This document shows positions 1-64,000 of a stretch of 64,000 nucleotides of DNA, one piece after another. A model generated the notes under the pieces. It had not been told where the DNA came from. It worked only from the letters and a program-made list of their open reading frames with translations, and did not search any database. The DNA comes from Ridgeia piscesae. Taxonomy: Eukaryota > Annelida > Polychaeta > Sabellida > Siboglinidae. The position numbers were made by a program, and so were the translations under genes. The stretch is from contig JAODUO010001178.1 in NCBI GenBank assembly GCA_025642075.2, positions 127,501-191,500 on the forward strand. The letters run 5' to 3'. How positions within the stretch are numbered: the first letter of the stretch is position 1; each line of letters opens with the position of its first letter.

Positions 1-117
1 GAAGATAGCATTGAGAGGTTAGAATTTTTTCTAGTCAGCAAAATGTATTGTGTGCTGCAGAAAAGCAAATAGAGGAGCATTCCAGAGGAGAGAAAGAAGA
101 CAAGCCGAACAGCCATC
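1..117 (+). other. Probable 5' UTR / upstream edge of the gene
   Basis: Only 117 bases precede the start codon. The stretch just before it is purine-rich and the start context (agccatcATG) is acceptable. A short upstream ATG at 43 would open a nine-codon reading frame ending at 72 if this stretch is transcribed. A CAG at 58-60 could also be an acceptor for a non-coding first exon outside the window. No TATA box or other promoter element can be recognised. Confidence 0.35.
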
Positions 118-169
118 ATGTGGTTCAAGGCGGCAGTGGCTGTTGCCACAGTGCTGATTCAGCTATCAG
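118..169 (+). CDS. Exon 1: start codon and signal peptide
   Basis: The exon starts MWFKAAVAVATVLIQLS, a Lys followed by a hydrophobic run of about 12 residues, typical of a secretory signal peptide. It ends TCAG|GTAACA after 52 nt, leaving one base of a codon (phase 1). Joining to 6697 completes the codon as Ala, and the next residues GSA fit a signal-peptidase site. The start was chosen because it is the only ATG giving a signal peptide in the frame the later exons need. Confidence 0.85.
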
Positions 170-2413
170 GTAACATGTCACATTCACTTTTAATACATTG
201 TGTTACTGGCAAGAGGAATACAAATTGCATTTCCTGCATTAAGTCTAGTCTCGCTTAACCGACAGTTGCTTGCCTTTGTTAACATGCAAAGAAGACAATT
301 TAGCTGATAATATATATTTTGACTGCTCACTGCTGTTGAATCACTGTTTGGTATTAATTCATAATTATTTATATTATTAATGTTTATGTAGTCGTATGTT
401 TTTGATAATAAAATTACACTACAAAATGTTGATACATAACATAAAAAGTAGAAGATGGGTCATTCCGTGTGAACGCAACCAGTGGGGTTGCTGTTATCTC
501 TTAGATGTTTAATAGATTAGTATGGTGGGAGCCTTTGGTAAGATTTGCAAGAATCCAAAATTTGAGCGTTCTAGGTTAAATAGTTTTCAAGTTATGGCAG
601 TTTGAAACTTGGGACTTAGACATTTTTCGACAGCTTGTTAAAAATAAATCATTTTATTCACATTTCACTAGTCAATATCTTCTGCACTCTTTAGCTTGTG
701 TCAGTGAAATTGTGTGGAGTTGTTCTGTATAATATAGAGATTATATAACTGCAATTAGAACATAAATACAGTGTATGGTTAATGTGCAGCAAGATGATAA
801 ACACCATGATTTATTCAGAATATCACTCACGGGAGGGTTTTCAAACCCTGATTGTGAGCAAAATACACAAACGTTAGACCCAAGTTGTACATATTTGATA
901 CCTAAACACACATATGTGCAAATCTAAGAAATATGGCAGGTCTGCTTGCCTTAATTATAAATCTGTACATGACCAACTTCCGACCCAAAAAAAGTCGAAG
1001 CATAGCTTGTATTATCACAAAACGTTTTCTTGGTGTTAGTTCATTTCTGTAACTCAAATAATTAGTAAGTCTCAATATCCTTCCGACCTTCCTTTACCAA
1101 AAAATTGCATACGTCTGGGTGTCCCAACTTTTAAAATAAATTGCTTGTGATATATGAGAGGGTTTTCAGACATTGACTGCAAGCTAAATATAGATGGTTA
1201 AATGAACTGTTGTGTGTATTTGATATAAATATATATATACATAACATTGTGTATTATCAGAGCAACATGACATGCCTGGTGGTCTTAATTATGAAGCTAC
1301 ACATACCCAAATGTGTTACATTTTATATTTCTTTAAAAATTACTAAACTTCCAACCCTAGAAGTTCAATATGGATTAGAAGGTATTGTTATCAAACTTTT
1401 ACCAGGCATAAATCAGTCCAAAGACAAAATAACAAGTAACTCGTGATATCCTTCCATGCTTCCTTCTCAAGAAGAATGAGGACCCATTGTCATAACTTTT
1501 AAAATAAATTGCTTGTGATATACGAGAGGGTTTTCAGATATTGATTGCAAGCTAAATATAGATGGTTCACTGAACTGTTGTGTGTATTTGATATAATATA
1601 TGGATAACATTGTGTATTATCAGAGCAATATGACATGCCTTATGGTTTTAATTATGAATCTACACATATACAAATGTCCTACATTTTATATTTCTTTAAA
1701 ATTCGCAAACTTCTAACCCTAAAAGGTCAATATGGATTATAAGGTATGTTATCAAACTTTTACCAGACATAAACCAGCCCCATGCTGGGTCCCCATGGGT
1801 CCGCATTCTTCTTGACAAGGAAGCATGGAAGGATATCGAGAGTTATTTAGTTTTTGGACTGGTTTATGCCTGGTAAAAGTTTGATAACAATACCTTCTAA
1901 TTCACATTGACTTTTTTGGGTTGAAAGTGTGCTAATTTTAAAGAAATATAAAATGTAAGACATTTGGGTATGTGTAGATTCATAATTAAGACCGTCAGGC
2001 ATGTCATATTGCTGTGATAATACACAGTGTTATGCATATATATCAAATACACACAATAGTTCATTTAACCATCCATGTTTAGCTTGCAATCAATGTCTGA
2101 AAACCCTCTCGTATATCACAAGCAAATTATTTTAAAAGTTGTATCAATGGCCCATTGTTCTTGAGAAAGAAGCATGGAAGGATATTGAGAGTTACTTGTT
2201 ATTTTGTCTTTGAACTGGTTTATGCCTGGTAAAAGTTTGATAACAATACCTTCTAATCTACATTGACCTTTTAGGGTCGGAAGTTTGCTAATTTAAATGA
2301 AATGTCAAATATGTGATACTTGGGTATGTGTAAACTCATAATTAAGACAGCCAGGCATGCCATATTTGCTCTGATAATACACAATTTTATGCATACATAC
2401 ATACATATATATA

Positions 2414-2444
<31 letters not shown>

Positions 2445-5400
2445 CAAATAGACACAACAGTTAATTGAAACATCTATATTTAACTTGCAATGAATGTCTG
2501 AAAACCCTCGTATATCACAAGAAATTTATTTTAAAAGTTGCAGCATCCAAACGTGTGCCATTTTTATTGTAAGGGAAGCTCGGAAGGATATTGGGACTTA
2601 CTAGTTATTTGAGTTATAGAAATGAACTAACACCTAGAATAAGTTTTGTGATAATACAAGCTAATCCTTATCGACTTTTTTGCATCGGAAGTTGGTCATT
2701 TCTAAAGAAATTTAATAACGTACCATCTTTGCACATGTACAGATTCATAATTAAGGCAGCCAGACCTGCCTTATTTCACAGATTTGCACATATTTATGTT
2801 TCGTTACCAAATATTACAATTTGGGTCTAAGGCGTGTGTATTTTGCTCACAATCAGGGTCTGAAAACCCTCCCGCGGGTGATATTTTGAATAAATCATGG
2901 TGTTTATCATCTTGCTGGACATTAACCATACACCGTATTTATGTTCTAATTGCAGTTATGTAATCTCTATATTATAGAGAACAACTCCACCCAATTTCAA
3001 TGACACAGGCTAAAGAGTGCAGAAGATATTGACTAGTGAAATATGAATAAAATTATTTATTTTTAACAAGCTGTCAAAAAATCCCAAGTCTCAAATTTCA
3101 AACTGCTGTAACTTGAAACCTATTTAAGCTAGAATGTGCAAATTTCTGATTCTTGCAAATCTTATCAAAGGCTCTCACTATATTGATCTATTCAAAAATC
3201 TAAGGGATGACGGCAATCAATTTCTGGAATTATGCTTGCATTCTAGATGCGCCACCTAGAGACTTTGCATTAAACATTTTATTTCCTTAATTGGTCCGAG
3301 AACCAAACATTATCTCTATCCAGATTTGGTGAAAAGCCGCATACTAAACAACATTTCCAATTCATTAATGTTCTAAGCAGTTATGAGCAACGATGAAGTG
3401 ATGTAGCCGAGCAATGTATAATAAACGTTATGTGAACATTCTTCTTGTGTAGTAATCAGTTATAACAAAGGTGAGACTGTATCATGGCAATATCATATAA
3501 TTGTGAAATTACCACGCCCCATTGTATGTTTAAACAGAAAGAGTACCTGGTATTGACATGCTTTTAATACATGGCTCATGTTTTTATGAAATCAACTATT
3601 TTTCAATAAATTGGGAAATTTGGTGTTGCATAATTTAAAGAATGTTTTGGACAGGTTCTGACACACCTGGTCAATTTTGTGTAGATAATATATATATCAG
3701 CATGCTCTCATGTTCAGCAAAATTCGTTAATGAGTTTTGTTAATTTCTCTAACCCATTTTATTCTGAAGCTAGTGCAGACAAGTTGCAGCCAGTCCCTGA
3801 TCATTTCCTCAAATCAATCTGTCGGCATTAAAAATGACATGCCTTCATTTAAAATGAATAACTTTATTGTTTCTCAATCATTTTTTAAATTTGACATACC
3901 TTTAGAAAGTAGATCAAATAAACTATAAAGTCGCATTGACAAACTCATAGTTTTAATATTTAATACAAGGTTAGAATTTTGCTTTAAATGAGTGGGGCCC
4001 ATGCAACAAATGCACGTTTACATCGCATTGTAACTATAACTTTATTCAACACAATTCACAATAAACATCATGGTTATAGCCTATGTAGCAGCTTAATTAG
4101 TAAATACTAATGATAATTTCAAGAGATCAAATTGGAGGGTTGTAAATTTTCCTCTGAATCAGAGCTGGTTGAAACCTGTAGATCTTGCTTTTTGGGCTGC
4201 CAGGGATAATAGATGGCAACACGAGGTCGCCTCTTCATGGCCCGTCCACACACCCACATCAGCTTAAGCGACTGTGCGAGGTCCTGTTCCTTCACCCATT
4301 CACGTTATTTTATTTCTGGTAAAGTCAAGAAGCAATATTTGTGTAATTGCTGAATCAATCTGGCTTTAAATGGAACAAAAGCATGTATAACTTAGAGTTT
4401 TGTTGATTTACTAAATACAGTCGCGCCTCGTTATAACGCGGTAGTTGGGGTCCACGAAATGGAACCGCGTTGTAAACGAGGCGCGTTATAGATTATATTC
4501 CGCCAGGGGGGCGCCACCCCCCCCCCCCCCAACACCACAACAGCAGTCAATGTGCTGGTTGCACTGTGTATGCGTGATTTATAAAACTGACATTGAAACC
4601 AACGTAAATGTGTATTACGTTAAAATAATATACACTGTCGAATGTTGAACTGAGTAAATCTTGCGAATGGTGTACAGTTTTGAAATAAATTCAGAGCCAA
4701 CGCGCTTCGTCTGGCGATGCGAACTGAGGCAGAGCGATAACACAGTACGTGGTCGCGGTCTAAAATAACCTTGAATTGACATGTTGCCGAAGTCGGTCAA
4801 ATATTAATACTTATACTAATTGCGCTCACTGTTGGCTTAATTTCATCTTTTAATCAATCCCAAAATATAAATTTAGATCGCACATATACCGTGCCGATTT
4901 ATAATGCAATTCACTGTGGTTCGAGGCTACTGTGGTTCACACGCAGTTGATGAATTCGTATATTTGCACACAAGTAAATGTTTTTTCGTATACGTAGTGA
5001 AGAAAACATAACATAACTTTAGCCTGCCATTTCAGTACCATAATTATTTTTTGTCACCGCCCGATTCGTAAGCAATTTAATTGCCATTTACAAGCCGGCG
5101 AAGGCGCCCGTTCGCGGAAGCCACAGTGAACGGGCGCCTTCGCCGAAGCCACAGCGAACTGGCAGGAGACAAACGCGATTGATATCGGCGCAAACAAACA
5201 GGACTTTGTACCAAATTTACTGTGCCTAAAGTTAATTAAATGCATTCAAAGGAATTGGTAACGTTTTAAACAAACACTTAAGAAATTACCACACAAACCA
5301 AGCGCTGGTTACACAATAGATCGGTTTGAAAAACGATTGGATTGGTGCCCCGAAGCCGACGCCAGAGCAGAAGCCAGGGGCACAACAAACTCAGCAACGC

Positions 5401-8400
5401 AGTTGTACTTCTGTGTTAAATTTCTTAATATCAATAAAAAAATTCTAGATACACCTGTACAAGACAAACATAAGGACTTCATAAAAATAAATGACAGTTA
5501 ATTACAGCGTTATTGTTAGCTGTAGCGCCCATTTCCCCCCTGGCGGCAGAAATTCGGGGTCCACGACCGACCGCGTTATAGCGAGTCGCGTTATAGCGAG
5601 GCGCGACTGTATGTACTTGTTAGGTTCTGGTCTTGCAAACAGTACAGTGTTACATTGAATATTAAGCCTGAAAGCAACAGTGAATTTTCCACTGGTTGGA
5701 AGGAATGCATGTATCTTGCTTCCATTCATTGTTAGCTCATCATGAAATGTAACACAATATCATAGTTATCTTAATATTTCTCATTTTAACCACGTTTACT
5801 AATTTTGATAGTTGATACTGAATAATTCTTTACATTGTGTGTCTCTTACTTGACTTACATATCAAAAATATATTGTGGACTGTCAAAGCCCAGCGCTGGG
5901 CTATGAGTACTTACTGACAATCCTGGCTAGACTCTCCAGGCTGTTTTGACTGTGTTTTATTGTCTTCTTCATTCATCTTTTCATTTTTACCGCCATTCGT
6001 GTACTTTAAAACAGTACTGGGCTACTGGCTATAAACAATGCTTGATGTGTATTTACCTACATACCTATTGCCATAGCATTATGGAGAGTGACAGTTGTCA
6101 GTTGGTTCCACTTCGATGGCTTCAAAGTATGTCTTCACAGATAAATGTCGCATCAAATACCATGACCGTCCATCTTATAGTGTCTACTCACATGTCTGCC
6201 TTCTTGTCATCACCAGCAGTAAATTAGCAGAATTATCCTTCAAAATACGTCAACATTTAACGGTCTTTGCGACTCAATGCCATCTTTGATTTCTCTTAAG
6301 TTTGGGGTTACCCGCTTTGTACTGCAAATACCTAAAGAACGGTACTGATTGGATGAAAACTGGGTTTCCTGGTGATACCAATATACTGACGTCATTCAGT
6401 GTTAACCAGCCAATGGGATTTCAAAACGTCAGAATGCGGGGAAACCGTGCCAAGTGCAAACTACGACTAGAATCGTTTTCCGGATAAAATGGGTTAAAAT
6501 GCACCTAAAACAGTAATGGGAGCAGTTTTGGGTGTTTACCCACTGTTCACACAACACAACATTCCGCTTTTCCCATAAGTTTAATCTGGTGCTACTTGCC
6601 GATGTGTTGAGTGGGATCGTGTTCATCTTGAAGCTTTTCGATTTCATTGATTACAGTCAGCACAGCAGTGGTGATGAACATTATGTTATTTTGTAGCTGG
6701 GAGTGCATTGCCGTATGTCGAACTCCTCAGTCGGGCCAAGCGAGGTGAGTTCATTCCAGATGTTATTTTGCAGAGAAAAAATCTTATTTTAATAACTGCT
6801 GCATAAAAAGCCTTAATTGAGCCGCATCAAGCTACAGTCGATGGAAGCAATGTTTTCAAACATTTCTCTAAACATTGTAAGGGTAAAAATTTCAAAGGCT
6901 ATAGAAACACCCATTTTGAAACTCATTCATGTATCAGAAACCTGAATTGAAACTGATGGTTCAAGCACAAAAGGTAACACACTAGTCATTTCACTAAATT
7001 CAACATGGTAGTTATGCTGACAGCATATGGCCTATGTAAATTTCAGTTGCATGGTGATGTCATAGTAAGTACTAAGTAGTAACACTTGTGTACATTTTTA
7101 TTTCTTTGGGCTGAAGGCCCAACACATTTATGACATCAATCTGTGTGTGCTGTTAGTTCCCATATCTCAGAAATCAGGATCTTGCAGAGACTTCTTAGGG
7201 TACTGCCACTAAGCACAAGACATTTGTATTTGATTTACTGCATTTCTGGCCATCTTCTATGAGTAGCCAAAGAAAATTCCAATTAGATGATTGTGGTGAA
7301 CAGACTAGGCAGTTACTGTGATTCACCAAAATATATATAATGCATAATAAATCTCACAAACCAAAGGACAATATAGTCCAAAGGACTTCAGGGCCTCTTG
7401 GTCCTTTTTTATAATCATGCTTTCCTGTCCAATTTCAGGGACATGCACGGACATTAGCGGCTGCGACACTTGCTCAAATCCCGACATGCAGTGCACTGCA
7501 TGTGCGCCTGGAGAGGTGATGTCTGATGACAAAAAGGAATGTCTTGGTAAGTCTGCAGCATTCTCATCCAAATGTCATGGGTGGGTGAAACTTACCATTA
7601 TATGTTTGACCATGCACATCTTGATGAGAAACTAAAAATGGACATGGTACAGCCGAGATGCAAATGGAGTGTTTCACTTGTGACTTGTGTTTAACACTAC
7701 AATTTGAAAGACAAATCTTGTCACGGCGAGAAAATGAAATATATTTTGCAATGTGTATTAATTATGGTAATTTGATCTCTTTCTGTGGTCATTTGCTTTC
7801 TTGGAACAACTACGCCATATCTACCAATATGTGATGTATTTGAGAGAGAGAGGGGAGAGAGAGACAGAGAAACATTAAGCTGGTTATTGTTCAATGGACA
7901 TATTTAGTTATCAGTCATTCTCCAGGTGGCGCCACTATGGCACATTTAGAAATTGGAATTTTGTGCACTCCATACCTAAGTGGCAACAACAGATATTAAA
8001 TGATTGTCGGAACGAGTTTGATTTATTGCTTCGTTTTAAATATTAAATAAATGAAAAGCACTAATGGGAATACGTGATAGCTATAATGGTAAGTAGTTTT
8101 ATATTTATCACAGAATTAATTGATTTATTAATTCATGCAAAAAAAATTTAAAACATGAATAATTATTGTATATTTTAGCTCTAGATAATAAAAGCAACAG
8201 GTATTTGTGGATGTCTGTGAATACAGATAATCTACATTTTGTGTTTAACCCTATTATTAGTGGCAACTATTTCTCACAAAGGTTAAATGGGTAGTGCGTA
8301 TGAACTCACTGTGACCTTGTCTGTTTCAGCGTGTGACACTAACTGCAAAAGTTGTGACAAGAACGGTGCAAAAAAATGTGACCCTGGAAAGTGTAATGAA

Positions 8401-8819
8401 GAATTCGGATTGGATTCAAGTGATTCAACCTGCAAAGGTAAGTTTAAGACTTTATTATCGTAAGAAGTGTCTGTTGCAGTCGTGACACAGCTGCGCATGA
8501 TCAGTCTTTGTCATGAGATTTATGCCAACAGTAAGATGGAAGTGTCAAGGTCATTGTAATTTCCTGAACAAATTATCTTAGCATATGAATTGTTTCAGCT
8601 GTAATCATGCTTATATAATCACGAGGATAAAATCTGTCTAAAACATCATACAATTTGCTACAACACAATTAAACAGACACACACAAAAATGTTCTGTTAT
8701 TTACCATATATGTTTAGTTATTTACTGTATGTTATGCCCATGTTTACTGTAAGTTTATACATACATATATATATATATATTTCTATATATATACATATGT
8801 ATGTAAAACTATGTGTGTG

Positions 8820-8878
<59 letters not shown>

Positions 8879-11800
8879 ATATTTGTGACATGGATGTATT
8901 GTATGTAGTATTTGAAAAGTCTTGGTCAAACACTTCTCTCTGTGTGACTACAGTACAACCTGTCACTAATGTTTAACCTTGCCATCAGTGATAACTATTT
9001 CACAACAAAGTTGAACGGATCGTATGAAAGAATTCACTGTGACCTTGTCTGTTGCAGCGTGTACCTCTAACTGCAAGAGTTGTGACAAAAACGGTGCAGG
9101 ATCCTGTGACAAAGGAATGTGTCATGTCGGTTACGTGTTTGATTCAGCTGATTCAAAGTGCAAAGGTAAGTGAGACACTTTATCTTCATAAGGGGTGTCT
9201 GTTGTAGTCGTGACAGCTCCACATGTCAGTGTTTGTCATGAGATGTATGTCAGTGCACCACAGCTCTCCACCAAGTGCTGACAGGTTCAGTTGTGCACGA
9301 CTTCAACATCCACACTGTCAAAGCCAGTATCCACAAATACAGTATCTCAGTTTCCTGAACTCTAGTGTTCTTTTTGTAATTATGTTCCAAGTTCAGATAC
9401 ATCATTTGAATGATCATCATAAACCTTTTCCATGTCAAAGATTGTTGTTTTCATATTCTGAGTTCAACAGTAAGATGGAAGTATCAAGTCCATCGTAATT
9501 TCCTGAAGAAATTATCTTGGTATATAAATCGTTTCAGTTGTAATCATGCTTAGATAATCATGAGCATAGAATCTGTCTAAGACTCCATAACATTTGTTAC
9601 AATAGACACACAAATGTTTTGCCTTAGATGAGTCTTCTGACCCTACGTTTAGTTATTTACCATTCATTATACCATGTTTACTCTAATAATCTATATGGAT
9701 ATTATTATTTATTTATGACATGGCTGTATTGTATGTAGTATTTGCAATGTTTGGTCATGCTTGGATAATCATGAGCATAAAATATGTTTATAAGACATCA
9801 TACCCTGTTTACGCGCGCGTGCGTGTGTGTTTAACCTAGCCATCTCGTTTTTTTATTTGTTTTAGCATACTGAGGAACAATAAGTAATGTAACGACTGTG
9901 TTATTTTATTTTACTGTTTCATGTATAGGCTTATATTTATAATGTTTATATATATACATATGTATATATTTATTTTAATAATAATTTATAATCCATATAT
10001 ACATATTATCTATTTTAATAATAATTTATCATCCAATTTTAGCTACTATTTATACATTTATGTAAAGCGCCTGAGAGCAATACTGTTGATTAGGCGCTAT
10101 ACAAATAAATTGTATTATTATTATTAACTATTTCTCAGCAGAGTTGAGCGGGTCATATGGAAGAACTCACCGTGACCTTGTCTGTTTCAGCGTGTGCCTC
10201 TGACTGCAAAAGTTGTGTCTCCAGCGGTACAGGGAAATGTGACGAGTGTAATGAGGGATTCGTGTTGGTTTCTTCAAAGTGCGAAAGTAAGTGAGACACT
10301 TTGTTATTCATTAGAAGAGTCTGTTGCAGTCGTGACACAGCTGCACGTGGTCAGTCTTTGTCATGAGATGTTTACCAGCAGCAATATGGAAGAGTCAAAT
10401 TAATTGTAATTTCTCGAACAAATTCTCCTTGCATATGAATTGTTTAAGTTATAATTATACTTGGATAATCACAAGTATAGCATCTGTATAAAACATCGTA
10501 ACATTTTGTACAACAGACATACAAAAATGTTCTGCCTTAAAGGAGACTCCTGACCCTATGTTTAGTTATTTACCATACATTACATAACGTTTACCGTAAG
10601 TGTACATAAGTATAATTATTATGTATTTCTGACAGAGGTGTATTGTAAGAAATATTTGAAATGTCTTGGTCAGATAAAACAAACTCTTCTCTATGTGTGA
10701 TTACAGTATAACATGTCACTAGTATTTAACCCTGCCATCAGTGGCAACTATTTCTCAGCAGAGTTGAGATGGTCATATGAAAAAACTTACTGTGACTGTC
10801 TGTTTCAGAGTGTGCCTCTCCACTGCAAGAGTTGTGTCTCCAGTGGTGTGGGAAAATGTGACACTGGAAAGTGTGATGACGGATTTGGCTTGGATTCAAC
10901 TGATTCAACGTGCAAAGGTGAGCGAGACATTTTATTATCATTAGAAGTGTCTCTTGCAGTCGTGACATAGCTGTACGTGGTCAGTCTTTGCCATGAGATT
11001 TATGCCAGTGTCTGCTGATGGTTTCATCTGGTACATCATCTCAATCATCATCATCATAATCATAAACCTCTTCCTTGTCAAAGATCATTGTTTTTCATAT
11101 TCGGAGTAAACAATAAGATGGAAGTATCAAGTTCACCGTAATATCCGGAACAAATTCTCTAGGCATTGTTTCAGTTGTAATCATGCTTAGATATTCACGG
11201 GCATAGAATCTGTCTAAGACATCATAACATTTGGTACAACAGACATACAAATGTTCTGCCTTAGACGAGTCTTCTGACCCTACGTTTAGTTATTTACCAT
11301 TTATTATACCATGTTTACTATAATAATTTATATTATTGTTTATTTATGACATGGATGTATTGTAGTATTTGAAATGTCTGGTCAAATAAAACAAACTCTT
11401 CTCTATACGTGACTAACATGTCACTAATGTTTAACCCTGCCATCAGTGGTAACTATTTCTCAGCAGAGTTGAGCGGGACATATGGAAGAACTCATCGTGA
11501 CCTTGTCTGTTTCAGAGTGTGCCTCTGACTGCAAGAGTTGTGTCTCCAGTGGTGCAGGAAAATGTGACTCTGGAAAGTGTAACGATGGATTCAGCTTGGA
11601 TTCAACTGATTCAACGTGCAAAGGTGAGTGAGACACTTTAGTGGATTCTTTAGAAGTGTCTGTTGGTTGGTCTTTGTCATGAAATGTATTCCACTGCTCC
11701 ACAGGTCTACTGGTGGGTTCATCTGGTACATCATCTGAATCATTATCTAAATCATCGTCATAAACCTTTTTTGTCACAGATTGTTGTTTGTATATTCTGA

Positions 11801-14800
11801 GTTCAACAATAAGATGGATATTTCAGGTTCATTACCCGGGCAGATTGGCAAATTATCTAGGCTTTTGAACAGTCACAATAAAATTAGTCTAAATCATTGT
11901 ATCATTTTGTACAACAAAGATATACAAATGTTCTGTGATTGAGTATGGTACAATGGGTCACTAATGTTTAACCAGTGTCATCAGTGGCAACCGTTTTTTC
12001 AGCAAAGTTCAACAGTCATGTGAATGAACTCAGTGTGGCCTTGTCTGTTCCAGGGTGTTCATCTGACTGCAAGAGTTGTGACAACAACGGTGCGGGCAAG
12101 TGTGACAGTGGAGAATGTAAAGCTGGATACGGGTTGAATTCTCAATCACAGTGTGCAAGTAAGTCAGAAAATGTATTATCATTAGAAATATATTTTGAAG
12201 TAATGATTCAGCTGCGCTCTTTTGGCAATTGCATTGATTTAGGCACATAGCGTTATGCAGAGACCCGTTCACCCATCATTTTGATGGGTAAAACCCATTT
12301 GGTTTGCAAAAATCTTCCAAAAATCATATGTATATTGTCAATTATGCCTAAAATATGTGTGTTACACGTGTGTTGTAGTTTATTTCACATCTGAATTGGC
12401 TTGTATGTAGATGAGTTAACAAAAATAAACTTAACATGCACTTGTCCACCACAAACATCTTTGGTGCTTGTCGCTGCCATTACTCTCAAGCTACCTTTGG
12501 TTTGACTTCCTCCATGATTTCTTGATAGTCAAACCAACAGTGGCATGTGTAAAGACAAATCTATATTACCCTTTGTCACACTAGACCCCCTCAATCCTCA
12601 CTATGACATGCACAATGTATGACACTTGAGGATACACATTGTTTTTGGTTTGTGTTTAATGTGTGATGTTAACTGGGTAATGCTGATGATAACACTTGTG
12701 TAGTAGAATGGTGACTGGTTGTAGGTTGTGCCAGCAACTGTGATGTGTGTTTGAACGACACAATCTGCTCCACGTGCTCCACAAAGTACGGCAAGAACAA
12801 GGGCAACATGTGTGAAAGTGAGTAGCACAAGTCATAGTGTAACAACAGCTTACAGATGCTCTTGTCCGCATCTGCAACATGTTTATACAAGTCATAGTGT
12901 AACAACAGCTTACAGATGCTCTTGTCTGCATCTGCAACATGTTTATACAAGTCATAGTGTAACAACAGCTGACAGATGCTCTTGTCCGCATCTGCAACAT
13001 GTTTATACAAGTCATAGTGTAACAACAGCTGACAGATGCTCTCTGTGAAACACTGGCATCTGCAACATGTTTATACATATGCCAGTAATGGGATTCAACA
13101 TGTTATAAAATAGTTATCAATGCTCCGCATTAACTGTTAAAAGTTGTTTAACAAATACATAGCAATGTTAACAGATTTGTGAAAAACAGTTTACAAGAGT
13201 CGATCGCATCTGCAGATGTTTTAAGTCTGTGTAAAACCTCGATTCCATGATAAGATGCAGTACAGGCCTTTGATTAACTTTACTCTATTGAACATGTACA
13301 ATTTTGCATAATATTTTTACAAAAGTAACAAAGATGACAGTTCTTATCCGCTTAATTTCTATGATTTAACACTGGTATGCTGCCGGACTGTGTCATCAAG
13401 TTACAAGGAAATGCCATTCAATGTAACTTAGTGTTGATGTAAACTGGTGTTATGTTTAACTTTAAGATACAGATCGAAACCATGTTTAGTAATCACATAA
13501 TGAAATTTGGTGATAGTTGACGAAATATCGAGTATTAATTTGTGATAGTGACGAAACCATGCGAGGTAATCACTAATGAAACTGGTGATGTTAACTTTAT
13601 GATAGTGACGAAACCATGCGAGGTAATCACTAATGAAACTGGTGATGTTAACTTTATGATACTGACGAAACCATGCGAGGTAATCACTAATGAAACTGGT
13701 GATGTTAACTTTGTTTTCTCAGAAACTGAGTTCTAAAGGCCCGCTGTGATTTGTTTCAGACTGTCCTGCCAACTGTAGGACTTGTGAAATCAAAAATGGA
13801 GTGATTAGCTGCAAAACAAATGGATGTGATCCTACTTCCGTGTACAACAACGGCAAATGTCACTGTGAGTGAAACGCCACGTAAAATAAACCATTAATGA
13901 TTAATAATTTGAATGATTATTAACAAATAAATTTTTAATGTAAAGTACAGTACATTCATCAGAAAACATGCATGGAATCATAAAAAAGCTTTAAAAGAAA
14001 ATTGTTGTAAATATGATTATATTAAAAGATTACAATAAAAAACCTTGTATGATGTATTTAGAAATTGGTATATGATGTGATACAGTTTTCAAAAATATTA
14101 AGAAAATTACATAAGTAGTTATGGTATATCAAAAGATAATTGTTATATAATAATAAACTAATTAAGTAAATAAATTAAATTAACTCATAAATGTGTGTTT
14201 ATAAAAAGTTACCTACAGCGCATTGGAAGCCAGCCAATATCATTGGAAGTCAGGTTTGATAAATGAGTTTTAAGGACGTCCCGAACCTGGTCAGGGTGTT
14301 TGTCTGACACATTTTTCTGGCTAACTCTTCCGAAGAGCGGCTCCAGACCCTGAGACTTTGTAGTATGGAACCACCAGCAAACACAGACCAGCAGACCAGA
14401 GACTGTGTATACAGTGGGCCAACTGCTTTGTGCTGTCAGAAAGATCACTGGTTGTGTTTGCAGCGTGTCCTGACCACTGCTCCAGCTGCACCTACGGAAG
14501 CAGCGGCCCAGAGTGTACTACGTGTCTTTCTGGGTTCACCAAGACAGCTGATAAGAAGTGTCAAGGTAACACCAACTACAATTTACATGTTTTATGTTTA
14601 TAAGGCACCATTACATTTCTGTGCTTTCTGTAAACTAATGGTAAAGATCATAATTTAAAGAAATACTGTTATTATTGTCCAACCGATTTATTCAGTTTGG
14701 TCAAGTTGATATATTGTTTGTTAGAATAAACAAATTGGCATTTATCTCTTACATTTTCATAGGGTCACATCCATTGATATTTATACAATTATCTGGTTAC

Positions 14801-17800
14801 CATGGTTATAATAATAAATTGTAAACTTGATCAGGACATGGAGGTAGTTTTGAAGATGTGATGTAAGTTTGTACAGCCCAGTTGCTCACCAGGTACCAGT
14901 GGAGCCCTTAACCCAGTATCTCATTGTCAGAGACCATGTTCTGTGCAATAACATAGACAGATTTACAAATAAGAGTTGTAAGGGTAAGTACATGCAACAC
15001 AAAATAATTACAACTTACTTCACCACCTGCCTGATATGCATGTAATCGACAGAGCTGTGTGCCATATGCTGGTATACCAGTGTACTGTTTAACTAGGTAT
15101 TTATATACAGTTTTGAAACAGGTTTCTATTCGACGTGGCATGTTTTATGGCCAACTGACAGTACTTTTCAGTCTTCTGCTATATGAGTAATGTGTCGTAG
15201 ACCTAAATAGCAGTCTGATTTGTGCCCGCCACAAGTGTCAACCGCCAAGTGTTACTGCACTGTACATATGGAGTAAGTGATAAACGTTTAAGAGAAGTTG
15301 TAATTTATCACTGCGGGGCTTTGTACAAAATGGAGTTGACTTTCCAGTGCACACGACTGGGGAGTGGGTCATATTCAAGTGTGCACAATTTTGAGATGGA
15401 TTGAATTTTAAATTGGCATGCGTTGCCTGATTCTGTCTGTTCACATAAATATTGACTGCTCCCTAAAGTTCTGTGCTGTGAGCACAAACACTTAAGAGAC
15501 TTGGTCTGTGAGTGAGGGTGGTTGTCAGTGGATGCTGGTGGTTTTGCAGCATATCCAGACAACTGCCTTGTGGCATCTCTCAACTCTGATGGCAGTGTGA
15601 AGTGTACCACATGTGAGGACAGATACACACCGTCCAGTACTGGTGACAACTGTATGGGTAAGTATATGAAATACACAAATGATTAATGCCTTGTGTAGCA
15701 ACTTGGTCCTACCTGGACTCATGCAACCTACTAAATATGTCTTAGACAAAGAGAGGTAGTTTCTGTGATACATTATTGTCAGATAAAAACAATTTGTCAA
15801 AATTTGGTTGATCCTTGCATCAGGGTTCAACTGATCTAGTCCAGGAGATTTAAATCTCGTACTCAAGACAGGTTGATGTCACTTATAGTCACAGCGTAGT
15901 CATTACTCATTTCTTTTGCAATCAATTGAAAACAAGGACTGTACAAATTATGCATTATATGGACATTTTAAATTAGAATATATTTAAACTTACAATCTTA
16001 AAAAGAATGCATAGAACAGTTATTGGCTGAAATGATTACAGACCGAATAGTATCTAGATGTTGAGTAATGTTACACTGAGCACACACAAGTGAAAGAAGA
16101 TTTGCTGCTGGTTAAACAGACAGTAGTTTGTTAAGTGGTGTGTGATGGGTATCACATGGTACAAGAAGCCACCAGTTGGCAGCTGCTTGTGCAGCAATGT
16201 ATGTGCTATGTTGACAGAGTGTCCTAAGAACTGCAAGATGTGTGCCAATGTCGACGGCTCCACCAAGTGTTTCGATCAGCAGTGTCAAGATGGATTCGTC
16301 CTCAACCCCACAAACTTCCAATGTACCGGTGAGTGGGTCATTTACTTGACATAATATTTACAAAGTCTGAGCTTTTCATTGTAAAATCACATAATGCAGA
16401 ATCAACTAAAACTTGAAATCACGACTGCATGCAGACATTTTCTATGAAACAGTTGTTTTAAGATAACATTAGTGTTATCTGTTGATTAATAATAACCTCA
16501 CTGATACGTTAATTCAAAACATTCATATAATGGCTCATGATTACAATCTCCTTAAATCTTGTTCCCATTGCCTTCTGGGTAGTAACATTTCTTATGGCAA
16601 TCTAACTTCACTCCATCCCACCCCCAGTCTTCTACTCCAATCACATCTCAAATGTGGTCTGCTCCATCTTCTCTACCCAGACTGTTGATGTCTCAGCTCT
16701 CTCCGTACAGTTCTCCATTTGTCTTGCATGCTCTGTCTTCTCCATCCAGACTCTGTTGATGTCTCAGCTCTCTTCTTACAGTGCTCCATTTGTCTTGCAT
16801 GCTCCGTCCTCTCCATCCAGACTCTGTTGATGTCTCAGCTCTCCGTACAGTGCACCGCTTTCCTCCACTTGTCTTGCATGCTCCATCTTCTCCACCCAGC
16901 CTGTTGATGTCTCATCTCTCTCCGTACAGTTCTCCGCTTTCCTCCACTTGTCTTGCATGCTCCATCTTCTCCATCCAGACTGTTGATGTCTCAGCTCTCT
17001 CCGTACAGTTCTCCGCTTTCCTCCACTTGTCTTGCATGCTCTGTCTTCTCTACCCAGACTGTTGATGTCTCAGCTCTCTCCTTACAGTGCTCCATTTGTC
17101 TTGCATGCTCCGTCTTCTCCATCCAGACTATGTTGATGTCTCAGCTCTCTCAGTACAGTGCTCCGCTTTCCTCAACTTGTCTTGCATGCTCCGTCTTCTC
17201 CACCCTGGCTGTTGATGTCTCAGCTCTCTGCTTACAGTGCCCCGCTTTCCTCCACTTGTCTTGCATGCTCCGTCTTCTCCACCCAGACTATTGATGTCTC
17301 AGCTCTCTCCGTATAGTGCTCCGCTTTCCTCCACTTGTCTTGCATGCTCCGTCTTCTCCACCCAGACTCTCTTTATGTCTCATCTCTCTCCTTACAGTGC
17401 TCTGCTTTCCTCCACTTGTCTTGCATGCTCCGTCTTCTTCACCCAGACTGTTGATGTGTCAGCTCTCTCCGTACAGTTCTCCGCATTCCTCCACTTGTCT
17501 TGCATGCTCCGTCTTCTCCACCCAGACTCTCTTTATGTCTCATCTCTCTCCTTACAGTGCTCCGCTTTCCTCCACTTGTCTTGCATGCTCCGTCTTCTCC
17601 ACCCAGACTGTTGATGTCTCAGCTCTCTCCGTACAGTTCTCCGCATTCCTCCACTTGTCTTGCATGCTCCGTCTTCTCCACCCAGACTGTTGATGTCTCA
17701 TCTCTCTCCTTACAGTGCTCCGCTTTCCTCCACTTGTCTTGCATGCTCCGTCTTCTCCACCCAGACTGTTGATGTCTCAGCTCTCTCCGTACAGTTCTCC

Positions 17801-20800
17801 ACATTCCTCCACTTGTCTTGCATGCTCCGTCTTCTCCACCCAGACTCTCTTTATGTCTCATCTCTCTCCTTACAGTGCTCCGCTTTCCTCCACTTGTCTT
17901 GCATGCTCCGTCTTCTCCACCCAGACTGTTGATGTCTCAGCTCTCTCCGTACAGTTCTCCGCATTCCTCCACTTGTCTTGCATGCTCCGTCTTCTCCACC
18001 CAGACTGTTGATGTCTCATCTCTCTCCTTACAGTGCTCCGCTTTCCTCCACTTGTCTTGCATGCTCCGTCTTCTCCACCCAGGCTGTTGATGTCTCAGCT
18101 CTCTCCGTACAGTTCTCCGCATTCCTCCACTTGTCTTGCATGCTCCGTCTTCTCCATGCAGACTGTGTTGATGTCTCAGCTCTCTCCGTACAGTGCTCCG
18201 CTTTCCTCCACTTGTCTTGCATGCTCCGTCTTCTCCACCCAGACTGTTGATGTCTCATCTCTCTCCTTACAGTGCTCCGCTTTCCTCCACTTGTCTTGCA
18301 TGCTCCGTCTTCTCCACCCACACTGTTGATGTCTCAGCTCTCTCCGTACAGTTCTCCACATTCCTCCACTTGTCTTGCATGCTCCGTCTTCTCCACCCAG
18401 ACTCTCTTTATGTCTCATCTCTCTCCTTACAGTGCTCCGCTTTCCTCCACTTGTCTTGCATGCTCCGTCTTCTCCACCCAGACTGTTGATGTCTCAGCTC
18501 TCTCCGTACAGTTCTCCGCATTCCTCCACTTGTCTTGCATGCTCCGTCTTCTCCACCCAGACTGTTGATGTCTCATCTCTCTCCTTACAGTGCTCCGCTT
18601 TCCTCCACTTGTCTTGCATGCTCCGTCTTCTCCACCCAGGCTGTTGATGTCTCAGCTCTCTCCGTACAGTTCTCCGCATTCCTCCACTTGTCTTGCATGC
18701 TCCGTCTTCTCCATGCAGACTGTGTTGATGTCTCAGCTCTCTCCGTACAGTGCTCCGCTTTCCTCCACTTGTCTTTCATGCTCCGTCTTCTCCACCCAGA
18801 CTGTTGATGTCTCAGCTCTCTCCTTACAGTGCTCCGCTTTCCTCCACTTGTCTTGCATGCTCCGTCTTCTCCACCCAGGCTGTTGATGTCTCAGCTCTCT
18901 CCGTACAGTTCTCCGCTTTCCTCCACTTGTCTTGCATGCTCTGTCTTCTCCATCCAGACTCTGTTGATGTCTCAGGTCTCTCCGTACAGTGCCCCGCTTT
19001 CCTCCACTTGTCTTGCATGCTCCATCTTCTCCACCCAGACTGTTGATGTCTCATCTCTCTCCGTACAGTTCTCCGCTTTCCTCCACTTGTCTTGCATGCT
19101 CCGTCTTCTCCACCCAGACTGTTGATGTCTCAGCTCTCTCCGTACAGTGCTCCGCTTTCCTCCACTTGTCTTGCATGCTCCGTCTTCTCCACCCAGACTG
19201 TTGATGTCTCAGCTCTCTGCTTACAGTGCCCCGCTTTCCTCCACTTGTCTTGAATGCTCCATCTTCTCCACCCAGACTGTTGATGTCTCAGCTCTCTCCG
19301 TACAGTGCTCCGTTTTCCTCCACTTGTCTTGCATGCTCCGTCTTCTCCATCCAGACTCTGTTGATGTCTCATGTCTCTCCGAACAGTGCTCCGTTTTCCT
19401 CCACTTGTCTTGCATGCTCCGTCTTCTCCATCCAGACTGTTGATGTCTCATCTCTCTCCGTACAGTGCCCCGTTTTCCTCCACTTGTCTTGCATGCTTCG
19501 TCTTCTCCATCCAGACTCTGTTGATGTCTCATCTCTCTCCGTACAGTTCTCTGCTTTCCTCCACTTGTCTTGCATGCTCCGTCTTCTCCATCCAGACTGT
19601 TGATGTCTCATCTCTCTCCGTACAGTGCTCCGTTTTCCTCCACTTGTCTTGCATGCTCCGTCTTCTCCATCCAGACTGTTGATGTCTCATCTCTCTCCGT
19701 ACAGTGCTCCGTTTTCCTCCACTTGTCTTGCATGCTCCGTCTTCTCCATCCAGACTCTGTTGATGTCTCATCTCTCTCCGAACAGTGCTCCGTTTTCCTC
19801 CACTTGTCTTGCATGCTCCGTCTTCTCCATCCAGACTGTTGATGTCTCATCTCTCTCCGTACAGTGCCCCGTTTTCCTCCACTTGTCTTGCATGCTTCGT
19901 CTTCTCCATCCAGACTCTGTTGATGTCTCATCTCTCTCCGTACAGTTCTCTGCTTTCCTCCACTTGTCTTGCATGCTCCGTCCACTTCGTCCGGCTCCGT
20001 ATAAGTCTTTCCACCCATCCACTAGGTTGTTATTGCTCCTGTTAATTCTATGGCAGGTCTGCAGGTGAGACACTTGAACTGACTGCTTCAGTAACAGCCT
20101 GCCATCTGCCATCTGCCATGATTGCTGTACATTTCTTTTTTCCCTAAAAACTTGTATCATCTCTGCTTCTTTCAGCGTGTAAGGCTGGATGTAAGAAGTG
20201 CTCCTACAACACAAACGCTGACTCAGCCACCTGCTATGAATGCAACACTGGTTATGGGTTGAAACCAGACGACACGACGTGTCACGGTAAGATCCATTCA
20301 GAATATCTGAAGCTAGTCATCACATCATCTAAATAGGTGTTTCTCTATGTATTTCATTCATGGTGACATCAGGAAATACCTGGTTAAATCCAGTGTGTCT
20401 CAATTTCACTTGATTCATTGCACAATTTTTGTGATTAGATAGTTTCAATGGATAGTGAGGCTTAATGCCAGGTTTTCTTGTAACTTATTTTAGTTTGGTT
20501 GTTGATATTGTCAATTTGATATTTTATATTGCTATTCATTGTTTCTGATAATGTCTATATGACCAGTTTTAGGTAAAGGTAGAATATTTTGCTTTATTAC
20601 ATTTTATTCAAACATAATTAAATGTATAACTTATACATCTTATCTAATGAATGATTCTATGTCAAATCAAACAGTTTTCAGGATAATAGGTTCAAATGAT
20701 GTGCTGATAGAAAGAAATACGCTTGTAGAGTGCCCCAACTGCAACAACAAACAGTCAGGCAGAGTGCGACACAGACAAGTGTGCCACCGGCTACATGCTA

Positions 20801-23800
20801 GACACTGGCGAATGCAAACGTAAGTTGTGTCTTGTAGATGTTAATTACATGTTATCTTTGACCATTGTGATTTCATCTGTGACTCTTCTTTGTAGCACAG
20901 ACGTTTAGTGTGTGCCTTCAACTGTGTAAACTGTGACAAGTGTAGGGAAAGGACATTAGGGGTTGGTTTTGTAAACTGTGACAAGTGTAGGGAATGGACA
21001 TTAGGGGTTGGGTTTGTAAACTGTGACAAGTGTAGGGAAAGGACATTAGGGGTTGGGTTTGTAAACTGTGACAAGTGTAGGGAAAGGACATTAGGGGTTG
21101 GGTTTGTAAACTGTGACAAGTGTAGGGAAAGGACATTAGGGGTTGGGTTTGTAAACTGTGACAAGTGTAGGGAAAGGACATTAGGGGTTGGGTTTGTAAA
21201 CTGTGACAAGTGTAGGGAATGGACATTAGGGGTTGGGTTTGTAAACTGTGACAAGTGTAGGGAAAGGACATTAGGGGTTGGGTTTGTAAACTGTGACAAG
21301 TGTTCTTTTGTCTGCTTGCAGAATGTGCTGACAATTGTGTTACCTGCTCAACTGAGGGACAGTGTGACACCTGCAAGACTGGTTATATAGTGAATAGTGA
21401 CAAGACTGCATGTGTTGGTCAGTTAATTTTTGTTCCTTCTCTTAACGACTGAGTGAAATTAACAATTTTATTTCTAATCTGAATTATATATACTCTACAA
21501 AAAGCGACATACTATTCAACTAATTATCTAACTTTCTTTGTAACCCTTTTTTAAGACCTCTTTGTGGTGCTTTATTCAGCAGTTTATTGTGACACCCAGC
21601 CACCACTGGTGACATCACCATTGGAGATGTCACTGAGCCCACCCAAGCAAGCCTCTAACGTGGCTAGCAGTGCTGTGATCTGTTGTTTCAACCTGGTGAA
21701 ATCGCAGTTATGGAAATTACTGTTTTTATTACGATAAAGATAACAGTCTTACATACAAATATGTCGCTAGGATGTATACAAGAATTTTCTTCATTTTTGT
21801 TTGTTTGAACAATGCGAAATATTAAATTATGTTATTGCAATTTAATGTAATGTCACAATACATGAAGTTGCTATAAAAATCTGTTTAGATGTAATCTGAA
21901 AGATTGTAATCTTGTTTATAGACACGTCATTACATGTACATAAGATTTATTGTTTGTATTTTGAATTATTCTGTTGTGAATGCCTGCTGCGTAGCTGTAA
22001 AACAGCCACTTATGTAATGAATTCATTATATTCAAACATTAACAACTCAAAACATAAAAAATTCATGTGGTACATATAAATTCACATGATTGCCATGTTC
22101 AAGGGTAAGATGTGTTCAGTTTGTTCAAGTGAAAATCTAACCTTTAAAGTCATACATATCAGATAGATAGGATTATTACTACAATCGCCTTTTCCTGGAT
22201 ACAACTATCATTCTAACTTAATCTCAGTTGTTGCAATGATATCTACTAGATGCAGATAGACAAAACATACACTAACAGGTTTTGTTCACTGCTCATTCTA
22301 GACTGCAACAATTGGCTCAGAGGAATGTCAGCAGGATTTATGAGAACTATTAGGTTGTTGCTAGAATGATGTATGCAGCTACAGTAGTATTTATGTTACT
22401 TGCAGTAGTGTGTTCTTTGGGACTGGCATTGTGTAACTAGTGTTGTGTGTGCAGAGTGTCCCACTGGATGTGACACGTGTACGGCTGAGACTGCTGGCTC
22501 AACAACAACAACCACCTGTACTGCTGGTGGTTGTAAGACAGACGGTTACACTCAGATCCTGACCAAGGCATGTGTTGGTGAGTTCAGTCACTTCATTGAC
22601 GCTTTCTGCTACAATGTTCACAAGTGTATACCTAATTCTGGGGTGTGATAGGCTGTCAAGTTTATTTTCTCTTGCTGCTATTTGGAAGTTTGTAGAATAG
22701 ATTTTGTTCACTCCATGTTGGACATGTGTGTTGTTAGTTTTTGCATAGTAATTGCAGCATGGCTGAATTCTTCCAGGAGAAGTGAGATGCCATTTAATTG
22801 AATAGGTCAACCTTCTGAAGGTGGATGGAATGCGTTGAACAGTCCCAGAGACTGGATACCATAGTACATAATAACTTACCTGTTTCTTAAAATACTCACA
22901 ACTATATTATGTGTTGAGTTCTGATGGCAAAAGTAAAGTAAAGACAAGTAAAGGTTCACAAAATTAAATGTATTTACTGCATGGCAGGAACTGGCCGATT
23001 GTAATTTCTCCCTGTGTATCTCTGAGGTATCGCATGCGTGCGGGTGTTTGTGCATGTGTGTGACGTTTGATACCAAGTGTCAGGGTGCAGTGTTGCTCCT
23101 GATGTGTTGCAGCCTGTCCACCTGGCTGCAAACAGTGTACATACACCAACAACAAGTACACGTGCACAGATTGTATGTCTGGATACACGCTTTCTGGCTC
23201 AACATGCATCAGTGAGTATGACATTCAGTGCCATGTGGGTGTGGGGGCCAGTCATGTTATTCTTACAGATGTTGTCCAGTAGGGGGTACCACACAATGTA
23301 GTCACCAGATGGCGCCACAATGTGGCATGCCACAACTTTCCCAGACCCTCTTCTTGCAGTCTTCATATCTCTGTTTTGGTGTTGATGTTTACCCATCTCC
23401 GTTAAATTATTGTCAAAGATAATACCAGGAAGAAGCTAAAACTAATTAATTAATAAAATACAATTGATTCCTTTTAGTTATCTTAATGTATAACATAGCA
23501 GATCAAACCTGATGAGCCTGGTATTTTGGTATATATCATTTCTACAGACAGAACAAGATGTTAATTAATTAACCAAAATAATAGATTAATTATTTAATTA
23601 ATGTCTTGTTCAACCTGCACAAATTATAGATGATCATTCATTTTGAACTCCTCATATTTTGTTTGACATGTATTAGCTACTATGGTCTCTGAACATTAAA
23701 CATTTTAACTCTTCTGAGTCTATAAATAATAGACATATATTTACTGCCAAACTCCTCAACTTGCATTTGATATTGTACACTTTTAATCACAGAAAAGTAG

Positions 23801-26800
23801 TTTATCCTAAAGTAATTACATTAAGTTTAAATTGAAATATATGCACACTATAAAGCTGAACATCTGTTCAAATAAAACATACATAAATAATCATCAACGT
23901 CATTATTGTGCAGCCATAGTGTCCCAGATGGTCTCCTTCCAGTAGTCATCTAGTTTGTCTCGCCAACGTCTCGCTGGTCTTCCTCTAGGTCTTTCCTTTC
24001 ATAGGGTTTCCAGATATGCAATGTCCATCATATTCTGCTGGGTGCCCTTCCCAGGTCCACTTCATTCTTCTGACATAAATAATACTGAAAGAATGAGATG
24101 TAAAATTCATACCCCAAGGTACATATTCAATAGAATCCACATTTGTCATGACACTGATACTACAAACACGTTCAGGAGTTTCCCTGTCATCTTTTGTTTT
24201 ATCATCTTGACTCCCTGGACCATCCGTGTCATCACTCCCACTCATATGTGCCAGTGCACCTCCATCCTTGGTAACTCTTCCACCAAGGTACACACTATTT
24301 CCCCTATGGCTATTGTACAGTTGCAATTACCTTAAAAGCAGTTTATGAAACTGTTGTCTTCTACTTGCCAGAGTGTCCACCTCAGTGTGCTACCTGCAAC
24401 TTCGCCACAGCTCTTGCCAAGACCACCTGCACAGCCTGTGATGCTGGCTACATTTTGAGCGATGGCCTGTGTGTTGGTACGTATCATTCCAGTTCTACCA
24501 CCATGCTGAAGATAACTGGTAATTGCAATGATTGTGTTGAACTAGTTACTACACACATGAAGCTCAGGATATTTATTAAATCCTCGTATGGATACAATAG
24601 TTAATCAAATATGTAACAACATAATGTCAGTATATATGTGTAGTATTGTGTACTAATTATGAAATGATAATGAGATTATCCCATGTAAGGGATACATTTG
24701 TCTCAGTTATAACTCCATTTCCTGTGAATTTCAGCACCACATGATAACAAAATCTTGGTTTTAGCAAAAATGTTTTACATTTATTATTTGTGTACAGAAA
24801 AATAAGCTGCAGGCAACTTTCAGAACCTTGTTTGACCAGCATAACTACTTCCAGAGATATTTGTCTGTATTGAAAAGCAAGGTGTATGTCTGTCTGTTTG
24901 CCTGTAGGTCCAGAACATGTCTTGCCAGTGTTATATAAATATTATGGGGGTGAACTGTCATAGACATGCTAGCAGGTCATTTTGAGTGGGTATTATATTT
25001 TGTTGAATATCCCTTGGGGACACTGGAATTGGATCTTAGTAGACCAAATATTTGAAAATGTTATACGTGGACTTTTATGATTTTATATGATAAAGATAAT
25101 GCATTTGTAGTTTTATGTAGAAAACATATTTTTTTCTATATAAAACAATCTCTCAATTAGTGCAAATAATTAGAAAGAAGGTTTTGAAAAAATGGTTGCC
25201 GAAGGTCACATAATGTGATTGATTACTTGATCCAAGTACGCATGATCTATGATTATAAGTGGTTTACATATATTTCATGTTTTGCAAGTGTATTTTATAA
25301 TAAACATACAAAACTATCAGAATCTAGTAAAAACTCATTTTTTGTATGCTTTGTCAAAAACACTATTACACCTGGAGTGTCTAGTATTCACATTTCAAAA
25401 CTGTCTGTGTATGGTTATTTCTCCCATCATAAACTGGATTACTGAGATTCTTTGTAAGAATGGAACACTTACATAATTATGTCATCCTCTGAAGGTGTAT
25501 ATTTTCAGCCTGTGCTACCAATTGCAAGAGTTGTTCAGCAAAGGGCAGTGGGAAATGTGACCCAAATGAGTGCAAGTCTGGCTTCAAGCTGAAAGATGAT
25601 TTCACTGCATGCGAAGGTAAGCTAAGTTCAGTCACTAACCATGTCTTAATATTACTTAATAATTACCATGAGAGCACATCTGAGATAATCTTGGATAATA
25701 TCTGGTGCCAAATGATTTTATATAACATGTACAGCATCAGAAAAAGTAACGCATACAATGACTTGCTCTTCTTCACGCCTGATAGCAGAAGTCAATCAGT
25801 GTATGAGAGACAGGTGGTTGAAACCAGATGTGGAGGGGGGTGGCTGCTAAAGCATTACCTCCATTTGTGATAATGGAGAACATGCTGGAAAAGACGCTTA
25901 TAGATCCCCCATTTATTATTCTAATGGCTCTCAAATGGACCAACCAGTCTTGGTGTGCCAGAATGTTGATCTGCCAGTAGACTTTCTTATGCACCTGCTG
26001 CTGAGGGAAGGACACCCGGGTCAACCTCACAGCAACACTGACACCATTCCCTTCTAGCGGTGTGTCTATATGCCTGGAGGCTGCCCAGCCATCCCTCCAA
26101 GAGAGGATTTTCACAGGCGGCATCACACCAGATCTCGAAATGTTGTCACCAGTTCTCATGAGTGGTTTATGACAGTAAGTGGGGATGCTTCTCTGGTTGA
26201 TGTAAGGAACAGGCAGTTAATCCATTTGAAACCTCTGTTCCCTTAAACAGGCAGATTTTGTTCTACACCTTTTAATGTAAAATGGTTGAATCTGTGGAGC
26301 AATCAGGTTGCTGTTCAGAATCAGTGTAACAGTCTCCACATATGGTTCAGGTGAGATATATCTGACTCCTCAGAGCTATCAGCTCTTTTACACAGCTTTA
26401 TGTTGGAGAGGCTTCTGTAAAAGAAATTACTCCCTCACTGGAGCCACCATTTAATTTTACTGAAACATGCCTTTGAGCCACTTCAGAAGTCCAACCTCAA
26501 ACATTTGATGCTAAAAACAGTCTCCCTCACTTCATTAGAGCTGCTGGGAAAAGTTGGTTTGAGTTACATGCCCTGCATTTTGATTCAGTTCATTTCTGGC
26601 AGAACCAGGACCTGTTGCTAATCACCTTACATCATGACATTGACTTTGTGGCAAAGAGTCAAATGTTTTCTCTATACTGTACCAAGGTATTACATAAATT
26701 AAACATATACCTTGACTTTAGATTCTCTGCTCCATTAAGAGAAAACTTTCATAGTCGTACAGTAGTACTGGTCTACCTAACACCAAGGCAATAGAGCTAA

Positions 26801-29800
26801 AGCTGAGGTGACACCCCCAGCATTCCTACTAGAGTCTTGTGGAGTACAGTGACTGCAACCTTCCTCTGTTCCTTGACTGCCAGAGACACAACACTGTGTC
26901 ACAAGCTCTGTTTAAATTATTATTGGAATTGTCATTTTAGCAGCTAAGTATTATCTTAGTTGTCTATTTATGCAGGCAACATTGAACAGAACACAGTGGT
27001 GTGCCATGAAAAGGAAGAATTTCCTTTCTTTTTGTCAACTGTTCCCCTGAGGATCACTGTTGTGATTGTGTGGATTTGTCTCCATTTCAGTGGAACCAAC
27101 AGTTCCAAACTGTTATTGACTGTACCAAGACCTGTGGTCAACAGGCCAAACCATTGGTTACATCTTTTGGGGCCATTGGTCATGGCACGAGACTAATCGA
27201 CAGTTCAATTAGTCTCAGTCATGGCTGTGAAAGTCCTTGTTTATTAAGTGTGACACATTCTGACAGAGACACTATTTGACAGACCGGTAAGTTTCAGTAC
27301 CACACAGGTTGCTGGCAGCTCTGGGTGACACAACCTGTGCCCATTGTCAGTGACACTGTCATCAGTACTCAATCGTTGGTACCTGATTTCGTCTCAGGCT
27401 ATGACTCGGGAGCATGGCTCCCGTTGCTTATCTGTCTCTGCACAAGATCCCTTGCTGAGGTCTGAATAGATACCCGAGGCCAAGATATCTTTTATTTGTG
27501 AGAAAAATATATGCCACAAATCTGACATTTCATATGGAGCCTCATGTATCAGAATAATCCTTTGGCATTAACTATGGTAGACCTGCTGTGTTGTCAGTAT
27601 AAACCTTTAGCTTCCATTTGTGGATCTGTGTTTCAGCCTGTCCAGATGGGTGTAGCTTCTGTACATCTCTGACAACGTGCGTTGTGGGACAATGTGATGC
27701 TGGCTATGTGATGAAATCGGACGGAACATGCAAGAGTATGATAACACTTGGTTTATATGTTGCAGTAACGTAGATGAATATAAACATGTTTCTTCACATA
27801 TGGTACATATGAAATTTACTATTAAGTCATCTATGTTTTTTCATTCTCATTGGATAAAATCCACAATGCCATGTCAAATTAATGTTCAGTGTATCAGATG
27901 CAGCATTGCAAATAAGTATTATTTGTATTCATCATTTGTTTCTAGTAGAGTATACAACTCTTCCAAAGAAAGTTATGCTGTAAGACAGAATAGGGTATCG
28001 TTTAGAATGTTAAATACTGTTGCCAATATTTATATTACCTTGACTTGTATCTGCAGAGTGTCCAGTCGGCTGTGCAGTCTGCACCCTCAGTACTGATGGA
28101 AACACAGCTACGTGTGTCTCTGGCAAGTGCCAGCAGCATTACGTTCAAGACGCCCAACGCAACTGCAAACGTAAGTCTGTCTTACCGTTTCAGTACATTG
28201 TTGTAAAGGAATCATTAGCACTGTTATAATACTGCTTTGTTTCCTTGTATTTCTTCAAACTTGTTTTCATAAATCACTCTCCTGTTGATGTGGTATACCA
28301 TCTCCCAATATCACAGTCTCATAACTCTCATACGTTTCAACTAGCCTAACGCTTGTTTTGAAGCTGTCGGGCCAGTCCGGGCCACCAGCTTTCAAATTCT
28401 ACTGGCCAAACCGGCTTTAATCTGACTGACCACCTCCTGCCAATATCAGTCTAATAACTCTCACAAGTTTGTGAAATAGCGAACAATGATATAATGTAAA
28501 ACAGCCAAATCATCTTGATGTGAATACACAAATCAATCTATCATCTATCTAAACACATGTTCACCGCAACATTGATTATGTATTTATGGTGCATTTCTTT
28601 CCCTGCATTGAATAATAGTGGTTGCTTGTATACCTACCAGTAACTGTACAATGATATCTTGGGAATATGAAATCCCAGATTGTCTTCCATTTAGCATCTG
28701 TGCTATTGTTGTTGGATGCATTTTAGCCCAGTAAATGTGTGAATTCTTCTGAAATTAAATTGATAAACTTTGTTAAATACTCTGACTGATAGTAAGAAAC
28801 ATAATATGGCTCACACCGTACTAATAAAGTACAGGTTTGAATCAGTATCAGTAGTATTCTAAAACAATACAAACAGTTATTAAAAAGTTAAGTTCTTATA
28901 TAGTACTATATGCAATCCTCAGGATTGCCCAAAACATTTTACACTTTACTCCCTGACAGTACTGTTTTATTGTTCATCATGTTTCAGTACATTGTCAAGT
29001 AGGAATCATTAGCGTTATATAATATTGTATTATTTCCTCGTATTTTTTCAAACTTATGTTATACATCACCCCACCTGTTGGTGCAGTCGCATCTTCTAAT
29101 ATCAGTCTCACAAATCTCACAAGATTGTGAGATAGTAAACAGTGTTGTGATGTAAAACAGCCAAATCGTTTTGATATCAATACACAGTTAAACAGCCAAT
29201 TAATTATTGACTGATTGTGAGACACATATTACCGAAGTACATCTTTGAATCTCTGTTACTTGTGGATGAAACAATAAAGACAATCAGCCCAAACACTTGC
29301 TACACTGGCATGTAAAATTAGGATGGATGCTCATGAAATGTCACATTTTAGTAAATGTCATATAGATGTAAAAACGACATCCGATATGAAAAAGGTCACA
29401 TTGTACACAATAGTCAATTTACATGGTGACAAACTTGGTAGACAAGTAATCTTATACATGCTGGATTCATATATGTAAACTGTTATATTCTCTCAAGAAA
29501 CAATAACGTGGAATTATGCAATGAAATTGTTTGGCAGATAAAGAATAGTACTTTTCAGTTTTTTTTATTAATATTTTGCATTTTTTTATAAACATATGTT
29601 TACAACTTCAGTGTTACGGGATGTGAAATATTTATTCAGGCAAATTACTTAAACACCTTGTTGTAGTATTTGTTAGAATTATTTGTTATAAATTTACATA
29701 AAGAAATAAAAATGGTGACTTCCCACAAAACAACCACAGGCAGATATTATGGTTACCATGGTTACCCTAAAATAAATTACTTACGTTACAAGCAATTTTC

Positions 29801-32800
29801 TTCTAATATAACTGCAAGACATTGTTTTTTTTTTAAATATGATGAGTATTTAAAAAAATAAAAATCATGACATTTTACGATGTCATTAATCTCTATAGAC
29901 TGCTGCATGTGTTCTTCATTGGTAAATTTTTTCTTCTGTCAGCGTGCCCGCAAGGTTGCATCTCATGCTACCTTGATGAGACAACTGTCAAGTGTGCAAT
30001 TAATGGTTGCACCGCAAAGTTTGGACTAGATTCAACAGATGCCAGTTGTGCCGGTAGGTTGATTGTACACAATACTTAGCTAATTTCACTTATATTCTTT
30101 TAACTCTTCTAAGGTAATTTTGCCCAGTAAAAGATGAGTTTTTTAGTCAACAGTATCAAGTCCATTGTAATAATAATTGTCACGCTTCTATAGAACTTAA
30201 ATCTATAACATACTTAAATTGTAATGATTGGCAAACACACATCTGCGTACAAACATGTATACATAGTATAGACAATTGTTAAGATATATTTTATGGATGA
30301 GGTTATTTGTATTGATGGTGATGTGAACGGATTGCACTTTGTTCTATAAGACATGACAATTTACGGTGGGCGATAAAGGGGTCTTGGAATATTGGCAGCA
30401 CAGTTGCTGTTCACAGTGATCGTATAAAGCTTGTAAACAGTATCGGCATCAGGCAATGGGTAGAAAACATACCTGGGTATTGATTGGAGTGTTTTTGTCA
30501 TGCCCAATTAGCAAGGAAAGATGTGATTTAAATAACACCTATTCTGGTCATTGTCAATTTTGTTGGCTATGCAGCCATTGCGTTGCCTGTGTTGTGAGCA
30601 GTAGTTTAGATTCAATTACAATTTGTTGACTGGCATTGTAACACCATACTGAATTTCTCTTCTTTCCTTGGCGTAGAAATCCATGAAATTGATCCAAATT
30701 GACTTTGTTGTTAGTCGTAGTGTTTGCATTTACGAGGGGTGGTTTTTTTACAGGGTAGGCATGTAAAAAGCAGGTGGTCATTGAAGAAGGTGGTAGTTCT
30801 ACTGTACACATACAGTAACTCTTGCCCTGGCCCTATCATAGCTACATAAAATGTGTCATTTTGTAGACTGTGCCCAGTGTAGACTGCCTTATATCGTTTG
30901 TATACACATGTATCATGGTGTTATTTTTAGTTTTGGGTCATTAATGTCACAAGTGTCACATAAATTGACAAGTGTACTATCCTTCAAATATTATCAAAAT
31001 CATACTACCTTCTGTAATCTGTCACAATATTTGCTTTTGAATTACATGGGATGTCCCTTGACTGTGTCATGACACCAACAGTTGTCAATTGTTGCTTTGA
31101 CATGGGTTCAACAAGAATAATAAATTGTGCCATTTAATTTTAAAACATGCTTATTTAATTATTATTTATTTTCTCAGCACGACCTACAACAAGAATGTTG
31201 CTCAGTCATAATAAAAAGTTGATGTAGGTAATTATTGGGGTGTTGTGGTAGAGGTGTTTGGATGGCAATCCGCGATTTTGTGGTGTGGGGGTTAATGGGG
31301 CACATTGTTATGTAGTTAGTAGTGAGGTTGTTGTTATATAGAGTTTGTAGAGGGTTGTGGCGTAAGTTGTGGAGCAGGTGTACGTTGGGTGATAACACAA
31401 GTGAATCATTATATTTACATTTCTAGTTGCCATAACGCTTGTTTCTCTGGTGTCATTGATTTCATGCAAAATCTGCCGTAAAAAAAAATATTTTCTAATT
31501 GACTAATTATGATTCATCAGTTTACAAGTATGTTTTTAATTTCATGCAACCTGTCGGTAAAAATCATACCGTCGTGAAGCAACGCTGACATGACAATTTT
31601 TGCGCACATTTTTGCTATTTCATGGACAAAAGTTCACCAAACAAGTTAATTCATATTTAAATTTTACATCATTGTAAATATGTTACGTTGTTATTCTAAC
31701 GGTTTTATATGTGCACTATTTAATGTGGAGTGAACACATCACTATTTGTGGCCATGGGGTGTAATTGGGGTGCAGGTGGTAGTTGTAAAGTGAAGTGTAG
31801 GGGATGAAAAGATGTTTCAGCTTCAGTCAGTGTCTTGATTATGACACATTGTCCTTGATGTGTTCCAGAATGTGCATCTGACTGTGCAACATGTGACACT
31901 GCTGGTGAGTGCACCACCTGCAATGAGGGTTTCTACGTGAACTCCGGAAAGACATGCACAGGTCAGTTCTTTTTAGTCTACGTAATATTGCCAATACATG
32001 GCGTATGTTCCACCTATCTTATTGTTATGTGTATGAGTGTTAAGAATCTCCAGTGACTCTCCAAACTTCCTGTCAATGTCACATTTTCTCAAACCAGATG
32101 GCTGTGAGATAGATCATTTATGCTACTTGATGCATGAATTTAATATATCATTATCAAAGTATATTTCAAATTCACACAAACGTTGGTGTAATTTTCCAGA
32201 TGGTGAAATCATGCCATGCAAGCTTTATAAATGTGTGCTATTTTCTATTATCAATATATCAAACCTATATCGCTGGTATCCACATGTAGCAGCATTTAGT
32301 TTTTACTGTTGGAATCATTCCAAGGAAGAGATTGTTCTGTGGAACAATGGAATTCAATTGTATGTGAACCGAATTTGACTGTTTCTGTTATTTGTCCAAA
32401 TGTGAACTTTTTAATATGGGGGATGACAAAACTATTCAAAAATCAACAACAAATTAAAACGTTTCTGTCGATTATTGGCATAGATCGCAATTGCAGCCAT
32501 CATCGTTTTAAAAATAATCTTAATTTTGATTAGCCAGCAACTTATTTTGTTAGTTATCACAATGTAATTATTTTTGAATTTGTGTTGCAAAACACAACCT
32601 ACAACCAGAAATTTGCTCTCAGTGATAAAAGTTTAAACTGTTGTTGTAGGTGATTGTGGGAGTGTTTGGATGGAGTGTTGGGTGGTAATTTAGTGGAATG
32701 TTGTGGTGTGGGTGATAATGGGGTGTATTGTAATGTAGTTAGTAGTGAGGTTGTTGGCATAGAATGTAGCGGGGCATGTTGTGTGTTGGTTGTAATGGGG

Positions 32801-35800
32801 TGTGTTGTTATGTAGTTAGTAGTGAGGTTGTTGGCAAGTGGATGGTTGTGGGTGTGTTGTGGCGTAGGTTGTAGTGGTGGCGTGAAAGGTTCTATCTGTT
32901 AAAATGTGTTGTATCATTATTGTCCTTTTCAGTTTTGGGATAGAAATATGTCTCCGGATCAGTCAAAGTACCCAGATTACGACAGTGTTCTTATGTGTTC
33001 CAGCATGTGCTGATAACTGTGCAACGTGCGATGCTTCTGATGTGTGCAAGACATGCATGACTGACTTCTTTAAGAATACTGCTGGAGATGCATGCGGAGG
33101 TCAGTTCATTTTCATTATGTTAACACATTTTATCCTGAAGCTAGTGCATGTGAGTTGCAGCCAGTTCCTCATTATTACCACAAAACTAATCTGTCATCAT
33201 CAGAAAATGGCATAATTTTATTATTTTCTATCAATGTTTAAATATGATACAATCAGAACAGAAAGCAGATAAAATCAACCATTTCAATCCAATCCTTTAT
33301 TTCAGACACAATTATTCATACATATGTCAGTTTCTGATCATTTCCATAACATCCATGTTCAGCATCAGAAAATGACAGGCCTTCACATCAAATGGAAATA
33401 ACTTTATTATTTCTCTGTACATTTTGTAATGTGATATACCTTTAGAAGTGTTGGGGTGCAGGTGGTAGTTGTAAAGTGAAATGTAGGGGATGAAAAGATG
33501 TTTCAGCTTCAGTCAGTGTCTTGATTACGACACATTGTCCTTGATGTGTTCCAGAATGTGCATCTGACTGTGCAACATGTGACACTGCTGGTGAGTGCAC
33601 CACCTGCAATGAGGGTTTCTACGTGAACATCGGAAAGACATGCACAGGTCAGTTCATTTTTAGTCTACGTAATATTGCCAATACATGGCATACGTTCCTC
33701 CTATCTTATTGTTATGTGTATGAGTGTTAAGAGTCCCCAGTGACTCTCCAAACTTTCTGTCAATGTCACATTTTCACAAACCAGATGGCTGTGAGATAGA
33801 TCATTTATGCTACTTGATGCATGAATTTAATATATCAGTATCAAAGCATATTTCAAATTCACACATAAGTTGGTGTAGTTTGTTTCACGCAGGCATATCT
33901 AGATGGTGAAATCATGTCATGCGTGCTTTTTAAATGTGTAATAATTTTTATTATCAATATATCATCAAACCTATATCACTGGTATCCACATGTATCAGCA
34001 TTTAGTTTTTACTATTGGAATCATTCCAAGGAAGAGATTGTTCTGTTGAACCATGGAATTCCATTGTACGTGAACCCAATTTGACTGTTTCTGTTATTTG
34101 TCCCAATGTGAACTTTTTAATAGAGGGCATGACAAAACTGGTCAAAAATCAACAACAAATTAAAATGTTTCTGTCGATTATTGGCATAGATCGCAATTGC
34201 AACCATCATCGTTTTAAAAATAATCTGAATTTTGATTAGCTAGGAACTTATTTTGTCAGTTATCATGGAGTAATTATTTGAGAATTTGTGTTGCAAAACA
34301 CGACCTACAACCAGAAATTTGCTCTCAGTAATAAAAGTTTAAACGGCTGGTGTAGGTGATTGTGGGAGTGTTTGGATGGAGTGTTGGGTGGTAATTTAGT
34401 GGAAGGTTGAGTGTGAGTGATAATGGGGTGTATTGTAATGTAGTAGTGAGGTTGTTGGCAGAGAATGTTGTGGGTTGGTTGTAATGGGGTGTGTTGTTAT
34501 GTAGTTAGTAGTGAGGTTGTTGGCATAGAATGTTGTGGGTTGGTTGTAATGGGGTGTGTTGTTATGTAGTTAGTAGTGAGGTTGTTGGCAGAGAATGTTG
34601 TGGGTTGGTTGTAATGGGGTATGTTGTTATGTAGTTAGTAGTGAGGTTGTTGGCAGAGAATGTTGTGGGTTGGTTGTAATGGGGTATGTTGTTATGTAGT
34701 TAGTAGTGAGGTTGTTGGCATAGAATGTTGTGGGTTGGTTGTAATGGGGTATGTTGTTATGTAGTTAGTAGTGATGTTGTTGGCAGAGAATGTTGTGGGT
34801 TGGTTGTAATGGGGTATGTTGTTATGTAGTTAGTAGTGAGGTTGTTGGCAGAGAATGTTGTGGGTTGGTTGTAATGGGGTATGTTGTTATGTAGTTAGTA
34901 GTGAGGTTGTTGGCAGAGAATGTTGTGGGTTGGTTGTAATGGGGTATGTTGTTATGTAGTTAGTAGTGAGGTTGTTGGCAGAGAATGTTGTGGGTTGGTT
35001 GTAATGGGGTATGTTGTTATGTAGTTAGTAGTGATGTTGTTGGCAGAGAATGTTGTGGGTTGGTTGTAATGGGGTATGTTGTTATGTAGTTAGTAGTGAG
35101 GTTGTTGGCAGAGAATGTTGTGGGTTGGTTGTAATGGGGTATGTTGTTATGTAGTTAGTAGTGAGGTTGTTGGCAGAGAATGTTATGGGTTGGTTGTAAT
35201 GGGGTATGTTGTTATGTAGTTAGTAGTGATGTTGTTGGCAGAGAATGTTATGGGTTGGTTGTAATGGGGTATGTTGTTATGTAGTTAGTAGTGATGTTGT
35301 TGGCAGAGAATGTTGTGGGTTGGTTGTAATGGGGTATGTTGTTATGTAGTTAGTAGTGATGTTGTTGGCAGAGAATGTTATGGGTTGGTTGTAATGGGGT
35401 ATGTTGTTATGTAGTTAGTAGTGAGGTTGTTGGCAGAGAATGTTATGGGTTGGTTGTAATGGGGTGTGTTGTTATGTAGTTAGTAGTGATGTTGTTGGCA
35501 GAGAATGTTATGGGTTGGTTGTAATGGGGTATGTTGTTATGTAGTTAGTAGTGATGTTGTTGGCAGAGAATGTTATGGGTTGGTTGTAATGGGGTATGTT
35601 GTTATGTAGTTAGTAGTGAGGTTGTTGGCAGAGAATGTTATGGGTTGGTTGTAATGGGGTGTGTTGTTATGTAGTTAGTAGTGATGTTGTTGGCAGAGAA
35701 TGTTATGGGTTGGTTGTAATGGGGTGTGTTGTTATGTAGTTAGTAGTGATGTTGTTGGCAGAGAATGTTATGGGTTGGTTGTAATGGGGTGTGTTGTTAT

Positions 35801-38800
35801 GTAGTTAGTAGTGATGTTGTTGGCAGAGAATGTTATGGGTTGGTTGTAATGGGGTATGTTGTTATGTAGTTAGTAGTGATGTTGTTGGCAGAGAATGTTG
35901 TGGGTTGGTTGTAATGGGGTATGTTGTTATGTAGTTAGTAGTGATGTTGTTGGCAGAGAATGTTATGGGTTGGTTGTAATGGGGTATGTTGTTATGTAGT
36001 TAGTAGTGATGTTGTTGGCAGAGAATGTTATGGGTTGGTTGTAATGGGGTATGTTGTTATGTAGTTAGTAGTGATGTTGTTGGCAGAGAATGTTATGGGT
36101 TGGTTGTAATGGGGTATGTTGTTATGTAGTTAGTAGTGATGTTGTTGGCAGAGAATGTTATGGGTTGGTTGTAATGGGGTATGTTGTTATGTAGTTAGTA
36201 GTGATGTTGTTGGCAGAGAATGTTATGGGTTGGTTGTAATGGGGTATGTTGTTATGTAGTTAGTAGTGATGTTGTTGGCAGAGAATGTTATGGGTTGGTT
36301 GTAATGGGGTATGTTGTTATGTAGTTAGTAGTGAGGTTGTTGGCAGAGAATGTTGTGGGTTGGTTGTAATGGGGTATGTTGTTATGTAGTTAGTAGTGAG
36401 GTTGTTGGCAGAGAATGTTATGGGTTGGTTGTAATGGGGTATGTTGTTATGTAGTTAGTAGTGAGGTTGTTGGCAGAGAATGTTGTGGGTTGGTTGTAAT
36501 GGGGTGTGTTGTTATGTAGTTAGTAGTGATGTTGTTGGCATAGAATGTAGCGGGGCATGTTGTGGGTTGGTTGTAATGGGGTGTGTTGTTATGTAGTTAG
36601 TAGTGAGGTTGTTGGCATAGAATGTAGCGGGGCATGTTGTGGGTTGGTTGTAATGGGGTGTGTTGTTATGTAGTTAGTAGTGAGGTTGTTGGCAAGTGGA
36701 TGGTTGTGGGTGTGTTGTGGCGTAGCTTGTAGTGGTGGCGTGAAAGGTTCTATCTGTTAAAATGTGTTTTATCATTATTGTCCTTTTTATTTGGGGGATA
36801 GAAATATGTCTCAGCATCAGTCAAAGTACCCTGATTACAACACCGTGTTCTTATGTGTTCCAGCATGTACTACTAACTGTGCAACGTGTGATGCTGATAA
36901 TGCGTGCAACACATGCAAGACCAACTTCTTTAAGAATTCTGCTGGAGAAGCATGCGCAGGTCAGTTCATTTTCATTAAATTAACCCATTTTATCCTGAAG
37001 CTAGTGCATGTGAGTTGCAGCCAGTTCCTCATTATTTCCACAAAACCAATCTGTCAGCATCAAAAAATGGCATAATTTTATTATTTTCTATCAAAGTTTA
37101 AATATGATATACCATCAGAAAGCAGATCAAATCAACTATTTCAATTCAATCCTTTATTTCAAACACAATTATTCATACCTATGTCAGATTCTGATCATTT
37201 CCATACATCCATGTTCAGCATCAGAAAATGACAGGCCTTCAAATAAAATGGAAATAACTTTATTATTTCTCTGTACATTTTTTTATGTGATATACCTTTA
37301 GAAAGCAGATGAAGTGAACCGTGAAGTTACATCAACAAATCTGGTTTAATAACATTTAGGATATATGTCCTAATAATTAAAAATGTATGTAGAGTTTTGT
37401 CATATTACTTTTCACCTGACATTTTTGTCATGAACTGGGGAACATGTCAAAGAGATAACTTTTTGTTGGTGTATTATTCTCTACTGAACACAAAAGTATA
37501 AAACTTGTCCACGTACACAATAATCCCATAATGAACTAGTTTGTGTAATAGTCCCATGTCAGTTAATCGAGTCGCAATATGTATATGTCGTGACTGAGCG
37601 GAATTATGCAAATTTGTGAAATATCTTCTGTCTACGATATAAAATGTTGTGGCTTGTTACATATAACAAATAAAGAAATACACTAAAGTAACACCTTTGG
37701 TCGACATTTCAGTGAAACCTTATTTGTGAAGTAATCACTGTCATTCCAAATAATATTAACTTTGTTGCCACCAAAAACATGATGTGGTGCGAGGTGGGTG
37801 AAAATGGGTTCCGATGTCGGTTCACCTCACTTTGATGGCTACAAAGTGTATTTTCACTGACAATTGTTGCATCAAAGAGTTTGTTTGTACATCTTATATT
37901 ATATATCCACTTGTCTGCCTCCTTGTTATGAATAGAATAAAGTAAATTAGCGGAGTTATCCTATAAAATTTGTCCAAGTTTAATGGTGTTTGCGACACGA
38001 CCCCATATTTCCTTACACTTTAGCGTGGTGGTATCCGCTCTCTAAGTTGAATAAACAAACAACAACGTTGATTGGGTAAAAACTGGGCTACCCAATGTAA
38101 ACAATGTTCTGACGTCATTCAAAGTTAACTAGCCAATGGGAATCCATTATACTACAGGCTGTCTACAGCGCTGGGTTTCTGCTCAAAGTGCAGACTACAA
38201 GTAGAATCATATCAAAAATAGATAGGGTACCGAATAGAAGGGGTAACTATGACTTGAATCGTATTCCAGATAAAATGGGCAATAACACAAGTGAATCATA
38301 ACATTGACATTTTTACTCGCCATAATGTTTGTTTCTCTGGTGACATTGATTTTGGGCAACATCGGATAAAAAAGACTTTCTAATTTATTGACTAGGATTG
38401 ATAAGTTTACAAATATTAGTTTACAAGTATGTGTTTTCGATTTGCTGCAACCCCTCGGCAAAAATCATACTGTGGCGAAGCTCTGCTGACATGATAATTT
38501 TTCCACACATTTTCGCTAATTCATGGACGAAAAATTCACCAAATAAATTAATTCATTTTAAAATGTTACATCATTGTAAAAAAAATTACGTTGTCATTCT
38601 AACAATTTTATATGTGTACTATTTAATGCGGAGTGAATGATATACAAGATTACTTACGGGCGCGTTGATTCAGTCTATGTGTGCTGAGTGCTATATTTTG
38701 TAAGCAATATGGGTGAGACAATGTAACACATATCACACCATGGCACAGGGGCACGGCCTAGGTTGAACTCTGGAAGACATTTTGGGTTTGTGTGGTAATG

Positions 38801-41800
38801 TCACTATTTGTGGCCATGGGGTATATTGGGGTGCAGGTGGTAGTTGTAAAGTGAAGTGTAGGGGATGAAAAGATGTTTCAGCTTCAGTCAGTGTCTTGAT
38901 TATGACACATTGTCCTTGATGTGTTCCAGAATGTGCATCTGACTGTGCAACATGTGACACTGCTGGTGAGTGCACCACCTGCAATGAGGGTTTCTACGTG
39001 AACTCCGGAAAGACATGCACAGGTCAGTTCATTTTTAGTCTACGTAATATTGCCAATACAGTCGCGCCTCGCTATAACGCGACTCGCTATAACGCGATTC
39101 GGCTATAACGCGGTCGGTCGTGGACCCCGAATTTCTGCCGCCAGGGGGGAAATGGGCGCTACAGCTAACAATAACGCTGTAATTAACTGTCACTTATGTT
39201 TATGAAATCCTCATGTTTGTCTTGTACAGGTGTATCTAGAAACAATTTAATGATATTAAGAAATTTAACACAGAAGTACAACTGCGTTGCTGAGTTCGTT
39301 GTTTGTTGTGCCCCTGGCTTCTGCTCTGCCGTCGGCTTCGCGGCACCAATCCAATCGTTTTTCAAACCGATCTATTGTGTAACCAGCGCTTGGTTTGTGT
39401 GGTAATTTCTTAAGTGTTTGTTTAAAGCGTTACCAATTCCTTTGATTGCATTTAATTAACTTTAGGCACAGTAAATTTGGTACAAAGTCCTGTTTGTTTG
39501 CCCCGATATCAATCGCGTTTGTCTCCTGCCAGTTCGCTGTGGCTTCGCCGGCGAAGGCGCCCGTTCGCTGTGGCTTCCGCGAACGAGCGCCTTCGCCGGC
39601 TTGTAAATGGCAATTAAATTGCTTACGAATCGGGCGGTGACGAAAAATAATAATGGTACTGAAATGGCAGGCTAATGTTATGTAACTTTATATTATGTTT
39701 TCTTCACTACGTATACGAAAAAACATTTACTTGTGCGCAAATATACGAATTCGTCAACTGCGTTTGAACCGCGGTAGCCTCGAACCACCGTGAATTGCAT
39801 TATAAATCGGCACGGTAAATGTGCGATCTAAATTTATATTTTGGGATTGATTAAAAGATGAAATTAAGCCAATAGTGAGCGCAACTAGTATAAGTATTAA
39901 TATTTTACCGACTTCGGCAACATGTCAATTCATTTGTGCGTTTCGGCTGCTGAGTTCAAGGTTATTTTAGACCGCAACCGCGTACTGTGTTATCGCTCCG
40001 CCTCAGTTCGCATCGCCAGACGAGGCGCGTTGGCTCTGAATTTATTTCAAAACTGTACAACATTCGCAAGATGTACTCAGTTCAACATTCGACAGTGTAT
40101 ATTACTTTAACGTAATACACATTTACGTTGGTTTCAATGTCCGTTTGTTTTATAAATCACGCATACACCGCGCAACCAGCACATTGGCTTCGGTTGCTGT
40201 TGTGGCGTTTTGTGGGTGGTGGCGCCCCTGGCGGAAAATAATCTATAACGCGCCTCGTTTACAACGCGGTTCCATTTCGTGGACCCCATCTACCGCGTTA
40301 TAACGAGGCGCGACTGTACATGGCATACGTTCCTCCTATCTTATTGTTATGTGTATGAGTGTTAAGAGTCTCCAGTGACTCCAAACTTCCTGTCAATGTC
40401 ACATTTTCACAAACCAGATGGCTGTGAGATAGATCATTTATGCTACTTGATGCATGAATTTAATATATCATTATCAAAGTATATTTCAAATTCACACATA
40501 AGTTGGTGTAGTTTGTTTCACGCAGGCATATCTAGATGGTGAAATCATGCCATGCGTGCTTTTTAAATGTGTAATAATTTTTATTATCAATATATTATCA
40601 AACCTATATCACTGGTATCCACATGTATCAGCATTTAGTTTTTACTATTGGAATCATTCCAAGGAAGAGATTGTTCTGTTGAACCATGGAATTCCATTGT
40701 ACGTGAACCCAATTTGACTGTTTCTGTTATTTGTCCCAATGTGAACTTTTTAATAGAGGGCATGACAAAACTGGTCAAAAATCAACAATAAATTAAAATG
40801 TTTCTGTCGATTATTGGCATAGATCGCAATTGCAACCATCATCGTTTTAAAAATAATCTGAATTTTGATTAGCTAGGAACTTGTTTTGTCAGTTATCATG
40901 GAGTAATTATTTGAGAATTTGTGTTGCAAAACACGACCTACAACCAGAAATTTGCTCTCAGTAATAAAAGTTTAAACGGCTGGTGTAGGTGATTGTGGGA
41001 GTGTTTGGATGGAGTGTTGGGTGGTAATTTAGTGGAAGGTTGAGTGTGAGTGATAATGGGGTGTATTGTAATGTAGTAGTGAGGTTGTTGGCAGAGAATG
41101 TTGTGGGTTGGTTGTAATGGGGTGTGTTGTTATGTAGTAGTGAGGTTGTTGGCAGAGAATGTTGTGGGTTGGTTGTAATGGGGTGTGTTGTTATGTAGTT
41201 AGTAGTGAGGTTGTTGGCAGAGAATGTTGTGGGTTGGTTGTAATGGGGTATGTTGTTATGTAGTTAGTAGTGATGTTGTTGGCAGAGAATGTTGTGGGTT
41301 GGTTGTAATGGGGTATGTTGTTATATAGTTAGTAGTGAGGTTGTTGGCAGAGAATGTTGTGGGTTGGTTGTAATGGGGTATGTTGTTATGTAGTTAGTAG
41401 TGAGGTTGTTGGCAGAGAATGTTGTGGGTTGGTTGTAATGGGGTATGTTGTTATGTAGTTAGTAGTGAGGTTGTTGGCAGAGAATGTTGTGGGTTGGTTG
41501 TAATGGGGTGTGTTGTTATGTAGTTAGTAGTGAGGTTGTTGGCAGAGAATGTTATGGGTTGGTTGTAATGGGGTATGTTGTTATGTAGTTAGTAGTGAGG
41601 TTGTTGGCAGAGAATGTTATGGGTTGGTTGTAATGGGGTATGTTGTTATGTAGTTAGTAGTGATGTTGTTGGCAGAGAATGTTGTGGGTTGGTTGTAATG
41701 GGGTATGTTGTTATGTAGTTAGTAGTGATGTTGTTGGCAGAGAATGTTGTGGGTTGGTTGTAATGGGGTATGTTGTTATGTAGTTAGTAGTGATGTTGTT

Positions 41801-44800
41801 GGCAGAGAATGTTATGGGTTGGTTGTAATGGGGTATGTTGTTATGTAGTTAGTAGTGATGTTGTTGGCAGAGAATGTTGTGGGTTGGTTGTAATGGGGTA
41901 TGTTGTTATGTAGTTAGTAGTGATGTTGTTGGCAGAGAATGTTATGGGTTGGTTGTAATGGGGTATGTTGTTATGTAGTTAGTAGTGATGTTGTTGGCAG
42001 AGAATGTTGTGGGTTGGTTGTAATGGGGTATGTTGTTATGTAGTTAGTAGTGATGTTGTTGGCAGAGAATGTTGTGGGTTGGTTGTAATGGGGTATGTTG
42101 TTATGTAGTTAGTAGTGAGGTTGTTGGCAGAGAATGTTGTGGGTTGGTTGTAATGGGGTGTGTTGTTATGTAGTTAGTAGTGAGGTTGTTGGCAGAGAAT
42201 GTTATGGGTTGGTTGTAATGGGGTATGTTGTTATGTAGTTAGCAGTGATGTTGTTGGCAGAGAATGTTGTGGGTTGGTTGTAATGGGGTATGTTGTTATG
42301 TAGTTAGTAGTGATGTTGTTGGCAGAGAATGTTGTGGGTTGGTTGTAATGGGGTATGTTGTTATGTAGTTAGTAGTGATGTTGTTGGCAGAGAATGTTAT
42401 GGGTTGGTTGTAATGGGGTATGTTGTTATGTAGTTAGTAGTGATGTTGTTGGCAGAGAATGTTATGGGTTGGTTGTAATGGGGTATGTTGTTATGTAGTT
42501 AGTAGTGATGTTGTTGGCAGAGAATGTTATGGGTTGGTTGTAATGGGGTATGTTGTTATGTAGTTAGTAGTGATGTTGTTGGCAGAGAATGTTGTGGGTT
42601 GGTTGTAATGGGGTATGTTGTTATGTAGTTAGTAGTGAGGTTGTTGGCAGAGAATGTTGTGGGTTGGTTGTAATGGGGTATGTTGTTATGTAGTTAGTAG
42701 TGAGGTTGTTGGCAGAGAATGTTGTGGGTTGGTTGTAATGGGGTATGTTGTTATGTAGTTAGTAGTGAGGTTGTTGGCAGAGAATGTTGTGGGTTGGTTG
42801 TAATGGGGTGTGTTGTTATGTAGTTAGTAGTGATGTTGTTGGCAGAGAATGTTGTGGGTTGGTTGTAATGGGGTATGTTGTTATGTAGTTAGTAGTGAGG
42901 TTGTTGGCAGAGAATGTTGTGGGTTGGTTGTAATGGGGTGTGTTGTTATGTAGTTAGTAGTGAGGTTGTTGGCAGAGAATGTTATGGGTTGGTTGTAATG
43001 GGGTATGTTGTTATGTAGTTAGTAGTGAGGTTGTTGGCAGAGAATGTTATGGGTTGGTTGTAATGGGGTATGTTGTTATGTAGTTAGTAGTGATGTTGTT
43101 GGCAGAGAATGTTATGGGTTGGTTGTAATGGGGTATGTTGTTATGTAGTTAGTAGTGATGTTGTTGGCAGAGAATGTTATGGGTTGGTTGTAATGGGGTA
43201 TGTTGTTATGTAGTTAGTAGTGATGTTGTTGGCAGAGAATGTTGTGGGTTGGTTGTAATGGGGTATGTTGTTATGTAGTTAGTAGTGATGTTGTTGGCAG
43301 AGAATGTTATGGGTTGGTTGTAATGGGGTATGTTGTTATGTAGTTAGTAGTGATGTTGTTGGCAGAGAATGTTGTGGGTTGGTTGTAATGGGGTATGTTG
43401 TTATGTAGTTAGTAGTGATGTTGTTGGCAGAGAATGTTGTGGGTTGGTTGTAATGGGGTATGTTGTTATGTAGTTAGTAGTGAGGTTGTTGGCAGAGAAT
43501 GTTGTGGGTTGGTTGTAATGGGGTATGTTGTTATGTAGTTAGTAGTGAGGTTGTTGGCAGAGAATGTTGTGGGTTGGTTGTAATGGGGTGTGTTGTTATG
43601 TAGTTAGTAGTGAGGTTGTTGGCAGAGAATGTTATGGGTTGGTTGTAATGGGGTATGTTGTTATGTAGTTAGTAGTGAGGTTGTTGGCAGAGAATGTTAT
43701 GGGTTGGTTGTAATGGGGTATGTTGTTATGTAGTTAGTAGTGATGTTGTTGGCAGAGAATGTTATGGGTTGGTTGTAATGGGGTATGTTGTTATGTAGTT
43801 AGTAGTGATGTTGTTGGCAGAGAATGTTGTGGGTTGGTTGTAATGGGGTATGTTGTTATGTAGTTAGTAGTGATGTTGGCAGAGAATGTTATGGGTTGGT
43901 TGTAATGGGGTATGTTGTTATGTAGTTAGTAGTGATGTTGTTGGCAGAGAATGTTATGGGTTGGTTGTAATGGGGTATGTTGTTATGTAGTTAGTAGTGA
44001 TGTTGTTGGCAGAGAATGTTATGGGTTGGTTGTAATGGGGTATGTTGTTATGTAGTTAGTAGTGATGTTGTTGGCAGAGAATGTTGTGGGTTGGTTGTAA
44101 TGGGGTATGTTGTTATGTAGTTAGTAGTGATGTTGGCAGAGAATGTTATGGGTTGGTTGTAATGGGGTATGTTGTTATGTAGTTAGTAGTGATGTTGTTG
44201 GCAGAGAATGTTATGGGTTGGTTGTAATGGGGTATGTTGTTATGTAGTTAGTAGTGATGTTGTTGGCAGAGAATGTTATGGGTTGGTTGTAATGGGGTAT
44301 GTTGTTATGTAGTTAGTAGTGATGTTGTTGGCAGAGAATGTTGTGGGTTGGTTGTAATGGGGTGTGTTGTTATGTAGTTAGTAGTGAGGTTGTTTGCAGA
44401 GAATGTTATGGGTTGGTTGTAATGGGGTATGTTGTTATGTAGTTAGTAGTGATGTTGTTGGCAGAGAATGTTATGGGTTGGTTGTAATGGGGTATGTTGT
44501 TATGTAGTTAGTAGTGATGTTGTTGGCAGAGAATGTTATGGGTTGGTTGTAATGGGGTATGTTGTTATGTAGTTAGTAGTGATGTTGTTGGCAGAGAATG
44601 TTATGGGTTGGTTGTAATGGGGTATGTTGCTATGTAGTTAGTAGTGATGTTGTTGGCAGAGAATGTTGTGGGTTGGTTGTAATGGGGTATGTTGTTATGT
44701 AGTTAGTAGTGATGTTGTTGGCAGAGAATGTTATGGGTTGGTTGTAATGGGGTATGTTGTTATGTAGTTAGTAGTGATGTTGTTGGCAAGTGGATGGTTG

Positions 44801-47800
44801 TGGGTGTGTTGTGGCGTAGCTTGTAGTGGTGGCGTGAAAGGTTCTATCTGTTAAAATGTGTTTTATCATTATTGTCCTTTTTATTTGGGGGATAGAAATA
44901 TGTCTCAGCATCAGTCAAAGTACCCTGATTACAACACAGTGTTCTTATGTGTTCCAGCATGTATTACTAACTGTGCAACGTGTGATGCTTATAATGCGTG
45001 CAAGACATGCAAGACCAACTTCTTTAAGAATTCTGCTGGAGAAGCATGCGCAGGTCAGTTCATTTTCATTATATTAACCCAATTTATCCTGAAGCTAGTG
45101 CATATGAGTTGCAGCCAGTTCCTCATTATTTCCACAAAAACAATCTGTCAGCATAAGAAAATGGCATAATTTTATTATTTTCTATCGAAATTTAAATATG
45201 ATATACCATCAGAAAGCAGATCAAATCAACTATTTCAATTCAATCCTTTATTTCAAACACAATTATTCATACCTATGTCAGATTCTGATCATTTCCATAC
45301 ATCCATGTTCAGCATCAGAAAATGACAGGCCTTCAAATAAAATGGAAATAACTTTATTATTTCTCTGTAATTTTTTTTATGTGATATACCTTTAGAAAGC
45401 AGATGAAGTGAACCGTGAAGTTACATCAACAAATCTGTTTTAATAACATTTAGGATATATGTCCTAATAATTAAAAATGTATGTAGAGTTTTGTCATATT
45501 ACTTTTCACCTGACATTTTTGTCATGAACTGGGGAACATGTCAAAGAGATAACTTTTTGTTGATGTATCATTCTCTACTGAACACAAAAGTATAAAACTT
45601 GTCCACGTACACAATAATCCCATAATGAACTAGTTTGTGTAATAGTCCCATGTCAGTTAATCGAGTCGCAATATGTATATGTCGTGACTGAGCGGAATTA
45701 TGCAAATTTGTGAAATATCTTCTGTCTACGATATAAAATGTTGTGGCTTGTTACATATAACAAATAAAGAAATACACTAAAGTAACACCTTTGGTCGACA
45801 TTTCAGTGAAACCTTATTTGTGAAGTAATCACTGTCATTCCAAATAATATTAACTTTGTTGCCACCAAAAACATGATGTGGTGCGAGGTGGGTGAAAATG
45901 GGTTCCGATGTCGGTTCACCTCACTTTGATGGCTACAAAGTGTATTTTCACTGACAATTGTTGCATCAAAGAGTTTGTTTGTACATCTTATATCATATAT
46001 CCACTTGTCTGCCTCCTTGTTATGAATAGAATAAAGTAAATTAGCGGAGTTATCCTATAAAATTTGTCCAAGTTTAATGGTGTTTGCGACACGACCCCAT
46101 ATTTGGTTACACTTTAGCGTGGTGGTGTCCGCTCTCTATGTTGAATAAACAAACAACAACGTTGATTGGGTAAAAACTGGGCTACCCAATGTTAACAATG
46201 TTCTGACGTCGTTCAAAGTTAACTAGCCAATGGGAATCCATTATACTACAGGCTGTCTACAGCACTGGATTCTGCTCAAAGTGCAGACTACAAGTAGAAT
46301 CATATTGCAAATAGATAGGGTACCAAATAGAAACGGTAACTATGACTTGAATCGTATTCCAGATAAAATGGGCAATAACAAAGTGAATCATTACATTTAC
46401 ATTTCTGCTCGCTGTAACGTTTGTTTCTCTGGTGACATTGATTTCGGGCAACATCTGCCGTAAAATGACATTTTCTAATTTACTGATTAGAATTCATACG
46501 TGTACAAATATTAGTTTTACATGTGCGTGTTTTCGATTTGCTGCAACCTCGGCCAAAATCATACTGTCGCGAAGCACCGCTGACATGATAATTTTTGCGC
46601 GCATTTTCTTAATTCATGGACGAAAAGTTCACTACAGATGTACACATGTAAATAAATGAATTTATTTTAAAATGTTACATCATTGTTAAGAAAAATTACG
46701 TTGTCATTCTAACCATTTTATATGTGTTCTATTTAACGCGGAGTGAATGATATACAAGATTACTTACGGGCGCGTTGACTCAGTCTATGTGTGCTGAGTG
46801 CTATATTTAGCAAGCAATATGGGTGAGACAATGTAACACATATCACACCATGGCACAGGGGCACGGCCTAGGTTGAACTCTGGAAGACATTTTGGGTTTG
46901 TGTGGTAATGTCACTATTTGTGGCCATGGGGTATATTGGGGTGCAGGTGGTAGTTGTAAAGTGAAGTGTAGGGGATGAAAAGATGTTTCAGCTTCAGTCA
47001 AAGTGTCTTGATTATGACACATTGTCCTTGATGTGTTCCAGAATGTGCATCTGACTGTGCAACATGTGACACTGCTGGTGAGTGCACCACCTGTAATGAG
47101 GGTTTCTACGTGAACTCCGGAAAGACATGCACAGGTCAGTTCATTTTAGTCTACGTAATATTGCCAATACATGGCGTATGTTCCTCCTATCTTACTGTTA
47201 TGTGTATGAGTTAAGAATCTCCAGTGACTCTCCAAACTTTCTGTCAATGTCACATTTTCACAAACCAGATGCCTACGAGATAAATCATTTATGCTACTTG
47301 ATGCATGAATTTGATGTGTCAGTATCTAACTATATTTCAAATTCACACAAACGTTGGTGTAATTTTCCAGATGGTGAAATCATGCCATGCAAGCTTTATA
47401 AATGTGTGCTATTTTCTAGTATCAATATATCAAACCTATATCACTGGTATCCACATGTAGCAGCATTTAGTTTTTACTGTTGGAATCATTCCAAGGAAGA
47501 GATTGTTCTGTGGAACAATGGAATTCAATTGTATGTGAACCGAATTTGACTGTTTCTGTTATTTGTCCAAATGTGAACTTTTTAATATGGGGGATGACAA
47601 AACTATTCAAAAATCAACAACAAATTAAAACGTTTCTGTCGATTATTGGCATAGATCGCAATTGCAACCATCATCGTTTTAAAAATAATCTTAATTTTGA
47701 TTAGCCAGCAACTTATTTTGTTAGTTATCACAATGTAATTATTTTTGAATTTGTGTTGCAAAACACAACCTACAACCAGAAATTTGCTCTCAGTGATAAA

Positions 47801-50800
47801 AGTTTAAACTGTTGTTGTAGGTGATTGTGGGAGTGTTTGGATGGAGTGTTAGGTGGTAATTTAGTGGAATGTTGTGGTGTGGGTGATAATGGGGTGTATT
47901 GTAATGTAGTTAGTAGTGAGGTTGTTGGCATAGAATGTAGCGGGGCATGTTGTGTGTTGGTTGTAATGGGGTGTGTTGTTATGTAGTTAGTAGTGAGGTT
48001 GTTGGCATAGAATGTAGCGGGGCATGTTGTGGGTTGGTTGTAATGGGGTGTGTTGTTATGTAGTTAGTAGTGAGGTTGTTGGCATAGAATGTAGCGGGGC
48101 ATGTTGTGGGTTGGTTGTAATGGGGTATGTTGTTATGTAGTTAGTAGTGAGGTTGTTGGCATAGAATGTAGCGGGGCATGTTGTGTGTTGGTTGTAATGG
48201 GGTGTATTGTAATGTAGTTAGTAGTGAGGTTGTTGGCATAGAATGTAGCGGGGCATGTTGTGTGTTGGTTGTAATGGGGTGTGTTGTTATGTAGTTAGTA
48301 GTGAGGTTGTTGGCATAGAATGTAGCGGGGCATGTTGTGGGTTGGTTGTAATGGGGTGTGTTGTTATGTAGTTAGTAGTGAGGTTGTTGGCATAGAATGT
48401 AGCGGGGCATGTTGTGTGTTGGTTGTAATGGGGTGTGTTGTTATGTAGTTAGTAGTGAGGTTGTTGGCAAGTGGATGGTTGTGGGTGTGTTGTGGCGTAG
48501 GTTGTAGTGGTGGCGTGAAAGGTTCTATCTGTTAAAATGTGTTGTATCATTATTGTCCTTTTCAGTTTTGGGATAGAAATATGTCTCCGGATCAGTCAAA
48601 GTACCCAGATTACGACAGTGTTCTTATGTGTTCCAGCATGTGCTTCTAACTGTGCAACGTGCGATGCTTCTGATGTGTGCAAGACATGCATGACTGACTT
48701 CTTTAAGAAAACTGCTGGAGATGCATGCGGAGGTCAGTTCATTTTCATTATGTTAACACATTTTATCCTGAAGCTAGTGCATGTGAGTTGCAGCCAGTTC
48801 CTCATTATTACCACAAAACTAATCTGTCATCATCAGAAAATGGCATAATAATGTTATTATTTTCTATCAAGAAAGCAGATAAAATCAACCATTTCAATCC
48901 AATCCTTTATTTCAGACACAATTATTCATAGATATGTCAGTTTCTGATCATTTCCATAACATCCATGTTCAGCATCAGAAAATGACAGGCCTTCACATCA
49001 AATGGAAATAACTTTATTATTTCTCTGTACATTTTGTAATGTGATATACCTTTAGAAGTGTTGGGGTGCAAGTGGTAGTTGTAAAGTGAAATGTAGGGGA
49101 TGAAAAGATGTTTCAGCTTCAGTCAAAGTGTCTTGATTATGACACATTGTCCTTGATGTGTTCCAGAATGTGCATCTGACTGTGCAACATGTGACACTGT
49201 TGATGAGTGCACCACGTGTAATGAGGGTTTCTACGTGAACATCGGAAAGACATGCGAAGGTCAGTTCATTTTTAGTCTACGTAATATTGCCAATACATGG
49301 CGTACGTTCCTCCTATCTTATTGTTATGTGTATGAGTTAAGAGTCTCCAGTGACTCTCCAAACTTTCCGTCAATGTCACATTTTCACAAACCAGATGCAT
49401 GCGAGACAAAGCATTTCAAATTCACACAACTCCCACACCACAACATCCAAAATCCCCACAATCACCTATGCCAGCAATTCTTAAACTTTTATGACTGAGG
49501 GCAACATTCTGTTACAGGACTTGCTTTGCGACAGATGTACAAATAATTACTCTGTGATAACCAACACAATACATTCCTAGCTATTCAAAATGCAGCTTAC
49601 TTTTAAAAGGATGATGGTCACGAATGCAACGTATGCCAAGAATCAAGACAAAACGTTTAAGTTGTAGATTTTTTACCAGTTTTATCACATTTGGATAAAT
49701 CACAGAAACAGCCAAATCGGGTTCATGTACAATGGAATTCCATGGTATCATGGACTAATCTCATACCTGTAAATCAGTCCAATAGAAAAATACATACTGA
49801 TCATGTGGATACCAGTAATAAGGCTTTGATATATTAATAATAAAAATAGTATGGATTTTTTTAATAGCATACACATATTTCACCATCTAGATATGCCGTG
49901 TGTTGAAATCACACAGGCATATCTAGATGGTGAAATCATGATGCATGTATTAAAAAAATCCATACTATTTTTATTATTAATATATCAAAGCCTTATTACT
50001 GGTATCCACATGATCAGTATGTATTTTTCTATTGGACTGATTTACAGGTATGAGATTAGTCCATGATACCATGGAATTCCATTGTACATGAACCCGATTT
50101 GGCTGTTTCTGTGATTTATCCAAATGTGATAAAACTGGTAAAAAATCTACAACTTAAACGTTTTGTCTTGATTCTTGGCATACGTTGCATTCGTGACCAT
50201 CATCCTTTTAAAAGTAAGCTGCATTTTGAATAGCTAGGAATGTATTGTGTTGGTTATCACAGAGTAATTATTTGTACATCTGTCGCAAAGCAAGTCCTGT
50301 AACAGAATGTTGCCCTCAGTCATAAAAGTTTAAGAATTGCTGGCATAGGTGATTGTGGGGATTTTGGATGTTGTGGTGTGGGAGATAATGGGGTGTATTG
50401 TTATGTAGTTAGTAGTGAGGTTGTTGGCATAGAATGTAGCGGGGCATGTTGTGGGTTGGTTGTAATGGGGTATGTTGTTATGTAGTTACTAGTGAGGTTG
50501 TTGACAAGTAGATGGTTGTGGGTGTGTTGTGGCGTAAAATATGTATTTTTTGCCTAACATAGACTTAGCTCCATCGCCTCACAAGGTGCAATAGACTTGG
50601 CCACGCCCAAGTTGCTCGCCATAATTAATAAAATGAAAAAAATGACCTATCCCACCACTCCATCCAATCACTGAGTCTCTTCTCCTCTTACTTGGCGTCA
50701 CCATCGTTAAGTCTTGCCTTCGCGTAGCTCTGTATTTATCAGTTAAATTGTCAGCTGATATCGTAATTCGTAAGAAGTTACGGTTCATTGTTATTCTTTT

Positions 50801-53800
50801 CACCTCTGCAATACAATGGGCTGTTTTCAGACCACTTTTCAGTTGTATTTTGCTATTATTAGCCTTTTTTAGACTTTGCCATTTCAATTGGTAATGGCGG
50901 ACGACTTACGAACACGCCACCATCTGCACTAGACTCATGCGCGGTGGTGATAATCATCCGAACAAGTGTTTCTTGTCACGGTACGACAGTCGACAACAAG
51001 TACGACACTTGTTCACAGTGGACTGATTAAGTATGGAATGGAACAGTATAAACGCCGCTCCGTTTCAGAAACGCAGGCGCCTGACACATGTAACATCGCT
51101 ACAACCTACACCATTCGATGCGCAGCCACAAGCAGGCTAGCCTATGGCTACAGACATATAGCAACTCGCGGCAGCTTTCTAGTGTTTTCTCCAGTGCCAT
51201 CCCCGTAGATGGTCCAAGACCGTGCCCGTTAGTACAGGTTGGAAGATATTCTCAACCGTCTTCGCAAACAGCTGATATTACCGGCCCTGTTGTGCTCCCG
51301 GAGGCCTAATTACAACCTAGACGTTTGATGCAACTGGCCGAACAAAAAATAGTACTGCCAGTTGGATTACCAAAAAGAGAATCTGAGCAAAATACCCGGC
51401 AGTCCATGTCTATGGACTTACGCCGACGGGCCCGGGCGGAAAACCGGTGACATTCCTCCAGATAGAACGGAGATGAGGCCAGAGGGCCAGAGCCGGAGGC
51501 CCGGGGCAGGAGCCGGAGCCAGGAGGCCCGGAGTTCCGGCCGAACCTCGGAGATTAACACCGTTCGGCCGTATGTAATACCCGAGTCCGGAGAACCGGAG
51601 ATTTACCCCGTTCGGCACAGGTCACCGACCGAAGCCAATCAGAAACCGCCCCAGCCTTAGGCTAGGCTTAGGGCGATCGCAACCGGTTGTCTTCAATATG
51701 CGTTACAACAATTGCGTTTCTCGATGTAGTCGAGATCGCCCGGTCTCCGGGAAAGGCAATCGAACAAATTGGCTGCAATTATGGGAAAAATTAGGCGCAT
51801 TAAAACCGGAGTTTGCCTTCGCCGACTTCATGACACGGGGTCCTGTTTCACGACCCGCAACCCACTGGAAGAGCCGGTTTTCGGCCGGCGAATCGATGCC
51901 ATTTCCACCGAATTTAACGTTTGACTGGGTGTTGAAACGTTGGTCCCGGGAATACACAGCCGATTCCTGGACATGACTTCCCGATTAGCGACATTACGTA
52001 GGCGAGTACCCACACCATACACTGGCAGAAGCTGCCTGTTACGCCCAGCAGCTCGACAGACAAAAATTTTGTTTTCTTGCAGTTCTCCTATTAAGGCACT
52101 CATGTGGCGTTTGATGATAGGCTCGTGTATTCCTTTCCGATGACCATGGTGCCTGGAGTTCTGTCAACGAACATGAACAACACACTGATACAGCTCCACA
52201 ATCAGTTACCGTACAACCGGACTAACAATGTGACAAGATATCACATTCAGAACAGGTCACCTTGGCCCACACGTTTCTCTCTGATGAATTGCCGGCGACT
52301 GACAGTCTTGTCCCTCGCACAGTGGCACGTCTGTCAACACTGACACAAGTCGATCCCCCAGCCTGGTTTTCATTTTTCTGAGAGATTGATCAATCACTTC
52401 AGAAAATTCAGCAGGAATGGGGCAATTCACACAAATTTACTTCAGTACTTCGCTCCAGAGAGGCCATGCACTCTCCGTTAGAGCTTTCTTCTACAGGTTG
52501 TCTGTTTTCACAAAACTCCCCTGTCGTCGGTAAGAGGTTCACCGAGATTTCTCGGTCTCAGGTGGGGGGGAGCAGGACTCGGCATTGGTATTCCATATAT
52601 CTATGTCAGTAGACATCTAGACGAACTGTTGTCGATCTGTGTTTTCCGTTCTATGTATGTCCACGTGGTAATACTAGTCTTTGTTACCGGTGATTAAAAC
52701 GTTCATAGTGCGACGCAACTTGTTTGATAAACTCTTACAAAATAACTGGCGTATTGACGAATGCATCTCTTAAATCAAATCACGTGATCAACGTAAATGT
52801 GTCATGATGGTAGTTATCAAATCAGCGTCGTTTGTTAGACCTATATGACGAGATTTAGGTAGCGTCTATTTGAAAGAGCGTCTAGCCTCCCTCGCAAGGC
52901 ATGTGGCTTCATATTGTCTCGTCGCCTTTCACTGCCAATCAACTCCAACCGTGGCTTCTTGGTTGTGATATCAAGTGTGATAACTTCTGTAATTTAATGA
53001 ATTTCAAGTGCATCTAAATTAACATTTTGCTAAAATCTTGTATACATAATTCAAATAATGCAATCAGTTACCAAGACAAACTTGCCACAACTAGACAAAC
53101 GCTCTTTGTAAAACACAGAGAATGTCATTGATGCAAGTAATAAACTGTAGTGATTGATACATTGTCTGTAACTGACTTTTTGGCAGTTTCAATTACATTG
53201 TAAAATGACATGGACGGGCAAGCTCGCACCAAAAAAAAAACGACATGGACGGCCCGCTTGGCTAACCTGTCCATGACAAATAACTGCCCGTCCAAAAACG
53301 CAACTTTCAAATTTTGCCTGTCCAAATGATGGGTGGACGGGTCTCTGGGTGAGGCTATGCTGGTGCTGTCATAACACCTTGACCGACTTTTATCTCAAGG
53401 ACCTATCTCTCTATTCTGCCGATCTCATTCTACTAGGACCGGTAGTGGCTGCAGAATCAATTCTGCACCCAACATCTGCACCTTGTGAAGCGGCGGAGCC
53501 AGGCTAAGTCTATGTTAGGCAATAAATTCTGTATTTTTAGAATAAAAATATGTATTTATAAGTAACATACTTACCTGGCTCCGTCGCTTCACCATATCAC
53601 CCTCCCTCCTATAGGGAGATTACCCATCACAGTATGAGTCTTTTTGCCAAGTGCGAAGAGAAGAGACTCGGTGATTGGATGGAGTGGTGGGAGCTGTGGG
53701 CATAGGTCATTTTTTCATTTTATTAATTATGGCGAGCAACTTGGGCACGGCCAAGTCTATTGTATCTTGTGAAGCGACGGAGCCAGGTAAGTATGTTACT

Positions 53801-56800
53801 TATAAATATATATTTTTATTCTAAAAATATAGATTAATCATTATTGCCCTTTTTATTTTGGGGATGGAAATGTCTCGGCATCAGTCAAAGTATCATGATT
53901 ACGACACAGTGTTTTTATGTGTTCCAGCATGTGCTTCTAACTGTGCAACGTGTGATGCTTCTGATGTGTGCAAGACTTGCAAGACTGACTTCTTTAAGAA
54001 TGCTGCTGGAAATGCATGCGGAGGTCAGTTCATTGTCATTATATTGAGGTGTATGTGGTAGCAGAGATGTATGGGTGGTAGTGGTGGGGAGTATTGGGAT
54101 GTGGTGGAATTGTTTGGGTTTGGGTGGTAGTCGAGGTGTTTGGGTTTTGGTGGTAGTCGAGGTGTTTGGGTAGTAGCTGTGGTGTTTGGGTGGTAGTTGT
54201 AGTGTTTGGGTAGTAGCTGTGGTGTTTGGGTTTGGGTGGTAGTTGTAGTGTTTGGGTAGTAGCGGTGGTGTTTGGGTTTGGGTGGTAGTTGTAGTGTTTG
54301 GGTAGTAGCTGTGGTGTTTGGGTTTGGGTGGTAGTTGTAGTGTTTGGGTAGTAGCGGTGGTGTTTGGGTTTGGGTGGTAGTTGTAGTGTTTGGGTAGTAG
54401 CGGTGGTGTTTGGGTTTGGGTGGTAGTTGTAGTGTTTGGGTAGTAGCTGTGGTGTTTGGGTTTGGGTGGTAGTTGTAGTGTTTGGGTAGTAGCTGTGGTG
54501 TTTGGGTTTGGGTGGTAGTTGTAGTGTTTGGGTAGTAGCGGTAGTGTTGGGGTTTGGGTGGTAGTCGAAGTGTTTGGGTAGTAGCAGTGATGTTTAGGTA
54601 GTAGCTGTGGTGTTTGAGTTTGGGTGGTAATGGAAATGTTTGGGTTTGGATGGTATTGATGTTGTTATGTTGTATTGGAGACTTTTGAGTGTGTTGGATT
54701 GTGGAAGGTAAAGGCATTGACATGTTTAAGAGGGACATGAGGTTCAGCCTTTAATTAGGTCAGTATTTCGTGATTACTGGACAGCATGCTTTGTGTGTTC
54801 CAGCATGTGCTGATGGCTGTAAATCATGCACCATTGCTGGAGAGTGCACCACTTGCAACGAGGGCTATGTTTTGAAAAATGACGACAAGACATGCATTGG
54901 TCAGTTCATTTCCATTCAATCTTGCGTAATATGTCATGTTTCATATTGGTGTATTTTTTAGGTGTAATTAATAGTACGATGCATGAGTGGTATGTTGTGA
55001 TGTATTTTTTGTTTGATGTTACCATGGTGTTGCAAATTGTAGGTGATTTTGTCATTGACCTATTTCAAGTAAACAGAAGTGTGTATTTGTTGTAGAAATA
55101 AGATCAGTTTATTTCAGTCCTTGTACAAGGAAAGTTCAATAGTCATACATGTAATTACACTTAAATGAGAACAAAAGAAAAACCTAAAGCTATTCAACAC
55201 AAATATGTACATGCCACAGCACTGATATCATAGATAATTAGTATAATAACAAAAGAGTATTGAAGCGTGTCTTCAAGCATGTAGGCCAAATCACAAGAAG
55301 GATTTAGATGTACTAGAAAGAGTACAAAGGAGAGCATTTATAATGATACAAAATCTGAGGGATCTTAGTTATGAAATGCATCTAAGAGAATGTGGTTTAA
55401 CAACACTAGAGACCAGGAGGTTGAGAGGAGATCAGATAGAAGTCTTTAAATATTGAATGGTTGTGAAAATATTGATAGAAATATTGTTTATTAGTTAAGA
55501 AAGATTGAAGGACTAGAGGACCTGAAGTTACATTGGTATAGGAGCAGTGTAGACTAAATATATGGAAGTTTTCATTTTCACAAAGGACTGTAAATGAATG
55601 AAGCAGATTGTCTGCTGATTGTGTGGGTGCTACTGCTAGTACGAATATATAAAAAGGTGCTTTGAGAGAGACGTGAGCCATGTCACTGAGATGTGACTCA
55701 TCTAACTGCATATAATAATGATAATATAAAATGTTCTGCATTGCCACATCCAACTGTTCATAGCAATTTATTTATACAGAAAATTGTATTTCATGTTAAA
55801 ACTAATAATATGTTGTAATAAAGGCAATACTAATAATAATAATACATAAGTAAAATTGTATACAGGGTTTGTAATGGAATAATAATAATAATAATAACGA
55901 TCATTAGGCTGGAAGTATGATGCAGAAACAGAAAATATCCTCTATTCATATTCATAAGTCAGCAGTTATTGCTTTAAAATGTGCTGCATCTGAGGAGCTT
56001 ACATTGAAGATAGATGTTGTGGTTCCTGTTCTACACAGCCATTAAAAGTTGCCTGCCCTTTGAACTGTGACTGAACAAGATTATGTTGTTTCATCTACAG
56101 CATCTGCCTGCAGTGATACACAGATGAAACAAGATGGCACTACTTGTGCATGTGAGTATCATAACCTGTCAGCCCAGCCCACCAGTGACAATTATTAAGA
56201 TTGATACTTGAGCGAACACGTGTTCACAGATTAGAACTAACATTACAAATGAACAAATAATGGAGTGATCCATTTATTGTTAGTTGTCTGTCATCCCATA
56301 GCATATGGTGATCTGTCATCACATTCCAGCCCACCAGGTGGTACCACTGTTAATGCAGCCTGACTCGCATTGGAATACATGTGTTGGTGCTTTCAGTGGG
56401 CTTCCTTACTTACTTCTCTTTCCTCCTTGTGAAGAATTCAACCGCCAGTTGTTCTAACCCCACACTGGTTCCATTGCTAGATACTGATAGTTTCTGTGTT
56501 GTGTCACATTTACATTTTGAATTATGTCAGTTCAGATATTAGTGAGTCAAGAGGTCAGTGTGAATGCTGTACTTGTGTACATCTTAGTTACAACGTTGTG
56601 TAATGTTGGCTGACTGCACATGACTGTTGTGTGTCATCTGATGGCTATGGTTGTCTGCAGCTACGAGCACTGGTTGTCTAATGACAATGCTCAAAACTAC
56701 TGGAGGCACAGACACCTACTGTCCTGAACGCTACTGCAAAGCTGCCTATGTCTGGTCCAGTACCAATTCCGGAGAATGTAAACGTGAGTCCAATAAATAT

Positions 56801-59800
56801 AGATAGAACAACACAGAATTCTTTTATAAATGTTAGTATTAGATATTAAGTAAATATTTTGCTATATTCAAATGCAGTGAGTACTTGTAGGATTAATCAG
56901 CTGTACACGTAATGCACAGTTTGTATGTATTGTTTACCTTCACTTTAATGCATAATGTATGTATATTTGTCATTATTTTATTAAATTAGTACAAATCATT
57001 TAATATATGTATAGATACAGTGTTACTTGTGTGTCAAGAGTATTAAATGTATATGTTTATGTTCTATTTAGCTTATTTTATTTGCCAGAATGACCTCATT
57101 GTAACAGTATTGTAACCATTGTGATGGTGGTGTATCTTCACAGTGCGTTCACACATTAGAGCATTATGTCAACCACAGGGGCTGTGTTTTCAATGTGTTC
57201 ACCCCACAAGAGTGTTTTGCAGTGTTTGTAGTGTTGTATTCACAATGTGTTCACCTCAAATGATGCTGTCCATTGCAGCGTGTCCTGCCAACTGTGAGTC
57301 GTGCTACCTGGACGTGGATGGGACAACAACCAAGTGTCTCCTGAGTGGCTGTCAGCAGGGCTACACTCGCAAGTCAGACGGAACATGTGCTGGTGAGTCT
57401 CAGTGCACACGGTGCAAATGTACTTGTGCATCAGTGTGTTTATTAGTGAGTGTGAAAACACGTGTATAGCTGTAACTGTAACCTTTGAGCAAACTATAAT
57501 GAGAACTAAGATAAATTGGACATCAGTATGTAGTGAGAAATGAATATTATGGACAAACTTGCACATTATGGACCAACATGCACATTACGCATGGATGCTT
57601 TCATGTGTAAATAGCTGGTCTATTATTCATCCTATCTGTAGTGGTATTTAGACAGGCTTCTTTGTGTTTCCATCTTTAGCCTGTCCAGTCGGCTGTGCTG
57701 AGTGCAAAGAGGACAATGACAAGATCGTCTGTGAAGACAACAAGTGCCTGTCCACTCATATCCAGGTGGCTGCCTCCAAGTCTGAATGTGTCGGTGAGTG
57801 TCAGTGTGTGTTACTTTATACTGAGTGTGTTACTTTATACCGAGACTTTGTGGCTGTCTCCAAGTCCAGATGTGTTGGTGATTGTCACATGTGTGTTACT
57901 TTATACTGAGTGTGTTACTTTATACCGAGACTTTGTGGTTGTCTCCAAGTCCAGATGTGTTGGTGATTGTCACATGTGTGTTACTTTATACTGAGTGTGT
58001 TACTTTTTACTGAGACTTTGTGGCTGTCTCCATGTCTGAATGTGTTGGTGAGTGGCAGTGTGTGTTACTTTATACTGAGACTTTGTAGCTGTCTCCAAGT
58101 CTGAATGTGTTGGTGAGTGCCAGTGTGTGTTACTTTATGCTGAGACTTTGTAGCTGTCTCCAAGTCTGAATGTGTTGGTGAGTGGCAGTGTGTGTTACTT
58201 TATACTGAGACTTTGTGGCTGTCTCCAAGTCTGAATGTGTTGGTGAGTGCCAGTGTGTGTTACTTTATACTGAGACTTTGTGGCTGTCTCCAAGTCTGAA
58301 TGTGTTGGTGAGTGGCAGTGTGTGTTACTTTATACTGAGACTTTGTGGCTGTCTCCAAGTCTGAATGTGTTGGTGAGTGCCAGTGTGTGTTACTTTATAC
58401 TGAGACTTTGTGGCTGTCTCCAAGTCTGAATGTGTTGGTGAGTGGCAGTGTGTGTTACTTTATGCTGAGACTTTGTAGCTGTCTCCAAGTCTGAATGTGT
58501 TGGTGAGTGGCAGTGTGTGTTACTTTATACTGAGACTTTGTAGCTGTCTCCAAGTCTGAATGTGTTGGTGAGTGCCAGTGTGTGTTACTTTATGCTGAGA
58601 CTTTGTAGCTGTCTCCAAGTCTGAATGTGTTGGTGAGTGGCAGTGTGTGTTACTTTATACTGAGACTTTGTGGCTGTCTCCAAGTCTGAATGTGTTGGTG
58701 AGTGCCAGTGTGTGTTACTTTATACTGAGACTTTGTGGCTGTCTCCAAGTCTGAATGTGTTGGTGAGTGCCAGTGTGTGTTACTTTATACTGAGACTTTG
58801 TAGCTGTCTCCAAGTCTGAATGTGTTGGTGAGTGCCAGTGTGTGTTACTTTATACTGAGACTTTGTGGCTGTCTCCAAGTCTGAATGTGTTGGTGAGTGC
58901 CAGTGTGTGTTACTTTATACTGAGACTTTGTGGCTGTCTCCAAGTCTGAATGTGTTGGTGAGTGGCAGTGTGTGTTACTTTATACTGAGACTTTGTGGCT
59001 GTCTCCAAGTCTGAATGTGTTGGTGAGTGGCAGTGTGTGTTACTTTATACTGAGACTTTGTGGCTGTCTCCAAGTCTGAATGTGTTGGTGAGTGCCAGTG
59101 TGTGTTACTTTATGCTGAGACTTTGTGGCTGTCTCCAAGTCTGAATGTGTTGGTGAGTGGCAGTGTGTGTTACTTTATACTGAGACTTTGTAGCTCAAAT
59201 CACTCCACATGGGTTAATCACGAGCTTGATCTTGTTTTTGTTCATCTTCCTTTGACAGTTGATGGTTCCAAATCAGTTAATTGTCAGTTGCCCTTGTTGT
59301 TGTCCAGCTGAAGCTCATCTTAATGCTTGGTGGACAGGTCAGTTAGGTGGACATATCATGCCTTGGCCTGCTCATGTGTCATCTTTATACTGTTGATGAG
59401 GCTGGAAGTTGTCTGGAGCTTCATTTAAAGCCACTCCATCAAATGCTCCAGGTCTCAGTCATGCTGTTAATGTAGTTAACTGGTAAAAGGTTAGGAGGAA
59501 ACAGTTTGTGTCCATTGCATCGTCTGTTAATAATAAAGACATTGTTATTTTGTAGATGATTGCTGATGCACTTATGGAAGTGTAACACCTTTATAATTGT
59601 TGTGTAAACATTGATACATTCTGTGAATGCTTTTAGAAGACACAATCAATGCAGTTGGACCCTCCTAGCTGGAGTCTTTGCCAGGGGAAGTAAAAGATCT
59701 CACATTACATGGAAAAATGGAAACAATTTATAGCCACTCCATCAAATGCTCCAGGTCTCGGGCATGCTGTTAATGTAGTTAACTGGTAGAAAGGTTCATA

Positions 59801-62800
59801 GGAAACTTTTGTGTCTCACAGATCTCATTGTGCACATGTTACTTGTTTCAGTGTGTCAGAGTGGTTGTAAGGAATGTACTTTTAGATAGCTTCTTCAACC
59901 AGGTGGTATATATTGTTTGTGTTTCAGCATGCTACAGCGGTTGTAAGGAATGTACTTTTAGATAGCTTCTTCAACCAGGTGGTATATATTGTTTGTGTTT
60001 CAGCATGCTACAGTGGTTGTAAGGAATGTACTTTAGATAGCTTCTTCAACCAGGTGGTATATATTGTTTGTGTTTCAGCGTGCTACAGTGGTTGTAAGGA
60101 ATGTACTTTAGATAGCTTCTTCTAACCAGGTGGTATATGTTTGTGTTTCAGCGTGCTACAGTGGTTGTAAGGAATGTACTTTAGATAGCTTCTCTAACCA
60201 TGGATTTGTTTGTGTTTCAGCATGCTACAGTGGTTGTAAGGAATGTACTTTAGATAGCTTCTCTAAACATGGATTGTTTGTGTTTCAGCGTGCTACAGTG
60301 GTTGTAAGGAATGTACTTTAGATAGCTCCTCTAAACATGGATTGTTTGTGTTTCAGCGTGCTACAGTGGTTGTAAGGAATGTACTTTAGATAGCTCCTCT
60401 AAACATGGATTGTTTGTGTTTCAGCGTGCTACAGTGGTTGTAAGGAATGTACTTTAGATAGCTCCTCTAAACATGGATTGTTTGTGTTTCAGCGGGCTAC
60501 AGTGGTTGTAAGGAATGTACTTTAGATAGCTCCTCTAAACATGGATTGTTTGTGTTTCAGCGGGCTACAGTGGTTGTAAGGAATGTACTTTAGATAGCTC
60601 CTCTAAACATGGATTGTTTGTGTTTCAGCGGGCTACAGTGGTTGTAAGGAATGTACTTTAGATAGCTCCTCTAAACATGGATTGTTTGTGTTTCAGCGGG
60701 CTACAGTGGTTGTAAGGAATGTACTTTAGATAGCTCCTCTAAACATGGATTGTTTGTGTTTCAGCGGGCTACAGTGGTTGTAAGGAATGTACTTTAGATA
60801 GCTCCTCTAAACATGGATTGTTTGTGTTTCAGCATGCTACAGTGGTTGTAAGGAATGTACTTTAGATAGCTCCTCTAAACATGGATTGTTTGTGTTTCAG
60901 CATGCTACAGTGGTTGTAAGGAATGTACTTTAGATAGCTCCTCTAAACATGGATTGTTTGTGTTTCAGCATGCTACAGTGGTTGTAAGGAATGTACTTTA
61001 GATAGCTCCTCTAAACATGGATTGTTTGTGTTTCAGCGGGCTACAGTGGTTGTAAGGAATGTACTTTAGATAGCTCCTCTAAACATGGATTGTTTGTGTT
61101 TCAGCATGCTACAGTGGTTGTAAGGAATGCTCTTTAGATAGCTCCTCCCACCAGTTGATGTGCTCAGATGGAAAATGCCAGTCCAAGTACACACAGTTGT
61201 CGAGTTCGAGTGACAAGTCGTGCACTCGTAAGTACAAACATCTCTGTGTATTTCAATGCTCACAACAGTGCGTCACAAAAGAGTTGTGGGCAAACATAGA
61301 GACATATTTATAATTTCACTTGGGTACATTTCTATCTGACCTCTGTAGCTGCAGATCACAGCTACGCAGTTGCAATAAGTATAAAAGATAACATGTTTTC
61401 AGCTGTTTCACAAAAACTGTCATTGTTTGAAATTAAGCTTTTGGAAGCATTTTCTTCAAATGCCTGTTGCTTTTGTTTTACATTGTGAGCTGTTTTTATC
61501 CTGAATGTCCTTAATGAGGTAAACCGTAATGTTCCTTCTATGAGAATCATGAAACCATATCTCAGGTATAAGATTTCCTTAGCCCATAAATTACTCTATA
61601 AGATTGTACTGGGAGGTTTACAAGAAAACTCAGCTGTATAGGTTTTATCACTTGCCCCAGATAGAGTCTAGCTAAAAACACACTCGTCACACATTTAACT
61701 TTAGGTTATAACAGGGTCAGCCTGGTATTAACACAATGTTCTTTTGTTTATAATTAATATGTATGGAGATAATAAAACTACCCGATGACAAAGATATATA
61801 TACATATCATGTTTGATATAGGAGAAATAATACAATGTTATATGATCTGATTATACAAGAAATGAACGTAGAATTTGTGTATAGTTTGGTTGTATAAGTT
61901 TTGGTGTGACATGATAATAACAGTTCTGTATCTACACTTCAGCCTGCCCAGCAAACTGTCTTGAGTGCAGTGTCACCGACACAGGAAGTATTTGCAACGA
62001 CAGGAAATGTGACCCAGGATATGCACAAAATCCAACTGAAAAGACTTGTCTTGGTAAATATAACTAATACAATCTTTGTAGTAGCACCAAAAATGGTACT
62101 GAATGGAAATATGACTTTAAACGCAGTTAAGTTACTGGTCACTTATCTGATGTATTAAAAAAAACAGTTACGTTCGCAGGAACCCAACATTGTTGTCAGC
62201 AGCTAGGGACTATGCTGAACATTCACACTGTTGCAAGATTTTAAATGATAAAAGTGTAACTATACTATGTTTTTATAATGCCGTAAAGCATTTGCTTAAT
62301 AAAATTCGGTCAATTTAGTTCATTGCAGCCAATCCAATAATTGCACAGTGCCTCAACTAAGGTTATTTGTGTTACCTAGCGTGCTCAACTGGCTGTGCGT
62401 ACTGCACGTTTGTGGCATCCGCTACACCCTCCACGAAATGTACACGTCATGGTTGTAAATCGGGTTACTTCGAAGTTAATGAGGATTGCAAAGGTATGTT
62501 GTTTTCCAAGAGTCAATGATTATTCATATTTTAAATAAGTTCTACCTCAAGGCATGCCTAAAATGTTTCCTTGGTTTTAACATAATTTTTATACTATATA
62601 GGCCTGAATAACATTTAACATGTAAGCCTTTCCCATTGATACATTTAGCAGAACTCATGTAATGGTTTGTGTGCATGTGTGCGTGCGTGCGTGCGTGCGC
62701 GTGCGTGCGTGCGTGTGTGTATGTGTCTGCATGTGTGCGCTCGCAAACATATTCATGCATATGCATGCATACGCCAATACACATTCTCCCCACCTGCAAA

Positions 62801-63590
62801 CGCACTCAGTGCACAGATGCACATCCACTCAACATGTATGGGTGTGCATACACTTACAAACACGCGCACACACGACACGACACAGACATAACCCTGTTGT
62901 TGTTGCAGCTTGCCCTGGCAACTGTGATCACTGTGTGACTGACCCAGACGGCAGCAACGGCAAGTGTCTGGACCAGCAGTGTGCCGCCAAGTACGCCATA
63001 AAGACTGACCGCTTCTGCTACTGTAAGCCACGTCTGTCTGTTACATGTCTGTGTATTAGCCTTCGTCTGTGTGTCGGACAAAAGTTACCAGGAATTGCTA
63101 TGGCAAACCAAAGGTGTATTTGTGTTTGATGTTCACGAGTTTGCAGCTATGATGATTACGACTCGTAACCCTACGGTCGTCATAGTTAACAGCAAGTGCT
63201 TTCTTCAGTATCAGTAACCATGCTGCACTTGGTAGAGATATCAACAAACATCCATACCTGGCGGAGATATCAGCACCTCTCGAGATAACTCTAGACATGA
63301 CATAGGGCGAGTGACCGTATCTTTGCTATCACGTTTGTTCTGGTGGGACAGAAATCTGTAAAGCTTCCTGGATAATTATCTGATTAAAATCAAATCATAC
63401 TAGACTTCATTTGCTGTCAGACTGAGAGGACACTGTTGACTTGGACATTTGTAGGTGTTCAAAAAATGATAGTGAATTAATCAACATTGTTGTTGAGTCA
63501 CTTAGACAGACTGTGTAATCAGAGTTTGTTAAACATCACACAGTAGAGAGCAGTTGTGTAAATGTATTTCTCACTGCAGCAAGTGCGTGA
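118..63590 (+). CDS. Secreted multi-module cysteine-rich repeat protein, whole gene (about 43-44 exons)
   Basis: One gene spans nearly the whole window. Proposed join: 118-169, 6697-6744, 7439-7546, 8330-8437, 9058-9165, 10191-10286, 11516-11623, 12054-12158, 12725-12817, 13760-13864, 14464-14565, 15550-15657, 16218-16328, 20176-20286, 20763-20819, 21322-21417, 22455-22577, 23113-23211, 24372-24476, 25509-25616, 27637-27735, 28057-28170, 29943-30053, 31869-31961, 33004-33099, 33555-33647, 36864-36959, 38930-39022, 44958-45053, 47042-47134, 48637-48732, 49167-49259, 53928-54023, 54804-54899, 56101-56151, 56661-56783, 57279-57392, 57680-57793, 61105-61227, 61943-62053, 62380-62493, 62909-63022, 63580-63590. 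This gives about 1,396 residues: signal peptide, short propeptide with a basic site, then about 40 six-cysteine modules, one per exon, all joined in phase 1. No transmembrane segment or catalytic domain is seen. Family knowledge: similar CxxC-rich repeats occur in furin-like repeats and protist variant surface proteins. Function is not inferable. The frameshifted cassette at 10809-10917 is left out. Confidence 0.75.
460..3240. repeat. Long imperfect inverted repeat (fold-back element)
   Basis: The left arm, read forwards from about 480, is matched in reverse complement by the right arm ending near 3235. For example gcctttggtaagatttgcaa (532-551) pairs with a copy near 3150, and gggagggttttcaaaccctg (831-850) pairs with one near 2865. 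The centre lies near 1790-1830. Each arm also holds two tandem copies of a block containing gagagggttttcaga. No transposase reading frame is present. It could be a fold-back transposon, a MITE-derived palindrome or an inverted duplication. Arm edges are approximate. Confidence 0.75.
4418..5609 (+). mobile_element. Non-autonomous TA-flanked DNA transposon, copy 1
   Basis: A 1,192-bp element begins CAGTCGCGCCTCG and ends with the reverse complement CGAGGCGCGACTG, directly flanked by TA on both sides. Terminal inverted repeats starting CAGT with a TA target duplication are hallmarks of the pogo/Tigger branch of Tc1/mariner (family knowledge). It is clearly more GC-rich than its surroundings and contains an internal palindrome around 5098-5150. 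No transposase frame is visible, so it must have been mobilised in trans. A second copy in the opposite orientation lies at 39059-40316. Confidence 0.8.
6697..6744 (+). CDS. Exon 2: end of signal region and basic cleavage site
   Basis: A 48-nt phase 1-1 exon between ttttgtag and GTGAGT. It encodes GSALPYVELLSRAKR. The small residues at the start suit signal-peptidase cleavage. The Arg-Ala-Lys-Arg end matches the R-x-K/R-R consensus of furin-type proprotein convertases (known motif), so the peptide between may be a short propeptide (inference). The exon carries no cysteine, unlike all later ones. Confidence 0.75.
6745..8329 (+). other. Introns 2 and 3, no recognised content apart from a purine tract
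   Basis: Intron 2 (6745-7438) and intron 3 (7547-8329) flank exon 3. A short GA-rich microsatellite lies at about 7838-7872. The last 110 bases before exon 4 are the first copy of the conserved pre-exon block repeated before exons 5-9. Nothing else was recognised. Confidence 0.5.
7439..7546 (+). CDS. Exon 3: cysteine-rich module 1
   Basis: 108 nt, phase 1-1, between aatttcag and GTAAGT. Six cysteines: C-x5-C-x2-C-x6-C-x2-C-x12-C, starting TCTDISGCDTC. The spacing between the first two cysteines is two longer than in other modules. This is the first module after the basic site of exon 2, so it would form the mature N-terminus. Confidence 0.85.
8330..8437 (+). CDS. Exon 4: cysteine-rich module 2
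   Basis: 108 nt, phase 1-1, between ctgtttcag and GTAAGT. Spacing C-x3-C-x2-C-x7-C-x4-C-x12-C with ACDTNCKSCDKNG at the start. It is the first of six near-copies (exons 4-9) that also share flanking intron sequence, including a block of about 75 bases just before the acceptor. Confidence 0.88.
8759..8880. repeat. TA-dinucleotide microsatellite
   Basis: Two runs of TA, the longer (about 8820-8874) almost pure. It sits inside the intron between exons 4 and 5 and is a simple length-variable repeat. Confidence 0.9.
9058..9165 (+). CDS. Exon 5: cysteine-rich module 3
   Basis: 108 nt, phase 1-1, between tctgttgcag and GTAAGT. Spacing C-x3-C-x2-C-x7-C-x4-C-x12-C; starts ACTSNCKSCDKNGAG. Very similar to exon 4 in both sequence and preceding intron, so the two arose by tandem duplication. 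Confidence 0.88.
9845..10125. mobile_element. SINE-like insertion before exon 6
   Basis: About 280 bases interrupt the pre-exon block that is uninterrupted at the equivalent place before exons 7 and 8 (aaccctgccatcagtggcaa). The insert ends with gcgctatacaaataaa followed by an ATT-repeat tail, a layout common at the 3' end of invertebrate SINEs. No tRNA-like A/B box was identified, so the class is an inference. Confidence 0.5.
10191..10286 (+). CDS. Exon 6: cysteine-rich module 4 (short form)
   Basis: 96 nt, phase 1-1, between ctgtttcag and GTAAGT. Spacing C-x3-C-x2-C-x7-C-x2-C-x10-C; the CDEC pair replaces the C-x4-C of its sister exons, and the last loop is two residues shorter. Otherwise close to exon 8. 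Confidence 0.85.
10809..10917 (+). pseudogene. Exon 7: frameshifted module cassette
   Basis: This is a clear copy of the exon 4-9 cassette with the same acceptor (ctgtttcag) and donor (GTGAGC), but it is 109 nt long. Relative to exon 8 there is one extra base near 10818-10822 (tctccactgc against tctgactgc). Read in the incoming phase it reaches a stop (ATG TGA) by the middle. Read in the outgoing frame it gives HCKSCVSSGVGKCDTGKC and a normal module end, but loses the first cysteine. No other AG in the exon restores the frame. Skipping it joins exon 6 to exon 8 in frame. It is either a decayed cassette or a one-base assembly error. Confidence 0.75.
11516..11623 (+). CDS. Exon 8: cysteine-rich module
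   Basis: 108 nt, phase 1-1, between ctgtttcag and GTGAGT. Spacing C-x3-C-x2-C-x7-C-x4-C-x12-C, starting ECASDCKSCVSSGAGKC. It serves as the intact reference for the frameshifted exon 7. Confidence 0.88.
12054..12158 (+). CDS. Exon 9: cysteine-rich module
   Basis: 105 nt, phase 1-1, between ctgttccag and GTAAGT. Spacing C-x3-C-x2-C-x7-C-x4-C-x11-C, starting GCSSDCKSCDNNGAGKC. It is the last, most diverged member of the exon 4-9 tandem family; the following intron is unrelated to the earlier ones. Confidence 0.87.
12725..12817 (+). CDS. Exon 10: cysteine-rich module (CxxC form)
   Basis: 93 nt, phase 1-1, between ggttgtag and GTGAGT. Spacing C-x3-C-x2-C-x5-C-x2-C-x11-C, starting CASNCDVC, with a lysine-rich final loop (KYGKNKGNMC). 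A 60-bp minisatellite starts ten bases after its end. Confidence 0.82.
12827..13076. repeat. 60-bp minisatellite, about 4 copies
   Basis: Units of 60 bases beginning acaagtcatagtgtaacaac lie in direct head-to-tail order from just after the exon 10 donor. Each unit contains gcaacatgt, which also occurs at the 3' end of exon 10, suggesting the array was seeded from the exon-intron junction. Long reading frames on both strands here are by-products of the repeat. Confidence 0.9.
13455..13713. repeat. 57-bp minisatellite, three good copies plus degenerate ones
   Basis: Three near-perfect 57-bp units start at 13543 (gatagtgacgaaaccatgcg), preceded by one or two degenerate units from about 13455. 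The unit is a multiple of three and so stays open in one frame, but there is no suitable acceptor before it. It ends about 45 bases before exon 11. Confidence 0.85.
13760..13864 (+). CDS. Exon 11: cysteine-rich module
   Basis: 105 nt, phase 1-1, between ttgtttcag and GTGAGT. Spacing C-x3-C-x2-C-x8-C-x4-C-x10-C, starting CPANCRTC. A typical CP-type module, the form that dominates from here on. Confidence 0.87.
13865..14463 (+). other. Intron 11, AT-rich, nothing recognised
   Basis: About 600 bases, very AT-rich in the first half. Open frames on either strand have no splice or homology support. No repeat, RNA or transposon was recognised. Confidence 0.5.
14464..14565 (+). CDS. Exon 12: cysteine-rich module (CxxC form)
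   Basis: 102 nt, phase 1-1, between tttgcag and GTAACA. Spacing C-x3-C-x2-C-x8-C-x2-C-x11-C, starting CPDHCSSC with GSSGPECTTC in the middle. Confidence 0.85.
14566..16217 (+). other. Introns 12 and 13, nothing recognised
   Basis: Apart from exon 13 (15550-15657) this stretch has no repeat, RNA gene or transposon I can identify. Open frames on the minus strand have no homology or splice support. Confidence 0.45.
15550..15657 (+). CDS. Exon 13: module lacking two cysteines
   Basis: 108 nt, phase 1-1, between ggttttgcag and GTAAGT. It starts AYPDNCLVASLNSDG. A Tyr stands where the first Cys is expected (YPDN for CPDN) and an Ala where the third is expected; the last three of the usual positions are kept (KCTTC and DNCM). 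Four cysteines remain, an even number, consistent with loss of one disulfide pair. Confidence 0.8.
16218..16328 (+). CDS. Exon 14: cysteine-rich module
   Basis: 111 nt, phase 1-1, between gttgacag and GTGAGT. Spacing C-x3-C-x2-C-x8-C-x4-C-x11-C, starting ECPKNCKMC with GFVLNPT in the last loop. Followed by the largest pyrimidine-rich array of the window. Confidence 0.87.
16660..19980. repeat. 79-81-bp pyrimidine-rich minisatellite, roughly 40 copies
   Basis: Head-to-tail units such as gttgatgtctcagctctctc followed by cgtacagttctccgctttcc and a further half run for 3.3 kb. Units are 79 bp, or 81 bp where ct is added. The + strand is mostly C and T. Every unit contains a polypyrimidine run followed by TACAG and another before CCCAG, both 3'-splice-site-like. 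Many overlapping open frames on both strands come from the repeat and are not genes. The array lies wholly in the intron between exons 14 and 15. Confidence 0.95.
20176..20286 (+). CDS. Exon 15: cysteine-rich module (CxxC form)
   Basis: 111 nt, phase 1-1, between tgcttctttcag and GTAAGA. Spacing C-x3-C-x2-C-x10-C-x2-C-x11-C, starting ACKAGCKKC, then CYECNTGYGLKPDDTTC, a textbook module end. Confidence 0.88.
20729..20819 (+). CDS. Exon 16: damaged module, probably used as a 57-nt half exon
   Basis: After gcttgtag at 20728 the sequence starts like a normal exon (ECPNC), but 91 nt to the donor (C|GTAAGT at 20820) is not a multiple of three. The 3' part in the outgoing frame is a good module end (CDTDKCATGYMLDTGECK). 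A deletion near 20742 therefore seems to have broken the frame. An alternative acceptor, gtcaggcag at 20762, gives a 57-nt phase 1-1 exon (20763-20819) with three cysteines. That version is used in the whole-gene join; skipping the exon also keeps frame. Confidence 0.55.
20926..21303. repeat. 45-bp coding-like minisatellite, 8 copies plus a partial
   Basis: Eight exact-length 45-bp units beginning gtaaactgtgacaagtgtag, starting at 20926 and ending with an 18-bp partial unit just before the exon 17 acceptor. One + frame reads VNCDKCRERTLGVGF per unit without stops, and the preceding bases read CAFNC, like a module start. The frame does not match exon 17 and no donor with the right phase follows, so I call it an intronic array derived from module-like sequence. 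Confidence 0.85.
21322..21417 (+). CDS. Exon 17: cysteine-rich module (CxxC form)
   Basis: 96 nt, phase 1-1, between ctgcttgcag and GTCAGT. Spacing C-x3-C-x2-C-x5-C-x2-C-x12-C, starting CADNCVTC, then QCDTCKTGYIVNSD. It resembles the A and B modules further downstream (exons 25-35) and shares their GTCAGT donor. Confidence 0.88.
21418..22454 (+). other. Intron 17, nothing recognised
   Basis: About 1 kb of AT-rich sequence without exon-like, repeat or transposon signals that I can support. Confidence 0.5.
22455..22577 (+). CDS. Exon 18: cysteine-rich module with threonine run
   Basis: 123 nt, phase 1-1, between tgtgtgcag and GTGAGT. Spacing C-x3-C-x2-C-x12-C-x4-C-x12-C, starting ECPTGCDTC. 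The long third loop ends in five threonines (GSTTTTTC), a likely O-glycosylation site (inference). Confidence 0.86.
23113..23211 (+). CDS. Exon 19: cysteine-rich module (CxxC form)
   Basis: 99 nt, phase 1-1, between tgttgcag and GTGAGT. Starts ACPPGCKQC, then YTCTDCMSGYTLSGSTC. Spacing C-x3-C-x2-C-x8-C-x2-C-x9-C. Confidence 0.87.
23905..24330 (-). mobile_element. Remnant of a LINE (non-LTR retrotransposon) reverse-transcriptase C-terminus
   Basis: On the minus strand the lower end reads ERPRGRPARRWRDKLDDYW and continues ETIWDTMAA. This is the typical C-terminal G-R-P-x-x-R-W-x-D motif of LINE ORF2 proteins (family knowledge). Further upstream on the same strand YLGGRVTKDGG and RRMKWTWEGH match other conserved parts of that region, but in different frames, so the copy is decayed. 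It sits in the intron between exons 19 and 20. Confidence 0.7.
24372..24476 (+). CDS. Exon 20: cysteine-rich module (CxxC form)
   Basis: 105 nt, phase 1-1, between acttgccag and GTACGT. Starts CPPQCATC, then TTCTACDAGYILSDGLC. Spacing C-x3-C-x2-C-x11-C-x2-C-x10-C. Confidence 0.87.
24477..25508 (+). other. Intron 20, nothing recognised
   Basis: About 1 kb, AT-rich; no exon, repeat or transposon signal beyond chance open frames. Confidence 0.5.
25509..25616 (+). CDS. Exon 21: cysteine-rich module
   Basis: 108 nt, phase 1-1, between tattttcag and GTAAGC. Starts ACATNCKSC, then GKCDPNECKSGFKLKDD. Spacing C-x3-C-x2-C-x7-C-x4-C-x12-C, the same as the exon 4-9 family, which it may have founded or come from. 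Confidence 0.88.
25740..26930 (+). mobile_element. Decayed DIRS-like retroelement (tyrosine-recombinase region)
   Basis: On the + strand around 26460-26520 one frame reads AFEPLQKSNLKHLMLKTVSL, and the next frame continues ELHALHFDSVHF and then HHDIDFVAKSQ. In DIRS-type retroelements the tyrosine recombinase has a matching order: P-F-E-P-L, then L-K-x-L-T-x-K-T-x-x-L, then E-x-H-A-L, then F-x-x-K-x-Q (family knowledge, from memory). Frames change several times and stops interrupt, so it is dead. The upstream part (25860-26300) fits the segment before the recombinase only loosely. Edges are approximate. Confidence 0.6.
27637..27735 (+). CDS. Exon 22: cysteine-rich module
   Basis: 99 nt, phase 1-1, between gtgtttcag and GTATGA. 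Starts ACPDGCSFC, then TTCVVGQCDAGYVMKSDGTC. Spacing C-x3-C-x2-C-x5-C-x4-C-x11-C. Confidence 0.86.
28057..28170 (+). CDS. Exon 23: cysteine-rich module
   Basis: 114 nt, phase 1-1, between tatctgcag and GTAAGT. Starts CPVGCAVC, then ATCVSGKCQQHYVQ. Spacing C-x3-C-x2-C-x10-C-x4-C-x12-C. The usual G-Y pair after the fifth Cys is H-Y here. Confidence 0.86.
28195..29200. repeat. Internal duplication within intron 23
   Basis: A block beginning cattgttgtaaaggaatcat (about 28196) recurs in diverged form near 28990 (cattgtcaagtaggaatcat). Both copies contain tattt-ttcaaactt, a pyrimidine-rich stretch with ctcacaa and gatgtaaaacagccaaatc. The two copies are separated by about 450 bases. It is an old tandem duplication of intronic sequence with no exon in either copy. 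Confidence 0.65.
29943..30053 (+). CDS. Exon 24: cysteine-rich module
   Basis: 111 nt, phase 1-1, between cttctgtcag and GTAGGT. Starts PCPQGCISC, then VKCAINGCTAKFGLDSTDASC. Spacing C-x3-C-x2-C-x8-C-x4-C-x12-C. Confidence 0.86.
30054..31868 (+). other. Intron 24, with the first degenerate G/T-rich repeat
   Basis: Up to about 31180 nothing is recognised. From 31200 to 31385 the + strand is G/T-rich and contains gttatgtagttagtagtgag, the core of the 65/77-bp arrays found later. From about 31390 the sequence is similar to the intron ends before exons 29 and 31, so this is the left edge of the A/B duplication block. Confidence 0.6.
31869..31961 (+). CDS. Exon 25: module type A, copy 1
   Basis: 93 nt, phase 1-1, between tgttccag and GTCAGT. 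Starts ECASDCATCDTAGECTTC, then NEGFYVNSGKTC. Spacing C-x3-C-x2-C-x5-C-x2-C-x11-C. It is the first of five A exons that alternate with B exons from 31.8 to 54 kb. Confidence 0.9.
32711..32836. repeat. Short G/T-rich array, about two units of the 77-bp repeat
   Basis: About two copies of the 77-bp unit with agcggggcatgtt and atgtagttagtagtgaggtt. It lies between A copy 1 and B copy 1, exactly where the big arrays lie in the later copies. Confidence 0.8.
33004..33099 (+). CDS. Exon 26: module type B, copy 1
   Basis: 96 nt, phase 1-1, between tgttccag and GTCAGT. Starts ACADNCATCDASDVCKTC, then MTDFFKNTAGDAC. Spacing C-x3-C-x2-C-x5-C-x2-C-x12-C. Typical B feature: a DFFKN or NFFKN motif in the last loop. 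Confidence 0.9.
33555..33647 (+). CDS. Exon 27: module type A, copy 2
   Basis: 93 nt, phase 1-1. Identical to exon 25 except Ile for Ser in the last loop (NIGKTC). The preceding intron (455 nt) is nearly the same as that before exon 33. Confidence 0.9.
34420..36693. repeat. 65-bp G/T-rich minisatellite, about 34 copies
   Basis: Units of 65 bases (gttgttggcagagaatgttg, tgggttggttgtaatggggt, atgttgttatgtagttagta, gtgag) run head to tail in the intron between A copy 2 and B copy 2. The last two or three units are the 77-bp form with an extra agcggggcatgt. Variants g/a at two or three positions alternate along the array, hinting at higher-order blocks. Confidence 0.95.
36864..36959 (+). CDS. Exon 28: module type B, copy 2
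   Basis: 96 nt, phase 1-1, between tgttccag and GTCAGT. Starts ACTTNCATCDADNACNTC, then KTNFFKNSAGEAC. Closest to exon 30; the following 1,970-nt intron is nearly identical to the one after exon 30. Confidence 0.9.
38930..39022 (+). CDS. Exon 29: module type A, copy 3
   Basis: 93 nt, phase 1-1, identical in nucleotide sequence to exon 25. A TA-flanked transposon has inserted 36 bases into the following intron. Confidence 0.9.
39059..40316 (-). mobile_element. Non-autonomous TA-flanked DNA transposon, copy 2
   Basis: A 1,258-bp element with CAGTCGCGCCTCG at its left end and the reverse complement at its right end, flanked by TA. The duplicated introns after exons 25, 27 and 31 show the empty site (gccaatacatggc), so the TA target duplication and exact ends are proven internally. 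It is the reverse complement of the copy at 4418-5609 with small differences, and lacks a transposase frame. It inserted after the A/B duplications. Confidence 0.9.
41050..44787. repeat. 65-bp G/T-rich minisatellite, about 57 copies
   Basis: Same unit as the array at 34420-36693, in the intron between A copy 3 and B copy 3. A few units lack ttgt or similar short pieces (for example near 43873 and 44130). It fills 3.7 kb and has no gene inside. Confidence 0.95.
44958..45053 (+). CDS. Exon 30: module type B, copy 3
   Basis: 96 nt, phase 1-1. Starts ACITNCATCDAYNACKTC, then KTNFFKNSAGEAC. Differs from exon 28 at only three residues. Confidence 0.9.
47042..47134 (+). CDS. Exon 31: module type A, copy 4
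   Basis: 93 nt, phase 1-1. Protein identical to exons 25 and 29, with one silent change (TGT for TGC). The following intron resembles that after exon 25 and lacks the transposon. Confidence 0.9.
47880..48471. repeat. 77-bp G/T-rich minisatellite, about 7-8 copies
   Basis: Units of 77 bases, catagaatgtagcggggcat followed by gttgtgggttggttgtaatg and so on. The 65-bp unit of the other arrays is this unit minus 12 bases. It lies between A copy 4 and B copy 4. Confidence 0.93.
48637..48732 (+). CDS. Exon 32: module type B, copy 4
   Basis: 96 nt, phase 1-1. Starts ACASNCATCDASDVCKTC, then MTDFFKKTAGDAC. Closest to exon 26; flanking introns also match those of exon 26. Confidence 0.9.
49167..49259 (+). 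CDS. Exon 33: module type A, copy 5
   Basis: 93 nt, phase 1-1. Starts ECASDCATCDTVDECTTC, then NEGFYVNIGKTCE. Differs from exon 27 at three residues. The following intron is rearranged by an inverted duplication and a mobile element. Confidence 0.9.
49430..50384. repeat. Near-perfect palindrome of about 0.95 kb
   Basis: The two arms meet at about 49907 around a loop of 18 bases or less (catatctagatggtgaaat on the right pairs with its complement on the left). The outer ends are ctcccacaccacaacatcc and its reverse complement. The right arm has the order and sequence of the other A-to-B introns; the left arm is its inverted copy. It is therefore an inverted duplication of intron sequence, not a transposon. 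It could extrude as a cruciform. Confidence 0.88.
50545..53835. mobile_element. GC-rich mobile element of unknown class with inverted ends
   Basis: About 3.3 kb interrupts the A copy 5 to B copy 5 intron between ttgtggcgta and tcattattg, which are close together in the sister introns. The left end (gcctaacatagacttagctc) recurs inverted at about 53500-53520. The rightmost 300 bases (53538-53821) are themselves an inverted repeat with 50-bp arms ending cctggctccgtcgcttcac, and their middle is the reverse complement of 50580-50720. The interior (50890-52700) is GC-rich with several open but short frames on both strands. I recognise no reverse transcriptase, transposase or integrase. A DIRS-like element with inverted terminal repeats, or a nested MITE, are options. 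Confidence 0.65.
53928..54023 (+). CDS. Exon 34: module type B, copy 5
   Basis: 96 nt, phase 1-1, between tgttccag and GTCAGT. Starts ACASNCATCDASDVCKTC, then KTDFFKNAAGNAC. It is the last B exon. Confidence 0.9.
54060..54655. repeat. 46-bp G/T-rich minisatellite, about 12 copies
   Basis: Units of 46 bases such as gtgtttgggtagtagctgtg followed by gtgtttgggtttgggtggta. The G-runs (ggg-ttt-ggg-tgg) could support G-quadruplex formation in the RNA or non-template strand. The minus strand stays open for 237 codons rich in Pro, Thr and Asn, which I regard as a by-product. Confidence 0.9.
54804..54899 (+). CDS. Exon 35: A-like cysteine-rich module
   Basis: 96 nt, phase 1-1, between tgttccag and GTCAGT. 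Starts ACADGCKSCTIAGECTTC, then NEGYVLKNDDKTC. It shares ECTTCNEG with the A modules and probably shares ancestry with them, but is more diverged. Confidence 0.89.
55250..55690 (+). mobile_element. Remnant of a CR1/L2-type LINE, 3' end of ORF2
   Basis: Across shifting + frames one reads KDLDVLERVQRRAF-like sequence, then LRECGLTTLETRRLRGDQIE and finally KFSFSQRTVNEW-like sequence. This order (L-E-x-V-Q-R-x-A, R-L-x-x-L-x-x-L-x-x-R-R-x-R-G-D, F-x-x-R-x-x-x-x-W-N) is the C-terminus typical of CR1/L2-clade LINEs (family knowledge). Stops and frameshifts show it is dead. It sits in the intron between exons 35 and 36. Confidence 0.75.
56052..56151 (+). CDS. Exon 36: 51-nt half module (56101-56151) with relic of the lost half upstream
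   Basis: The exon proper runs from 56101 to 56151, between tttcatctacag and GTGAGT, phase 1-1. It encodes SACSDTQMKQDGTTCA with two cysteines, like the last loop of a normal module. Upstream, 56052-56074 reads CPLNCD followed by a stop, which looks like the first half of a module whose acceptor and middle were lost. The surviving 3' half seems to have acquired a new acceptor. Confidence 0.6.
56661..56783 (+). CDS. Exon 37: diverged module lacking two cysteines
   Basis: 123 nt, phase 1-1, between ttgtctgcag and GTGAGT. Starts TSTGCLMTMLKTTGG, then TYCPERYCKAAYVWSS and ends GECK. Cysteines 1 and 3 of the module are missing (Thr and Met stand near their places), as in exon 13. Four cysteines remain. 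Confidence 0.75.
56784..57278 (+). other. Intron 37, nothing recognised
   Basis: About 500 bases, AT-rich at first, with no repeat or gene signal apart from short gtgttc-rich copies near 57180-57250. Confidence 0.5.
57279..57392 (+). CDS. Exon 38: cysteine-rich module
   Basis: 114 nt, phase 1-1, between ccattgcag and GTGAGT. Starts CPANCESC, then TKCLLSGCQQGYTRKSDGTC. Spacing C-x3-C-x2-C-x10-C-x4-C-x11-C. Confidence 0.88.
57680..57793 (+). CDS. Exon 39: cysteine-rich module
   Basis: 114 nt, phase 1-1, between catctttag and GTGAGT. Starts ACPVGCAEC, then IVCEDNKC and ends VAASKSECV. The last 28 bases together with the donor have been copied many times downstream (57794-59195). A donor at 57878 (GTGATT) would extend the exon by 84 nt in frame, adding 28 residues. 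Confidence 0.85.
57794..59195. repeat. 65-bp array carrying about 20 copies of the exon 39 end and its 5' splice site
   Basis: Each unit contains gtctccaagtctgaatgtgt then TG|GTGAGT, a copy of the last part of exon 39 and its donor. Donor-like sites lie at 57878 and 57963 (GTGATT), then 18 with GTGAGT from 58048 to 59153 exactly 65 bases apart. The first spacings are 84-85 bases. A stop (TAC TGA near 57905) ends the extended exon frame, so only the first extra donor can be used without truncating the protein. Confidence 0.92.
59430..59815. repeat. Direct repeat pair in intron 39
   Basis: A segment of about 85 bases containing catcaaatgctccaggtctc and atgctgttaatgtagttaac occurs at about 59430-59515 and again at 59730-59815. 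The spacer of about 215 bases shows nothing recognisable. Confidence 0.75.
59840..61104. repeat. 68-76-bp array carrying 18 extra copies of the exon 40 3' splice site and exon start
   Basis: Each unit is tttgtgtttcag followed by gctacagtggttgtaaggaa and tgtactttagatagc. Copied exon starts fall at 59852, 59928, 60004, 60079, 60152, 60221 and then every 68 bases from 60289 to 61037; the real one is 61105. Units 1-2 read into TAG at once (ttt aga tag), and the 68-bp units read into CTT TAG in the next unit. Thus only the last acceptor gives an open frame. Confidence 0.93.
61105..61227 (+). CDS. Exon 40: cysteine-rich module
   Basis: 123 nt, phase 1-1, between gtgtttcag and GTAAGT. Starts ACYSGCKECSLDSSSHQLMC, then GKCQSKYTQLSSSSD and SCT. 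Spacing C-x3-C-x2-C-x11-C-x4-C-x14-C. It differs from the array copies upstream after gctcctc, which is how the true exon can be told from them. Confidence 0.87.
61228..61942 (+). other. Intron 40, nothing recognised
   Basis: About 700 bases of unique AT-rich sequence without repeat, transposon or exon signals. Confidence 0.5.
61943..62053 (+). CDS. Exon 41: cysteine-rich module
   Basis: 111 nt, phase 1-1, between acacttcag and GTAAAT. Starts PCPANCLEC, then SICNDRKCDPGYAQNPTEKTC. Spacing C-x3-C-x2-C-x8-C-x4-C-x12-C. Confidence 0.87.
62380..62493 (+). CDS. Exon 42: cysteine-rich module
   Basis: 114 nt, phase 1-1, between gttacctag and GTATGT. Starts ACSTGCAYC, then STKCTRHGCKSGYFEVNEDC. Spacing C-x3-C-x2-C-x11-C-x4-C-x10-C. 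Confidence 0.86.
62667..62905. repeat. TG/CG-rich simple repeats in intron 42
   Basis: A run of alternating gtgcgtgcgtg (62667-62740) is followed by ca-rich alternating sequence (62745-62885). Such alternating purine-pyrimidine tracts can adopt Z-DNA. Overlapping open frames here are by-products. Confidence 0.8.
62909..63022 (+). CDS. Exon 43: last recognised cysteine-rich module
   Basis: 114 nt, phase 1-1, between tgttgttgcag and GTAAGC. Starts ACPGNCDHC, then GKCLDQQCAAKYAIKTDRFCY. Spacing C-x3-C-x2-C-x10-C-x4-C-x11-C. It ends in phase 1, so another exon must follow. Confidence 0.87.
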
Positions 63591-64000
63591 TGGTGGAAAG
63601 TAGCAGTAGTTTTGATGATGGTTCTTTTGAATACTGTTTTTATATTGCTAGACGATTAGAAAATATGCTAGATGATTAGGTAAACAAAATGCAACAGATC
63701 TCCAGATATTGTACGTCTGTTCCCTGAATAAGCATTAAAATTCTTCAAGTGCGAGTGTGTTTTTAATCTGTGCCTACAAGTTATTGCAATTAACTTGTTT
63801 ATATCTATTGTCTTAATTATTTTTTACACTGTACAATTGTGCCTATAGATATCAAAGATATAACATGTATTGGTTTAATTACAGTGCATTTATTGTTGAC
63901 ATGTTCTGTATACACCTGTTGACTGTCGTGGCTGAATGTTACATTTCGGGTTCCAACAAACTGGTGTGTAAATCGTGCACAGACTGATGCTACAGTGTTT
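63023..64000 (+). other. 3' end of the window: probable intron and 3' UTR
   Basis: No further cysteine-rich exon is seen in this last kilobase. Apart from the tentative terminal exons nothing is recognised; open frames on the minus strand around 63100-63300 have no support. Confidence 0.45.
63580..63590 (+). CDS. Exon 44 (tentative): terminal exon with stop codon
   Basis: After a fair acceptor (tttctcactgcag) the phase-1 frame reads Ser-Ser-Ala-stop (stop at 63588-63590), giving a C-terminus ...FCYSSA. A possible poly(A) signal, attaaa, lies at 63734. A competing acceptor (ttaattacag at 63884) would give 12 residues and a stop at 63921-63923. The gene could also continue beyond the window. 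No membrane segment or GPI-like tail appears in either version. Confidence 0.35.

Follow-up and report, generated by a model that had tools for sequence, protein, structure and literature searches.

Arrays of copied splice sites at both ends of one intron, probably a minisatellite mirage tolerated by splicing

An intron within the 64,000-nucleotide stretch of DNA analyzed here (the window) is bounded at both ends by tandem copies of its own splice sites, with 20 extra donors behind the preceding exon and 18 extra acceptors ahead of the following one. This arrangement raises the question of whether the arrays control how the gene is spliced or are repeats that splicing tolerates. We favor the second answer, with a probability of about 0.82: the feature is best explained as a mirage, that is, a minisatellite with a repeat unit that by chance covers an exon–intron boundary and which is tolerated by splicing.

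The intron and its two arrays

The intron belongs to one long gene on the plus strand, partly inside the window, for which we recognized 35 candidate exons between positions 7439 and 63022. These are short, phase 1-1 and in most cases built around one cysteine-rich module each; because the exon scan demanded an open frame, all 35 candidates are open by selection. When 7 of the 35 candidate exons were used as the query, Pfam returned no family at E 0.1 and the PDB returned no chain at E 0.01. A longer query of some 11 exons (439 amino acids) gave 13 weak matches to protein relatives, the one named being from the annelid Dimorphilus gyrociliatus (E 1.4e-14). The intron itself (57794-61104, 3,311 bp) separates exons of 114 nt (57680..57793, plus strand) and 123 nt (61105..61227, plus strand), both phase 1-1. 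The upstream exon encodes a cysteine-rich module, CPVGCAEC..., in an open phase-1 frame between acceptor and donor. The downstream exon, which is the 32nd of our 35 candidates and exon 40 of a preliminary description of this DNA, starts CYSGCKECSLDSSSHQLMCSDGKC... and ends at a GTAAGT donor.

The donor presumed to be used is the exon-proximal GTGAGT (57794..57799, plus strand), which ends the upstream exon at module length. An array at 57766..59195 (plus strand), detected by TRF and divided into its units, contains the exon end with its donor in 20 additional copies, spaced 84-85 nt apart and then 65 nt apart. Eighteen of these donors read GTGAGT and score 8.3 on our donor matrix, against 8.9 for the proximal site at 57794, and two read GTGATT and score 1.8. 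Nineteen of the 20 extra donors read into a TGA at 57907. The first extra donor (57878) keeps an open reading frame and would lengthen the exon by 28 codons; its signal is a weak GTGATT.

At the opposite end of the intron, TRF places the acceptor array at 59844..61147 (plus strand). In its longer 5′ copies a unit consists of about 57 nt from the start of the exon and about 18 nt from the end of the intron, and later units measure 68 nt. Unit lengths run 76, 76, 75, 73, 69 and then 68 nt, and the 68-bp row (60063-61147) has 97% matches. We counted 19 TTTCAG acceptors in this one assembly, with first exon bases from 59852 to 61105, comprising 18 extra acceptor plus exon-start units (59852..61104, plus strand) and the real site. 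These counts agree with the preliminary description, which had reported 18 extra acceptor copies ahead of 61105 and a donor array bounding the same intron. Scored against a matrix derived from 31 further acceptors of this gene, the real site reaches 17.2 bits and its 18 copies range over 8.0-17.6; the real-site score is attained by 24 of 3,548 AG sites in the window, a number that takes in both array copies and training sites. The splice matrices draw on 32 of the 35 candidate exons minus the tested site, with those at 10813, 15559 and 56661 excluded as irregular. Twelve of the 18 copies are preceded by exactly the same 25 nt as the real acceptor.

Every frame entered from an upstream acceptor closes within 11-55 codons (18/18), at TAG in 16 cases and at TAA in two, both at 60123. 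The stop lies in the acceptor's own unit or the next for 17 of the 18, and in the third unit for the acceptor at 60152. The earlier statement that these acceptors lead to TAG stops in their own or the following unit is thus right about the stops and has to be amended for two codons and one position.

The acceptor array has the old end of the intron on one side and the exon body on the other. Upstream of the true acceptor lie only about 18 nt of intron-derived sequence, followed by exon-derived sequence, and the single-copy 3′ splice-site context is found at the 5′ edge of the array (59807..59851, plus strand), where it aligns with the 5′ edge of a related array on contig C1837. Array growth appears to have left this old context at the first stop-bearing acceptor, and a CTAA motif within the units, present in 15 of 18 window units versus none of 37 units at the related locus, might be a new branch point. 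A scan for YTNAY found the motif before 18 of 31 acceptors of the gene versus 45% of random windows and was without power. The AG is retained in all 19 window copies and all 38 copies of the related array, which homogenization could also explain. A comparison of variability within the units gave no consistent sign of constraint on in-array signals, since in C1837 the intron-derived part varies more than the exon-derived one, and in the window it varies less.

Two further ideas about the arrays were rejected. Pairing between the donor and acceptor arrays across the intron is not favored, as the predicted duplex has −45.1 kcal/mol versus a shuffle mean of −52.4 kcal/mol and 189 of 200 shuffles are at least as stable. 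A 15-nt microexon in each unit was dropped because its GTAAGG donor scores 0.4. Between the arrays, the middle of the intron (59200..59845, plus strand) contains a dispersed repeat at about 59630-59705. With this intron middle as query, the 40 scored matches consist of the window itself, two in C1837 and 37 elsewhere, all 37 within query positions 431-506; the roughly 75-nt repeat at 59630-59705 therefore has at least 37 matches besides the window and C1837.

The related locus on contig C1837

A search with the array unit across the genome (628 Mb, 4,875 contigs) identified a second, related acceptor array on the minus strand of contig C1837, in a diverged paralogue. Its flanks align colinearly with the window between 55.9 and 64.0 kb, in segments of roughly 64-84% identity. 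Exons 38, 41 and 43 in the numbering of the preliminary description are 89-92% identical to C1837 over aligned bases, and their C1837 relatives are open. The relative of exon 57680-57793 is likewise open (9538-9428, minus strand, 111 nt). The mean identity among units is 95.7% in the window (minimum 86.8%) and 98.1% in C1837 (minimum 93.2%), compared with 85.9% between the loci.

The C1837 array is the larger of the two, with 37 extra acceptor copies versus 18 in the window. It comprises 38 acceptors and 37 units, of which 28 are 75 nt long, two are 72 nt long and seven have lengths not divisible by 3, leaving 30 of 37 in frame. The typical 75-nt unit reads ACHSGCKECTLDISSNQVVCVVCVS and is open in the exon frame over runs of copies, for up to 358 codons from one acceptor. 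All 38 reading frames nevertheless end in a stop, 34 of them ahead of the terminal exon copy, and these stops arise mostly behind the seven units that shift the frame by their length. Beyond the last copy, the exon body has decayed: bases have been lost and it reads into a stop.

On the donor side, a genome search with the donor unit, in which only the best candidates were scored, returned a single match in C1837 (9393-9455) against 21 at the locus in the window. Around this single donor, the hexamer GTGGCT occurs once in the exon (9455) and once in the intron (9392), 63 nt apart and thus near the 65-nt unit length of the window array; the segment of about 110 nt also contains an 8-nt repeat at another spacing. 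The GTGGCT repeat hints that the donor array may have been born by slippage, although a repeat of 6 nt within some 110 nt carries little weight by itself.

Across the two loci, the acceptor array is common to both, and the donor array, unit length, copy number and exon state differ. The comparison of the two sequences fits a turnover that proceeds without function, because the larger array precedes an exon that is no longer usable whole. Stops lie behind upstream acceptors at both loci, and the paralogue therefore leaves room for a switch in the window gene.

Boundary arrays in the gene and competing explanations

Minisatellites, defined here as tandem repeats with a period of at least 20 and at least three copies, are dense in this genome. 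They occupy 35,117 of 172,500 non-N bases (about 20%) in a sample of 20 stretches, each covering bases 5001-15000 of a contig and so lying near a contig start, after 27,500 N bases were set aside; in the window they occupy 13,801 of 64,000 bases (21.6%). When 10 array units were seeded at random in the window, which has 70 exon boundaries, 26.8% of 20,000 trials struck two or more boundaries, and 0.6% struck an intron at both of its ends. On this seeding model, two arrays framing one intron amount to a mild coincidence, the 0.6% being an after-the-fact figure.

Boundary arrays recur in this gene. Just past the window, at window-extended positions 67307-69500 (L012:7807-10000), a further acceptor mirage, whose unit measures about 103 nt, puts three additional copies ahead of exon 67618-67725 (window-extended); from each of them the frame closes after 17 codons. 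At least 15 unit-spaced copies follow that exon and reach the end of the examined stretch, and the exons around it carry the same type of module as those of the window. With a related array on C1837 and another mirage in the same gene, we rejected the idea of a unique, purpose-built array.

Repeats are also found elsewhere in the gene. A 45-bp array of 8.4 copies (20925-21303) ends 18 nt before the acceptor of exon 21322-21417 and may include its branch-point region, and the AG is not copied. In the intron before exon 20176, a pyrimidine-rich 79-bp unit is repeated about 40 times (16660-19982), and this array is strongly asymmetric between strands. Between 31869 and 54023, two exon types alternate in near-identical copies, one at 31869, 33555, 38930, 47042 and 49167 and the other at 33004, 36864, 44958, 48637 and 53928; some of the intervening introns carry 65- and 77-bp minisatellites, as if blocks had been duplicated with their repeats included.

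Several properties of the locus agree with the mirage reading. The repeat unit joins exon and intron sequence together with a splice signal, such arrays stand at 5′ and 3′ exon boundaries, and in the window a homogenized interior adjoins a diverged edge, where the 5′ copies differ in length and sequence and the later ones are nearly identical. We envisage that slippage or unequal exchange between short direct repeats duplicated a boundary segment; for the donor array, the first duplication may have used a GTGGCT pair 63 nt apart in a single donor like that of C1837. Splice signals would stay beside each exon body, and the extra copies would become intron and be tolerated, because of which the arrays could grow and homogenize through ordinary minisatellite turnover. 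The main splice would then run from 57793 to 61105, the pair that yields module-sized exons, both phase 1-1. Transcripts made with upstream acceptors would carry early stops and represent noise, and skipping of exon 61105-61227 would preserve the frame and could relax constraint further.

Besides the low frequency of trials that strike both ends of one intron, the AG kept in every copy and the shortness of the GTGGCT repeat, two points count against the mirage reading. Every upstream acceptor is stop-bearing, 18 of 18 in the window and 38 of 38 in the paralogue. In addition, the old 3′ splice context adjoins the first stop-bearing acceptor, and a branch point kept in 59807-59851 could therefore favor the site at 59852. 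These are the points on which a regulated switch would build, in which upstream poison acceptors send transcripts to nonsense-mediated decay and array length tunes output. The preliminary description had raised a decay switch as a possibility, and the stops it named behind the upstream acceptors are borne out. Alternative sites bring early stops at all 18 upstream acceptors and at 19 of the 20 extra donors, the 34 paralogue frames that stop before the terminal exon copy match the pattern, and the acceptor copies score like real sites. Positive support for a dedicated switch goes no further than those stops, however. The decay of the C1837 exon leaves no full-length product through it to regulate, C1837 has a single donor and a different unit length with a typical unit that is open by itself, the same gene carries another mirage, and published mirages are reported to leave splicing undisturbed. 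We consider the switch improbable. A related idea, that the choice among 19 near-identical acceptors, and hence full-length output, depends on array length and unit type and varies between individuals, seems to us unlikely, if marginally less so.

Misassembly of repeats, as the source of the copies or of their number, is a more doubtful explanation still. The locus is known from a single assembly, N gaps interrupt seven of the 20 sampled stretches, a mitochondrial-like contig (C3158) has broken frames and small losses distinguish some copies of the mirage past the window. Yet the copies bear distinct, clustered variants and lengths, and an array with variants of its own exists on another contig; that the 35 candidate exons are open is weak support in the same direction because they were selected for being open. 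Least probable of all is variation in protein length, with the array offering alternative in-frame exon starts and a longer module. The long open runs of the 75-nt C1837 unit and the 28 codons added in frame by the window donor at 57878 would suit it, but all 18 upstream acceptors of the window run into stops and none of the 38 paralogue acceptors reads through to the exon end.

On C3158 itself, the stretch at 12438-13073 and its flanks contain mitochondrial-like genes with frames broken in several places, as in a nuclear copy or through assembly base errors. A COX1 match is closely preceded by a stretch that we assign by eye to nad2; by the same reading nad3 comes first and cox2 last. We regard this order, nad3-nad2-cox1-cox2, as characteristic of annelids and certain further lophotrochozoans rather than of lancelets. 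Among the best 120 of 6,803 matches to the COX1 fragment, identities are about 60-76%. An HSP70 exon does not settle the placement: the best 120 of 7,998 matches include one at 99%, and the named ones at about 91% come from the molluscs Sinonovacula and Corbicula, the annelid Alvinella and the spider Lycosa.

Comparison with known systems

Poison exons and splice sites coupled to nonsense-mediated decay use alternative sites that lead to early stops. The present arrays resemble them in their early stops and differ in that the exon itself has decayed in the paralogue; regulated use here is hypothetical. A minisatellite in the human gene 6-16, reportedly IFI6/G1P3, is said to lie on the donor side only, to judge from the title of the paper, and is comparable to the donor array at 57766-59195. 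Canestro 2002 and Turri 1995 are among the references on such counterparts.

In human segmental-duplication genes, internal tandem repeats at boundaries may switch on cryptic splice sites and give rise to new introns; the repeats average four 30-bp units in primate-specific duplicates, unlike the arrays here (PMC2812944). The closest match is found in amphioxus, where mirages are described as tandem repeats over exon–intron boundaries, at either the 5′ or the 3′ boundary (PMC3087553). The claim that the feature has no described counterpart is accordingly wrong, because amphioxus mirages had already been described (PMC3087553, PMC3902484). Mirages are reported there in Adh3 and in the globin genes BflGb6 and BflGb9 (PMC3087553, PMC3902484), with PGBD5 and troponin C likened to them (PMC3902484). 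Their units measure 10-72 bp in Adh3, 60 and 108 bp in PGBD5 and about 150-160 bp in the globins, and the unit counts are six and three for a pair of BflGb6 haplotypes, and 2-7 and 3-6 for a pair of assemblies of PGBD5 (PMC3087553, PMC3902484). It is further reported that mirages leave regular splicing undisturbed (PMC3087553, PMC3902484) and that those of Adh and TnC generate no aberrant mRNAs (PMC3902484).

The arrays described here share with amphioxus mirages a minisatellite-like tandem duplication of a boundary into many units with AG/GT signals and a concerted evolution inside the cluster that leaves out the edges (PMC3087553, PMC3902484). They differ in copy number, with 18 additional acceptors and 20 additional donors flanking a single intron, in a host that is probably lophotrochozoan, and in being known from DNA alone. 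Within the open-licence literature searched, in the parts accessible, mirages outside lancelets are reported solely for the human cases, and we regard the locus as genuine and as a striking instance of a kind already known, probably from a phylum without a previous report in that literature. The two loci provide a before-and-after view, with a single donor carrying a short direct repeat at about unit distance at one and a related donor in 21 copies at the other, and the window locus offers a natural system in which to study how one acceptor is selected by the spliceosome out of 19 that are nearly identical. Should the placement among lophotrochozoans be right, mirages are no lancelet oddity and may recur wherever minisatellites are dense.
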